NCBI GenBank assembly: GCA_017620525.1
Contig: JAGAUY010000072.1
Location: 1-45,295 of the forward strand
DNA length: 45,295 bases
Reading direction: 5' to 3'
DNA from: Oscillospiraceae bacterium
GTDB taxonomy: Bacteria > Bacillota > Clostridia > Oscillospirales > Oscillospiraceae
Numbering within the stretch: position 1 is the first letter of the stretch; every line of letters begins with the position of its first letter. This document shows positions 1 through 45,295 of the stretch, piece by piece. Under the pieces are notes generated by a model. That model did not search any database, was not told the DNA's origin, and saw only the letters and a program-made list of their open reading frames with translations. A program made the position numbers and the translations under genes.

Positions 1-1
1 A

Positions 2-30
2 TTGACAAAACCGCGAGGATATGGTATAGT
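2..30 (+). promoter_or_regulatory. Sigma-A promoter of the 5S rRNA gene
   Basis: TTGACA at 2-7 and TATAGT at 25-30 are separated by exactly 17 bases, a near-consensus housekeeping promoter. Transcription would start near 37, about 57 bases before the 5S gene. The leader has two small hairpins, 42-55 and 67-85, the latter with six base pairs, which could be processing sites. The promoter lies so close to the 5S gene that no 16S or 23S gene can be co-transcribed from it. Confidence 0.8.
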
Positions 31-93
31 TCTTGAGGTTGAGCGCGACGGCGCTTTGATATAAAAGATGGGCGAAGAACCCATCCATACGAG

Positions 94-206
94 TTGGTAT
101 TGATTGCGATGAGGGTCCACCTGTTCCCATCCCGAACACAGAAGTTAAGCTCATTTGCGCCGACAATACTTGGCGGGTGACTGCCCGGGAAGATAGGTAA
201 TGCCAA
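94..206 (+). rRNA. rrf: 5S ribosomal RNA
   Basis: The stretch opens with TTGGTA and closes with TGCCAA, which pair as helix I. It contains the conserved core CCCATCCCGAACACAGAAGTTAAGC-type loop (about 125-150) and the GGGAAGATAGGT segment near the 3' end. At 113 bases the length is normal for bacterial 5S rRNA. It is a stand-alone gene: its own promoter starts at base 2 and a terminator follows 7 bases after the 3' end. The exact ends are set from helix I pairing and could be off by one or two bases. Confidence 0.93.
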
Positions 207-213
207 CATAAAG

Positions 214-243
214 CCCACAGCTTCGGCTGTGGGTTTTTTTTTT
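214..243 (+). terminator. Rho-independent terminator of 5S rRNA
   Basis: A perfect 8-bp stem (CCCACAGC with GCTGTGGG) closes on a TTCG tetraloop and is followed by ten T residues. This is a textbook intrinsic terminator. Confidence 0.92.
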
Positions 244-277
244 GTCGGAAACATGCCAGTTGCATGTTTCATCGACA
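243..277. repeat. Inverted repeat just after the 5S terminator
   Basis: GAAACATGC and GCATGTTTC form a perfect 9-bp stem around a 5-base loop. TGTCG and CGACA extend it outside, with a two-base bulge. It starts inside the T-run of the 5S terminator and ends where the 5S-like remnant begins. It may be a second terminator, a remnant of a duplicated spacer, or the scar of a small insertion. Confidence 0.6.
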
Positions 278-318
278 AGACAATACTCGGCCTACCCAGG
301 AAGGTAGGTAGTGCCAAC
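276..318 (+). pseudogene. Degenerate duplicate of the 5S rRNA 3' end
   Basis: GACAATACTCGGC near 278-290 matches GACAATACTTGGC of the intact 5S gene with one change. GGAAGGTAGGTAGTGCCAACA near 299-319 matches the 5S 3' end with two changes. About six bases are missing between the two blocks, and the whole 5' half of the gene is absent. No promoter directly precedes it. The best reading is the leftover of a tandem 5S duplication that lost its 5' part; it is not a functional rRNA. Confidence 0.65.
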
Positions 319-349
319 ACAAGAAAGAGCCAAGCAAAAATAAAGATGA

Positions 350-380
350 AAAGATCGCACCAAAAACGGGGGCGGTCTTT
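350..380 (-). terminator. Putative bidirectional terminator after the GerMN-like gene
   Basis: AAAGATCGC (350-358) pairs with GCGGTCTTT (372-380), nine pairs with one G-U. A T-rich run follows on the plus side (381-389) and another on the minus side below 350. It lies directly downstream of the minus-strand lipoprotein gene. Confidence 0.55.
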
Positions 381-387
381 GTGTTTT

Positions 388-882
388 TTATTCAAAGCGA
401 GTCATAGGGGAGTCGTAAACATGGTGGCCGGACTCCAGTATGCTGTGTCCTATGGTGATGAATACGCTCTCATATCCGGGATAGGCATCCAGGAACGTGT
501 TGACCACGCTGCCTATGATGATGTATTCACCGGTAGTGCCCATGGAACAGATCAACTCACCGAAGCTGGGTGAAAAGGACAGATTCAAACAGGTACCGTC
601 AAACTGCATGGATCCAATAGAAACATCTTCGGTCAGAACGTTGGCTTTAATGAGTTCATCCACCAGTACGTTCATATTGACTTCCTCGACCTGTACTTGC
701 TTGGTAACAAAGCCGTCTGCATTGTCATTGCCTTGGTAGATTGTGATGGTGACGCCGGCGGGAATGGTTACTGCCTGAGTTTCGGATGTGCCTGGCAGAG
801 GATCTGTTTCAGGCACTTCAGGCATCTTGTAACAGCCGGTCAGAAGAAGGCAGATCAGGATGATCAATGTGAGTTTTTTCAT
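388..882 (-). CDS. GerMN-like domain lipoprotein
   Basis: A 164-residue protein starting with a lipoprotein signal peptide: charged MKK, a hydrophobic stretch, then the lipobox LLTGC with Cys17 as the lipid-modified residue. After a short Pro/Thr linker, the rest reads like a GerMN domain: an early VLVDELIKANVL helix region, a central LNLS strand, GTTGEYIIIGSVVNTFL and a final VFITI strand. GerMN proteins are surface-exposed and occur in spore germination factor GerM and in many Clostridia lipoproteins of unknown role. The start is fixed by AAAGGAGG seven bases upstream. It is a single-gene unit between two terminators. The fold call is by eye; no enzymatic function is implied. Confidence 0.75.
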   Translation of the reverse strand: MKKLTLIILICLLLTGCYKMPEVPETDPLPGTSETQAVTIPAGVTITIYQGNDNADGFVTKQVQVEEVNMNVLVDELIKANVLTEDVSIGSMQFDGTCLNLSFSPSFGELICSMGTTGEYIIIGSVVNTFLDAYPGYESVFITIGHSILESGHHVYDSPMTRFE

Positions 883-918
883 AGGAATCCTCCTTTTCTG
901 AATTTATCTATTTCAATC

Positions 919-946
919 ACTATATCATGGTTTTGATATTTTAGAA
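919..946 (-). promoter_or_regulatory. Possible promoter of the GerMN-like gene
   Basis: Read on the minus strand, TTCTAA and TATAGT are 16 bases apart, just upstream of the ribosome binding site. The -10 is good, but the -35 is weak and the spacer is one short of ideal. Confidence 0.4.
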
Positions 947-961
947 GTAATTTCTAATGAG

Positions 962-993
962 AAGGACTCCTGACCTGGTGGTCAGGAGTCCTT
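962..993 (-). terminator. Terminator hairpin after the SH3b lipoprotein gene
   Basis: AAGGACTCCTGACC and GGTCAGGAGTCCTT form a perfect 14-bp stem with a 4-base loop. It sits between the SH3b gene and the next minus-strand gene. The T-run on the minus side is weak (TT, then CTCATT), but the stem is very strong. Confidence 0.75.
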
Positions 994-1012
994 AAAGACG
1001 AATTGGTATGGA

Positions 1013-2149
1013 TCAATCCATTTTTACATAATCCAGGCAGATCCAGCCTTTGTCGATCTTACCCCAGTTGCCTTTGACTTCCAGGATTTCAACGGAGTCG
1101 CCCTTGGCGAGCTTGCCGACGGAATCATAGCTGGTACCTGCACCGCTGCGGATGTGCAGGCTGGAAGCGGTAACTTTACCGGTTCCGGTCTTGTACTCGG
1201 TGGAGGAGGAAGAGGAACTGCTGTCCTTGGTGTATTTCAGGCTGATCCAGCCTTCTTTGATACGGACCCAGTTGCCGCTCTTCTGGTAATATGTAACGGT
1301 CTCACCGTCATAAACCTTATCGACTGCCTTATATTTGGTGCCGGGTCCGGTGCGGACATACAGAGCGCTGGTGTCAATGGTTGCTTTACCAAGTGCGGTG
1401 GTCTTGCCGTCGGAGACGACTGTATCGTCTTTTTCGTCTTTTGTATCACCGGTGGTAGGTGCGGTGGAGGAAGAGGAGACATCGCCGTCCAGATCAACAT
1501 ACTTCAGACTGATCCAGCCCTTCTCAATCTTACCCCAGTTGCCGCTCTTTTCCAGAATCTCAACCTTGTCGCCCTTCTTGACCTTACCCACGGAATCGTA
1601 CTTGGTTCCGGGGCCCTTGCGGATGTGCAGAGAGCTTGCTGTAATGGTACCGGTGGTACCATTGCCGCTGGAAGCTGCGGGATCCTGAGGCTGAGTCTCG
1701 GCAGGCGTGGTTTCGTCGGGGACAGCGGGATCTTCTGTGACGGGACCTTCTTCGCCGTCAAGCGTTACATACTTCAGATTGATCCAGCCTTCTTCAATGC
1801 GGCCCCAGTGAACATCTTCTACAGTCAGCTGCTCCAGAATTTCAACGCGGGTACCGATGGCAAGTTTCTTGACGGAGGGACTGTTGGAATTTGCCTTGGT
1901 GCGGACATTCAGTTTGTCGGTATTGACAGTGCCCATAACAGACTTGGGTTCGGTCACGACGGGAGGCTCGGTCTCAGCCTCGGTGGCCTGGGTGGGGGCT
2001 GTGCCCTGGGTGGAAGTGGTTGCAGCGCTGTCGGAAGGCTCAGTGGGATCTGCATCCTTGGAACAGCCTGCAAAAGTCATCGTCAGGAGGACAATGACCA
2101 GAGTCAGTGCAAAAAGTTTGCTTAACTGCATTTTCGGTAATCGTTTCAT
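1013..2149 (-). CDS. Lipoprotein with four SH3b domains
   Basis: A 378-residue lipoprotein. MKRLPK, a hydrophobic core and TFAGC give the lipid-modified Cys29. Four bacterial SH3 (SH3b) repeats of about 55 residues follow, each with the pattern LxxRxGxGTxYDSVGKxxKGDxVEILExxGNWGKI and ending GWIxLxYV, separated by acidic Ser/Thr/Pro linkers. SH3b domains bind peptidoglycan cross-bridges or stem peptides, so this is probably a cell-wall-binding lipoprotein, but it carries no hydrolase domain. The reading frame is open further upstream to 2401, but GGAGG seven bases before 2149 and the signal peptide fix the start here; the extra sequence would run through the gene's own promoter. The repeats are visible at DNA level too (1027-1190 against 1510-1660). 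Confidence 0.88.
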   Translation of the reverse strand: MKRLPKMQLSKLFALTLVIVLLTMTFAGCSKDADPTEPSDSAATTSTQGTAPTQATEAETEPPVVTEPKSVMGTVNTDKLNVRTKANSNSPSVKKLAIGTRVEILEQLTVEDVHWGRIEEGWINLKYVTLDGEEGPVTEDPAVPDETTPAETQPQDPAASSGNGTTGTITASSLHIRKGPGTKYDSVGKVKKGDKVEILEKSGNWGKIEKGWISLKYVDLDGDVSSSSTAPTTGDTKDEKDDTVVSDGKTTALGKATIDTSALYVRTGPGTKYKAVDKVYDGETVTYYQKSGNWVRIKEGWISLKYTKDSSSSSSSTEYKTGTGKVTASSLHIRSGAGTSYDSVGKLAKGDSVEILEVKGNWGKIDKGWICLDYVKMD

Positions 2150-2185
2150 GGCGATACCTCCATTTCTATATATTTTGCTGATGCT

Positions 2186-2215
2186 ATTATACTCTCTCAG
2201 GCAAGAGATTGTCAA
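2186..2215 (-). promoter_or_regulatory. Promoter of the SH3b lipoprotein gene
   Basis: On the minus strand, consensus TTGACA (2215-2210) and consensus TATAAT (2191-2186) are 18 bases apart. It lies about 37 bases upstream of the GGAGG start at 2149. A short inverted repeat (TCTCT...AGAGA) lies within the spacer. Confidence 0.8.
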
Positions 2216-2351
2216 TGGCATACAAATTAAGATATCGTTAATTTCGGTTTCAGCGACTGCTTTCTTAGCTTGCACCGGTTTCCGGAAGTGATTCATGGCA
2301 GTTTCATACTGTTGATTCCTGTAAAAAAATATAATAAATTGGAAATTGATG

Positions 2352-2380
2352 TTGGTGGACAGAAAAAAATATGCTACAAT
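2352..2380 (+). promoter_or_regulatory. Extended -10 promoter of the acyltransferase operon
   Basis: TACAAT at 2375-2380 is preceded by TGC, an extended -10. TTGGTG lies 17 bases upstream at 2352-2357. Transcription would begin near 2387, which rules out the in-frame ATG at 2371 as the translation start. Confidence 0.72.
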
Positions 2381-2412
2381 ATAGACAAATGTGCTTCCCA
2401 AGGGGAAGTTAC

Positions 2413-3633
2413 ATGAGACGGAAAGGAATCATCCTTATGAAACCACAAAAAACATGGATGCGCAGACGGCACAGCATCATCCGTAATATTGCCTGTGCGC
2501 TGATTGCTCCTTATACAAGATGGAAATATGGCATCACCGTTGAGCGATTCAGAGAACAGAACAACCGGCAGTTTCTGATTGTTATGAATCATCAGACTGC
2601 TTTCGATCAGTTCTTTATCGGCATGGCTTTCCGCGGACCTGTCTATTATCTTGCATCGGAAGATCTGTTTTCCATCGGCTGGGTATCTTCTCTTCTGCGC
2701 TGGGCAGTGGCGCCGATCCCCATCAAGAAGCAGACAACGGACATCCAGGCGGTGAAAAACTGCATTAAAGTCGCCCGGGAGGGCGGCACCATCGCCTTGG
2801 CTCCGGAGGGTAACCGGACCTACAGCGGCAGAACGCTGTATATGAATCCGAGTATCGGATCTCTGGCGAAAAAGCTGAATCTGCCGGTGGCAATCTTCCG
2901 GATCGAAGGTGGTTATGGTATCCATCCCCGTTGGAGCGATGTGGTCCGAAAGGGCAAAATGCGGGCATATGTATCGCGGGTCATTGAGCCGGAGGAATAC
3001 GCGGGACTGACGAATACGGAGCTGTTTCAGATCATTGAAAAGGAACTGTATGTGGACGAGGCTCGGGTCGCGGGAACATATACCCATAAAAAGGCGGCGG
3101 AATATCTGGAGCGTGCCATGTATGTATGCCCTTACTGCGGCCTGTCTGAATTTGAAAGCCGGGAGGATCTGACCCGGTGCAAGAAATGCGGCCGTCAGAT
3201 TCGGTATCTGCCTACCACAGAGCTGGAAGGTGTTGGATTCAAATTCCCGCACCGTTTTGTTGCGGACTGGTATGATTATCAGTGTGAATTTGTAAACGAT
3301 TTGGATCTGCTGAGTATGTGCGGTGCGCCGATCTATCGGGATACTGTCCGCCTTTCGGAGGTCATCGTCAATAAGCGGAAGATTCTGCTGAAGGAACAGG
3401 CTGTTGTGGAGCTTTACGCAGACCGGATTACCATCGATGGTGAGGAATACCTCTTCAGAGATTTGTCTGCGGTGACCGTGCTGGGGAAGAACAAACTGAA
3501 TGTTTACTTAGGTCAGAAGCTTTATCAGTTTAAGGGAGACAAGCATTTTAACGCGCTGAAATACGTCAACCTGTACTTCAGACATAAAAATATGACGACG
3601 GGGGATCGCAATGGAAAATTTTTGGGAATTTAA
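2413..3633 (+). CDS. PlsC-type 1-acylglycerol-3-phosphate acyltransferase-like protein with C-terminal zinc ribbon
   Basis: A 406-residue protein. The N-terminal half is a PlsC/LPLAT domain: the catalytic HX4D motif is His60...Asp65 (NHQTAFD) and the phosphate-binding EGNR block is at 132-135. This family transfers acyl chains to lysophosphatidic acid or related lipids at the membrane. Behind it sit two CxxC pairs (Cys239/242 and Cys256/259), a zinc ribbon, and a C-terminal strand-rich region (about 330-400) that may be PH-like. AAGGGG seven bases before 2413 supports this start; ATG 2437 with AAAGGA is an alternative. No long hydrophobic anchor is obvious. The 3' end overlaps the transporter gene by 23 bases, so the two are co-expressed. 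The acceptor substrate cannot be told from sequence. Confidence 0.82.
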   Translation: MRRKGIILMKPQKTWMRRRHSIIRNIACALIAPYTRWKYGITVERFREQNNRQFLIVMNHQTAFDQFFIGMAFRGPVYYLASEDLFSIGWVSSLLRWAVAPIPIKKQTTDIQAVKNCIKVAREGGTIALAPEGNRTYSGRTLYMNPSIGSLAKKLNLPVAIFRIEGGYGIHPRWSDVVRKGKMRAYVSRVIEPEEYAGLTNTELFQIIEKELYVDEARVAGTYTHKKAAEYLERAMYVCPYCGLSEFESREDLTRCKKCGRQIRYLPTTELEGVGFKFPHRFVADWYDYQCEFVNDLDLLSMCGAPIYRDTVRLSEVIVNKRKILLKEQAVVELYADRITIDGEEYLFRDLSAVTVLGKNKLNVYLGQKLYQFKGDKHFNALKYVNLYFRHKNMTTGDRNGKFLGI

Positions 3634-4987
3634 GGCATGGGGCACCTATAATCTGATCGCGGTGCTGCTGCTGAGTTTGCTGGCGGCGAATATGCTGCGT
3701 AAGAATTTTAAGTTGCTGCGGGAATCCCTGATTCCCACTTCCGTTCTGGGCGGCGGCATCCTGATCGTGATTGCAGGTATTTACAAACTGGTCACCGGCG
3801 AGACCATGTTCGATACGGAGTTCTTCGGCGGAAATGGTACTGCCAATCTGGAGCTGATTACTTATCATACTCTGGCGCTTGGTTTCATTGCATCTACTTT
3901 CAAAACTTCTGACAAGAAGATGAACAAAAAGCGCATGACGGAGATTTTCAACACTGGTGTCACCACCGTGGCGACCTATCTGCTTCAGGCTGTTGTTGGC
4001 CTGGGAATCACCATGGTCGCCGCTATGGTGATGACAGATTTCTTCCCCGCGGCCGGTATTCTGCTGCCCTTTGGCTATGGACAGGGTACCGGACAGGCCA
4101 TGAACTATGGCATGATCTATGAAAATGATTTCGGATTTGCCGGAGGCAAGAGTTTTGGACTGACCGTCGCGGCACTGGGATTCCTGAGTGCCAGCATCGG
4201 CGGTGTGGTCCACCTGAATATCCGCAAGAAAGACCTGAAGGCCAGGGCGAAGAAGGCGGAAGAGGGAGCCATCCAGTCCGAGCAGATCCAGGCGGACAAT
4301 GAGATCCCCATGCAGGACAGTGTGGACAAGCTGACCATCCAGGTTGCACTGGTGGCGGGAGCTTATCTGCTGTCGTATCTGCTGATGTTCGTTCTGGGCG
4401 GCCTGCTGCCCGGCATGAAGTCTGTGATCTTCGGCTTCAATTTCCTGCTGGGTGTTCTGGCAGCGACTCTGGTGAAGGCAGTCATCAATCTGCTAAAGCA
4501 GACCAATATTGTAAGGAAAGAATATACCAACAATTTCCTGATGACCCGTGTCAGCAATTTCTTCTTTGATATCATGGTCGTGGCGGGCATTGCTGCCATT
4601 CGCCTCGGCGTATTGAAGGAGTACTGGGGAATTCTGATGATCCTGGGTGTTGTGGGTCTGATCATTACTTACTGGTATAACCGCATCGTGGCCAAGACGC
4701 TGTTCAAGGAGTATCAGGAAGAGCAGTTCCTGACGATGTATGGCATGTTGACCGGTACCGCCAGCACCGGCATTATCCTTCTTCGGGAGATCGACGGCGA
4801 TTTCAAGACTCCCGCTGCGGACAATATGGTATATCAGAATTTTCCGGCCATTGTTTTTGGCTTCCCCCTGATGCTGCTGGCAACTCTTGCGCCTGTGAAC
4901 CCCCTGCTGACGCTTGGGATCCTGGCTGCGTTCTTCCTGGTGATGAATATAGTCCTGTTCCGCAGCAAGATCTTTGTAAAGAAATAA
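3611..4987 (+). CDS. Sodium/glutamate symporter family (GltS-like) transporter
   Basis: A 458-residue, highly hydrophobic protein with about 11-12 predicted membrane spans. GxGQGTGQA (near residues 159-167) matches the signature of the ESS/GltS family, whose members import glutamate with sodium. A charged cytosolic stretch (about 203-237) divides the two halves, as expected of an inverted repeat fold. It is somewhat longer than E. coli GltS (about 400). The start ATG lies inside the acyltransferase gene, preceded by GGGGG, so translation is probably coupled. The real substrate could be another dicarboxylate or amino acid. A second half motif TGTASTGI (about 383-390) is consistent with the repeat. 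Confidence 0.82.
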   Translation: MENFWEFKAWGTYNLIAVLLLSLLAANMLRKNFKLLRESLIPTSVLGGGILIVIAGIYKLVTGETMFDTEFFGGNGTANLELITYHTLALGFIASTFKTSDKKMNKKRMTEIFNTGVTTVATYLLQAVVGLGITMVAAMVMTDFFPAAGILLPFGYGQGTGQAMNYGMIYENDFGFAGGKSFGLTVAALGFLSASIGGVVHLNIRKKDLKARAKKAEEGAIQSEQIQADNEIPMQDSVDKLTIQVALVAGAYLLSYLLMFVLGGLLPGMKSVIFGFNFLLGVLAATLVKAVINLLKQTNIVRKEYTNNFLMTRVSNFFFDIMVVAGIAAIRLGVLKEYWGILMILGVVGLIITYWYNRIVAKTLFKEYQEEQFLTMYGMLTGTASTGIILLREIDGDFKTPAADNMVYQNFPAIVFGFPLMLLATLAPVNPLLTLGILAAFFLVMNIVLFRSKIFVKK

Positions 4988-5022
4988 TCCGTACACAGTT
5001 ATATGGAAAGGTGCTGATACAG

Positions 5023-5979
5023 ATGCAATGTCCTGCATGTCAAGAAAGAATTAATCCAAATACCAAATTCTGCGCCAAATGCGGCCAAAAGATACCCAGA
5101 TGCCCCACCTGCGGTGATGTAATCACGAGACGTTCCCGCTACTGCGGCAAGGACGGCACGGTTCTTCCCCGGGAAGTTCTGGATCTGCTGCCGGAAACAC
5201 CTGCGCCCCAGATTCCGAAGGCGCCTCCTGTCCAGCAGCCGCCCAGGCAGCCTGTGCAGCGTCAGACACAGAGAAAATTCTGCGCCAAATGCGGCAGAGA
5301 ATGTACGAACGGCCAGACCATCTGTGATGCCTGCAAAGCCGCGCAGATGCGGACAGGTAAGGATACTGCCAGCAACCGCAGAAGTATGACGGTATTGCTG
5401 GTGGTGCTGCTGGCGGTTGCCATTTTGCTTCTGACAGGCATTGCCTGCTATGTGGCTTTTTCCGGTGACCTGCCTTTCTCCGGCAGTCACGATGAGCAGA
5501 TGCGTGAACCGGATGCAAGACCTTCCGAACAGCAGCAGGGAACCATACAGACAGAGCGGCCGCAGTACGAACCCGAGGAGGAGACTGCCGTTTTCATCGT
5601 GCCGGAAACAGAGCCAGTGGTAACGGTTCCTCCTGCAACAATTCCCATGACGCAGCCTCCCACCGAGGCTCCCACGGAGCCTGAGGTCGATGAGGATGCC
5701 CGTGTGCTCTATTTCATCAACAACTGCGACAGCCGGTATCTGACGGCTGCGGATCTGGAAGGCTTCGATGAGAATATGTGCCGCATTGCCCGAAACAGCA
5801 TTTATGCCAAGAGTGGCCGGAAGTTCAACGATGCCTCCCTGCAGGCCTATTTTGAGCAGTATGACTGGTATGTTCCTTCCGTAGATCCCGCCAGCTTTAC
5901 AGCCGGTATGCTCAATGACTATCAGAATGCCAATCTGAATCTGATCATGAATTATGAAAGTGACCATGGGTACAGGTAA
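5023..5979 (+). CDS. Zinc-ribbon membrane protein with extracellular YARHG domain
   Basis: A 318-residue protein. The N-terminus holds zinc-ribbon CxxC pairs (Cys3/6, 17/20, 27/30, then FCAKCG and ICDAC further on), followed by one membrane span (about 125-147). A Pro/Thr/Glu-rich linker leads to a C-terminal YARHG domain, recognisable from [15 protein letters not shown] and [15 protein letters not shown] domains are extracellular and frequent in Firmicutes; their ligand is not established. Topology should be zinc ribbon inside, YARHG outside. GTG at 5011 is in frame, but AAAGGTG at 5007-5013 serves as the ribosome binding site for ATG 5023. The next gene starts two bases after the stop, so the two proteins may act together at the wall. 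Confidence 0.85.
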
Positions 5980-5980
5980 T

Positions 5981-7078
5981 ATGAAGCGATATTTAGTAAA
6001 ACTATCTGCGTTTGTAACGGCTTTGCTGCTGCTGTTTTCCCTGACAGGCTGCCAGTGGCTGGAGCAGAAGCGGGAACGGCTGGATGAGATCATAGAAATG
6101 GTGCGCGATTCTCAGACACCCCCCACCGAGACCCAGGAAATACCCCAGCAGACGCAGACACCTGAAACGACGCAGCCGCCTGTCCAGACGGCCCCTCCTG
6201 AGACAGAACCTCCGGCGCCGGTGATGCTGTACACCATTTGCCGGACGGAGGTATATGAGACCCCATCCGAAGAATCCGGTGTATACTGTGTGCTGAATGC
6301 CCATACCGATGTGGAGCTTTCCGAGCAGGAGATCGAGGGTTGGAGCTGTGTCAGGCTGGATGGCGGATACTACTATATACCGAATGATAATATCCGCTTC
6401 AAGGCAGAGGAATCCAACGGCTATACGGTCGTCATTGACGCAGGTCACCAGGCCAGAGGCAACAGTGAACGGGAACCTGTAGGTCCCGGTGCGTCGGAGA
6501 TGAAGGCGAAAGTTTCCGGCGGTACAAGAGGAGTCGCCAGTGGCCTGAGTGAGTATGAGCTGAATCTTCAGGTTTCTCTGAAACTGCAGACGGAGCTTGC
6601 GAACCGCGGTTATGATACAATTATGGTCCGTACCACCAATGATGTGGACATCAGCAATTCCGAGCGGGCTCAGGTCGCCAATGATGCCCAGGCGGATGCG
6701 TTTATCCGCATCCATGCCAACGGTTCCGAGGATCAGTCGGTGGACGGAGCCATGACCATCTGTCAGACGGCAAACAATCCCTATAACGGCGATCTTTATG
6801 AGCGGAGCAAGGCTCTGGCCACCTGCGTGCTGGAAGAACTGGCGGCGCGGACGGGATGCAGGCAGAGGAACGTCTGGCAGACAGATTCCATGAGCGGCAT
6901 CAACTGGTGCATGGTCCCGGTGACTATTGTTGAGATGGGATACATGACCAACCCGGCGGAGGATATGCTGATGGCTTCCGAGGAGTACCAGTACAAGATT
7001 GCGGCGGGCATTGCGGACGGCATCGACCGCTATATCCGTGAATCCGCAACGCAGAAGCAGGATACCTCCGTGGGATAA
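5981..7078 (+). CDS. Lipoprotein N-acetylmuramoyl-L-alanine amidase (Amidase_3) with SH3-like domain
   Basis: A 365-residue exported amidase that should cut the bond between MurNAc and L-alanine in peptidoglycan. The lipobox SLTGC places the lipid on Cys24. After a Pro/Thr linker, residues about 75-138 look like an SH3-type domain, and about 145-355 form the Amidase_3 catalytic domain. Zinc ligands and catalytic residues are visible: His156 (DAGHQ), Glu191 (SEYELN), His245 (IHANG) and Glu318 (VEMGYMTN). The in-frame ATG at 5954 is an alternative, but starting at 5981 gives a standard signal peptide. It is the last gene of the 2413 operon, before a strong terminator. Confidence 0.88.
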
Positions 7079-7111
7079 AGTTTCCTGAAAATGCAAGATA
7101 CATTCTACAGC

Positions 7112-7141
7112 GCCCCCGTTTCCGAAGATGGAAATGGGGGC
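7112..7141 (+). terminator. Terminator of the acyltransferase-to-amidase operon
   Basis: GCCCCCGTTTCC and GGAAATGGGGGC form a 12-pair stem with one G-U and a 6-base loop, followed by TTCTT. It lies 33 bases after the amidase stop. Confidence 0.8.
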
Positions 7142-7208
7142 TTCTTGTGCATTTGAAAACAGAAATGATACTTTTTTTCGTAACTGATGTTGAATTTTGA
7201 TATATACA

Positions 7209-7237
7209 TTGATTTTTAATGGTTTGTATGATATAGT
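7209..7237 (+). promoter_or_regulatory. Promoter of the pilus operon
   Basis: TTGATT (7209-7214) and TATAGT (7232-7237) are exactly 17 bases apart in an AT-rich stretch. Transcription would start near 7244. The leader ends with a small hairpin (7283-7303) directly before the AGGAG ribosome binding site at 7306, which could limit access to it. Confidence 0.7.
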
Positions 7238-7319
7238 TATGCTAGATTAAAATTGGAAGTATTATGGAGAAATATAAAGAGTTGGAAGCATTTTTGCTTT
7301 CCATTAGGAGTATCTTGCA

Positions 7320-7751
7320 ATGACGGAAAAGGAACTCAGACGCTTAAGCCGCGGCGATCTTCTTGAAATGCTGCTAAACCTGACCCGGGAGAATGATCGG
7401 CTCCGGGAAGATCTGGCTCAGACCCGGGAGCAGCTGCAGAGCAGAATGATTGCAGTAGAAAATGCCGGCTCCCTGGCAGAGGCGGCGCTGCAGCTGAATG
7501 ATGTTTTCGGTGTGGCTCAGGCTGCGTGTGAGCAGTATTCCCAGAATCTTCAGTACCGCACAGAACACCAGCAGGAGATCTGCGACGAGATGGTGCGGGA
7601 TGCGGAAGAAAAGTGTGCGCGTATGCTGGAAGACGCGAAGCGCGAGGCAGACGCATATTGGGAATTTGTCCGTGAAAAAGTGCGGGAGTTGTACCTGAAT
7701 CAGCATCAGACAAATGATTGGCCGTTAGGACAGTATTATGAAAAAGAGTAA
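7320..7751 (+). CDS. Coiled-coil protein at the head of the pilus operon
   Basis: A 143-residue, charged, helical protein with no signal peptide. Residues 1-45 and about 85-130 have heptad-like Leu/Arg/Glu patterns, with the segment SLAEAALQLNDVF between them. It resembles small Firmicutes proteins found next to signal peptidase and sortase genes; no catalytic motif is visible. It overlaps the signal peptidase gene by 14 bases, so it is translated with it. A scaffold or localisation role, somewhat like a small DivIVA-type coiled coil, is possible but unproven. Confidence 0.7.
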   Translation: MTEKELRRLSRGDLLEMLLNLTRENDRLREDLAQTREQLQSRMIAVENAGSLAEAALQLNDVFGVAQAACEQYSQNLQYRTEHQQEICDEMVRDAEEKCARMLEDAKREADAYWEFVREKVRELYLNQHQTNDWPLGQYYEKE

Positions 7752-8322
7752 AATCACGGATCGGCCTACCGCGGAGGTTCTGGAAGCGGAGCTCAGGCGC
7801 GTGCGCTATAAAAGACGATACAGCAGCGTGCTCAAGAGCACAGTTTACACACTGATTACCGTGGCTGCGGTGGCGGTGCTGGTAGCGACGCTCTGGCTGC
7901 CGGTGCTGCAGATTTATGGCAGTTCCATGACACCCACCCTGTACGATGGCGAGATCGTCTTTTCCGTAAAGACATCGGATCTGGAGCCGGGAGATGTGGT
8001 AGCCTTCTATTATAATAATAAGATCCTGATCAAGCGGGTCATTGCCGGTCCTATGTCCTGGGTCGATATGGACGAGGACGGAACAGTCTATGTGGACTCC
8101 TTGGAACTGGATGAGCCGTATCTGACGGAGAAAGCCTTTGGCGATACCAACATTGAGCTGCCTTATCAGGTGCCCGATGGCAAGGTCTTCGTCATGGGCG
8201 ACCATCGCGCTACCTCTGTGGATTCAAGAAATACAGCGGTTGGCTGTGTTGCTCAGGAGCAGATTGTTGGCAAGATTGTATTTCGTGTCTGGCCGCTGGA
8301 CCGGATCGGAGAAATTGAATAA
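7738..8322 (+). CDS. lepB: Signal peptidase I of the pilus locus
   Basis: A 194-residue type I signal peptidase (family S26). A cytosolic basic N-terminus precedes one membrane span (about 35-55). The catalytic Ser63 (GSSMTPTL) and general-base Lys99 (LIKRV) are both present, as are the conserved boxes FVMGDHR and SVDSRN near the end. It removes signal peptides from exported precursors. Its position immediately before pilin genes resembles pilus loci that carry a dedicated signal peptidase, so the preferred clients are probably the adhesin and pilins encoded next. It has the bacterial Ser/Lys dyad, not the Ser/His type of SipW. Confidence 0.92.
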   Translation: MKKSKITDRPTAEVLEAELRRVRYKRRYSSVLKSTVYTLITVAAVAVLVATLWLPVLQIYGSSMTPTLYDGEIVFSVKTSDLEPGDVVAFYYNNKILIKRVIAGPMSWVDMDEDGTVYVDSLELDEPYLTEKAFGDTNIELPYQVPDGKVFVMGDHRATSVDSRNTAVGCVAQEQIVGKIVFRVWPLDRIGEIE

Positions 8323-8361
8323 CATCAATATGATATTATGGAAGAAAGGAGGGAACTGCGG

Positions 8362-11300
8362 ATGCAAGAAAACATGATGCCGGGTGCCCAGGGCTATGTC
8401 GCGAAAAACAAACGCCGCCGGGTCTGGCAGAAAATTGTCGGTGCGATGGCGGGCGTGGTCGTATTCTGCACCACATATGCGCTGATCCTGCCGGCAATCA
8501 CAATGGAAAAACCCACTTTCTGCGGTATGGAAGAGCATACCCATGAAGATAAGTGCTACATCGCATCCTCTGACCAGCGTACGCTGACCTGTTCTCTCCA
8601 GAACCTTGGCGTACATACCCACAGCGACAGCTGTAAAGATGCGGATGGCAATCTGATCTGCGGTCAGGTGGATTATGTGGTGCATACCCATGATACCTCC
8701 TGCTATGATGAAACCGGCGCTGTCATCTGCCAGCTGCCTGAGGTTTTGGGTCACACCCACACGGACAGCTGCTACAGCACCCCGCAGCAGCCTGACGGCC
8801 ATACCCATTCTGAGGATTGCTATACCCTGGAGTGGGGGGAACTGACCTGCGAAAAGGAAGAATCGGAAGGTCATGATCATGGCGATGATTGTTATACGGT
8901 TAGCGAGACGCTGGTGTGCCTGACGGAGGAATCGGAAGGCCATACCCACGGCGACGAATGCTACACAACAACCGAGACCCTGACTTGCCAGATGGAAGAG
9001 TCTGAGGAGCATACTCATGGTCCTGAGTGCAGCACTTCCGTGCAGACGCTGATCTGCCAGATCCCGGAATCTGACGGTCATGCCCACGGGCCGGACTGCT
9101 ATGAGAAGGTCCTGACCTGTGAGATTCCCGTGTCGGAAGGCTACCAGCATACGGATGAGTGTTATACCTGGAACAAGGTTCTGTCCTGCGGTCTGGAAGA
9201 GATACCCGTGGAAACCACTGCCGAACCCACTGAGCAGACGACTCCCGCTGCCGAGCCGGAGCTGATCTGCACGGAACCTGTTGTGGCGGCCCATGTTCAT
9301 TCGGACAGCTGCTATACCCCGGCAGGCGAGCCAGTGCTGGAGTGCGAGCTTGAGGAGCATGAGCATAAACTGATCTGCTACAGCGATCCCGAAGCGGATG
9401 TGGAAACGGCCTCTGTATGGCAGGCAACGCTGCCGGAGTTGAATGGCGTCTGGGCGAAGGATGTCCTTGCCGTTGCGCAGAGTCAGCTTGGCTATCAGGA
9501 AAGCACGAAAAATTACACGGTGCTGGAAGACGGGGAGACCATGAAGGGCTATACCCGTTACGGCGACTGGTACGGCATTCCCTATGGCGACTGGTGCGCC
9601 ATGTTTGTATCCTTCTGCCTGGATCATGCCGGGGTAGAGGGGATGACGCTGAATTCTGTCTGCGCCAACTGGATTGTGGAGCTGTCCTCCGAGGAGTACG
9701 GTCTGTACCATTCCGCGGCAGAGTATACGCCCAGGCCCGGCGATGTGATCTTCTTCGACTGGGAGGGCGACGGAAAGTCCGACCATGTGGGTCTGGTGGC
9801 GGAGCTGATTGAAGCGACGGAAACGGAAGGCGCACAGATCAGGACCATTGAGGGCAATTCCGGCGACCGGGTCCAGTATGTGACCTACAGCGCGGACAGC
9901 GCCTGCATTCTGGGTTACGGCGCACTGCCCGCCCAGCTGTCCGAGGAAGACCGGGCGGCGGTTGATCATGTGATTTCCCTGATCGACGAGATGCCCTCTG
10001 CCGACGAGATCGACGCGAAGCTGATCGAGTTTGACGAGGCGGGTGACATTGAGGGTGAGGAAGCCTGGTATGCTGAGATCTCCCAGCAGGTGGCTTTAGC
10101 CTACCATGTTTATTCGAATCTGCCCGATGAGCTGAAGCCTTTTGTGACCAATGCGGACAAACTCCTGGAGCTGGAGTATATCTGGTCCGTGACGACGCTG
10201 GAACTGATTAATTCCATTGATGTTTACCAGGTGAATTCCTATGCTTCATCTTCAGAAACTGGCAGTTTGGCAGCGACAATTGTCCGCGGTGCCAGAGGCA
10301 CTACCGTCAGCGCCACGATCGGTTGGGACTTTAATTGGTGGTATGCTGTTGTTGTTGAACAGAAAGACGGACAGTATGTTGTCACAGAAGTCCATCAATC
10401 CGGTGTAGGCTTGAGTAAAGCAAATGTCTATGCGCCTTATGACGGCTTTATCCTCCTGGTTTGGTCCGGAGACAGCAGCATCAGCGGTACGGGATTCAAT
10501 GTTGAGGTTGGCGACTATGTTTCTACAGGCGGCAGCTACTTCTGGAGAGATTATAGTGCATATACCGGAACGGTATTGGGAACGGTCAAATTCTTTGATG
10601 CCCCGGTTGATCATGCGACTCCCTTCTGGAGCGAACCGACTCAGGTGACGCAGAATATTGCCGACACCGCCGAATTCATCGAACTGAACCTGTATGACTA
10701 TGGCTCCAATATCAATACAAAGTTCAAAAATGAAACTTACACCTATAACGGATACACAGGTGTAACCCTGTGGCCCGGCTTCCAGTGGAACGGCGGTGCC
10801 TACAATAAGAATAGCGCATTCCACCGCCACCAGGTCGACTATATTGACTTTGGCAACTCTTTGATTACGGACCTGCAATATGTCTCTTCTTCAGAGGATG
10901 GTAATGCTTATGGCAAGGCATCCGGTTCGGTGTCTGTTGGTAAAACATATAATTATTCTGATGCATATCCGGGAACAACTGGTATTATCAACAGACTGTG
11001 GCGAAATGGTACAGATTGGGGGTCACTGACGAACCGTCCCATAGGTATGAGTATGAACTCCGGCACTACGGATACCACCTACGATGTGCTGAAACCCATC
11101 CTTACACCTGCAGGATACCCGGTAATCCTGTCCAGTGATTCTGTTACGGGTTTTACAGGCGTTCTGGATTATCTGTTCACTGATAATACCTATGCGAAGA
11201 AGGTGAATGGTTCCACCATCAACGGCTTGTTCCAGATCAATCCCACCTCCGGTGAGTATTATTTCAACAGCCGCTGGAATCATGCCCAGTATGACGCGGG

Positions 11301-14286
11301 CAGCAACACCTTCAAGCTGTATGAAGAAGTTATTACCCCCAACTTCATCGTTTATCCCTTCGGCAATTTCCTGCCCTTCAATAAAATTACGGATGGATTA
11401 ACCTCTGCCAATGTCAAGAATATTGAAGCAGGTACGCTGAAGAACTATCTGGCGGAAGAGGTCTCTCAGAAGCTTGCCTACGCCGATCCCTCTGAAGCAC
11501 AGCTGAGACATATGCTGAGCTTTTACCGAACCAGTCTCAACCCGGATACTGCCGGATCTGCATGGCATACTTACGGTGGCCTTAATGCAATCCAGGACTA
11601 TTTCTGGGGTGACAGCGGAAGCAGCGACGACGCACCGTCTATCCACACATCTGATATCGGCGAACTGGTCAACAACGGTGACCTTTACAACATCGATTTC
11701 GATGTGCACAAGAACTTCTTCTTCGGTATGGATATGAGCATGCGTTTCTATCAGCCGAAGGACGGCATGACCGGCAATGACAACGGTAACAATGCCGGCG
11801 GCAGCTGGAGTACAGTTGCGACCAATATTCCTTCGTATCGCAGAAGTACTCTTTATGTTGAAGAGGATACCCAGAGACTCAGCGGCAGTCCCGATGGTAT
11901 TCCCGACTATCCCATGAAGTTCTACTTCACCGGTGACGATGACGTTTGGGTCTTCATCGATGGTATGCTGTTCCTGGACCTGACCGGTATCCACCGTCAC
12001 GTCGGCGGTGAGATTGACTTCCAGAAGGGTGTCGTCAACTACTACGAGCTGGATGTTGTCAATACCGGTGATATTTCCAAGACGCCTTATCAGACATTCA
12101 CTTTCAAGGATCTTGTCACCAAGGCCATCAAGTTCCGCAACCGTAATGATACCTCTTTCACTGACGCCCAGCTTCAGGCTGCTGTCAATGAAATCATCAA
12201 CCCCGCAACCGGCCGTTTCTACGACTATTCCATCCACGAGTTCAAGTTCTTCTACATGGAGCGCGGTTCCGGTTCCTCGGTCTGCCGCATGAACTTCAAC
12301 TTCCCGCTGCTGAAGCAGAACACGCTCTCCGTCAGCAAGGAACTGACCGCAGATGCGGATATCGACACACTGGGCAACCCCGACTTCAAGTTCCAGATCC
12401 TCGATGTGGATGAAAAGGGTACCGAGACAACGACTGATGACGTAAAGACGGAAGACTCTTTCCTTGCAGGACATGACAGCGTCGGCAGCCAGTGGGCCTA
12501 CACGCTCTACGACCGGGACGGCTCCCTGATCCAGGAAGTCGTGGTCACAGAGAAACACGCGGATGGTACTGTCAAAGAATTGTGTGTCTACAATTACGAA
12601 AGCGGTACAAAGAAGCTGGTCCGAAAAGAGTATGAGAAGAGCGTCACGAACGACGATGGAAGCCAGACTGTCAAGACAGAAATTGAGGATTATCCCGATA
12701 ACGGCAAAGTCTACACCATCGATCAGAATGGCATCCTGACCCTGAAGGCGGGACAGAGGGCGGAATTTACCGGTATCCCCGAAAACTGGGGTCGGTATTA
12801 CGTCCGGGAACTCCTGGATGCTTCTGTATCCGAGCTTTACGGACAGATCAGTGTCAGCGGTGTGGCCGCAAACAAGAAAGATAATGCCGTCGAGATCGAT
12901 GGAATCACTTTCGATGGCGTGGAAAGCCCCATCCTGGATATGGGTGACGGCAGTTCCACTTTCACCTTCGACAACCGGATCACCACGGAAAAGCTCGCGC
13001 AGCTGTCCATCACTAAGGAGCTGGATGTATTTGCAGCGCCTGCGGCGGAAACCACATACAAGATGCATGTGGAGCTTGACGGCAAGCCGATCCCGGTGGG
13101 AACCTCGTATACTGTTGGAGATACTTCCAAGACGGTAGTGGAGGAAGGCGTCGTTGAGATTGCCGCCGGTGAGACCGCGACCATCGCCAATATCATCGCC
13201 GGTACAAGGGTGAAGATCTGGGAGGATTCCGAATCCGCTGAAGGCTACACGGTCAAATACGACCCGCTTGAGTCTGAAGGCTGGGCCCAGGACGGCAGCT
13301 CTGTTTCCGGTGTGGTTCTGCTGAATGCAGACGTGGCTGTGAAGATCACAAATGCCGAAAAGGGAACCGAGGTCACCATCCCCGGCACCAAGTCCATGAC
13401 CATCACCGATAACGAGAACCGGGAGTTTATCTTCCGTCTGGATGAGGTGGATGCCGACGGCAATGTGATTGAAGCCGGCGTCCATAAGGAAGCGACGGCC
13501 ACCGCAGGTGCAGAACCCGGAGAATTCCAATTCCTGATCAACTATGCCACTGTCGAATTCGACGAGCTTCCTGCAAAACGCTATTATAAGATCACGGAAG
13601 CGGCCCATGATGACACGCTGACGAACAGCACGGTCTACACTGCGGAAGTGACCATCAGCCAGGAAGACACCGGTCTCAAGGCCGAAGTCACGAAGATGTG
13701 GAAGGACGATGCGCAGACCGGCAGCCTCAGCGCAGATTTCGTCAACACGCTGACGGGTGCCCTGACTCTTGAGAAGGAAGTTGCCGGTGGAACTGAGGCC
13801 CAGTCCAAGGGATTCAGCTTCTCGATTTTCCTGTCTCCCGGCACCTCCGGACTCACCGAGCTGCCAGCAACCTATCCCGCAACCTTCTATCAGCACGATG
13901 GTACGACCAGAGATGTCACCTTAACCAGGGACGAAAATGGATGCATCAGACTCACCGATTTCAAACACGGTGAGAAGGCGGTCATTTCCGGCATTCCCCT
14001 TGGTGCTGCGTGGACCATCACGGAAGACAGTGCGGAGGGTTTCGTGGTCAAGACGGAAGTCAGGATCGGTGAAACTGTGACTTCCGCGACCGGCGATGAC
14101 ACCACCAGAGGCGATATCACCGCGGACGACACCTCGGTGCTGTACATCAACCAGCAGACTTATGCACTGCCCGAGACCGGCGCAGCCGGAACAATCTCTT
14201 ATACAATGGCGGGCTTGATGCTGATGCTTCTCAGCGCGGCTTTCCTGTTGTATAGATACAAAAAGCGCGGAAGGGAGGGCGTTTAA
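8362..14286 (+). CDS. Giant LPETG surface adhesin / pilus tip protein with His/Cys repeats, CHAP and fibro-slime domains
   Basis: A 1974-residue exported protein. Residues about 18-46 form the signal or membrane segment with the YALILPAITME motif common in Gram-positive adhesins. Residues about 54-342 hold eleven or twelve HxHxxxC repeats. A CHAP-type cysteine hydrolase domain follows (about 360-515): Cys412 (GDWCAMF), His475 (DHVGL) and possibly Asn499. After a helical stretch comes a long adhesive region with a fibro-slime/PA14-like block (about 1118-1240, GDDDVWVFIDG and HRHVGGEIDF), then several Cna-B/SpaA-like beta domains. The sorting signal LPETG (1936-1940), hydrophobic span and basic tail end the protein. 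AAAGGAGG at 8345-8352 fixes this start. As the first and largest LPXTG protein before the backbone pilin, it is probably the tip adhesin. CHAP may cut peptidoglycan to let the pilus through, or attack other cells. Confidence 0.88.
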   Translation: MQENMMPGAQGYVAKNKRRRVWQKIVGAMAGVVVFCTTYALILPAITMEKPTFCGMEEHTHEDKCYIASSDQRTLTCSLQNLGVHTHSDSCKDADGNLICGQVDYVVHTHDTSCYDETGAVICQLPEVLGHTHTDSCYSTPQQPDGHTHSEDCYTLEWGELTCEKEESEGHDHGDDCYTVSETLVCLTEESEGHTHGDECYTTTETLTCQMEESEEHTHGPECSTSVQTLICQIPESDGHAHGPDCYEKVLTCEIPVSEGYQHTDECYTWNKVLSCGLEEIPVETTAEPTEQTTPAAEPELICTEPVVAAHVHSDSCYTPAGEPVLECELEEHEHKLICYSDPEADVETASVWQATLPELNGVWAKDVLAVAQSQLGYQESTKNYTVLEDGETMKGYTRYGDWYGIPYGDWCAMFVSFCLDHAGVEGMTLNSVCANWIVELSSEEYGLYHSAAEYTPRPGDVIFFDWEGDGKSDHVGLVAELIEATETEGAQIRTIEGNSGDRVQYVTYSADSACILGYGALPAQLSEEDRAAVDHVISLIDEMPSADEIDAKLIEFDEAGDIEGEEAWYAEISQQVALAYHVYSNLPDELKPFVTNADKLLELEYIWSVTTLELINSIDVYQVNSYASSSETGSLAATIVRGARGTTVSATIGWDFNWWYAVVVEQKDGQYVVTEVHQSGVGLSKANVYAPYDGFILLVWSGDSSISGTGFNVEVGDYVSTGGSYFWRDYSAYTGTVLGTVKFFDAPVDHATPFWSEPTQVTQNIADTAEFIELNLYDYGSNINTKFKNETYTYNGYTGVTLWPGFQWNGGAYNKNSAFHRHQVDYIDFGNSLITDLQYVSSSEDGNAYGKASGSVSVGKTYNYSDAYPGTTGIINRLWRNGTDWGSLTNRPIGMSMNSGTTDTTYDVLKPILTPAGYPVILSSDSVTGFTGVLDYLFTDNTYAKKVNGSTINGLFQINPTSGEYYFNSRWNHAQYDAGSNTFKLYEEVITPNFIVYPFGNFLPFNKITDGLTSANVKNIEAGTLKNYLAEEVSQKLAYADPSEAQLRHMLSFYRTSLNPDTAGSAWHTYGGLNAIQDYFWGDSGSSDDAPSIHTSDIGELVNNGDLYNIDFDVHKNFFFGMDMSMRFYQPKDGMTGNDNGNNAGGSWSTVATNIPSYRRSTLYVEEDTQRLSGSPDGIPDYPMKFYFTGDDDVWVFIDGMLFLDLTGIHRHVGGEIDFQKGVVNYYELDVVNTGDISKTPYQTFTFKDLVTKAIKFRNRNDTSFTDAQLQAAVNEIINPATGRFYDYSIHEFKFFYMERGSGSSVCRMNFNFPLLKQNTLSVSKELTADADIDTLGNPDFKFQILDVDEKGTETTTDDVKTEDSFLAGHDSVGSQWAYTLYDRDGSLIQEVVVTEKHADGTVKELCVYNYESGTKKLVRKEYEKSVTNDDGSQTVKTEIEDYPDNGKVYTIDQNGILTLKAGQRAEFTGIPENWGRYYVRELLDASVSELYGQISVSGVAANKKDNAVEIDGITFDGVESPILDMGDGSSTFTFDNRITTEKLAQLSITKELDVFAAPAAETTYKMHVELDGKPIPVGTSYTVGDTSKTVVEEGVVEIAAGETATIANIIAGTRVKIWEDSESAEGYTVKYDPLESEGWAQDGSSVSGVVLLNADVAVKITNAEKGTEVTIPGTKSMTITDNENREFIFRLDEVDADGNVIEAGVHKEATATAGAEPGEFQFLINYATVEFDELPAKRYYKITEAAHDDTLTNSTVYTAEVTISQEDTGLKAEVTKMWKDDAQTGSLSADFVNTLTGALTLEKEVAGGTEAQSKGFSFSIFLSPGTSGLTELPATYPATFYQHDGTTRDVTLTRDENGCIRLTDFKHGEKAVISGIPLGAAWTITEDSAEGFVVKTEVRIGETVTSATGDDTTRGDITADDTSVLYINQQTYALPETGAAGTISYTMAGLMLMLLSAAFLLYRYKKRGREGV
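8521..9390 (+). repeat. Tandem His/Cys repeats within the adhesin
   Basis: Eleven copies of HxHxxxC (such as HTHTDSC, HTHGDEC and HAHGPDC), plus a final HEHKLIC variant, are spaced about 23 residues apart. Most are followed by a second Cys 8-13 residues later. The spacing is regular, and unit sequences diverge while the His and Cys stay, which argues that these residues are selected for. Metal binding or ladder-like disulfides are both plausible. Confidence 0.85.
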
Positions 14287-14350
14287 TCTCCCCGATGCAC
14301 GCAAGCCCGCCCGAAATGGGTAAAATCAAAAGAAGAAAGGATATGAAAAA

Positions 14351-16150
14351 ATGAGGAACATGAAAAAGCTCTTCGCAATGGTCCTGGCGATCGTCATGGT
14401 CATGAGCCTGGCAACGACTGCTTTTGCGTATGACATTACGCTGGAAGGTACAGTAACTGCTCCCACTGATAAGCATAGCTATTCTGTCTATCAGATCTTT
14501 GTTGGTGAACTGGCAGAAGATAGTCAGACTCTGTCCAACATCAAGTATGGTGCTAACTATGGTACTAAGGATGCTGAGGTTCCTGCATCTGAGCTTGAAG
14601 CTATTACCGATGCCGACACTTTTGCAAGAGATATCGTGAGCAGTAAGAAGTTGGTCGGCGATCCTGTTGGAACTCTGGATTCTAGCAATAATTGGACCAT
14701 TACTGTCAATGATCCTGGTTATTATCTGATTGTTGATGACACCAGCAAGGAAATTGCAGATGGCGATGCATACTCTGCTTATATTGTTCAGGTGGTTGAA
14801 GACGTTAAGATGAATCCTAAGTCTGAGGCTCCCACTCTGGACAAGAAGATTACCGCTGATGACAACAAGATTAGTGGTGACATTACCGAAGATGGCAAGT
14901 TTGATAATGTCAGTGTTGGTTCTACTGTTACCTATACCCTGACTGGTACTATTCCTGCCCGCGCAACCGATTACGACTACTACTATTACATCATCAATGA
15001 TACCCTGTCTACCGGTTTAACCTTTAACAATGACGTAAAGGTTACTATTGATGGCAAGAATGCAGTTAAAGGTACAGATTACCAACTGTATGTTAATGAA
15101 GATGGTTATACTTTCCAGGTTGCTCTGCTCGGTGCCAAGGCTCATGCTGGTAAGTCCGTGGTAGTTACCTATACCGCTACTCTGAATGAGAATGCTGTTA
15201 TTGGTGAGATTGATGGCAACCCCAATACTGCAGATCTGGATTACTCCAACAATCCCAATGAGACTTACGATGGCACTCAGGACGAAGATAAGCCCGGCAA
15301 GCCTGATTCTGAAAAGAATGTTCCTCTGGGTGATACTCCTGACTCCACCACCCGCACTTACACTACTGGCATCAAGCTGATCAAGGTCGACGAAAACGGC
15401 AATTCTCTGACTGGTGCAGAGTTTACCATTACTGGTGATAACGTTGTTACTGTTCTGGTTGTTGAAAGCGAAGCTTATGAGGCTGTTGCAGAAGGCGAGA
15501 CCGGTGTATACTGGAAGCTGAAGGACGGTACTTATACTGCGGAAGCTCCTGTTGTTGAAGCATATTACAAGGAAGCTGCTGAAGGTGCAACTGCTGGTTG
15601 GGTGAATGAGGGTACCGATGATGAGCCCAATTGGGTTGAGTACAATGCAGAATCCGAGGATCATGCACAGAAGACCGTGTATATTAAGGTTGAAGCTAAT
15701 AGCGAACTGTATGATAGCATCACTACTAAGTACAAGAAGGTTATTGTGTACAGAACACAGACCGAAGAAGGCGAAGTCAACGGCAAGGCTTACGTTGATA
15801 AGGACGGTTATCTGACCTTTGCAGGTCTGGGTGAAGGTACTTACACCATTAAGGAAACCAAGACCCCTGATGGCTACAACACCATTAAGGATATCACCAT
15901 TGAGATTAAGTGGGAAGCACCTGTCGAAGGCTCTGATGATTGCAGTTGGTCCGCAACTGCATCTACCGCAGGTGATCTGACTCTGAACCCCGAAGGCGTA
16001 TTTGAACTGACTATCGTTAACGAGTCTGGTTCCGTCCTGCCCGAAACCGGCGGCATGGGTACTGTGATCTTCTATGCTCTGGGTGCTGTTCTGGTTCTGG
16101 CAGCTGTCGTTCTGCTGGTCACCAAGAAGCGTATGAGCGTTGCCGAATAA
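14351..16150 (+). CDS. Major (backbone) pilin, LPETG-anchored, isopeptide type
   Basis: A 599-residue shaft pilin. A signal peptide ends near AFA (residue 26). The N-terminal domain closes with KMNPKSE, where Lys157 is the likely pilin-motif lysine used by sortase C to link subunits. Later, SpaA/Cna-B-type domains include an E-box (YTIKETKTPDGY, Glu502), typical of internal Lys-Asn isopeptide bonds. The sorting signal LPETG is at 563-567, with a hydrophobic span and KK tail. Codons end in T much more often than in the neighbours (GCT, GTT, GGT, CCT), as in very highly expressed genes. AAAGGA nine bases upstream sets the start. A strong hairpin follows the stop and may protect this part of the mRNA. 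Confidence 0.9.
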   Translation: MRNMKKLFAMVLAIVMVMSLATTAFAYDITLEGTVTAPTDKHSYSVYQIFVGELAEDSQTLSNIKYGANYGTKDAEVPASELEAITDADTFARDIVSSKKLVGDPVGTLDSSNNWTITVNDPGYYLIVDDTSKEIADGDAYSAYIVQVVEDVKMNPKSEAPTLDKKITADDNKISGDITEDGKFDNVSVGSTVTYTLTGTIPARATDYDYYYYIINDTLSTGLTFNNDVKVTIDGKNAVKGTDYQLYVNEDGYTFQVALLGAKAHAGKSVVVTYTATLNENAVIGEIDGNPNTADLDYSNNPNETYDGTQDEDKPGKPDSEKNVPLGDTPDSTTRTYTTGIKLIKVDENGNSLTGAEFTITGDNVVTVLVVESEAYEAVAEGETGVYWKLKDGTYTAEAPVVEAYYKEAAEGATAGWVNEGTDDEPNWVEYNAESEDHAQKTVYIKVEANSELYDSITTKYKKVIVYRTQTEEGEVNGKAYVDKDGYLTFAGLGEGTYTIKETKTPDGYNTIKDITIEIKWEAPVEGSDDCSWSATASTAGDLTLNPEGVFELTIVNESGSVLPETGGMGTVIFYALGAVLVLAAVVLLVTKKRMSVAE

Positions 16151-16172
16151 TTCATTTCTTTTCTTCCATTTC

Positions 16173-16198
16173 CCGGTGGGGGGTTCGCCCCCCACCGG
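16173..16198 (+). promoter_or_regulatory. Intercistronic hairpin between backbone pilin and sortase
   Basis: CCGGTGGGGGG and CCCCCCACCGG form a perfect 11-bp stem on a TTCG tetraloop, 22 bases after the pilin stop. There is no T-run after it. It is followed at 16200-16211 by the palindrome CGGAATATTCCG. This suits mRNA stabilisation or partial termination that keeps pilin transcript above sortase transcript, more than a full terminator. Confidence 0.75.
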
Positions 16199-16271
16199 AC
16201 GGAATATTCCGCCGCGGCCTTCGCTTGCGTCCCGGAACGCGAATTCATCCCGCAGCCGCAAGGAGAGTCCT

Positions 16272-17087
16272 ATGAAAAAGCATTGGTCTACAATTCTACT
16301 TTTCTTCATACTCATCATAGGACTGTCCCTGCTGCTGTATCCTTCCTTCAGCGACTGGTGGAACTCCATGCACCAGTCCCGGGCCATCGCCACCTATTCA
16401 TCACAGGTGGCCGAGATCGATGACGACCAGTACGAACAGATCTGGAGTGCCGCCTGGGATTACAACCGGTCCCTGGCTGAACGGACCAACAGCTTCGTCC
16501 TCACCGACGAGCAGATCGAACAGTATGATGCCCTGCTGAACATCGGAGGAAGCGGTGTCATGGGATACATCGAGATCCCGTCCATCGGCGTGACTCTGCC
16601 CATCTACCACGGCACCAACGAAGCCGTGCTGCAGGTGGCGGTTGGCCATCTGGAATGGACAAGCCTGCCTGTAGGCGGTGAAGGCAGCCACTGCGTGGTC
16701 TCCGGCCACCGGGGCCTGCCCAGTGCCCGTCTCTTCACCGATCTGGACAAGCTCATCGAGGGCGACATCTTCATTTTTCGGGTTCTCGACGAGGTCCTGA
16801 CTTATGAAGTGGATCAGATCCGCATCGTCGAACCCCAGAACACCGACGATCTGCTGATCGTGGAAGGGAAGGACCTGTGTACGCTGGTCACCTGCACCCC
16901 CTACGGTATCAACAGCCACCGGCTGCTGGTCCGGGGCCACAGGATCGATAACATTGAAGAAGCCAAAGCGGTCCGCGTCACTGCGGATGCCATACAGATC
17001 GACCCGGTCATCATCGCTCCGGTGATCGCTGCGCCGATGCTGCTGATATTACTGATTCTCCTGCTGATTCCGAAGCGCAGGAGATAG
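16272..17087 (+). CDS. Class C (pilus-polymerising) sortase
   Basis: A 271-residue membrane sortase. It has an N-terminal span (about 8-23) and a C-terminal span with a basic tail (RR near the end), the usual class C layout. The catalytic triad is His146 (SGHRG), Cys208 (TLVTCTP) and Arg217 (HRLLVRG). The core opens with IPSIGVTLPIYHG. It cuts LPXTG pilins and joins them through the pilin-motif lysine, building the shaft. A canonical DPF/W lid motif is not obvious; DWW near residues 28-30 could take that place. AGGAG six bases upstream sets the start; the longer open frame from 16140 would run through the intercistronic hairpin. Confidence 0.92.
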   Translation: MKKHWSTILLFFILIIGLSLLLYPSFSDWWNSMHQSRAIATYSSQVAEIDDDQYEQIWSAAWDYNRSLAERTNSFVLTDEQIEQYDALLNIGGSGVMGYIEIPSIGVTLPIYHGTNEAVLQVAVGHLEWTSLPVGGEGSHCVVSGHRGLPSARLFTDLDKLIEGDIFIFRVLDEVLTYEVDQIRIVEPQNTDDLLIVEGKDLCTLVTCTPYGINSHRLLVRGHRIDNIEEAKAVRVTADAIQIDPVIIAPVIAAPMLLILLILLLIPKRRR

Positions 17088-17102
17088 ATAGGAGGGAACG
17101 AA

Positions 17103-17765
17103 ATGAGAAAACGGATATTCACGCTGCTGCTGGCGGCGATGCTGGTTCTGAGCGCCGGTATCACGGTTTACGCTCATGACGTTCCCGACCTGAGCCTTGA
17201 CGGCACCATTACCGTCACCATGCGTATTGGCAGTACGGTGGTCCCCGGCGGCTCCATGACCATCTACCGGGTGGGCGATATCCACGAGGAGGACGGTAAC
17301 TACAGTTTTGTCCTGTCTGAAGCTTTTTCCGGCAGCGCTGTCGCGCTGGATGCCCCCCAGTCTGCCGCCGCAGCAAAGAATCTGGCGGATTATGCTGTGA
17401 AACAGTCTGTCACCGGTGTGACCCAGCGGATCCTGCGAAACGGCAAAGTTACCTTTGCTGTAGAGCCGGGATTGTATCTGCTGGTACAGAAGGACGCATC
17501 TTCCGGCTATGCGCCTGCCAGTCCCTTCCTGATATCCGTCCCCAATATGAAAGACGGCTCTTATGTCTATGATGTTGACGCCACTCCCAAGGTGGAGATC
17601 CAGAAGGTGACGGAAACCACCACACCGCCTCCCACCAAGCCCACATCGCCCAATCTCCCTCAGACCGGTTCGGACAGCTGGAAGGCATTTCCGATGATGC
17701 TGCTGGGTGCGGCGCTGATCGCAGGCGGCTGGATGCTGCGGAAGAAGGAATCCTATGAAAGCTAA
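17103..17765 (+). CDS. Minor pilin with LPQTG sorting signal
   Basis: A 220-residue exported protein with a signal peptide (cut near VYA, about residue 24) and one or two small beta domains (GSMTIYRVGD and GLYLLVQKD are SpaA/pilin-like). A Thr/Pro-rich stalk leads to LPQTG (185-189), a hydrophobic span and RKK. Its small size and its place between two sortase genes suit a basal anchor subunit that joins the shaft to the wall. AGGAGG seven bases upstream sets the start. The last 11 bases overlap the next sortase gene. Confidence 0.82.
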   Translation: MRKRIFTLLLAAMLVLSAGITVYAHDVPDLSLDGTITVTMRIGSTVVPGGSMTIYRVGDIHEEDGNYSFVLSEAFSGSAVALDAPQSAAAAKNLADYAVKQSVTGVTQRILRNGKVTFAVEPGLYLLVQKDASSGYAPASPFLISVPNMKDGSYVYDVDATPKVEIQKVTETTTPPPTKPTSPNLPQTGSDSWKAFPMMLLGAALIAGGWMLRKKESYES

Positions 17766-18384
17766 GTTTGGAGTATTATGTATGGTATTTGGGGCAGTGC
17801 TTCTGCTGGGAGCGCTGTCCCTTTTGGCCTATAATCAGCAGGAGGCGGCCCAGGCTGACGAGGCAGTGTCGGATGTGATGCCCCAGGTGGTGGAGCAGAT
17901 CCTTCAACGCCGGGAGCAGACCGATGAAACCGCGCTGCCGGAGCCGGAAGTCCCTCTGGAGCTGCTGGAACCGGAAGACCTGGAAATGACAGAAGTTGAG
18001 ATCGATGGCTATGGCTACATCGGTTATCTATCCTTCCCGGCTTTGGAACTGGAGCTTCCGGTCATGTCGGATTGGGACTATACCCGCCTGCGGATCGCCC
18101 CCTGCCGCTATGCCGGAACCCTGAAGGGCGAGGACCTTGTGCTCATGGCCCATAACTACACCCGCCACTTCGGCAGGCTCTCAGAGCTTACGGAAGGGGA
18201 CAGTGTTGTGTTTGTGGATATGGACGGCGAAACCACGGTCTATGAAGTGGTCGCGATGGATATTCTGGCGCCTACGGCCGTGGAGGAGATGACCTCCGGC
18301 GCGTTTGATCTGACCCTGTTTACCTGTACCTACGGCGGCCGCAGCCGCGTGACGGTCTATTGCGACCGTGTGAAAGAATCATAA
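17755..18384 (+). CDS. Second sortase of the pilus locus
   Basis: A 209-residue sortase with one N-terminal membrane span (about 7-25) and a long acidic linker. The catalytic residues are His133 (AHNYTRHFG), Cys191 (LFTCTYGG) and Arg198 (RSRVTV). It has no C-terminal span, so it is not class C. The TCTYGG environment and short length resemble class B/D-like sortases of Clostridia, but I cannot assign the class firmly. It starts inside the minor pilin gene, which suggests it handles that LPQTG subunit and attaches the finished pilus to peptidoglycan. A strong hairpin follows the gene. Confidence 0.82.
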   Translation: MKAKFGVLCMVFGAVLLLGALSLLAYNQQEAAQADEAVSDVMPQVVEQILQRREQTDETALPEPEVPLELLEPEDLEMTEVEIDGYGYIGYLSFPALELELPVMSDWDYTRLRIAPCRYAGTLKGEDLVLMAHNYTRHFGRLSELTEGDSVVFVDMDGETTVYEVVAMDILAPTAVEEMTSGAFDLTLFTCTYGGRSRVTVYCDRVKES

Positions 18385-18388
18385 CGAT

Positions 18389-18417
18389 ACGCACCGCAGA
18401 GAATCTCTGCGGTGCGT
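18389..18417 (+). terminator. Terminator hairpin of the pilus operon
   Basis: ACGCACCGCAGAGA and TCTCTGCGGTGCGT are complementary over 14 bases (about 12 usable pairs plus loop), four bases after the sortase stop. The T-run is weak (TTCT). Confidence 0.72.
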
Positions 18418-18456
18418 TCTCACATACGGAAAATGGAAGTTTATTTCCAGATTATG

Positions 18457-18481
18457 TTGCATTTTCCGCTTCTTTATCGTC
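18457..18481 (+). promoter_or_regulatory. Possible ECF-type promoter of the sigma factor operon
   Basis: TTGCA (18457-18461) and CGTC (18478-18481) are 16 bases apart, the spacing seen in many ECF promoters, and no good housekeeping promoter is visible here. It would fit autoregulation by the sigma factor encoded next. This is a weak pattern match only. Confidence 0.25.
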
Positions 18482-18517
18482 TAACATAACATAAGGATAG
18501 AAAGAAGAGATGATACA

Positions 18518-19090
18518 ATGCGTTACCGCAAAAAGCAGGACCCGATATCCTCGGAAGATAACGTATTTTTCCATGAATTTTACGAAAATCATAAGAATTT
18601 TCTGTTTTATATAGCCCGCAGATACGCAAGCACCCAGACAGACTGTGAGGACATTGTGCAGGATTCCATACTGCGGCTAATGGCGAACATCCCCACATTG
18701 AAGCAGCTCGACCGCTCCAAAGCTGCCAAATATCTGGCGCTGACGGTCCGGACGGCCTATCTGGACATAGAAAAGCGAAAGCACGGCGAGGATGCGGTGT
18801 ATCTGGATGATGCGTCCATTGAGGCGCTTTTGAAAGCGGAGTGCGTAAACGATGACGGGATTTCAGGCATTTCTGCCCGGATGGAGGTGGCGCGGCTGCG
18901 TCAGTCTCTTTCCGCCCGGGACTGGCTGGTTCTGGAGGGAAAATATATCCTGGGCCTTTCCCAGGAGGAGATTGGGGCGCAGATCGGTGTCTCGCCCAAC
19001 AGTGTGCGGATGATTTTAAGCCGCGCCAGAGACAATGCCCGCAAGATTCTGTCGGATGAAGAACAGATCGGAGGTGGCAACAATGCGTGA
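18518..19090 (+). CDS. ECF-type RNA polymerase sigma factor
   Basis: A 190-residue sigma-70 family protein. Region 2 covers about 15-85 (FHEFYENHKNFLFYIARRY and DCEDIVQDSILRLM), and region 4 covers about 130-182 with helix-turn-helix text GLSQEEIGAQIGVSPNSVRMILSRAR. No regions 1 or 3 are present, as usual for ECF sigma factors. Its ribosome binding site is weak (AGAAGAGATGA). It overlaps the next gene by eight bases, and that gene's product looks like its membrane anti-sigma factor. Its targets are unknown; the adjacent surface protein genes are the first candidates. Confidence 0.9.
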   Translation: MRYRKKQDPISSEDNVFFHEFYENHKNFLFYIARRYASTQTDCEDIVQDSILRLMANIPTLKQLDRSKAAKYLALTVRTAYLDIEKRKHGEDAVYLDDASIEALLKAECVNDDGISGISARMEVARLRQSLSARDWLVLEGKYILGLSQEEIGAQIGVSPNSVRMILSRARDNARKILSDEEQIGGGNNA

Positions 19091-21347
19091 TAATCACATG
19101 GATGACGCGATGCTGACACAGCTGATGGACGAATATGCTCTGTCCGATGGCGAGCGGCTCATGCTGGAATTTGAAAAATCCGGCGTTGTAATCCCCGAGG
19201 AGCTGGATGCCGGCTGCCAGGATCTGATTGGACAGACGCTGAAGCCTGCCGCGAAGAAGCCGATCCTCCTTCTGCCCATCCGGTGGCTGCGCTGTGCCAC
19301 TGCCGCGGCAGCGGTGCTGGTGATTGTCCTTTGTGGAACTGCCACAGCCGAAGCATTTGGAGTTGATGTATGGAAAATTGTTGCAAAATGGACAAAGGAG
19401 GCATTCCATTTTGTGGTTCAGGAGATACCGGATGTCAGCGAATTAAGATTCGATGATGAGTGGGCACAGGAGACGGAAGTCACTGAAGCAACTCTTTACC
19501 ATGAACCGATGGTTGTATCCACGGAGGAGACCGCAGAGCCAACGGAGATTCCCGAAGAAACTGTCGGAGAGATCACCGGTGGCAAATGCGGTGATAATGT
19601 GATTTGGTACTTTGACGGAAAAGATACACTTACCATTTCCGGAACCGGAGCAATGTATGATTATGAGGAAGGCCAGTCCTGTCCCTGGAACCAGAGCTAT
19701 GTAAAAAAGATCAAGAAAATCGTCGTGGAAGAAGGCATCACCAGGATCGGCAGTCGTGCTTTCACGCAGACATGGAACGTCGTTGGTGTGACGCTGCCGA
19801 AAACAGTAACTTCCATTGGCATTGATGCATTTACTCATAACACTTCTTCCGGGGAGGTCCATATCACGGATCTGAAAGCATGGTGCATGATCCGGTTTGA
19901 AAGTGAACGTTCAAATCCGCTGCGCGGTATGGATGATACACTGTATCTGAACGGAGAAGCGATTTACGATCTGGTTATCCCCGATGGAGTTACATGCATC
20001 AATCCGTATAGTTTTTACCTTGCACCCATGACCAGTGTTACCATTCCTGCCAGTGTGAAGAGTATTGGCCAATATGCATTTGCGGAATCCTATCATATCA
20101 AAAGCGTAAAGATTGAGGGCAGAGTCGAGACGATAGAAAAGAACGCATTTTCCGGATGTTCCAGTTTGGCAGAAATAACACTTCCTGATGGCTTGATCTC
20201 CATCGGAAAATGGGCTTTTTATCGTGCCGGATTGACCAGCATCAGGATCCCGGAGACTGTGACAGAGATTGGGACCTGTGCGTTTTACCGCTGTTATGAG
20301 CTGCAGGAAGTAGTTCTTCCTGCGGGGATTACGTCCATTGAGCCGGAGACCTTCTATGAATGCAAGGCACTGACCAAAATCAATCTTCCTGAGGGAATTA
20401 CCAGAATTGGGTATAAGGCATTCTCTGGCTGCATCAGCCTGGCGGAATTGAGCATTCCTCGGTCAGTGTGCAGAATTGAGTATGAGGCTTTTCGTAAATG
20501 CAGAAGTCTTAAGTATATTGCAGTTCCTGAAGGTGTAACAAGTATAGAACAAGGTGTATTTTCCAGCTGTTCCGATCTGACCAGTATTCAGCTTCCGTAC
20601 GGAATTACCCAAATTGGGGAGGATGCGTTTGCGTGGTGTGGCAGCTTGTCCGGCATTGCGCTTCCTGCTTCGGTAAACACCATTGGAGCCAGGGCGTTCT
20701 ATCAATGTGCCAGTCTGATCAAGCTGGATATTCCCGACGGTGTATCCAGAATTGAAGCCAGCTTGGTTGCGTTTTGCAGAAAACTGGTAGCAATTACAAT
20801 TCCGGCTAGCGTTACCTATATTGATGGATGGGCAGATGACGGATGTGACAGTCTGAAACATATCCTTTACAAGGGAACCCGGGCCCAAATGTGGGAAATT
20901 GATATTCGCAGCAACTCGTTTGTCAGTAGACTCTGGCATTATAGGGCTACAGGCAATGAAGTTACGATAACCGCAGATGGTCAGGTACATTGTTCAGTTT
21001 GTGATCAGAGTACGGAATGTACAGAGCACACCTGGGACAATGGCGTCCTGACCACGGAACCGACAGCGGAACAGGACGGGACCATGACCTTCACCTGCAC
21101 CGTATGCGGCGATACAATGCAGCAGACGATACCCTGGGAGGAACCGCCCACGGAGCCGGAAGAAGGAACGACCGACGAAACGACGGGGGATTCTGTTGCA
21201 CCGGAAGAGACCGTGCCGCCGACGGAACTCCCAACGGAGCTACCTACAGAACCGGTGACAGAACCCCCAACGGAACCGGAGTCTGGCGGCTTGACAGAAG
21301 AAAAAACAGAACCTATAATGGAACCAACAGAAAATATTGAAAACTGA
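19083..21347 (+). CDS. Membrane protein in anti-sigma position with extracellular LRR_5 region
   Basis: A 754-residue protein with a cytosolic N-terminus (1-66), one membrane span (about 68-88) and AEAFGVDVWKIVAKWTKEAFHF just outside, a phrase shared with Clostridia anti-sigma proteins of the DUF4367/DUF4179 kind. In place of the usual small outer domain it carries a module GKCGDNVIW...TLTISGTG...PW (about 168-215) and more than ten BspA-type LRR_5 repeats (IPxxVxxIGxxAFxxCxxLxxI) to about 620. A Cys-pair segment (CSVC, CTVCG) and a Thr/Pro/Glu tail end it. GGAGGTGG sets the start, overlapping the sigma gene. Inference: it holds the sigma factor until the LRR region senses something outside. 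The anti-sigma function is not proven by a recognised domain. Confidence 0.8.
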   Translation: MRDNHMDDAMLTQLMDEYALSDGERLMLEFEKSGVVIPEELDAGCQDLIGQTLKPAAKKPILLLPIRWLRCATAAAAVLVIVLCGTATAEAFGVDVWKIVAKWTKEAFHFVVQEIPDVSELRFDDEWAQETEVTEATLYHEPMVVSTEETAEPTEIPEETVGEITGGKCGDNVIWYFDGKDTLTISGTGAMYDYEEGQSCPWNQSYVKKIKKIVVEEGITRIGSRAFTQTWNVVGVTLPKTVTSIGIDAFTHNTSSGEVHITDLKAWCMIRFESERSNPLRGMDDTLYLNGEAIYDLVIPDGVTCINPYSFYLAPMTSVTIPASVKSIGQYAFAESYHIKSVKIEGRVETIEKNAFSGCSSLAEITLPDGLISIGKWAFYRAGLTSIRIPETVTEIGTCAFYRCYELQEVVLPAGITSIEPETFYECKALTKINLPEGITRIGYKAFSGCISLAELSIPRSVCRIEYEAFRKCRSLKYIAVPEGVTSIEQGVFSSCSDLTSIQLPYGITQIGEDAFAWCGSLSGIALPASVNTIGARAFYQCASLIKLDIPDGVSRIEASLVAFCRKLVAITIPASVTYIDGWADDGCDSLKHILYKGTRAQMWEIDIRSNSFVSRLWHYRATGNEVTITADGQVHCSVCDQSTECTEHTWDNGVLTTEPTAEQDGTMTFTCTVCGDTMQQTIPWEEPPTEPEEGTTDETTGDSVAPEETVPPTELPTELPTEPVTEPPTEPESGGLTEEKTEPIMEPTENIEN

Positions 21348-21360
21348 AGGAGGAAGAAAA

Positions 21361-23577
21361 ATGAAAAGAAGAATCCTGTCAGCCCTTTTGGTGCTGTGCA
21401 TGGTCCTTGCCTGCCTGCCCGCCACCGCATTTGCGGCGGAAACCGAAGGTACCTGCGGCGATAACCTGACATGGACCTACGACGAAACCACTGCTACACT
21501 GACCATCTCCGGCGAGGGCGCAATGAACAATTATGTGGTGAATCCAGAATATGTCGCAACGATGGTGTATGTTCCCTGGGATGATTATCGGGACAGCGTT
21601 CGCTACGTTGTGATCGAGGACGGAGTGACCAGTATTGGTAATGAAGCGTTTTTTGGTCATTCCGCTCTCGTTGGTGTTTCAATTTCAGACACCGTTGAGA
21701 GCATCGGTCAGAATGCATTCAGAGGATGTGCGGATCTGGAAAGTATAAACCTTCCGCGGAATCTCACAGAGATCAGTGATTATATGTTCTATGAATGCAG
21801 CAGTATTGTGAATATCGAAATTCCGAGCAGTGTTTCCGTTATTGGCAACTTTGCGTTTTATAAGTGCAGCAGTTTGGAAAGAATCGTGCTTCCTGGTGGT
21901 GTTACTAAAGTTGGAGCTGCCGCGTTCAATGACTGTACCAGCTTAAAGGAGATCGTCTTTGAAGGCGATGTACCTAGGTTCGGCTATAGTTCTACGACCG
22001 AAATTTTCTATGGTGTTACGGCATCTGTCTATTATCCGGCTGGAAACACTACCTGGAATTCTGATGTGCTGAGATACCATGGCGGAGACCTTACGGTGAT
22101 TCCTATCGCTGCTGACGCTGCTGAATTTGGAACGTGGGGGGAAAATATTGAGTGGACATTTGATGCAGCTACCGGTACCCTGTCTTTCACCGGTGAGGGT
22201 ACCATGGAAGCGGCATCCTACAACGAGTATCCCTGGTATGGCCACTATCAAAATGTCAAAAAGGTCATCATCGGCGACGGCATTACCAATGTCGCAGACT
22301 ATGCGTTCCAAGGCTACGAAAATCTGAACGAAGCAATCATCGGCAATTCTGTTACAGAAATTGGATCCTCCGCATTTTACTGGTGTACCAATCTGTATTC
22401 TGTTTCTATTCCTGACAGTGTGAAGGTTTTTTGGCATCAATGCTTCTGTAATACCGCAATTTCTGAAATTTATATTCCCGATGGAGTTACGACCATTCAC
22501 AATGGTGCTTTTGCGTATACTTCACTGACAAGCGTCACGATTCCTGACAGCGTGGTGGAGTTTGGTAGTGCATTTTATGGCTGTACGGAACTTGTTACCG
22601 TTAAAATGGGCAACGGAATTACCGATTTGATGGGATTTGGCACGTTTGAAGGATGTAGCAGCCTGAAAAATGTAACCCTGTCCGAAAATCTGATAAGTTT
22701 CCCCATGCACACTTTTGCAGATTGCACCAGCCTTGAAACAGTGGTACTGCCTGGAAGCCTGGAGTATATCGATATCAGTGCTTTTGACAACAGTGGTCTG
22801 CGCTACATTGTCATTCCCGCAAGCGTTACAGATGTTTCCTATGCTTTCTATGGGGTATGCACCCTGCGGCAGATTGTTTTCACTGGCGATTATGTGGATG
22901 GCCTCTTTGCCAGCAATTCCTTTGATAATGTCACCGCCAAGGCCTACTATCCTGCAGACAACGCAACCTGGACCGAGGACGTTCTGCTGGACTACGGCGG
23001 AGACATCATCTGGATCCCCTACACCGAGCTTCCCAATCCTCCCATCCCGAACCCCTTCGGTGATGTGATCTGGAATACTTACTACTATGATCCTGTCCTG
23101 TGGGCAGTGGAGAACGGCATCACTACCGGTCTGACGCCTACCACCTTCGGCGTGGACGAGACTTGTACCCGCGCTCAGGTGGTCACCTTCCTGTGGCGGG
23201 CCGCCGGCAGTCCCGCGCCCACTTCTGCCGTCAATCCCTTCGATGATGTGGAGCAGAACCAGTTCTATTCCGAGGCTGTCCTCTGGGCCGTAGAGCAGGG
23301 CATCACCACCGGCCTGAACGAGACTACCTTCGGTGTCAACGACCCCTGCACCCGCGAGCAGGTTGTCACGTTCCTGTGCCGCTATGCAGGCGGCTCCGCC
23401 CCTGAGGGCGCCGTCAATCCCTTCGATGATGTGGAGCAGAACCAGTTCTATACGGACGCGGTCCTGTGGGCGGTGGAAAAAGGCATCACCACCGGCTTGA
23501 ATGCTACCACCTTCGGCATCGGCAGTCCCTGCAGCCGCGCCATGGTCGTGACCTTCCTGTACCGCGCGCAGAAGTAA
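21361..23577 (+). CDS. Secreted LRR_5 protein with three C-terminal SLH domains
   Basis: A 738-residue surface protein. The signal peptide ends at AFA (residue 25). Two copies of the opening module follow (GTCGDNLTW...TLTISGEG and GTWGENIEW...TLSFTGEG), each leading to BspA-like LRR_5 repeats that cover most of residues 60-555. Three SLH domains (about 563-738, each with AVLWAVExGITTGL and CTRxQVVTFL) should bind secondary wall polymers. AAGGAGG seven bases before 21361 sets the start; it lies 13 bases after the previous stop, so this gene shares the sigma factor transcript. BspA-type proteins bind host matrix or other cells in several species, so adhesion is likely. Confidence 0.88.
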   Translation: MKRRILSALLVLCMVLACLPATAFAAETEGTCGDNLTWTYDETTATLTISGEGAMNNYVVNPEYVATMVYVPWDDYRDSVRYVVIEDGVTSIGNEAFFGHSALVGVSISDTVESIGQNAFRGCADLESINLPRNLTEISDYMFYECSSIVNIEIPSSVSVIGNFAFYKCSSLERIVLPGGVTKVGAAAFNDCTSLKEIVFEGDVPRFGYSSTTEIFYGVTASVYYPAGNTTWNSDVLRYHGGDLTVIPIAADAAEFGTWGENIEWTFDAATGTLSFTGEGTMEAASYNEYPWYGHYQNVKKVIIGDGITNVADYAFQGYENLNEAIIGNSVTEIGSSAFYWCTNLYSVSIPDSVKVFWHQCFCNTAISEIYIPDGVTTIHNGAFAYTSLTSVTIPDSVVEFGSAFYGCTELVTVKMGNGITDLMGFGTFEGCSSLKNVTLSENLISFPMHTFADCTSLETVVLPGSLEYIDISAFDNSGLRYIVIPASVTDVSYAFYGVCTLRQIVFTGDYVDGLFASNSFDNVTAKAYYPADNATWTEDVLLDYGGDIIWIPYTELPNPPIPNPFGDVIWNTYYYDPVLWAVENGITTGLTPTTFGVDETCTRAQVVTFLWRAAGSPAPTSAVNPFDDVEQNQFYSEAVLWAVEQGITTGLNETTFGVNDPCTREQVVTFLCRYAGGSAPEGAVNPFDDVEQNQFYTDAVLWAVEKGITTGLNATTFGIGSPCSRAMVVTFLYRAQK

Positions 23578-23591
23578 TTCTATACGGAAAT

Positions 23592-23621
23592 CCCCGGAGC
23601 AGCCATGTGGCCGCTCCGGGG
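23592..23621. terminator. Bidirectional terminator between convergent genes
   Basis: CCCCGGAGC and GCTCCGGGG pair over nine bases; an inner GCC/GGC adds three more past one mismatch. It fills the 49-base gap between the SLH gene and the convergent tetR-type gene. Confidence 0.78.
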
Positions 23622-23626
23622 ACATC

Positions 23627-24226
23627 TTATTTACCGATCATGGGATACTTCTGCTGGAGCCGGCTGGTCAGAAAAGTCAGGGTCTCCTGATCACCGGTCA
23701 GATTGAGCAGCCGCATGGCCACGGGGATCAGGATCTGGCCCAGTTTTTCCGCAGTAAGTTCCGATTGCTCCAGATTCACCATGGACAGATACAGTTCCAC
23801 ATAGGCCCTGGCATAGATCTTTGCCTCAATGTCCCGGGTGGGGCTGCCAGATCCTTCCAGATACTCCCGTTCCAGTTCCGCCGCCACCGTACGGCGAAAA
23901 TCCACTTTCTCTGTGTGGATCTGCAGCAATGCCTTTGTAAATTCCCGGTCGAGACTGAAGGATTTGTTCAGTGTATCACGGGAAGGGGAGTCGGAAAAGC
24001 TGATGCTTTTTCGTACAGTGTCTCGTGCGCAGATGAACTGCTCCATCATTTTTTCGGCGATTTCAAATTTATCCCGGTAATGGGCATAGAAGGTCGCCCG
24101 GGTGACCGGCGTTTCTTCCAGAATATCCTGGACGGTGATCTTCTCGAATGGCTTTCGTTTCAGGAGGGAGATGAGGGCCTGCACAATGGCCTTGTCGGTG
24201 CGCTTAAACTGCGGATTTTCAGACAT
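23627..24226 (-). CDS. TetR/AcrR-family transcriptional regulator
   Basis: A 199-residue protein. The N-terminal helix-turn-helix is TetR-type (about 10-58), with ITVQDILEETPVTRATFYAHYRDK as the recognition region; the remainder is all-helical, as expected of a ligand-binding and dimer domain. It is transcribed away from the GH2/transporter pair across a 374-base gap that holds both promoters and candidate operators. The simplest reading is a repressor of the glycosidase operon and of itself, released by a sugar or glycoside, though TetR C-terminal domains do not reveal the ligand by sequence. Confidence 0.88.
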   Translation of the reverse strand: MSENPQFKRTDKAIVQALISLLKRKPFEKITVQDILEETPVTRATFYAHYRDKFEIAEKMMEQFICARDTVRKSISFSDSPSRDTLNKSFSLDREFTKALLQIHTEKVDFRRTVAAELEREYLEGSGSPTRDIEAKIYARAYVELYLSMVNLEQSELTAEKLGQILIPVAMRLLNLTGDQETLTFLTSRLQQKYPMIGK

Positions 24227-24300
24227 GGGGATCCCTGCTCTTTCTGGTAATGCTTGCTGAATGGACAGATGATGGGATACGGACAGCTTGAGAATAAAAT

Positions 24301-24345
24301 TGTTTAATATATAAAATTATTATACACTTTGTTTAATTATAAAAT
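24301..24345. repeat. Direct repeat in the tetR/GH2 intergenic region
   Basis: TGTTTAATATATAAAAT (24301-24317) recurs as TGTTTAATTATAAAAT (24330-24345), 29 bases apart and overlapping the likely tetR promoter. The 374-base intergenic stretch also has the palindrome ATTGTACAAT at 24384-24393 and a GC-rich hairpin near 24411-24437. Either the repeat or the palindrome could be a regulator site. Confidence 0.5.
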
Positions 24346-24348
24346 CAA
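24319..24348 (-). promoter_or_regulatory. Promoter of the tetR-type gene
   Basis: On the minus strand, TTGATT (24348-24343) and TATAAT (24324-24319) are 18 bases apart. It overlaps the direct repeats, which suits autorepression. The transcript would have a leader of roughly 85 bases. Confidence 0.65.
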
Positions 24349-24489
24349 GTATAAATATTGTCTATTTTACGGCTTTCAGAAATATTGTACAATTAGATAA
24401 TACAATTAGGTTTTCCCGGGCGCAATGTCCGGGGAAACGGAGACTGGCTGCCAGAAACCACGCGACAGAAAAAATGCAGCAATTCGACC

Positions 24490-24519
24490 TTGTCTATTAC
24501 GGCGGCTTGATGCTATAAT
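24490..24519 (+). promoter_or_regulatory. Promoter of the GH2/transporter operon
   Basis: TATAAT at 24514-24519 is preceded by TGC (extended -10), with TTGTCT 18 bases upstream at 24490-24495. Transcription would start near 24526, about 75 bases before the GH2 start. Confidence 0.72.
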
Positions 24520-24600
24520 AATCTTGATATTCTATTCGAATGGTACGAAACCGTCTGATTTTTGCCGGCGGTTCTATCGAATTATGCTAGGAGGCTGCTT

Positions 24601-26520
24601 ATGAGAAAAGAGCACCTGCTCAACAAAAACTGGACGTTTATCTACCATGATGGCACTGCAAGTGCTGTGGATATTCCCCATACCTGGAATAACATCGACG
24701 GTCAGGACGGCGGCAATGACTACTGGCGTGGTACCTGCACTTATGAAAAAAGCTTCTCCGCACCTAAATTCGGTGCGGACGAACGTGTTTATCTGGACTT
24801 TGCGGGTGTCAACGCTTCTGCAAAGGTGATTCTCAACGGAACGGTCGTCATGACCCACGACGGCGGCTATTCCACCTTCCGTGCCGATGTGACGGAGCTT
24901 CTGAAGGCCGAGAACAAGATGTCCGTGGAAGTGGATAACTCTGTCAACGGCAAGGTCTATCCCCAGAAGGCTGACTTTACCTTCTACGGCGGCATCTACC
25001 GCGATGTGAAGCTGATCGTTGTCAATCAGCATCACTTTGATATGGATTATTACGCAGGTCCCGGCATTGCCGTGTACGCGGATGTGAAGGGCAGTGATGC
25101 CCATGTCCGGGTCCGTACCTGGCATCATGTTCCGGAAGGAACGGTAGCCATCACCGTGAAGGACGCTGACGGCAATTGTGTCGCTGCCGGTGAGGGAACC
25201 GATACGGAACTCACCATCTCCAATGTCCATCTGTGGGATGGCGTTGAGGATCCTTATCTGTATACCTGTGAAGCAGTTCTGCGTGTTGACGGCAGAGAGG
25301 TGGATATGATTTCCACCCATTTCGGCGCCCGTTATTTCCGTGTGGATCCCCAGAAGGGGTTCTTCCTCAACGGCCGCAGCTATCCACTGCGGGGTGTCTG
25401 CCGCCATCAGGACTGGAAGGGCATCGGCAATGCCATCGGAAGGGAGAACCATGATACGGATATGGCTCTGATCCGGGAAATCGGCGCCAATACTATCCGG
25501 TTGGCTCACTACCAGCATGATCAGTATTTCTACGATCTGTGCGACAAATACGGTATGGTGGTCTGGGCGGAGATTCCCTACATCTCCGAGCATATGCCCG
25601 GCGGCCGTCAGAATACCATCGATCAGATGAAGGAACTCATCATCCAGAATTACAATCATCCCTCCATTGTTTGCTGGGGTGTATCCAATGAGATCACCAT
25701 CTCCACGAAGGATAATAAGGATATGCTGGATAACCACCATGTGCTCAATGATCTGTGCCATGAGCTGGATCCGACCCGTTTTACGACGCTGGCCTGCTAT
25801 GCCATGTGCGGCCCCTTCAACAAGGTGGCTCATATCACCGATGTGGTCAGCTGGAATCTGTATCTGGGCTGGTATGTGCCCGGTATGCAGCTCAATGACC
25901 TCTGGGTGGATTTCTTCCATGCCAGGTATCCCAACCGCTGTCTGGGTTATTCCGAGTATGGCTGCGAGTGTATGCCCAATCTTCATTCCTCCCATCCGAA
26001 GCGGGGCGACCAGAGTGAGGAATACCAGTGCCTGTACAATGAGTATATGCTGAAGTTCTTCGAAAAGCGCCCCTTTATGTGGGCCACCCATCTGTGGAAT
26101 ATGTTCGACTTTGCCGCTGATGCAAGAAATCAGGGCGGTGAACCGGGCATGAACCACAAGGGCCTCGTAACCTTCGACCGCAAGACAAAGAAGGACAGCT
26201 TCTATGTATACAAGGCATACTGGACAAAGGATCCCTTCGTTCACATCTGCGGCAGACGCTATGTGGACCGGCCTGAAAAGGAAACCACAGTCAAGGTCTA
26301 TTCCAATCTGCCGGAAGTAACGCTCTATGCCAACGGAAAAAAGATTGCATCTGAGAAAGCGGACAAGGTCTTTACCTTCACTGTTCCCGTTTCCGGAGAA
26401 GTGAAGCTGGAGGCTGTGGCAGGGGAGTGCCGTGATCAGATTTCCATCCGATATGCGGATAAGCCGAATCCCGCTTACAAGCTGCGCAAGGGCGATGGCA
26501 ACGGCGGTAACTGGACCTAA
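24601..26520 (+). CDS. Glycoside hydrolase family 2 protein (beta-galactosidase-like)
   Basis: A 639-residue cytosolic enzyme without a signal peptide. The N-terminal jelly-roll (about 1-170) has the GH2 phrase YWRGTCTYEKSF. An Ig-like domain follows, then a TIM barrel (about 265-560) with GVCRHQDWKG. The likely acid/base is Glu364 (GVSNEI) and the nucleophile Glu452 (GYSEYGCE). Residues 518-520 read N-H-K, matching the NxK pattern linked to uronide recognition in beta-glucuronidases, but the acid/base context lacks the NEP of classic glucuronidases. The substrate (beta-galactoside or beta-glucuronide) is therefore open. AGGAGG six bases before 24601 sets the start. A GPH transporter follows after 15 bases, and the pair probably imports and cleaves a glycoside. 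Confidence 0.88.
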   Translation: MRKEHLLNKNWTFIYHDGTASAVDIPHTWNNIDGQDGGNDYWRGTCTYEKSFSAPKFGADERVYLDFAGVNASAKVILNGTVVMTHDGGYSTFRADVTELLKAENKMSVEVDNSVNGKVYPQKADFTFYGGIYRDVKLIVVNQHHFDMDYYAGPGIAVYADVKGSDAHVRVRTWHHVPEGTVAITVKDADGNCVAAGEGTDTELTISNVHLWDGVEDPYLYTCEAVLRVDGREVDMISTHFGARYFRVDPQKGFFLNGRSYPLRGVCRHQDWKGIGNAIGRENHDTDMALIREIGANTIRLAHYQHDQYFYDLCDKYGMVVWAEIPYISEHMPGGRQNTIDQMKELIIQNYNHPSIVCWGVSNEITISTKDNKDMLDNHHVLNDLCHELDPTRFTTLACYAMCGPFNKVAHITDVVSWNLYLGWYVPGMQLNDLWVDFFHARYPNRCLGYSEYGCECMPNLHSSHPKRGDQSEEYQCLYNEYMLKFFEKRPFMWATHLWNMFDFAADARNQGGEPGMNHKGLVTFDRKTKKDSFYVYKAYWTKDPFVHICGRRYVDRPEKETTVKVYSNLPEVTLYANGKKIASEKADKVFTFTVPVSGEVKLEAVAGECRDQISIRYADKPNPAYKLRKGDGNGGNWT

Positions 26521-26535
26521 AGGAGAGATATATCG

Positions 26536-28077
26536 ATGAGCAACGAAAACAACGGCATGAATCGTGCCAAGTTCTATCAGCTGGCGCTGTTCCCCATGAA
26601 CAACGGCGCCACCAATGTCTATTTTGTTCTGATCCTCAGCTATATTGCCACCTTTGGTGAGAATATTCTGGACCTGGTGGGCTTTGCGTCCATCATGGTT
26701 ACGCTGATGCGTCTGTTTGACGCTGTTACCGACCCCATTATCGGCGCTTTGATGGACAAGACCAGCACCAAGTTCGGTAAATTCCGTCCCTTCATGGTTA
26801 TCGGCAATGCGATCATGGCGGTGTCTGTCATTGTCCTGTATGTCTTTACGCCTGCCATTCCCGCTGCCATGAAGTGGGCACGGTATGTGGCCTTTACTGT
26901 GCTGTATGCAGTGTGGGTCATTGGCTATACCTTCCAGACTTCTGTTACCCGTGCAGCCCAGGCAGTCCTGACCAACGACCCCAAGCAGCGTCCTTTGTTT
27001 ACCATCTTTAATACCATCGGCTCTCTTGCCGGCATGGGTGTTATGCAGTTTGTCGGCCCCATCCTGGCAGGCGATAAGTTCTTCGGTGACTACAATGCCA
27101 CCTGGTTTGCTGTGATGACCCCCATTGGTATCATTGTTTCCATCGCGCTGACCATCCTGGCCATCATTGGCATCTGGGAGAAGGACAACGAGAATTATTT
27201 CGGTCTGGGCGGCAAGCAGGAGACCGTCAAAATCTCTGAGTATATCACCATCATCAAAAACAACAAGCCTCTGCAGCGGCTGATGGTCGCCGGTGGCGGC
27301 TGCAAGCTGGCACTGGCAATTGCCACCAATGTTACGGTCCTGTGTATGCTCTATGGCTGCATGATGGGCAACTACGATGGTCTGTACCTGCCTATGATGG
27401 TGCTGGGTTATGTATTCTCTGCTCCCTTCTTTGCGCTGACGGTCCGCACGTCCCAGAAGAAGGGTCAGAAGGCTTCTCTGATGACCTATGTGGCGGTGGC
27501 ATTCGTCTGCTATATCGGTGTGCTGGCGCTGCTGCTTCTGTGGAAGCAGGGAGATCCTGCGTGGAATCTGAACTTTATGACCGACGGCAAGCTGTCCATC
27601 AATCTGTATACCATCCTCTTCCTACTGTTCTTCGGTATTGGTTACGGTGCATATTATTCCACCGCTGATATGCCCATCCCCATGGTTGCAGACTGTGCCG
27701 ACTACGAGACCTACCGCTCCGGCAAGTTCATCCCGGGCATTATGGGCACGCTGTTCAGCCTGGTTGACAAACTGGTGTCTTCCCTGGCCTCTACGGTTGT
27801 TTTCCTTGCTGTATCCTTTATTGGCTATCAGGGCTTGCCCACCAAGGCAACACCCTATATGGATGGCATGAACTGGGTGGTTATCGCACTGTTCTGTCTG
27901 GTTCCCATGGTTGCGTGGGCTTTGACCCTGATCTCCATGCGCGGCTACGAACTGGATGGCCAGCGCATCAAGGTGGTCCAGGCTGTCAATGCTGCCCGCA
28001 AGGCTGCCATTGCCAATGGTATGTCCAATGAGGAAGCTATGGCTACCATCACCGATGAGACGGTCGATATCAAATAA
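26536..28077 (+). CDS. GPH-family (glycoside-pentoside-hexuronide) cation symporter
   Basis: A 513-residue MFS protein with about 12 membrane spans. Residues about 55-85 contain RLFDAVTDPIIGALMDKT, the GPH signature, followed by KFGKFRPFM. The second half has MVADCADYETYRSGKF, also typical of the family (MelB, LacS, UidB, XynB relatives). It carries no C-terminal IIA domain. It lies 15 bases after the GH2 gene, with AGGAGA as the ribosome binding site, so the two form one operon under the TetR-type regulator. The imported sugar should be the GH2 substrate. Confidence 0.9.
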   Translation: MSNENNGMNRAKFYQLALFPMNNGATNVYFVLILSYIATFGENILDLVGFASIMVTLMRLFDAVTDPIIGALMDKTSTKFGKFRPFMVIGNAIMAVSVIVLYVFTPAIPAAMKWARYVAFTVLYAVWVIGYTFQTSVTRAAQAVLTNDPKQRPLFTIFNTIGSLAGMGVMQFVGPILAGDKFFGDYNATWFAVMTPIGIIVSIALTILAIIGIWEKDNENYFGLGGKQETVKISEYITIIKNNKPLQRLMVAGGGCKLALAIATNVTVLCMLYGCMMGNYDGLYLPMMVLGYVFSAPFFALTVRTSQKKGQKASLMTYVAVAFVCYIGVLALLLLWKQGDPAWNLNFMTDGKLSINLYTILFLLFFGIGYGAYYSTADMPIPMVADCADYETYRSGKFIPGIMGTLFSLVDKLVSSLASTVVFLAVSFIGYQGLPTKATPYMDGMNWVVIALFCLVPMVAWALTLISMRGYELDGQRIKVVQAVNAARKAAIANGMSNEEAMATITDETVDIK

Positions 28078-28104
28078 TCGTTTTCAGGAGTCAAGTATCC
28101 TGCC

Positions 28105-28135
28105 GCTCCCCACCCTGAATCAATGGGTGGGGAGC
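28105..28135 (+). terminator. Terminator of the GH2/transporter operon
   Basis: GCTCCCCACCC and GGGTGGGGAGC form a perfect 11-bp stem with a 9-base loop, 27 bases after the transporter stop. Only TT follows, then AACATATT. Confidence 0.72.
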
Positions 28136-28174
28136 TTAACATATTAAAAATTCATTTAATATATACATGCGTAC

Positions 28175-28203
28175 TTGAAAAATACGCGGGAAACGTGTAT
28201 ATT
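28175..28203 (+). promoter_or_regulatory. Promoter of the glf operon
   Basis: TTGAAA (28175-28180) and TATATT (28198-28203) are exactly 17 bases apart. Transcription would begin near 28210, giving a leader of about 110 bases before the glf start. Confidence 0.72.
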
Positions 28204-28225
28204 TAGCGGAGGAATTATTATGGTA

Positions 28226-28267
28226 ATTCATGCAGCAAAACAACGGTTGGAAAAATGCTGCATGAAT
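28226..28267 (+). promoter_or_regulatory. Structured leader of glf (12-bp inverted repeat)
   Basis: ATTCATGCAGCA (28226-28237) and TGCTGCATGAAT (28256-28267) are perfectly complementary around an 18-base loop, inside the 5' leader. A GGAGG at 28208-28212 precedes an in-frame ATG at 28220, but lies on the predicted transcription start. The element may be an RNA switch, an operator dyad, or a control hairpin. Confidence 0.65.
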
Positions 28268-28318
28268 ATATCCACAGTAATTGAAGCAAAAACTATTCAA
28301 AACCAAAAGGTGAATCCA

Positions 28319-29437
28319 ATGCATTATGATTATCTGATCGTGGGTGCGGGCCTGTTCGGAGCCGCTTTTGCCCAGCAGGCCAAGGCGGCAGGCAAATCTG
28401 TTCTGGTCATCGACCGGCGCAGCCACATCGGCGGCAACGTATATACGAAAGAAGTGGAGGGTATTCAGGTCCATCAGTACGGCGCCCATATCTTCCATAC
28501 CAACAACAAGAAAGTCTGGGACTATGTGAACCGGTTCGCGGAATTCAACCGCTATACCAATTCTCCCGTTGCAAATTACAAGGGAGAGCTTTATTCGCTG
28601 CCTTTCAATATGTATACCTTCAATAAGATGTGGGGTGTGATCACGCCACGGGATGCAGAGGCGGAGATTGCCCGCCAGAGAGCGGCTGCAGGTATCACTG
28701 AGCCTAAGAATCTGGAAGAGCAGGCAATCAGTCTGGTGGGTACCGACATTTATGAGAAACTGGTCAAGGGCTACACGGAAAAGCAGTGGGGCCGTCCCTG
28801 CACCGATCTTCCGTCCTTTATCATCAAGCGTCTGCCGGTCCGTCTGACCTTTGACAATAATTATTTCAATGCCCGTTTCCAGGGTATCCCCATTGGCGGC
28901 TATACGAAACTGGTGGAAAAGATGCTCAGCGGCATCGAAGTCCGGCTGAATGAGGACTATCTGGAGAACCGGGAAGCCTGGAATGCGCTGGCGGACAAAG
29001 TGATCTACACCGGTTCTGTGGATGCCTATTTTGACTTCTGCTATGGACACCTGGCCTATCGCTCGGTCCGGTTTGAGACGGAAACCCTGGACATGCCCAA
29101 TTATCAGGGTAACGCGGTGGTGAACTACACCGACCGACAGACCCCCTATACCCGCATCATTGAGCACAAATTCTTCGAGTTTGGCAACCAGCCGAAGACG
29201 GTCATCTCCAGAGAATACAGCTCTGAGTGGCAGCCCGGCGCGGAGCCCTACTATCCTGTCAATGACGAAACCAACACGGCGCTGTACCGGAAATACAAGG
29301 CCCTGGCTGCCGGAGAGAAAAAGACTATTTTCGGCGGACGGATGGGTGAATACCAGTATTATGATATGGATGCGGTGCTGGAATCGGCGCTGGCACTGGC
29401 AGAAAGAGAACTTAACAACGAGGACAATAGCATATGA
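28319..29437 (+). CDS. glf: UDP-galactopyranose mutase
   Basis: A 372-residue FAD enzyme that converts UDP-galactopyranose to UDP-galactofuranose, the donor for galactofuranose in surface glycans. The N-terminal Rossmann motif is VGAGLFGA, followed by GGNVYTKEVEGIQVHQYGAHIFHT, which is characteristic of bacterial Glf. Other family text includes SLPFNMYTF and the KQWGRPC block. The length is normal. AAAGGTGA about eight bases before 28319 supports this start; a longer form from 28220 would add about 33 non-conserved residues that include the leader hairpin. The last four bases (ATGA) overlap the glycosyltransferase gene. Confidence 0.95.
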   Translation: MHYDYLIVGAGLFGAAFAQQAKAAGKSVLVIDRRSHIGGNVYTKEVEGIQVHQYGAHIFHTNNKKVWDYVNRFAEFNRYTNSPVANYKGELYSLPFNMYTFNKMWGVITPRDAEAEIARQRAAAGITEPKNLEEQAISLVGTDIYEKLVKGYTEKQWGRPCTDLPSFIIKRLPVRLTFDNNYFNARFQGIPIGGYTKLVEKMLSGIEVRLNEDYLENREAWNALADKVIYTGSVDAYFDFCYGHLAYRSVRFETETLDMPNYQGNAVVNYTDRQTPYTRIIEHKFFEFGNQPKTVISREYSSEWQPGAEPYYPVNDETNTALYRKYKALAAGEKKTIFGGRMGEYQYYDMDAVLESALALAERELNNEDNSI

Positions 29438-30444
29438 AACTTCTTAGCATAACAATTCCCTGCTACAATTCCCAGGATTACATGGAAAACTGCATCAAGA
29501 GCCTGCTGCCCGGCGGAGACCGGGTGGAGATCATCATCATCAACGACGGCTCTACGGACAATACCGGCGCCATTGCGGACGCCTACGCTGCCCGGTATCC
29601 CGGCATCGTCAAAGTGGTTCACCAGGAGAACGGAGGTCATGGTGAAGGGATCAACCAGGGACTGAAGCACGCGACCGGTACTTATTTCAAGGTCGTGGAC
29701 AGCGACGATGTGCTCAGCGGGGATTTTGCGGCATTTCTGGACACGCTGGAGTCGTGTGAACGTGCCGGTGGTGCGGACCTGGTGGTGACGAACTACTACT
29801 ACGTTCATTCCGATGGCGTGGGTGACCGTTCCATTAACTACAGCAGCGTGCTGCCCGAGGGCAGGATCTTCACCTGGGAGGATACCAAGCGTTTCCGTCC
29901 CCATCAGCTGCTGACCATCCACAGCTGCACTTTCCGCACCGAGGCTATGCGCAAATGGGGCCAGGAACTGCCGAAGCATGTGTTTTATGAGGACAATCTG
30001 ATGGTCTATCAGACCCTGCCCTATATTCAGAAGATGTATTACATGAACATCGATCTGTACCGCTACTGGATCGGCAGGCCCGACCAGTCCGTGCAGGAGA
30101 GCGCCATGAAGAAGCGCTATCACCACCAGATCCTGGTGACGGAGCGGTGCTTTACCTCCAGCCGGCTGGACGAGGTGACGGACCGCCGTCTGAAAAAGTA
30201 CATGCAGCATGAGCTGTTCACCATGTTCGGCATTTCCATTCTTTTCACTCGTCTGAACAAGACCGCGGAGACCGATGCTGCGCTGGAGCAGATGTGGGCC
30301 AACTGCCGGGAATTCGACCCCAAATGGGGCAAGCATTTCCGCAGCCGTACTCCTCTGTGGTTCATCTGCATCCCCGGCAGATTCGGCCAGAATTTCTCCG
30401 GCTTTGTCTACAGAACCGCAAACAAAATTGTGCGCTTCAACTAA
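29434..30444 (+). CDS. Family 2 glycosyltransferase
   Basis: A 336-residue GT-A protein. The opening LLSITIPCYNSQDYMENCI is typical of GT2; the nucleotide-binding NDGS is at 37-40 and the metal-binding DSDD at 89-92. A YEDN motif near residues 187-190 corresponds to the acceptor/catalytic acidic block. No membrane span is evident. Its start overlaps glf by four bases, so it is a strong candidate for using UDP-galactofuranose made by Glf, but the donor cannot be read from the sequence. A 13-bp terminator follows. Confidence 0.88.
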   Translation: MKLLSITIPCYNSQDYMENCIKSLLPGGDRVEIIIINDGSTDNTGAIADAYAARYPGIVKVVHQENGGHGEGINQGLKHATGTYFKVVDSDDVLSGDFAAFLDTLESCERAGGADLVVTNYYYVHSDGVGDRSINYSSVLPEGRIFTWEDTKRFRPHQLLTIHSCTFRTEAMRKWGQELPKHVFYEDNLMVYQTLPYIQKMYYMNIDLYRYWIGRPDQSVQESAMKKRYHHQILVTERCFTSSRLDEVTDRRLKKYMQHELFTMFGISILFTRLNKTAETDAALEQMWANCREFDPKWGKHFRSRTPLWFICIPGRFGQNFSGFVYRTANKIVRFN

Positions 30445-30462
30445 GATTATCAAAATATACCA

Positions 30463-30492
30463 AACGCGGCAGGTTTTCGAACCTGCCGCGTT
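30463..30492 (+). terminator. Terminator of the glf operon
   Basis: AACGCGGCAGGTT and AACCTGCCGCGTT form a perfect 13-bp stem on a TTCG tetraloop, followed by CCTTTTT. Confidence 0.92.
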
Positions 30493-30511
30493 CCTTTTTG
30501 CCGGAATTACC

Positions 30512-30540
30512 TTGCAAAGGCCTGTCAGAAATAATATAAT
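30512..30540 (+). promoter_or_regulatory. Promoter of the large SLH surface protein gene
   Basis: TTGCAA (30512-30517) and consensus TATAAT (30535-30540) are exactly 17 bases apart. Transcription should start near 30547, with only about 29 bases of leader. The gene thus looks constitutive and strong. Confidence 0.85.
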
Positions 30541-30575
30541 GGAACTGGAAATAAAACTGGAAAGAGGGAATCAGC

Positions 30576-33500
30576 ATGAAACGATTGATCAGCATACTAC
30601 TGGTACTTTGTATGACGTTGTCCCTGCTGCCCGCCACCGCCTGGGCAGCGACAGAAGTCGCCAGCGGCACCTGCGGCGAGAATCTGACCTGGGTGCTGGA
30701 TGATGAGGGAACGCTAACCATCTCCGGTACGGGACCAATGGAGGACTATGGATGGACAGAGGCACCATGGTATGGCAATTGGGAATCTATTTTGTCGATT
30801 GTCATTGGAGAAGGTGTTACCACTATAGGCAGTTATACATTTTACGCTTGCGTTAAAATGACTAATGTTACTATACCAGACAGTGTTGCAACTATTGGTC
30901 ATGATGCATTCGCTGATTGCTATAACTTGTCTGGTTTGATTATTCCAAACAGTGTTACTGTTATTGGTATGTATTCCTTTCAGAATTGTGATAGTTTGAA
31001 GAGTGTCATTATCCCGGATAGTGTCACCACCATTGGGGATGCTGCATTTGGAGCCTGCTCCAGTCTTGAGCAAATCACTATAGGCAATGGTGTAACTGAA
31101 GTTGCAGATTCTTTGTTTGCTAACTGTGAAAGTTTAACTTCTGTTACACTCCCTGCATCTGTGACCAGTATAGGGGATTCTGCGTTTAGCGGCTGTATAA
31201 ACTTAAAGAATGTGTATTTTGGTGGTACGGAGCGTGCTTGGAACAAGATGGTTCTTCGTGGTGCGTTGGACGAATGGAATGAACCTCTCGGGGAGGCAGT
31301 GATTCATTTTGCCAGCGAAGATGCTGTTAAGTTTGATGGCGGCAACGGCACTGAGGAAGCCCCCTATTTGGTATCTACAGCAGCGCAGATGAATGTGATT
31401 CGGGAAGACTTGGTGGCGCATTATGAACAAACTGCGGATATTGATTTGGAAAGCATGGAATGGATTCCCATTGGAACCGAAACGGTAACGCAGGAATTGA
31501 TACCCTTTACCGGTTCTTATGATGGTAATCAGTATGTGATAAGCAATCTGAAAATATCCAGAATATCAGATAACAACGTAAGCCTGGGCTTGTTTGGATA
31601 TAACGAAGGAACCCTGGAGAATATTGTGCTTGAAAATACAGATATCCAGATCAGTATTACGGAAACCTCTTTGGATTTTGCAAATCTTTCCCATGCTCCC
31701 TGTATTGGTGGTATTGTGGGTGAGAATGCAGGAACTGTGACAAATTGTTCCAATTCCGGTTCGATTTCTGTTTTTTCTGATTGTGATAGTGATATTTTTG
31801 TGGGCGGAATCATGGGATTTGGATTCTGTGATGGATGTAGCAATAGAGCAAGTATTGTCATGTCTGGAGCAGAAGGACAGGGATATGGTTCTTCTTGGCT
31901 GTATTGTGGCGGTATTACAGGATTTCCCGGTGCTGTCAATCAGGAAGTCTATAATTGTGTAAATTATGGTGATGTGAATTGTACGATTTATACTTATGAT
32001 GTTTCGAACAATATGTATTGCGGAGGTATAACCGGTAAGTATGGTGCAATGATAAATTGCGTGAACTACGGAAGAATTACCGGTACGATTCACTCAAATA
32101 TGAACGTCAGTGGATGTTGCAATGTAGGAGGTATTTCAGGTTATACCAGCGCATATAAGACTGATAGTATGAATTGTATCAATTTTGGTAATGTATCTGC
32201 TTATTCGTCTAATGAGTTGACAACCTGCTATGCGGGCGGTTTGTTTGGTGATTTCGCTGGCGGTATATCTAACAGTTATAATTTGGCTGAATCAATCCAT
32301 GCTGATCTAGCATATGATGAATACTGCTATGCAGGAAGAATCAGCGGAACAGGTGTAGAGGTGGAAGGCTGCTATTCAATTGATACTACGGTGGTAAGTA
32401 CTCCGACTTCTGCAAATTCAGAACAGGGACAAAGTATGACCGAAGAGGAGATATATGCAGCCATAGCGGATATTCTCGCATCTTTGGGTCTGGGTGATTC
32501 GAGTGATGATAACATCAAACCGGAGATTCCTTTTTCAAAGGCAATTTACCATGCGGATAACCTGCTTAACGACGAAGCAATCAATATGGATGATCTCATC
32601 AGGCAAATCAATGAGTATTCTCCTGCTGTACCGATTTTGAATAACAGCAATGTAGACGATTGGGGAGAGGCATGGAAAGAAATAACACTATTCTATGATA
32701 CCCTTGCTGATGGTAAGGCATATGCAAAATATAAGTTCGAGCAAACCGATATCTATGAAACAATTCTGCTGAGTGCCTTGGATTGTGCCACCAACGATGA
32801 TTCTGCTTACGCATGGGGACTCTCGGCGACAGAAAAAACATTAAATATCTCAAAGAACCTTCTAGAGCGAACAGAAGAACTTATAGAGTTAAAATACAAT
32901 TGGCAATTGGCAACAGATATGGAACTCGATTCTATGACTGATCAGCAAAAAGCAGAATTGAAACTTGCATTCGAAGAAAGCCTGAATGAAAATGGCTTCG
33001 CAGGTGCCATATCAAGCTTAAAAGAATCTGCTGATTTCCTGGACAGCATTATGGAGATTGCAACAACTGCCGTTGATTTCGTAGAGAAAACGACATTATA
33101 CATTGAATTGTGGTATGTTTCTGATTCAATGGCAGATGTACTTGATGAAATGCTTTTGAAAATTCCGGAAACCGAAGAATTCATCGCTATGCGGGATGCT
33201 GTGACGTTTTGTAGAGATATGATCTATGAAACGAATCGAGAACAGTTTAAAGCTGGTGCTCTCCTTCGTGCCAATATTATGACCAGTGGCAAATTTGCTG
33301 TTTCGGAGGGGCTTTCGTTCATTTGGGGCAAAATAAGAGACAAGGCCGTTGCCGCCAATCCGGAATTAGCGATTTTGCTAATAGCATATAAAACAAGTCA
33401 TACCGTTACAAACTATTTGTTCGGCGCAGATAATATCTCAGAACAACTCTACAAATTAAAAGCTGTCAATCGTTATATATCCTATCTTGAAAGTGCTATG

Positions 33501-35087
33501 TTGGTTATCAGAAGACAGTATAAAGAGGACAAGACCGAAGAGAATGCCAACGTATTGCTGAATGCAGTGTCCCTTCTTCATGCCTTTGCTACGGAAGAAT
33601 GCAATATCGCATACTCTTATGCTGAAGCAGTAGAAGATACAATTGCGCATAAGATCACAGGCACGATGGGTGATATAATTGATGATATTTGTGGAAACAC
33701 CAATGATAATGATGCAAAAAACACATTAAAAGAATATGCCTCTAGTTTGAAAGCAACAATTATTCGCAACAATGTGGATGCTGCAACACATTGGGTGAAT
33801 CACTTACAGGATGATTTTCCCCAATATTATCCAGAGTATGCCGATTTGATAAGTAATGACAGATATGAAAAAGCTTTGGTCGTAAGAATTACCAGTGACT
33901 ATGTTATAGAATGCCCAGTTGATGTTCGTGTCTATAATTGTTCCGGTTCGTTGGTTGTCGAACTGTGTGATGATGGAACTTATGTCCTGGGTGATGTATC
34001 TGCAATTCAAGTAGGAGATCACAAGTTTATCAGCATCGCAAATTGTGATGAATACTATATTGAATGCGATGGATACGCTGGCGGAACAATGAAAGTAAAA
34101 ATTAGAGAGTATCTTGGTCCAACGCTGATACGTCATTCACTTTTCTATGATTTGGAAGTTTCTTCTGGTACGGTTTATGATCTTTACACAAAGACTGATC
34201 CTTACGACAATGTGATTCATACAATTAACCGTGATGATATAGTGATTCCCGCAAGCTTTGATTCGGGTATAGAAAAATGCTCTGTGCATATGTATGATGC
34301 TCCGAAATTCGAATGGCAGGCAGATCTCTCATGTAATGCATTATTTATCTGCACTAGCAAAGATAATATTCACACAATTGAATGTCCTGTAACTAGTCTA
34401 GCTATCGAGCCAACCTGCAATAAAGCCGGTGAAATCATCTATACCGCGACTGCGGAATACAATGGCGAAATCTATACCAATACCAAGACAGTCGTAACTA
34501 ATAAAGCTGAGCATGATTATAAAGACGGTATTTGTACGGTATGCGGCATAGCGAATCCAAATCCCTTCACCGATGTCATCGAAGGTGAATACTACTATAA
34601 TCCCGTCCTGTGGGCGGTTGACAATGGCATCACCAATGGTCTCAGCGCCACCCGGTTTGGTGTGGATGAAAACTGTACCCGCGCCCAGTTCGTTACCTTC
34701 CTGTGGCGGGCGGCGGGCAGTCCCGAACCCACTGCCGCGTCCCATTCCTTTGAGGATGTGGAAGAGAATCAGTTCTACTCCAAGGCAGTCCTCTGGGCCG
34801 TGGAAAACGGCATCACCACAGGCCTGTCCGCCACGAAGTTCGGCATCAATGACCCCTGTACCCGCGCGCAGGTGGTCACCTTCCTGCACCGCTATGCAGG
34901 AAATCCCGAACCCGCCATCACGGAAAATCCCTTCCATGACGCGGCGCCCGGACAGTTCTATTCCACCGCGATCCTCTGGGCGGTGGAGAATGGCATCACC
35001 AACGGTCTGAATGCCACCACCTTCGGCGTGAACAACCCCTGCAGCCGCGCCCAGGTCGTGACTTTCCTCTACCGGGCAATCGCATAA
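30576..35087 (+). CDS. Large LRR_5 / beta-helix surface protein with three SLH domains
   Basis: A 1503-residue exported protein. A signal peptide (1-25) and the module GTCGENLTW...TLTISGTG open it, closely matching the other LRR/SLH protein of this window. LRR_5 repeats fill about 60-215 and end in GGTERAWNKM. Residues about 245-640 resemble GLUG or M26-type beta-helix adhesin repeats (GTEEAPYLVST, PIGTE, SYDGNQYVISNL, GLFGYNEGTLENI). About 650-1115 is a long helical region without a recognised domain; about 1120-1325 is beta-rich, ending in CTVCG. Three SLH domains close it (about 1328-1503). Codons are AT-rich through the middle, while the SLH DNA is GC-rich and strongly similar to that at 23050-23577. 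It is probably an adhesin held by wall polymers. Confidence 0.87.
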   Translation: MKRLISILLVLCMTLSLLPATAWAATEVASGTCGENLTWVLDDEGTLTISGTGPMEDYGWTEAPWYGNWESILSIVIGEGVTTIGSYTFYACVKMTNVTIPDSVATIGHDAFADCYNLSGLIIPNSVTVIGMYSFQNCDSLKSVIIPDSVTTIGDAAFGACSSLEQITIGNGVTEVADSLFANCESLTSVTLPASVTSIGDSAFSGCINLKNVYFGGTERAWNKMVLRGALDEWNEPLGEAVIHFASEDAVKFDGGNGTEEAPYLVSTAAQMNVIREDLVAHYEQTADIDLESMEWIPIGTETVTQELIPFTGSYDGNQYVISNLKISRISDNNVSLGLFGYNEGTLENIVLENTDIQISITETSLDFANLSHAPCIGGIVGENAGTVTNCSNSGSISVFSDCDSDIFVGGIMGFGFCDGCSNRASIVMSGAEGQGYGSSWLYCGGITGFPGAVNQEVYNCVNYGDVNCTIYTYDVSNNMYCGGITGKYGAMINCVNYGRITGTIHSNMNVSGCCNVGGISGYTSAYKTDSMNCINFGNVSAYSSNELTTCYAGGLFGDFAGGISNSYNLAESIHADLAYDEYCYAGRISGTGVEVEGCYSIDTTVVSTPTSANSEQGQSMTEEEIYAAIADILASLGLGDSSDDNIKPEIPFSKAIYHADNLLNDEAINMDDLIRQINEYSPAVPILNNSNVDDWGEAWKEITLFYDTLADGKAYAKYKFEQTDIYETILLSALDCATNDDSAYAWGLSATEKTLNISKNLLERTEELIELKYNWQLATDMELDSMTDQQKAELKLAFEESLNENGFAGAISSLKESADFLDSIMEIATTAVDFVEKTTLYIELWYVSDSMADVLDEMLLKIPETEEFIAMRDAVTFCRDMIYETNREQFKAGALLRANIMTSGKFAVSEGLSFIWGKIRDKAVAANPELAILLIAYKTSHTVTNYLFGADNISEQLYKLKAVNRYISYLESAMLVIRRQYKEDKTEENANVLLNAVSLLHAFATEECNIAYSYAEAVEDTIAHKITGTMGDIIDDICGNTNDNDAKNTLKEYASSLKATIIRNNVDAATHWVNHLQDDFPQYYPEYADLISNDRYEKALVVRITSDYVIECPVDVRVYNCSGSLVVELCDDGTYVLGDVSAIQVGDHKFISIANCDEYYIECDGYAGGTMKVKIREYLGPTLIRHSLFYDLEVSSGTVYDLYTKTDPYDNVIHTINRDDIVIPASFDSGIEKCSVHMYDAPKFEWQADLSCNALFICTSKDNIHTIECPVTSLAIEPTCNKAGEIIYTATAEYNGEIYTNTKTVVTNKAEHDYKDGICTVCGIANPNPFTDVIEGEYYYNPVLWAVDNGITNGLSATRFGVDENCTRAQFVTFLWRAAGSPEPTAASHSFEDVEENQFYSKAVLWAVENGITTGLSATKFGINDPCTRAQVVTFLHRYAGNPEPAITENPFHDAAPGQFYSTAILWAVENGITNGLNATTFGVNNPCSRAQVVTFLYRAIA

Positions 35088-35092
35088 CGCAA

Positions 35093-35129
35093 AAAACCTC
35101 CGATACGGACCAGCCGTATCGGAGGTTTT
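35093..35129. terminator. Bidirectional terminator between convergent genes
   Basis: AAAACCTCCGATACGG and CCGTATCGGAGGTTTT form a perfect 16-bp stem with a 5-base loop; T residues exit on both strands. It serves the SLH gene and the convergent degV gene. Confidence 0.92.
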
Positions 35130-35131
35130 GA

Positions 35132-35974
35132 TTATTTCATGACATACGCAATGCCCATGGCGTTGGTGCCCACATGGGTGCCGATGACGCCGCCCACGGG
35201 AATCAGGGATGTTTGGAAATTCTGCAGCTGAAACTTTTCGATGGTTTCCTCCATGAACTGCTGACCAAGCTGCTTGTCGGAAGTATAGAGAAAATAGAGG
35301 GGGAAATCGGGGTCCGGAAGATGCTTTTCGAATCTCTGATAGAGCATCCGCTTGCCGGCTTCCCGTCCCAGAGCCTTGCCGATGGTCTTCAGAATCTTAT
35401 CCTCCAGCACGATGACCGGCTTGATCCGCATGGCATTGCCCACCACAGCCAGACCTGCCGGAATCCGTCCGCCCTTGCGCAGGTACGTCAGGGTGTCGAT
35501 GACACCGTTGACGGTGATGCGGTCGCGCAGGGCTTCCAGCTTATCCACGATCTGCGGTGCGGGCAGACCCTCAGAGCGGAGGGAAACAGCGTATTCCACC
35601 AGGATCCGCTGGGAGGCAATGGCCTGCCGGGAATCCACGATATACACAGGATCGTAGCCGCACATTTCCCTGGCAATCTGAGCAGCGTTGATGGTTCCGC
35701 TCAGTCCGCTGGACAATGTCAGCACCAGAACTTCATCACCGGCCTCTTTTGCTGCCTCAAACTGTTCCAGATACAGCTCGGGGGAGGGCTGGCTGGTGGA
35801 AGGCAATTCTTCCGCCTGGGCCAGACGGATATAGAACTGCTCCAGATCGGCGTCAGTCTCCTGAGGACAGGGACCGTCCTGGAACTGGATGCTGATGGGC
35901 ACAATGTGAATATTCAGTTCCTTCGCCTGACGAAGGGTAATATCGGATGCGGAATCTGTAATGATCCGAATCAT
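35132..35974 (-). CDS. DegV family fatty-acid-binding protein (copy 1)
   Basis: A 280-residue cytosolic protein of the DegV/FakB family, which binds a fatty acid and presents it to the kinase FakA for phosphorylation. The opening IRIITDSASDI, the LTLSSGLSGT loop, YIVDS and TLTYLRKGGRI are all family hallmarks, as is the final HVGTNAMGIAYV. GAGGAGG about nine bases before 35974 fixes the start, giving the usual 280-residue length; the longer frame to 36034 would overlap the neighbouring gene. It is the second gene of a two-degV operon. No fakA is present in this window. Confidence 0.93.
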   Translation of the reverse strand: MIRIITDSASDITLRQAKELNIHIVPISIQFQDGPCPQETDADLEQFYIRLAQAEELPSTSQPSPELYLEQFEAAKEAGDEVLVLTLSSGLSGTINAAQIAREMCGYDPVYIVDSRQAIASQRILVEYAVSLRSEGLPAPQIVDKLEALRDRITVNGVIDTLTYLRKGGRIPAGLAVVGNAMRIKPVIVLEDKILKTIGKALGREAGKRMLYQRFEKHLPDPDFPLYFLYTSDKQLGQQFMEETIEKFQLQNFQTSLIPVGGVIGTHVGTNAMGIAYVMK

Positions 35975-36000
35975 ATGGCAAATCCTCCTCGTTTGTGCGC

Positions 36001-36849
36001 TCAGGTTTTTCTGAAGAACAGAACACCCAGGCAATTGGGTCCACAGTGGCTGGAGATGGTACAGCCGGCAGTGGTTTCGATGATCTCTTCAAAGGGCTGA
36101 AGTTCACGGATCAGTGAGATGGCTTTTGCAACAGATTCCTCGGGCACACCGGAATGGGTCAAAAAGATCCGGTCTGTCTGAATATCCGTCCGGCCTTCCA
36201 GCCTGCCGCGGATATATGCGGCGACGGAGCGGTCAAGATTGCCCCGGTATTTTCGTCCCACCTGCATCCGTCCATCGACGACTTCAATCTCTGGCCGCAG
36301 CTTCATCAGATTGGCGCCGAAAGCCGCCACTCCGGAGCATCGTCCGCCCTTATGCAGGTAGTCCAGGGTCTGCAGAACAAAACTCACATCCAGCCGGTGT
36401 TTGTGCTCATTGAGGACCTCGGCAATTTCCTCTGCCCCCATGCCGGACCTGGCCAGTTCCACGGCCAGAAGGACCAGATGGCCGGAGCCGGTGGACAGAC
36501 TGCGGCTGTCAATGACGGTCACGCCGCCGATGCTTTCTGCTGCGATGCAGGCATTCTGGTGGCTGGAGGAAAGATCGCCGGAGAGGCTGATGTGCAGCAC
36601 CTGATATCCGAGATCAACAAGCTTGCCGAATGCATCCATATATTCACCGACAGAGATCGCAGAGGTTTTGGGCAGCTGTCCGGTTTTATCGACATATTCA
36701 AAGATTTGCCGGGCTGTTACATCCAGTCCGTCCCGGCGGAAATCGTCACCCAGGCTGACGCCCAGGGGAATCACTTCCACACCGTAGGACGTGTACAGTT
36801 CTTTTGTCAGATCGCAGGTGGAATCACAGGTCACTTTGATTTCTTTCAT
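36001..36849 (-). CDS. DegV family fatty-acid-binding protein (copy 2)
   Basis: A 282-residue DegV/FakB-family paralogue. It has EIKVTCDSTCDLT at the start, LSGDLSSSHQ as the fatty-acid head-group loop, VIDSRSLSTG, and TLDYLHKGGRCSG. It is clearly diverged from copy 1, which suggests different fatty-acid preference (FakB paralogues in other Firmicutes choose saturated or unsaturated acids). GGAG six bases before 36849 sets the start. The gap to copy 1 is 26 bases, so they are co-transcribed. Confidence 0.93.
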   Translation of the reverse strand: MKEIKVTCDSTCDLTKELYTSYGVEVIPLGVSLGDDFRRDGLDVTARQIFEYVDKTGQLPKTSAISVGEYMDAFGKLVDLGYQVLHISLSGDLSSSHQNACIAAESIGGVTVIDSRSLSTGSGHLVLLAVELARSGMGAEEIAEVLNEHKHRLDVSFVLQTLDYLHKGGRCSGVAAFGANLMKLRPEIEVVDGRMQVGRKYRGNLDRSVAAYIRGRLEGRTDIQTDRIFLTHSGVPEESVAKAISLIRELQPFEEIIETTAGCTISSHCGPNCLGVLFFRKT

Positions 36850-36937
36850 AGAATTCTCCAATACCGCGTATTTTATGGAGTCAGTATATTCCAGAAAAAT
36901 CAACTGTTCTTCAACTAAACTTCAACAATTGTTGAAA

Positions 36938-36968
36938 AAACAGGTACAGCCGGATGGTGTACCTGTTT
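36938..36968 (-). terminator. Terminator of the two-component operon
   Basis: AAACAGGTACA and TGTACCTGTTT form a perfect 11-bp stem with a 9-base loop. Read on the minus strand it is followed by TTTTTT, and it lies just after the histidine kinase stop. Confidence 0.9.
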
Positions 36969-36975
36969 CTGCAAT

Positions 36976-37998
36976 TCAATTGTTCGGGAGCGTTACTTCG
37001 AATATACACCCACCTTGATCCCGGTTCTGCACCAATACGCTGCCGCCGCACACGGAAAGGATCTGCTTGACCAGAGCCAGGCCGAGGCCATTTCCCTCGG
37101 AGCGGTGAGAACTGTCGCTTTGGTAGAATCTGTCGAAAATATGCTTTTGGGATTCGGCAGGAATACCGGGGCCGTTGTCTTCGATGGAAAAGACTACCTG
37201 ATCGTCCCGGCGGTTTAGTGTCATTGCGATAAAGCCGCCATGGGGGGTGAATTTGACAGCGTTGCCGATCAGATTGTTCCAGACATGTATGAGAAGTGTT
37301 TCATTTCCTGTGTATTCGATACTTTTCAGATCGACATCAAACTCGATATCTTTCTTTGCCCATTCCGGTTCCAGCATGACAATGGATTGCCGGATCTGTT
37401 CATCCAGCCGGAATGTGACAGGTTTTGTGTGGATTGCCTGATTGTCGACTTTGGAAAGCAGGAGAATGTTGCCGACCAGCTTGGAAAGTCTGCGGGTGTT
37501 AAACAGGATTTTTTCAATATACTGTTCCTGCTCCGCAGATACATCGGCTCCCTGCAGCAGCGTTGCGTAGCCCTCAATGGCGTTGATGGGTGTTTTGAAT
37601 TCGTGGGAAACATTGGAGACGAAATCTGTCTGCAGGATCTCTGTGGCGCCCAGTTCACCCGCCATCAGATTAAAGCTGGCGTGGATGTCATTGATCTCCC
37701 GGAACCAGTAGTTTCCTTCCAGCCGGATGTCAAAATTGCCGCTTGCCACCTGCCGCATGGCATTTCCCAGCTTCGTAATGGGATCAAAGAGCCACTTTCC
37801 GAGAACCACGGTGATGGCAAAACCGAGGCTGATGCTGATGAGCAGGAACCAGATGATCTCAGGAATGAATAACGTAATGCCGAAATACCGAAGAAGCCAG
37901 GTGATAAGCCACGCGACCACCAGAACGGCGCTCAGTTCTGCCACAACCAGCAGGGTCATGGTCGTCCGCATGGACAGATGAATTCTGGTTTTTTTCAT
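36976..37998 (-). CDS. Sensor histidine kinase
   Basis: A 340-residue membrane kinase. Two membrane spans (about 14-37 and 47-70) leave almost no outside loop, so it probably senses within the membrane or through a partner. A HAMP linker (about 70-120) leads to the dimerisation helix with phospho-acceptor His132 (NVSHEFKTPI) and an ATPase domain with NNLIGNAVKF, EDNGPGIP and GNGLGLALV. The gene begins inside the response regulator gene (4-base overlap) and ends at a terminator. Short-loop kinases of this kind often respond to envelope stress or antimicrobial peptides; the signal here is unknown. Confidence 0.93.
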   Translation of the reverse strand: MKKTRIHLSMRTTMTLLVVAELSAVLVVAWLITWLLRYFGITLFIPEIIWFLLISISLGFAITVVLGKWLFDPITKLGNAMRQVASGNFDIRLEGNYWFREINDIHASFNLMAGELGATEILQTDFVSNVSHEFKTPINAIEGYATLLQGADVSAEQEQYIEKILFNTRRLSKLVGNILLLSKVDNQAIHTKPVTFRLDEQIRQSIVMLEPEWAKKDIEFDVDLKSIEYTGNETLLIHVWNNLIGNAVKFTPHGGFIAMTLNRRDDQVVFSIEDNGPGIPAESQKHIFDRFYQSDSSHRSEGNGLGLALVKQILSVCGGSVLVQNRDQGGCIFEVTLPNN

Positions 37999-38666
37999 AG
38001 CTTTACCACCTTATATCCGACACCCCGCATGGTCACGATCCTGAAATCAGAGCTGTCCCGGAATCGGTCCCGGAGCCTTCCGATGTGGACATCCACAGTA
38101 TGGGTGTCGCTTCCGGAGTCGTATCCCCAGATCTCATCCATCAGCTGCTGCCGGGTGAAAATCCGGCCGGGGAAGCAGACCATTTTGTACAGCAGCATAA
38201 ATTCTTTTTGAGGCAGGATCATGCTGCCGCAGGCGGTGGTCACAGTCAGGGAATCACAGTTCAGAACCGTATCGCCAATGACCTGCCGGCGTTCGTTGAT
38301 CATCTGCGCCCGCCGCAGCAGGGCGCCGACGCGAAGTACCATCTCATTGACATTCACCGGCTTGACCATATAGTCGTCTGTACCGGACAGAAAACCCAGA
38401 CGCATATCGTCAAAGGCATCTTTTGCGGTGATCATCAGGACGGGGGTGTTGATGTTCTCCTCCCGCAGAAGCCGCACAAGCGTGTAGCCATCCATCACAG
38501 GCATCATAATATCCGAGATGATCAGGTCAAAATACTCGCTGTCCAGGGTATCCAGCGCCTCCTGTCCGTTTCCGACACCGGTAACCAGATATCCGTTTTT
38601 GATCAGAACATGCCGGAACAGCTGGCGCAGTTCCAGGTCATCTTCCGCAATCAGTATTTTAAGCAT
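37995..38666 (-). CDS. OmpR/PhoB-type response regulator
   Basis: A 223-residue DNA-binding regulator. The receiver domain (1-115) has Asp9/Asp10, phospho-acceptor Asp52 (SDIMMP), Thr in MITAKD and Lys in VKPVN. The winged-helix effector domain (about 130-222) has HTVDVHIGRLRDRF and a final RIVTMRGVGYKV. It is paired with the kinase encoded downstream. AGGAGG lies before the start. No target site is obvious in the window. Confidence 0.95.
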   Translation of the reverse strand: MLKILIAEDDLELRQLFRHVLIKNGYLVTGVGNGQEALDTLDSEYFDLIISDIMMPVMDGYTLVRLLREENINTPVLMITAKDAFDDMRLGFLSGTDDYMVKPVNVNEMVLRVGALLRRAQMINERRQVIGDTVLNCDSLTVTTACGSMILPQKEFMLLYKMVCFPGRIFTRQQLMDEIWGYDSGSDTHTVDVHIGRLRDRFRDSSDFRIVTMRGVGYKVVKL

Positions 38667-38697
38667 GGTTTTGTCCTCCTGCGGGTTTACTGAAACT

Positions 38698-38727
38698 ATT
38701 ATACACGCGGTGCAGGGAAGATTTCAA
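38698..38727 (-). promoter_or_regulatory. Promoter of the two-component operon
   Basis: On the minus strand, TTGAAA (38727-38722) and TATAAT (38703-38698) are 18 bases apart, a short distance before the AGGAGG of the response regulator. Confidence 0.75.
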
Positions 38728-38881
38728 TTGTTTTGAATGAACTTTCCACATTCGAATCCCGCCAAAATAAAGCCCCACTTTATCAAGCGGTACGAAAGAG
38801 ATGGAGGAATACAAGAAATATATTATATTGGGGGATACTATGCCCATTTATAGACATTCCGTGAATTGTGCATGAACGGGA

Positions 38882-38910
38882 TTGTAAGTATTATCCGTTT
38901 ATGCTAAAAT
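38882..38910 (+). promoter_or_regulatory. Promoter of the M50/HTH/AIM24 operon
   Basis: TAAAAT (38905-38910) carries an upstream TGC (extended -10), with TTGTAA 17 bases before it. Transcription would begin near 38917, leaving about 130 bases of leader. The 382-base gap between the response regulator and the M50 gene holds this promoter, the divergent one, and a leader inverted repeat; nothing coding is evident in it. Confidence 0.65.
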
Positions 38911-38925
38911 CAAACTGAAATACTA

Positions 38926-38965
38926 TAGACTTACAAGTGTATTCTGTACGAAGGAAGCAAGTCTA
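38926..38965 (+). promoter_or_regulatory. Leader inverted repeat upstream of the M50 gene
   Basis: TAGACTT (38926-38932) and AAGTCTA (38959-38965) are complementary across 26 bases, just after the predicted transcription start. The stem is short, so it is equally a possible operator or RNA fold. Confidence 0.35.
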
Positions 38966-39048
38966 CTTTCTAGCATTGAGGCTGAATATGGTGAACGGAG
39001 TTCAGATATTCCCCTAATGTTTATACCTAATTAGAGAGGAAAATCAGT

Positions 39049-40191
39049 ATGGCAAAGGAAAAGAAAAAAAGCAAGATCGGCAGTCATTTGGCCAGTATCT
39101 CGTTCTTTACGCTGATGGGTATGGTGCTTGGCCTGTCCATGGTTTCTTTCCTGGAATGGCAGTTGCCTGAAGGCGTTGAATCCAGCGGAAAAGCCTATCG
39201 GATTTGTGCCATGCTGGTATTCCTGTATCTGTCCTGGTTTATACATATCGTGATTCACGAAGCCGGACACCTGATCGGCGGCCTGCTCTCCGGTTATACC
39301 TTTTCTTCCTTTCGGATCGGCAGCTTTATGCTCCTGAAGGAGAATGGAAAACTGGTCAGCAAGAGACTGAAGATTGCAGGCACCGGCGGCCAGTGCCTCA
39401 TGGCTCCTCCTGAAATGGTGGATGGCAAGTTCCCGGTGGTGCTCTATAATATGGGCGGCTCCGTTATGAATCTGCTGGTCAGCCTGCTGTTTGTTCCGGT
39501 ATTGATTGCTGCACCAAAGGGTGGATTCCTTGCCCTCTTCAGCTTCCTGATGATCGGCATGGGTATCATTTCCGGGCTCGGAAACGGAATTCCGCTGCAT
39601 ACGAAGACCGTGGATAACGATGGCTATAATGCCATTTCCCTCGGCAAAAGCAAAGATGCTATGCAGGCCTTCTGGCTGCAGATGAAGATGATTGAGCAGC
39701 TATCCATGGGACTTCGTCTGAAGGATATGCCTGACGAATGGTTCCAGATGCCTTCTGATGAAGCCATAAAGAACAATCTTGTTGCTGCCACCGGTGTCAG
39801 TGTCTGCAACCGTCTGATGGACCAGCACCGTTTCGAGGAAGCCGATAAACTGATGGCGCATATTCTGGAAATCGATAGCGGCATGATTGGTATCCATCGA
39901 AACATGATTATCTGTGATCGGCTGTTTTATGAACTGATCCATGAGAACCGTCCCGAGGTAGTCGAATCGTTCTATACTAAGGAACAGCAGAAATTCATGA
40001 AAGCAATGCGCACATTCCCGTCTGTTATCCGGACGGAATATGCTTATGCGCTTCTGGTGGAAAAGGATCAGGGTAAGGCAGCAAAGGCGATGGAAGTCTT
40101 TGAGAAGGTCGCCAAGACGTATCCTTACCCCAATGACGTCAATTCCGAAAGAGAATTGATTCAGATTGCAGAGGAGAAAGCTTCTGCATAA
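39049..40191 (+). CDS. M50-like (site-2 protease-type) membrane metallopeptidase
   Basis: A 380-residue protein with about five or six membrane spans in the first 190 residues. The zinc-binding HEAGH motif (70-74) lies in a membrane segment, and VDNDGYN (Asp189/Asp191) may be the third zinc ligand, as in M50 proteases whose second motif ends in DG. The C-terminal half (about 200-380) is soluble and helical with TPR-like helix pairs. Such enzymes cut proteins within the membrane, often anti-sigma factors or signal peptides. GAGAGGA eight bases upstream sets the start. It leads a run of at least eleven genes in the same direction. No PDZ domain is seen. The substrate is unknown. Confidence 0.8.
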   Translation: MAKEKKKSKIGSHLASISFFTLMGMVLGLSMVSFLEWQLPEGVESSGKAYRICAMLVFLYLSWFIHIVIHEAGHLIGGLLSGYTFSSFRIGSFMLLKENGKLVSKRLKIAGTGGQCLMAPPEMVDGKFPVVLYNMGGSVMNLLVSLLFVPVLIAAPKGGFLALFSFLMIGMGIISGLGNGIPLHTKTVDNDGYNAISLGKSKDAMQAFWLQMKMIEQLSMGLRLKDMPDEWFQMPSDEAIKNNLVAATGVSVCNRLMDQHRFEEADKLMAHILEIDSGMIGIHRNMIICDRLFYELIHENRPEVVESFYTKEQQKFMKAMRTFPSVIRTEYAYALLVEKDQGKAAKAMEVFEKVAKTYPYPNDVNSERELIQIAEEKASA

Positions 40192-40221
40192 TGGAAATAG
40201 AGAGAAAAGAGGACCCCACTT

Positions 40222-40737
40222 ATGGCAAGAAAGTCCACCAAAGAGAATAAGAACATCTATCAGCGCACCCGGGAAGCGCTGGATCTGACCCGCGAGGAAG
40301 CCAGTGACCTGTTAGTTACCATGTCTCCTGAGCGTATTGAGAAAATCGAGAGCGAGCGGTCCATGCCTCATCCTGATGAAGTGCTGCTGATGTCTGACCA
40401 ATATAAGCATCCTGCTCTGTGCAACTACTACTGCGCCAATCAGTGTCCCATCGGTCAGCAGTATGTGCCTGAGATCAAGGTCAAGGACCTGTCCCAGATC
40501 GTGCTGGAGACCATCGCATCCTTAAACGCCATGCAGCGGCAGAAGGAGCGTCTGATCGAGATTACCGTGGACGGTAAGATCACTGGAGATGAGCTGGCTG
40601 ATTTCGTTCGTATCCAGGAAGAACTTGAGAAGATTTCCATAGCCGTAGAGACTCTGCAGCTCTGGTGTGAGCGGATGCTTGATACCGGCGCCATTGACCA
40701 GACCCAGTATGAAGCACACAAGAAAAGCAAACTGTAG
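40222..40737 (+). CDS. Helix-turn-helix protein with a CX3CX3C cluster
   Basis: A 171-residue protein. Residues about 10-60 read as an XRE-like helix-turn-helix (TREEASDLLVTMSPERIEKIESER). Directly behind it Cys67, Cys71 and Cys75 form CNYYCANQC, followed by PIG. The remaining hundred residues are helical with a heptad-like pattern. Three close cysteines after an HTH suggest a metal, iron-sulfur or redox switch, but I know of no proven example with this spacing. Its ribosome binding site AGAGGA is eight bases upstream, 30 bases after the M50 gene. It may regulate this operon. Confidence 0.75.
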   Translation: MARKSTKENKNIYQRTREALDLTREEASDLLVTMSPERIEKIESERSMPHPDEVLLMSDQYKHPALCNYYCANQCPIGQQYVPEIKVKDLSQIVLETIASLNAMQRQKERLIEITVDGKITGDELADFVRIQEELEKISIAVETLQLWCERMLDTGAIDQTQYEAHKKSKL

Positions 40738-40865
40738 TTTAATTCTCTCAATATAGAAAATATAGGCCCTCTAATTTGCGGAAGCCGCCCTTTATTCCGC
40801 TGCCCACTTTCTGTAAAATAGATGCATACCAGAAAGATCTGCGCAGCAGAAAAGGAGTGATGTAT

Positions 40866-41015
40866 TTGACTGCAAGAGAAAGAGTTCTGATGATCCGGCT
40901 TATGGAAAAACTGGAGAAACACCCTACATATGCCAAAACACTGGGAATCGAGGCCACCGGTGCAGTGAATAATCAGAATATGGAATCAGACCCGAAGGGC
41001 CTCACGAGTGTGTGA
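40866..41015 (+). CDS. Micro-protein of 49 residues with TTG start
   Basis: The likely start is TTG at 40866: AAAGGAG (40851-40857) lies eight bases upstream, whereas the in-frame ATG at 40860 would be only two bases from it. The product begins TARERVLMIRLMEKLEKHPTYAKTLGIE, a basic amphipathic helix pattern, then a polar tail. The same pattern of short TAREK-type proteins seems familiar from Clostridia, but I cannot name a family. The 3' end of the gene is built into a terminator-like hairpin. It may be a peptide regulator or an adaptor of a neighbour. Confidence 0.55.
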   Translation: MTARERVLMIRLMEKLEKHPTYAKTLGIEATGAVNNQNMESDPKGLTSV

Positions 41016-41020
41016 GGTCC
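40997..41020 (+). terminator. Terminator-like hairpin overlapping a stop codon
   Basis: GGGCCTCAC (40997-41005) pairs with GTGAGGTCC (41012-41020), nine pairs with one G-U, followed by TTTGCGCTTTTTT. The TGA at 41013-41015 is inside the 3' arm, so a ribosome at the stop would block folding. Downstream genes may thus be only partly transcribed. Confidence 0.65.
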
Positions 41021-41050
41021 TTTGCGCTTTTTTAGAAGGGAGAAAAGAGA

Positions 41051-41365
41051 ATGCAGATATTTGTAATCATCTGGTTCGTTTTGTTCTTCTGGATCATCGG
41101 TAAAGGCATCGCCCAGTTCATAGAAAATGAGAATTCTCCTGTGCTGACAGGTTCAGCAACCATCGTTGATATGAGAAGAAAGACGCATCACCATCATAGC
41201 AATGGACATCACCACCATACTCATTCTTACCATATCACCTTTGAGAAAGAAGACGGCGAGCGTCTGGAGCTGAAGGTGAAGCGGTATGAGTATAATGAAC
41301 TGTCCATAGGTGACAGGGGTGTTCTGACCTACCAGGGAACCCGCTATAAGGGCTTTGAGCGTTAA
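41051..41365 (+). CDS. DUF2500-type membrane protein with a His cluster
   Basis: A 104-residue protein with one N-terminal membrane span (about 3-20). The rest matches DUF2500: SATIVDMRRK, YHITFEKEDGERLELKV, LSIGDRGVLTYQGTRYKGFER. In place of the usual short linker between the first two strands it has ten His between 46 and 61 (HHHH, HHHH, H, H). Metal binding is likely for such a cluster. DUF2500 function is not known. AAGGGAG upstream sets the start; the next gene follows after 20 bases. Confidence 0.8.
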   Translation: MQIFVIIWFVLFFWIIGKGIAQFIENENSPVLTGSATIVDMRRKTHHHHSNGHHHHTHSYHITFEKEDGERLELKVKRYEYNELSIGDRGVLTYQGTRYKGFER

Positions 41366-41385
41366 TTCATTGAAAGGAAACGAAA

Positions 41386-41610
41386 ATGTTCGAATTATTA
41401 GTCGTCGCAATCTTTATCTGGCTGCTGGCGAAAGCCATCGGTCTGGCGTTTAAGCTGACCTGGGGCGTTGCCAAAGTCGCGGCCAGTATTCTGATCGGTC
41501 TGGCATTTCCAGTGCTGATCGTCTGCCTGATATTTTTGGGCGGCATTGCATTGCTGGTACCCATTATTATGATCGCCATTGCAGCCGGCATTCTGAAGGC
41601 GTGCCTGTAA
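41386..41610 (+). CDS. Small two-span membrane protein
   Basis: A 74-residue, almost wholly hydrophobic protein with two long spans (about 3-30 and 38-70) and few charges. AAAGGA lies upstream, 20 bases after the DUF2500 gene. No family is recognised. Small membrane partners of this type often sit with membrane-stress proteins, and its placing between DUF2500 and AIM24 suggests a structural role. Confidence 0.65.
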   Translation: MFELLVVAIFIWLLAKAIGLAFKLTWGVAKVAASILIGLAFPVLIVCLIFLGGIALLVPIIMIAIAAGILKACL

Positions 41611-41638
41611 ATCTAAAAATGAGTTTGGAGGAAGAATC

Positions 41639-42319
41639 ATGAAGTATGAGATTAAAGGCGGGAGCTTTCCCGTTGTTATTTGTAACCTGGAAAATGGAGA
41701 GAAGATGATCACCGAGAAGGGCTCCATGGCCTGGATGAGTCCCAATATGCAGATGGAGACCCACGGTGGAGGCCTTGGCCGGATGTTTAGCAAGGCATTC
41801 TCCGGTGAGAGTATGTTCCAGAACCACTATACCGCTCGTGGTGGCGCCGGTATGATCGCGTTTACTTCCAGCTTCCCCGGTGAGATCAAGGTGATCGATA
41901 TTGCTCCCGGTCAGGAGATGATCGTTCAAAAGAGCGCCTTCCTGGCGGCGGAAGCAGGTGTTAACCTCTCTATCCACTTCCAGAAGCGCCTGGGTGCCGG
42001 TTTCTTCGGCGGCGAGGGTTTCATCATGCAGCGGCTTTCCGGTCGCGGCACTGCCTTCGTGGAAATCGACGGCGACCTGATGGAGTACATCCTGAAGCCC
42101 GGTCAGCAGATCGTGGTGGATACAGGCAATGTAGCAGGTTTCGAGCCTTCCGTCCAGATGGATATCCAGACTGTACCCGGAGCCAAGAATATGCTCTTTG
42201 GTGGAGAAGGTATCTTTAATACCGTTCTGACCGGACCTGGCAGAGTGTGGCTCCAGACTATGCCCATCTACAACGTGGCCAATGCCATCCGTCCTTACAT
42301 CCCCACCAGCAGCAACTGA
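41639..42319 (+). CDS. AIM24 family protein
   Basis: A 226-residue beta-rich protein. The text MAWMSPNMQMETHGGG, then GEIKVIDIAPGQEMIVQKSAFLA, GFFGGEGFIMQRLSGRGTAFVEIDG and the closing NVANAIRPYIP matches the AIM24/TIGR00266 family over its full length. Bacterial members are uncharacterised; the yeast relative supports mitochondrial inner-membrane architecture. It has no signal peptide or membrane span, so it should act in the cytosol or at the inner face. GGAGG lies upstream, 28 bases after the small membrane gene. Confidence 0.9.
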   Translation: MKYEIKGGSFPVVICNLENGEKMITEKGSMAWMSPNMQMETHGGGLGRMFSKAFSGESMFQNHYTARGGAGMIAFTSSFPGEIKVIDIAPGQEMIVQKSAFLAAEAGVNLSIHFQKRLGAGFFGGEGFIMQRLSGRGTAFVEIDGDLMEYILKPGQQIVVDTGNVAGFEPSVQMDIQTVPGAKNMLFGGEGIFNTVLTGPGRVWLQTMPIYNVANAIRPYIPTSSN

Positions 42320-42323
42320 TGCT

Positions 42324-42491
42324 ATGGAGGAAAGGGAAGAGGAGACGGTATTCTCCATATGGGTGAACTGGGAACGGCGCGTGATATCATTCACGCAGGA
42401 AAATGGGTTTGAGGAACTTACGTTTCCAATCCACGAAGAGATGTTCCGGTTCGCAATTGAAAGGGGAAATGAAGGATTTGGAATCCAGTGA
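42324..42491 (+). CDS. Small conserved-looking protein of 55 residues
   Basis: The frame from ATG 42324 gives MEEREEETVFSIWVNWERR, then a compact pattern ending EMFRFAIERGNEGFGIQ. It begins four bases after the AIM24 stop with no clear ribosome binding site, so translation coupling is likely. The aromatic and acidic composition looks protein-like, and similar short proteins seem to occur in Clostridia, but no function is known. Confidence 0.55.
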   Translation: MEEREEETVFSIWVNWERRVISFTQENGFEELTFPIHEEMFRFAIERGNEGFGIQ

Positions 42492-42514
42492 CTATTTGAA
42501 AAGGGGTGTCATTT

Positions 42515-43270
42515 ATGAAATACGCATCTGATTTTAGAGCGATTGCCCGAAATGCATTGAAGGGCAAATGGGGTATCGCGGTTGTTGCGGGTCTGATTGC
42601 ATCTCTGTTGGGTGCTATAGGCTCTAGCGGACCGGAACTTAAAGTAGAACTAAATGACGGCAATTTTAACGCAAGCCTGCAGATCCTTGGCCAGGATGTG
42701 ATTTCTTCCAATGGTGGTACGGAATTTTGGACTGTCTTTGCAGGCATTGCCACATATATTGCCATCTTTGCAATCATTACCGGTATTGCTTTGTTCATCC
42801 TTGGCAGTATCGTTGAAGTAGGCTATATGAAGTTTAATTTGGATCTGGTGGATCGGCAGAAAGAAGCTGAGATAGGCACTATGTTCGGCTATTTCCAATT
42901 TTGGAAGAGTGCTGCCTGTGCCAGACTCTTGAAGGGTGTCTATGTTCTGCTGTGGTCGCTGCTGTTCATCATTCCCGGTATCATTGCTGGTTATAGTTAC
43001 GCAATGACAAGCTACATATTGGCAGAAAATCCGGAATTGACAGCAAGCGAGGCTATCGAACGCTCCAAGCAGATGATGTCCGGCAACCGCTGGCGCCTGT
43101 TCTGTGTACAGATCAGCTTCATCGGTTGGGAGATCCTCAGTGCGTTGCTGACCTTTGGCATTGGAGGCCTGTGGATTACACCCTACAAGCAAGCAGCAAC
43201 TGCGGCCTTTTACCGGGAAATCTCCGGTACAGAATACAAGTATGCGCAGGCTGAGCAACCTCAGGTTTAA
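42515..43270 (+). CDS. DUF975 family integral membrane protein
   Basis: A 251-residue protein with about five or six membrane spans. It opens with FRAIARNALKGKWGIAVVAGLIASLL, the usual DUF975 start, and later has IIPGIIAGYSYAMTSYILAENPELTASEAIERSKQMM, a strong family signature, then GNRWRLFCVQISFIGWEIL. DUF975 proteins have no assigned function. GTG 42506 is in frame but part of the AAGGGGTG ribosome binding site for ATG 42515. A small membrane protein gene follows. Confidence 0.88.
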   Translation: MKYASDFRAIARNALKGKWGIAVVAGLIASLLGAIGSSGPELKVELNDGNFNASLQILGQDVISSNGGTEFWTVFAGIATYIAIFAIITGIALFILGSIVEVGYMKFNLDLVDRQKEAEIGTMFGYFQFWKSAACARLLKGVYVLLWSLLFIIPGIIAGYSYAMTSYILAENPELTASEAIERSKQMMSGNRWRLFCVQISFIGWEILSALLTFGIGGLWITPYKQAATAAFYREISGTEYKYAQAEQPQV

Positions 43271-43282
43271 GGAGGAACCGTC

Positions 43283-43507
43283 ATGGAACGAATCTGGAAA
43301 CTTGCAGTATATATCTTTTGGATCGTAGCATCTACGGCACTGATCCTTTTGGCATATGTCCTTTCTGGAAATCAGTATAGTCCTTTTGCTGTTATCATGG
43401 TATATGCGGGGTTGGCGGGATTGGCAATCGGCATCTTCGGTGGTTTTTATACTATTGTTTCCAATCGTACCGAACCCAATGAAACGGATTCTGAAGAGCA
43501 AACGTAA
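43283..43507 (+). CDS. Small two-span membrane protein
   Basis: A 74-residue protein with two spans (about 5-27 and 36-58) and a short acidic C-terminus (NETDSEEQT). AAGGAGG sits upstream, 12 bases after the DUF975 gene, so the two are probably co-translated and may form one complex. No family recognised. Confidence 0.65.
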   Translation: MERIWKLAVYIFWIVASTALILLAYVLSGNQYSPFAVIMVYAGLAGLAIGIFGGFYTIVSNRTEPNETDSEEQT

Positions 43508-43531
43508 TTCTGTGATTAGAGGTAGAGTAAA

Positions 43532-44461
43532 ATGGCATATTTCTTATTTGAACTCCAGCAGAAGGTAGCCATGAAGCCTTCTTTGGAAGCAAAACTCCGT
43601 GAACTGCAGGATCAGAGAAGGGAATATGAACGTGAGGTTATTTCTCTCCAGGCTGCTTTCCGCACGGAGCAGAAAGATGTAGAGAAACTGGAGGGCAGAA
43701 GCCTGGCCAATTTCTTCTTTCAGGTCATCGGTAAACTTGATGACAAACTCGATCAGGAACGCAAAGAAGCTTATGCTGCCAAGGTAAAACTGGATGCTGC
43801 AGAGCGTGAGCTTGCCGGCATTGAATCCGACATTTCTGATATTCAGAGTCAGCTCTCGGAGATTCGTATCGCAGAAGTACAGTATAAGGAAGAACTGGAT
43901 AAAAAGCGTGTTGCTCTGAGATCTTCCGGTACCGCAGCTGCGGATCAGATCCTTGATATTGAACAGAAGATCGCAGCTCTGGAAGCCCAGAAGCGTGAAA
44001 TCAAGGAGGCAATCTCTGCCGGCTACAGTGCCCGGGGAACTGCAGACCGTATCCTCTCTGAGCTGGAGAGCGCCGACGGATGGAATACCTGGGATATGTT
44101 TGGCGGTGGTGGTATCATCACGCATATGGCCAAGCACAGCCACCTGGATGAGGCTCAGGACCTGGTTTCTGAACTCCAGAGTAAACTCAGACGGTTCAAA
44201 ACCGAGCTGGCTGACATCCAGATCACTGCCAATATGCGGATTCAAATCGATGGCTTCCTGCGGTTTGCAGACTATTTCTTTGATGGCCTGTTCGCAGACT
44301 GGGCCGTTGGCGATAAGATCAGCCAGTCCATGAATTCCGTTTCCAGCACCAAGAGTCAGATCAGCAGAACTCTGGATAAGCTGAATGAGATGGAAAAGGC
44401 TGCTGACAGAGGAATCGAAAGCCTCAAACAGCAGCTGGATGAGTTGATTGTCAATACATAA
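43532..44461 (+). CDS. Long coiled-coil protein
   Basis: A 309-residue soluble protein, nearly all helix. Residues about 13-160 and 215-305 are coiled-coil (LREL, DLVSELQSKLRRFKTELADI). A glycine-rich break (DMFGGGGIITHMAK, about 190-205) divides the two. Size and form recall PspA/IM30-type membrane-stress proteins, but I see no PspA signature, so the likeness may be only structural. ATG 43532 with AGAGGT is used; ATG 43571, preceded by GAAGGTAG, is an alternative. Confidence 0.65.
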   Translation: MAYFLFELQQKVAMKPSLEAKLRELQDQRREYEREVISLQAAFRTEQKDVEKLEGRSLANFFFQVIGKLDDKLDQERKEAYAAKVKLDAAERELAGIESDISDIQSQLSEIRIAEVQYKEELDKKRVALRSSGTAAADQILDIEQKIAALEAQKREIKEAISAGYSARGTADRILSELESADGWNTWDMFGGGGIITHMAKHSHLDEAQDLVSELQSKLRRFKTELADIQITANMRIQIDGFLRFADYFFDGLFADWAVGDKISQSMNSVSSTKSQISRTLDKLNEMEKAADRGIESLKQQLDELIVNT

Positions 44462-44477
44462 TATAGGAGGTTTTGTT

Positions 44478-45295
44478 ATGGCTGAAACTTATTGTGGTAA
44501 ATTCTGTGCTGAATGCAGCAAAAAGGAAGAACTGAATTGCTCCGGGTGCAAGAGTGGCCCTGGCAGTCAATTTGGCGGCGACTGTGAACTTGCCAAGTGT
44601 GTCCGGGATAAGGGCCACGAAACCTGTGATACCTGTGGCTTTAAGGGCAATTGCGGTACCTTGAGAAGCCGCGACAATATGCCGGATTACCGCCGGAGGA
44701 AGATGGAAGCAGAGGAAATGAGAAAGGCTGCCATCGCCAAGCGGGCACCTGTCCTGGGAAAATGGCTCTGGATCATCTTCTGGCTGATCATTCCAAGTTC
44801 CATCGGCAGCTTGATGTCCAATGAATCCACTGTTAAGATTCTGCCCGCACTTTTCATGCCCGGACAGATCATCAACGCAATTTGCTCCCTTACATATGGT
44901 GCCATTCTCCTGAAGCTCGGTTCTGAAGAAAACCGTTATCGTACTGCAGGTATCTGTGCCTTGATCGCAGGTGCTTCCAGTGCCCTTGCTGCCATTGTAA
45001 ATGGTGGATCCGATGGGGCAACCTGGATACTCATTTTCACGATCCCGGCTGCGATTGTTGCGCTGGTGGGCGAGTACAATGAGTATATGGCTCATTCCGC
45101 TGTCCTGTCCGGAGTTGATAACGAACTGTCCGAGAAATGGGAAGTCCTCTGGAAGTGGTACATTGGTTTGTTCCTTGGCATGTTTGGATGCATTATTGTT
45201 ATGCTGATCATTCCCATTCTTGGCGCACTTGCAATTCTTGGATGTGCCATCGGTACGGTGGTCGTTAGTATTTTGAAGCTGATCTATCTGTATCG
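44478..45295 (+). CDS. DUF3795-like Cys-rich protein with membrane domain (partial, runs off the window)
   Basis: The frame is open from ATG 44478 to the window end (272 codons), after AGGAGG seven bases upstream. Residues 1-60 hold a Cys pattern like DUF3795 (CGKFCAEC, CSGC, CELAKC, then HETCDTCGFKGNC), a probable metal site. From about residue 90, at least five hydrophobic spans follow. The fusion of a cysteine-rich cap to a membrane domain is uncommon in my experience. It continues the same run of genes after 16 bases; the 3' end is not visible. Confidence 0.75.
   Translation, partial: MAETYCGKFCAECSKKEELNCSGCKSGPGSQFGGDCELAKCVRDKGHETCDTCGFKGNCGTLRSRDNMPDYRRRKMEAEEMRKAAIAKRAPVLGKWLWIIFWLIIPSSIGSLMSNESTVKILPALFMPGQIINAICSLTYGAILLKLGSEENRYRTAGICALIAGASSALAAIVNGGSDGATWILIFTIPAAIVALVGEYNEYMAHSAVLSGVDNELSEKWEVLWKWYIGLFLGMFGCIIVMLIIPILGALAILGCAIGTVVVSILKLIYLY

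Follow-up and report, generated by a model that had tools for sequence, protein, structure and literature searches.

In the locus described here, the gene for an ECF-type sigma factor overlaps one for a membrane protein with a large LRR ectodomain, and a secreted LRR-SLH protein is encoded next to both. The locus lies in a 45,295-nucleotide stretch of DNA from an Oscillospiraceae bacterium (the window, meaning the whole stretch analysed), which is contig C93 of a draft MAG of 2.09 Mb in 103 contigs, 68.5% complete and 3.6% contaminated. Three consecutive genes on the + strand encode the sigma factor (18518–19090), a 754-aa membrane protein, here called the sensor (19083–21347), and the LRR-SLH protein (21361–23577), with the following features:

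18455..18482, + strand: candidate ECF autopromoter, TGTTGC-N17-CGTCT, by the family pattern, 35 nt 5' of the sigma start
18518..19090, + strand: ECF-type sigma factor, 190 aa (Sigma70_r2, Sigma70_r4_2, TIGR02937)
19083..21347, + strand: membrane anti-sigma candidate with LRR ectodomain, 754 aa (Pfam, family profile, hydropathy)
19083..19292, + strand: predicted cytosolic anti-sigma domain, residues 1–70 (leave-window-out profile; alignment A3)
19293..19349, + strand: single transmembrane span, residues 71–89 (19-residue mean hydropathy 2.09)
19347..19355, + strand: A-E-A signal-peptidase-like motif, residues 89–91, putative site 1 (sequence reading)
19365..19418, + strand: candidate amphipathic juxtamembrane helix (the phrase), residues 95–112 (hydrophobic moment 0.51)
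19422..19580, + strand: P/T/E-rich stalk, residues 114–166 (sequence)
19581..19649, + strand: cap module G-x-CG-x-N-x-x-W..TLTISG-x-G, residues 167–189 (pattern)
19650..20942, + strand: LRR_5 solenoid, about residues 190–620 (PF13306 in four stretches; LRR_5 placed between 19704 and 20855)
21153..21344, + strand: P/T/E-rich C-terminal tail, residues 691–754 (sequence)
21291..21319, + strand: probable sigma-A promoter of the LRR-SLH gene, TTGACA-N17-TATAAT, within the sensor 3' end (12/12)
21361..23577, + strand: secreted LRR_5 protein with three SLH stretches, 738 aa (PF13306, PF00395)

This arrangement—a sigma gene overlapping that of an LRR-bearing single-span protein, then a gene for a secreted LRR_5/SLH protein—had been read from the DNA in an earlier note and is confirmed. 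The overlap amounts to 8 nt if the ATG at 19083, which has GGAGG upstream, is taken as the sensor start, and a gap of 13 nt separates the sensor stop from the ATG of the LRR-SLH gene (21361). The sigma product matches Sigma70_r2 (35.5 bits), Sigma70_r4_2 (32.4 bits) and TIGR02937 (67.8 bits; cut-off 42.9), and with sigma-2 and sigma-4 domains in about 190 aa it falls in the ECF class; no sigma-3 domain was matched in the Pfam scan.

Sigma factors like that of the window are rare, occurring in nine of 397 genomes at E≤1e-15. The GTDB contig collection yielded twelve loci with a window-like sigma; the titles of 11 read Oscillospiraceae or Oscillibacter, that of the twelfth Clostridiales. A partner with the family cytosolic motif lies at the 3' end of 16 of 17 related sigma frames, the exception being the second sigma of L047; the second sigma frames of L044 and L048, which are placed the opposite way, are also without a partner. 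At L077 the sigma frame is divergent from the partner, and at L067 the partner lies 5' of the sigma frame. The sigma of L041 is the closest to that of the window and its sister (46% identity; support 99/96).

Hydropathy of the 754-aa product reveals one strong hydrophobic span, at residues 71–89. When the window sequence is left out of a profile of the cytosolic domain, the profile still recovers the window protein with 30.5 bits (E 1.9e-8; 934 ORFs searched), and this domain, together with the overlap of its gene with a family sigma gene, places the protein in the Oscillospiraceae DUF4367 anti-sigma family. The pair thus looks, from its sequences, like an ECF sigma factor and a membrane anti-sigma that would inhibit it. 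The cytosolic domain has no convincing relative in the PDB, where the best match (E 0.028) is a capsid protein. Searching the sensor with HMMs for DUF4179 and DUF4367, a check proposed earlier, gave no match to either in Pfam at E≤1, and RsgI_N was likewise unmatched there at that threshold. In one relative, L062, DUF4179 reaches just 13.8 bits, under the cut-off of 30.1.

A search of 397 related genomes with residues 1–113 gave matches in 43 (E≤0.01), most of them confined to the span and the adjoining phrase, and the anti-sigma family so sampled is mainly one of Oscillospiraceae; four of the 29 non-window loci from this search (L019, L023, L026 and L028) have a strongly window-like sigma gene upstream that overlaps. 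The phrase AFGVDVWKIVAKWTKEAFHF is common to the sensor and to DUF4367 proteins of the same genus, which bears out the earlier attribution of these residues to a juxtamembrane phrase of Clostridia anti-sigma proteins. Five phrase-bearing proteins were scanned (L003, L011, L014, L024 and L049; besides L003, three belong to the genus of the window and one to its family), and all have DUF4367 ectodomains; L049 shows a cytosolic match besides the phrase. A triplet of the form [AVST]-x-[ASG] stands at the end of the span in 21 of 22 proteins as judged by eye, L054 being doubtful. The residues after A-E-A in the sensor make an amphipathic stretch (hydrophobic moment 0.51), with a modest p of 0.026 against shuffles of the same 30 residues. 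The corresponding p-values for other proteins that share the phrase are 0.040–0.096 (the lectin sensors described below), 0.054 (L003) and 0.29 (L011), and they are at least 0.088 in all 16 family members without the phrase.

Beyond the stalk the sensor departs from its family. Its LRR_5 domain scores 318.3 bits (E 3.5e-96; PF13306), above the cut-off and so of BspA type, and its best relatives among solved structures are LRR proteins (4fs7, E 6.3e-49). One pattern counts 12 repeat units, in agreement with the earlier count of more than ten in place of the usual small outer domain. Among the 18 proteins of alignment A2, 15 match DUF4367 at E≤0.1, while the window protein matches LRR families only; L041 and L054, without a Pfam match, are recognised by a family-ectodomain profile at 58.6 and 17.5 bits. 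Against the same profile the window sensor scores −0.9 bits, the best of 500 shuffles reaching 5.5. A small DUF4367-like ectodomain is therefore kept in 17 of 17 aligned relatives and LRRs are present in the window protein alone, so that by sequence comparison the outer domain of the sensor is a replacement of DUF4367 by a BspA-type LRR domain. Since L041, with the closest sigma, has a small ectodomain, the LRR domain most likely arrived later, on the branch of the window.

Alignment A3 was used to search three overlapping samples: 400 genomes of the family, of which 63 match (E≤0.001), 136 of the genus with nine matching (E≤0.01, three weak matches seeming false by eye), and 394 of the order with 13 (E≤1e-5); no second LRR-bearing member was seen in these searches. 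Eighteen stretches with family matches, 11 of them picked for long or odd frames, and three more were inspected by eye, and no LRR partner frame was seen in them. Several candidates were set aside: a 1038-aa frame of G025 is an ordinary secreted LRR-SLH protein, weak matches in G191 and G028 look by eye like other proteins, and long frames of G344, G541 and G498 resemble other anti-sigma families by eye and are without LRRs. When the full-length sensor is the query, LRR matches swamp the result (136 of 149 genomes). The LRR-bearing variant is thus known from a single MAG.

A parallel change of ectodomain is seen in another genus, in a sister clade, where three sensors (L061–L063) carry a C-type-lectin-like domain after the span. 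These domains score 19.7, 18.8 and 19.5 bits with PF00059 (Lectin_C), below the cut-off of 22.6, and DUF4367 is retained in two of the three proteins (Pfam). Their sigma genes match the window sigma at 86–95 bits and form a group of their own (support 98/95). A convergent LRR-SLH gene adjoins the sensor of L063. The first 278 residues of the sensor of one genome, G426, were compared with 17 genomes of its genus, and matches came from five, namely the three with sensors, G601, and G684, the last in a short and broken frame. In G426 the lectin-like domain of the sensor is 69% identical to part of a 2257-aa secreted LRR-SLH surface protein, which has BspA LRRs, cohesin, 5'-nucleotidase and SLH domains; among the three sensor genomes, only G426 showed such a second copy. 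In G601 the match (37%) lies inside an SLH protein, and this domain passes the Lectin_C cut-off at 23.9 bits. The twin in G426 indicates that sensor domains on this anti-sigma chassis can, as judged by sequence, match those of the cell's surface proteins.

A shared promoter pattern, TGTT[GA]C-N15-18-[CGA]GT[CT]T, was drawn up after inspection of the sequences and is present upstream of 10 of 26 family sigma genes, a set that contains near relatives and in which four regions are shortened by contig ends; the −35 hexamer alone occurs in 10 more, and six regions, including those of two of the three lectin sensors, are without even this. The mean for 200 dinucleotide-shuffle sets is 0.095 (maximum 2), and the reverse strand gives 2. 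The sole site of this pattern in the window, where 0.25 are expected by chance, is that at 18455–18482, and no sigma-A-like promoter is listed on the + strand in the gap before the sigma gene. Because a family promoter precedes it, the sigma gene is likely autoregulated from this candidate site. The pattern is not enriched over the genome (14 sites, against 28 for a reversed control), which speaks against deriving a wider regulon from it. Three of the 14 sites lie at most 40 nt before a frame of at least 60 aa: that of the window (35 nt), one on C102, followed after 21 nt by a 409-aa frame that by eye resembles a MATE-type transporter, and one on C59, 17 nt before a 124-aa frame inside another frame. 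The first 90 residues of this last frame have no Pfam match, and neither it nor the transporter-like frame is claimed as a target.

In 13 loci the third gene encodes a secreted protein of about 135 aa, for which no convincing Pfam family was found in three copies scanned, and an ECF-type promoter of its own precedes the third gene in two of 14 regions (L048 and L076); from this position and these promoters, the protein looks like the usual output. L041 has no same-strand third gene after the partner. In the window the place is occupied by the LRR-SLH gene, whose product matches LRR_5 (270 bits) and SLH (74.6 bits). Its promoter at 21291–21319 agrees with the sigma-A consensus at 12 of 12 positions, a match found in none of 100 shuffles, and is probably real, since full-consensus sites number 37 in the genome and those of the reversed pattern 0. 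With this perfect promoter of its own, the LRR-SLH gene may be only loosely tied to the ECF sigma. An 11/12 sigma-A match lies 5' of the third gene of L056, a same-genus relative.

LRR_5 is shared by the sensor and the LRR-SLH product but is generic in this genome, where it has 45 matches. The earlier note had drawn a closer connection, from the module G-x-CG-x-N-x-x-W...TLTISG-x-G, and had regarded sensor and product as paralogues. The module is indeed present in the sensor (residue 167), in its neighbour (residue 30, with a looser copy at 257) and in the large LRR protein encoded at 30576 (residue 31). It also occurs in other LRR proteins of the genome (L079, L080 and L081; degenerate in L083) and in the LRR-SLH protein of G025, and, being a generic LRR cap, it does not support a private link between sensor and neighbour. 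Nor is close paralogy of the two supported: among 14 own-genome frames matched by the sensor LRRs the neighbour ranks seventh, at 123 bits and 25% identity, which also speaks against a recent local duplication. The best match is L079 (222 bits, 33% identity); L080, L078, L081 and L082 likewise score higher than the neighbour, and L083 is about equal (125 bits).

We favour, at a probability of roughly 60%, the reading that the locus encodes an autoregulated pair of ECF sigma and single-span anti-sigma, in which a BspA-type LRR domain like those of the organism's surface proteins has taken the place of the small DUF4367 domain of the anti-sigma. Membership of the chassis, exchange of the ectodomain and a conserved promoter are read from sequence, and from this anatomy we infer the inhibition of the sigma, the ligand, the cleavage route and the effect on the LRR-SLH gene. 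The cytosolic residues 1–70 would hold the sigma factor, while the LRR solenoid on its flexible stalk would bind a large ligand outside the cell, such as a glycoprotein or polymer of the host or a neighbour, and possibly one that an LRR-SLH adhesin of the cell also binds. According to PMC6066255 and PMC8844934, an amphipathic helix in RsiV shields the signal-peptidase site until a ligand binds. On this precedent, and from the A-E-A motif followed by an amphipathic stretch, we propose a similar route in the sensor: binding would pull the helix off the membrane and expose the A-E-A site to signal peptidase, after which RseP, a homologue of which is present in the genome (204.5 bits), would cleave the span and free the sigma. 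The freed sigma would transcribe its own operon from 18455–18482, with read-through into the LRR-SLH gene, which would additionally be expressed steadily from its housekeeping promoter.

In the earlier note the sensor was taken for a feedback gauge, with LRRs that bind, or compete with, the LRR-SLH adhesin of the cell itself or the ligand of that adhesin; sigma output would then track the adhesin on the surface. The two genes are adjacent, closely spaced and of the same fold, the third gene is output-like in relatives (with an ECF-type promoter of its own in L048 and L076), and the lectin twin in G426 points the same way; however, the cap is generic, the neighbour is only seventh in similarity to the sensor LRRs, a perfect sigma-A promoter precedes the LRR-SLH gene, and no enrichment of the ECF pattern is seen in the genome. 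In its simple form the gauge is weakened by these results, and we consider it unlikely. Less probable still is that the LRR part serves chiefly as an adhesin, held at the membrane by the decayed remnant of an anti-sigma, with signalling lost or constitutive. Such a reading would suit the abundance of LRR_5 in the genome and the loss of DUF4367, but not the retention of the sigma gene, the overlap, the cytosolic domain, the juxtamembrane motif and the promoter.

A chimeric contig, in which assembly of the MAG fused the start of an anti-sigma gene with an unrelated LRR gene, might be suspected in a single draft genome of so many contigs and with no second LRR-bearing case in the family, genus and order genomes searched. 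Against it stand the unbroken 754-codon frame, the sensible stalk and the ordinary gene spacing on both sides, and the LRR part copies none of the other LRR genes compared from this genome (best identity 33%); we regard such a fusion as very improbable.

Several known systems share parts of this design. Oscillospiraceae ECF/DUF4367 operons (for example L041–L051 and L071–L076) resemble the window in sigma sequence, in overlapping or abutting gene order, in the cytosolic domain and single span and, in many, in the promoter pattern; the window differs in having LRR_5 for DUF4367 and an LRR-SLH third gene for that of the ~135-aa protein. The BspA-type LRR_5 surface proteins have the solenoid and N-terminal cap module of the sensor, but in this genome most of them have a signal peptide at the N-terminus and many have SLH repeats at the C-terminus, whereas the sensor begins with its cytosolic domain and is without SLH. 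The SigV/RsiV system of Bacillus subtilis (PMC6066255) likewise has a single-span anti-sigma, and its signal-peptidase motif after the span and amphipathic helix may have counterparts in the A-E-A motif and candidate helix of the window sensor; it differs in its lysozyme-binding domain, where the window has LRRs, and in DUF4179, undetected in the window sensor. In SigI/RsgI of Clostridium thermocellum (PMC4711584), the ligand-binding ectodomains are as in secreted products (the GH10 module of RsgI6 is 57% identical to Xyn10D), sigma and anti-sigma genes overlap, and promoters precede the sigma genes. There, however, the anti-sigma domain is RsgI_N, the outer modules are carbohydrate-binding or glycosidase ones, and target promoters were shown by reporter; the window has LRRs, is without RsgI_N, and has a candidate promoter known from sequence. 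As the domains differ, the window sensor is no RsgI member, despite its apparently RsgI-like logic.

The earlier statement that no described sigma system of this architecture is known holds among open-licence full texts, where we found no ECF system with an LRR or lectin ectodomain on its anti-sigma; the available part of PMC7406223 has nothing on ectodomains. ECF/anti-sigma pairs and RsgI-like logic are known, and what is new is the LRR ectodomain exchange, in one incomplete MAG. A large LRR domain in place of a small sensing domain suggests that such gut bacteria build new sensors from surface-protein parts. More tentatively, and less likely than not, Oscillospiraceae of the gut might graft domains of their own adhesins (LRR; C-type lectin) onto an ECF anti-sigma chassis, the sensor reading the target of its twin adhesin, as a non-cellulosomal counterpart of RsgI. 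Most BspA-type LRR and lectin-like surface proteins of gut Clostridia have, to our knowledge, no known target; if the sensors carry adhesin domains, a reporter on a sensor promoter would be a read-out of the adhesin ligand. The locus also suggests a family of three-gene ECF operons with a promoter predicted from sequence, of which there is no description among open-licence full texts. If the grafting is true, the RsgI principle, by which the domain of the sensor is that of the product, would extend from polysaccharide degradation to adhesion.

Genes on both sides of the sigma operon were annotated in the window. Upstream lies a pilus-like gene cluster, and a TetR-type regulator gene is found within 23627-28077, where its neighbours are a glycosidase gene of family GH2 and a gene for an MFS_2 sugar transporter; these three may form a small sugar-use unit.

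Flanking genes in the window
8338-18384, pilus-like cluster: 1982-aa CHAP/DUF7601 protein, pilin backbone protein, two sortases and a small LPXTG-type protein
within 23627-28077, minus strand: TetR-type regulator gene

Elsewhere, at 13 loci (the three below and 10 more), the third gene of the sigma/anti-sigma operon encodes a member of a secreted protein family of about 135 amino acids; Pfam gives no convincing match for the three copies scanned.

Secreted ~135-aa third-gene proteins
L044, 7287-7715
L048, 7325-7738
L071, 1359-1760

A 508-aa anti-sigma-like protein is encoded 3′ of the operon of a relative's genome, G031 (locus L042, downstream of 1603), and it carries a similar juxtamembrane stretch. 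On contig C96, the window's own genome encodes a further membrane protein whose outer domain consists of LRRs (L086, 2579-3259, minus strand): a zinc-ribbon-like start is followed by one apparent membrane span and then the LRRs. The 2257-aa surface protein of G426 (L112, 5180-12118, minus strand) combines BspA LRRs, cohesin, 5′-nucleotidase, SLH and C-type-lectin-like domains in one chain.

A further copy of the ECF-type promoter pattern, TGTTGC-N17-CGTTA, is present in the window's own genome (L118, C102:6749-6776, minus strand), 21 nt upstream of a 409-aa frame that, judged by eye, resembles a MATE-type transporter; it is possibly a second target, or possibly a chance occurrence. This genome employs sigma-A promoters very close to consensus, since it contains 37 perfect TTGACA-N17-TATAAT sites versus none of the reversed pattern.
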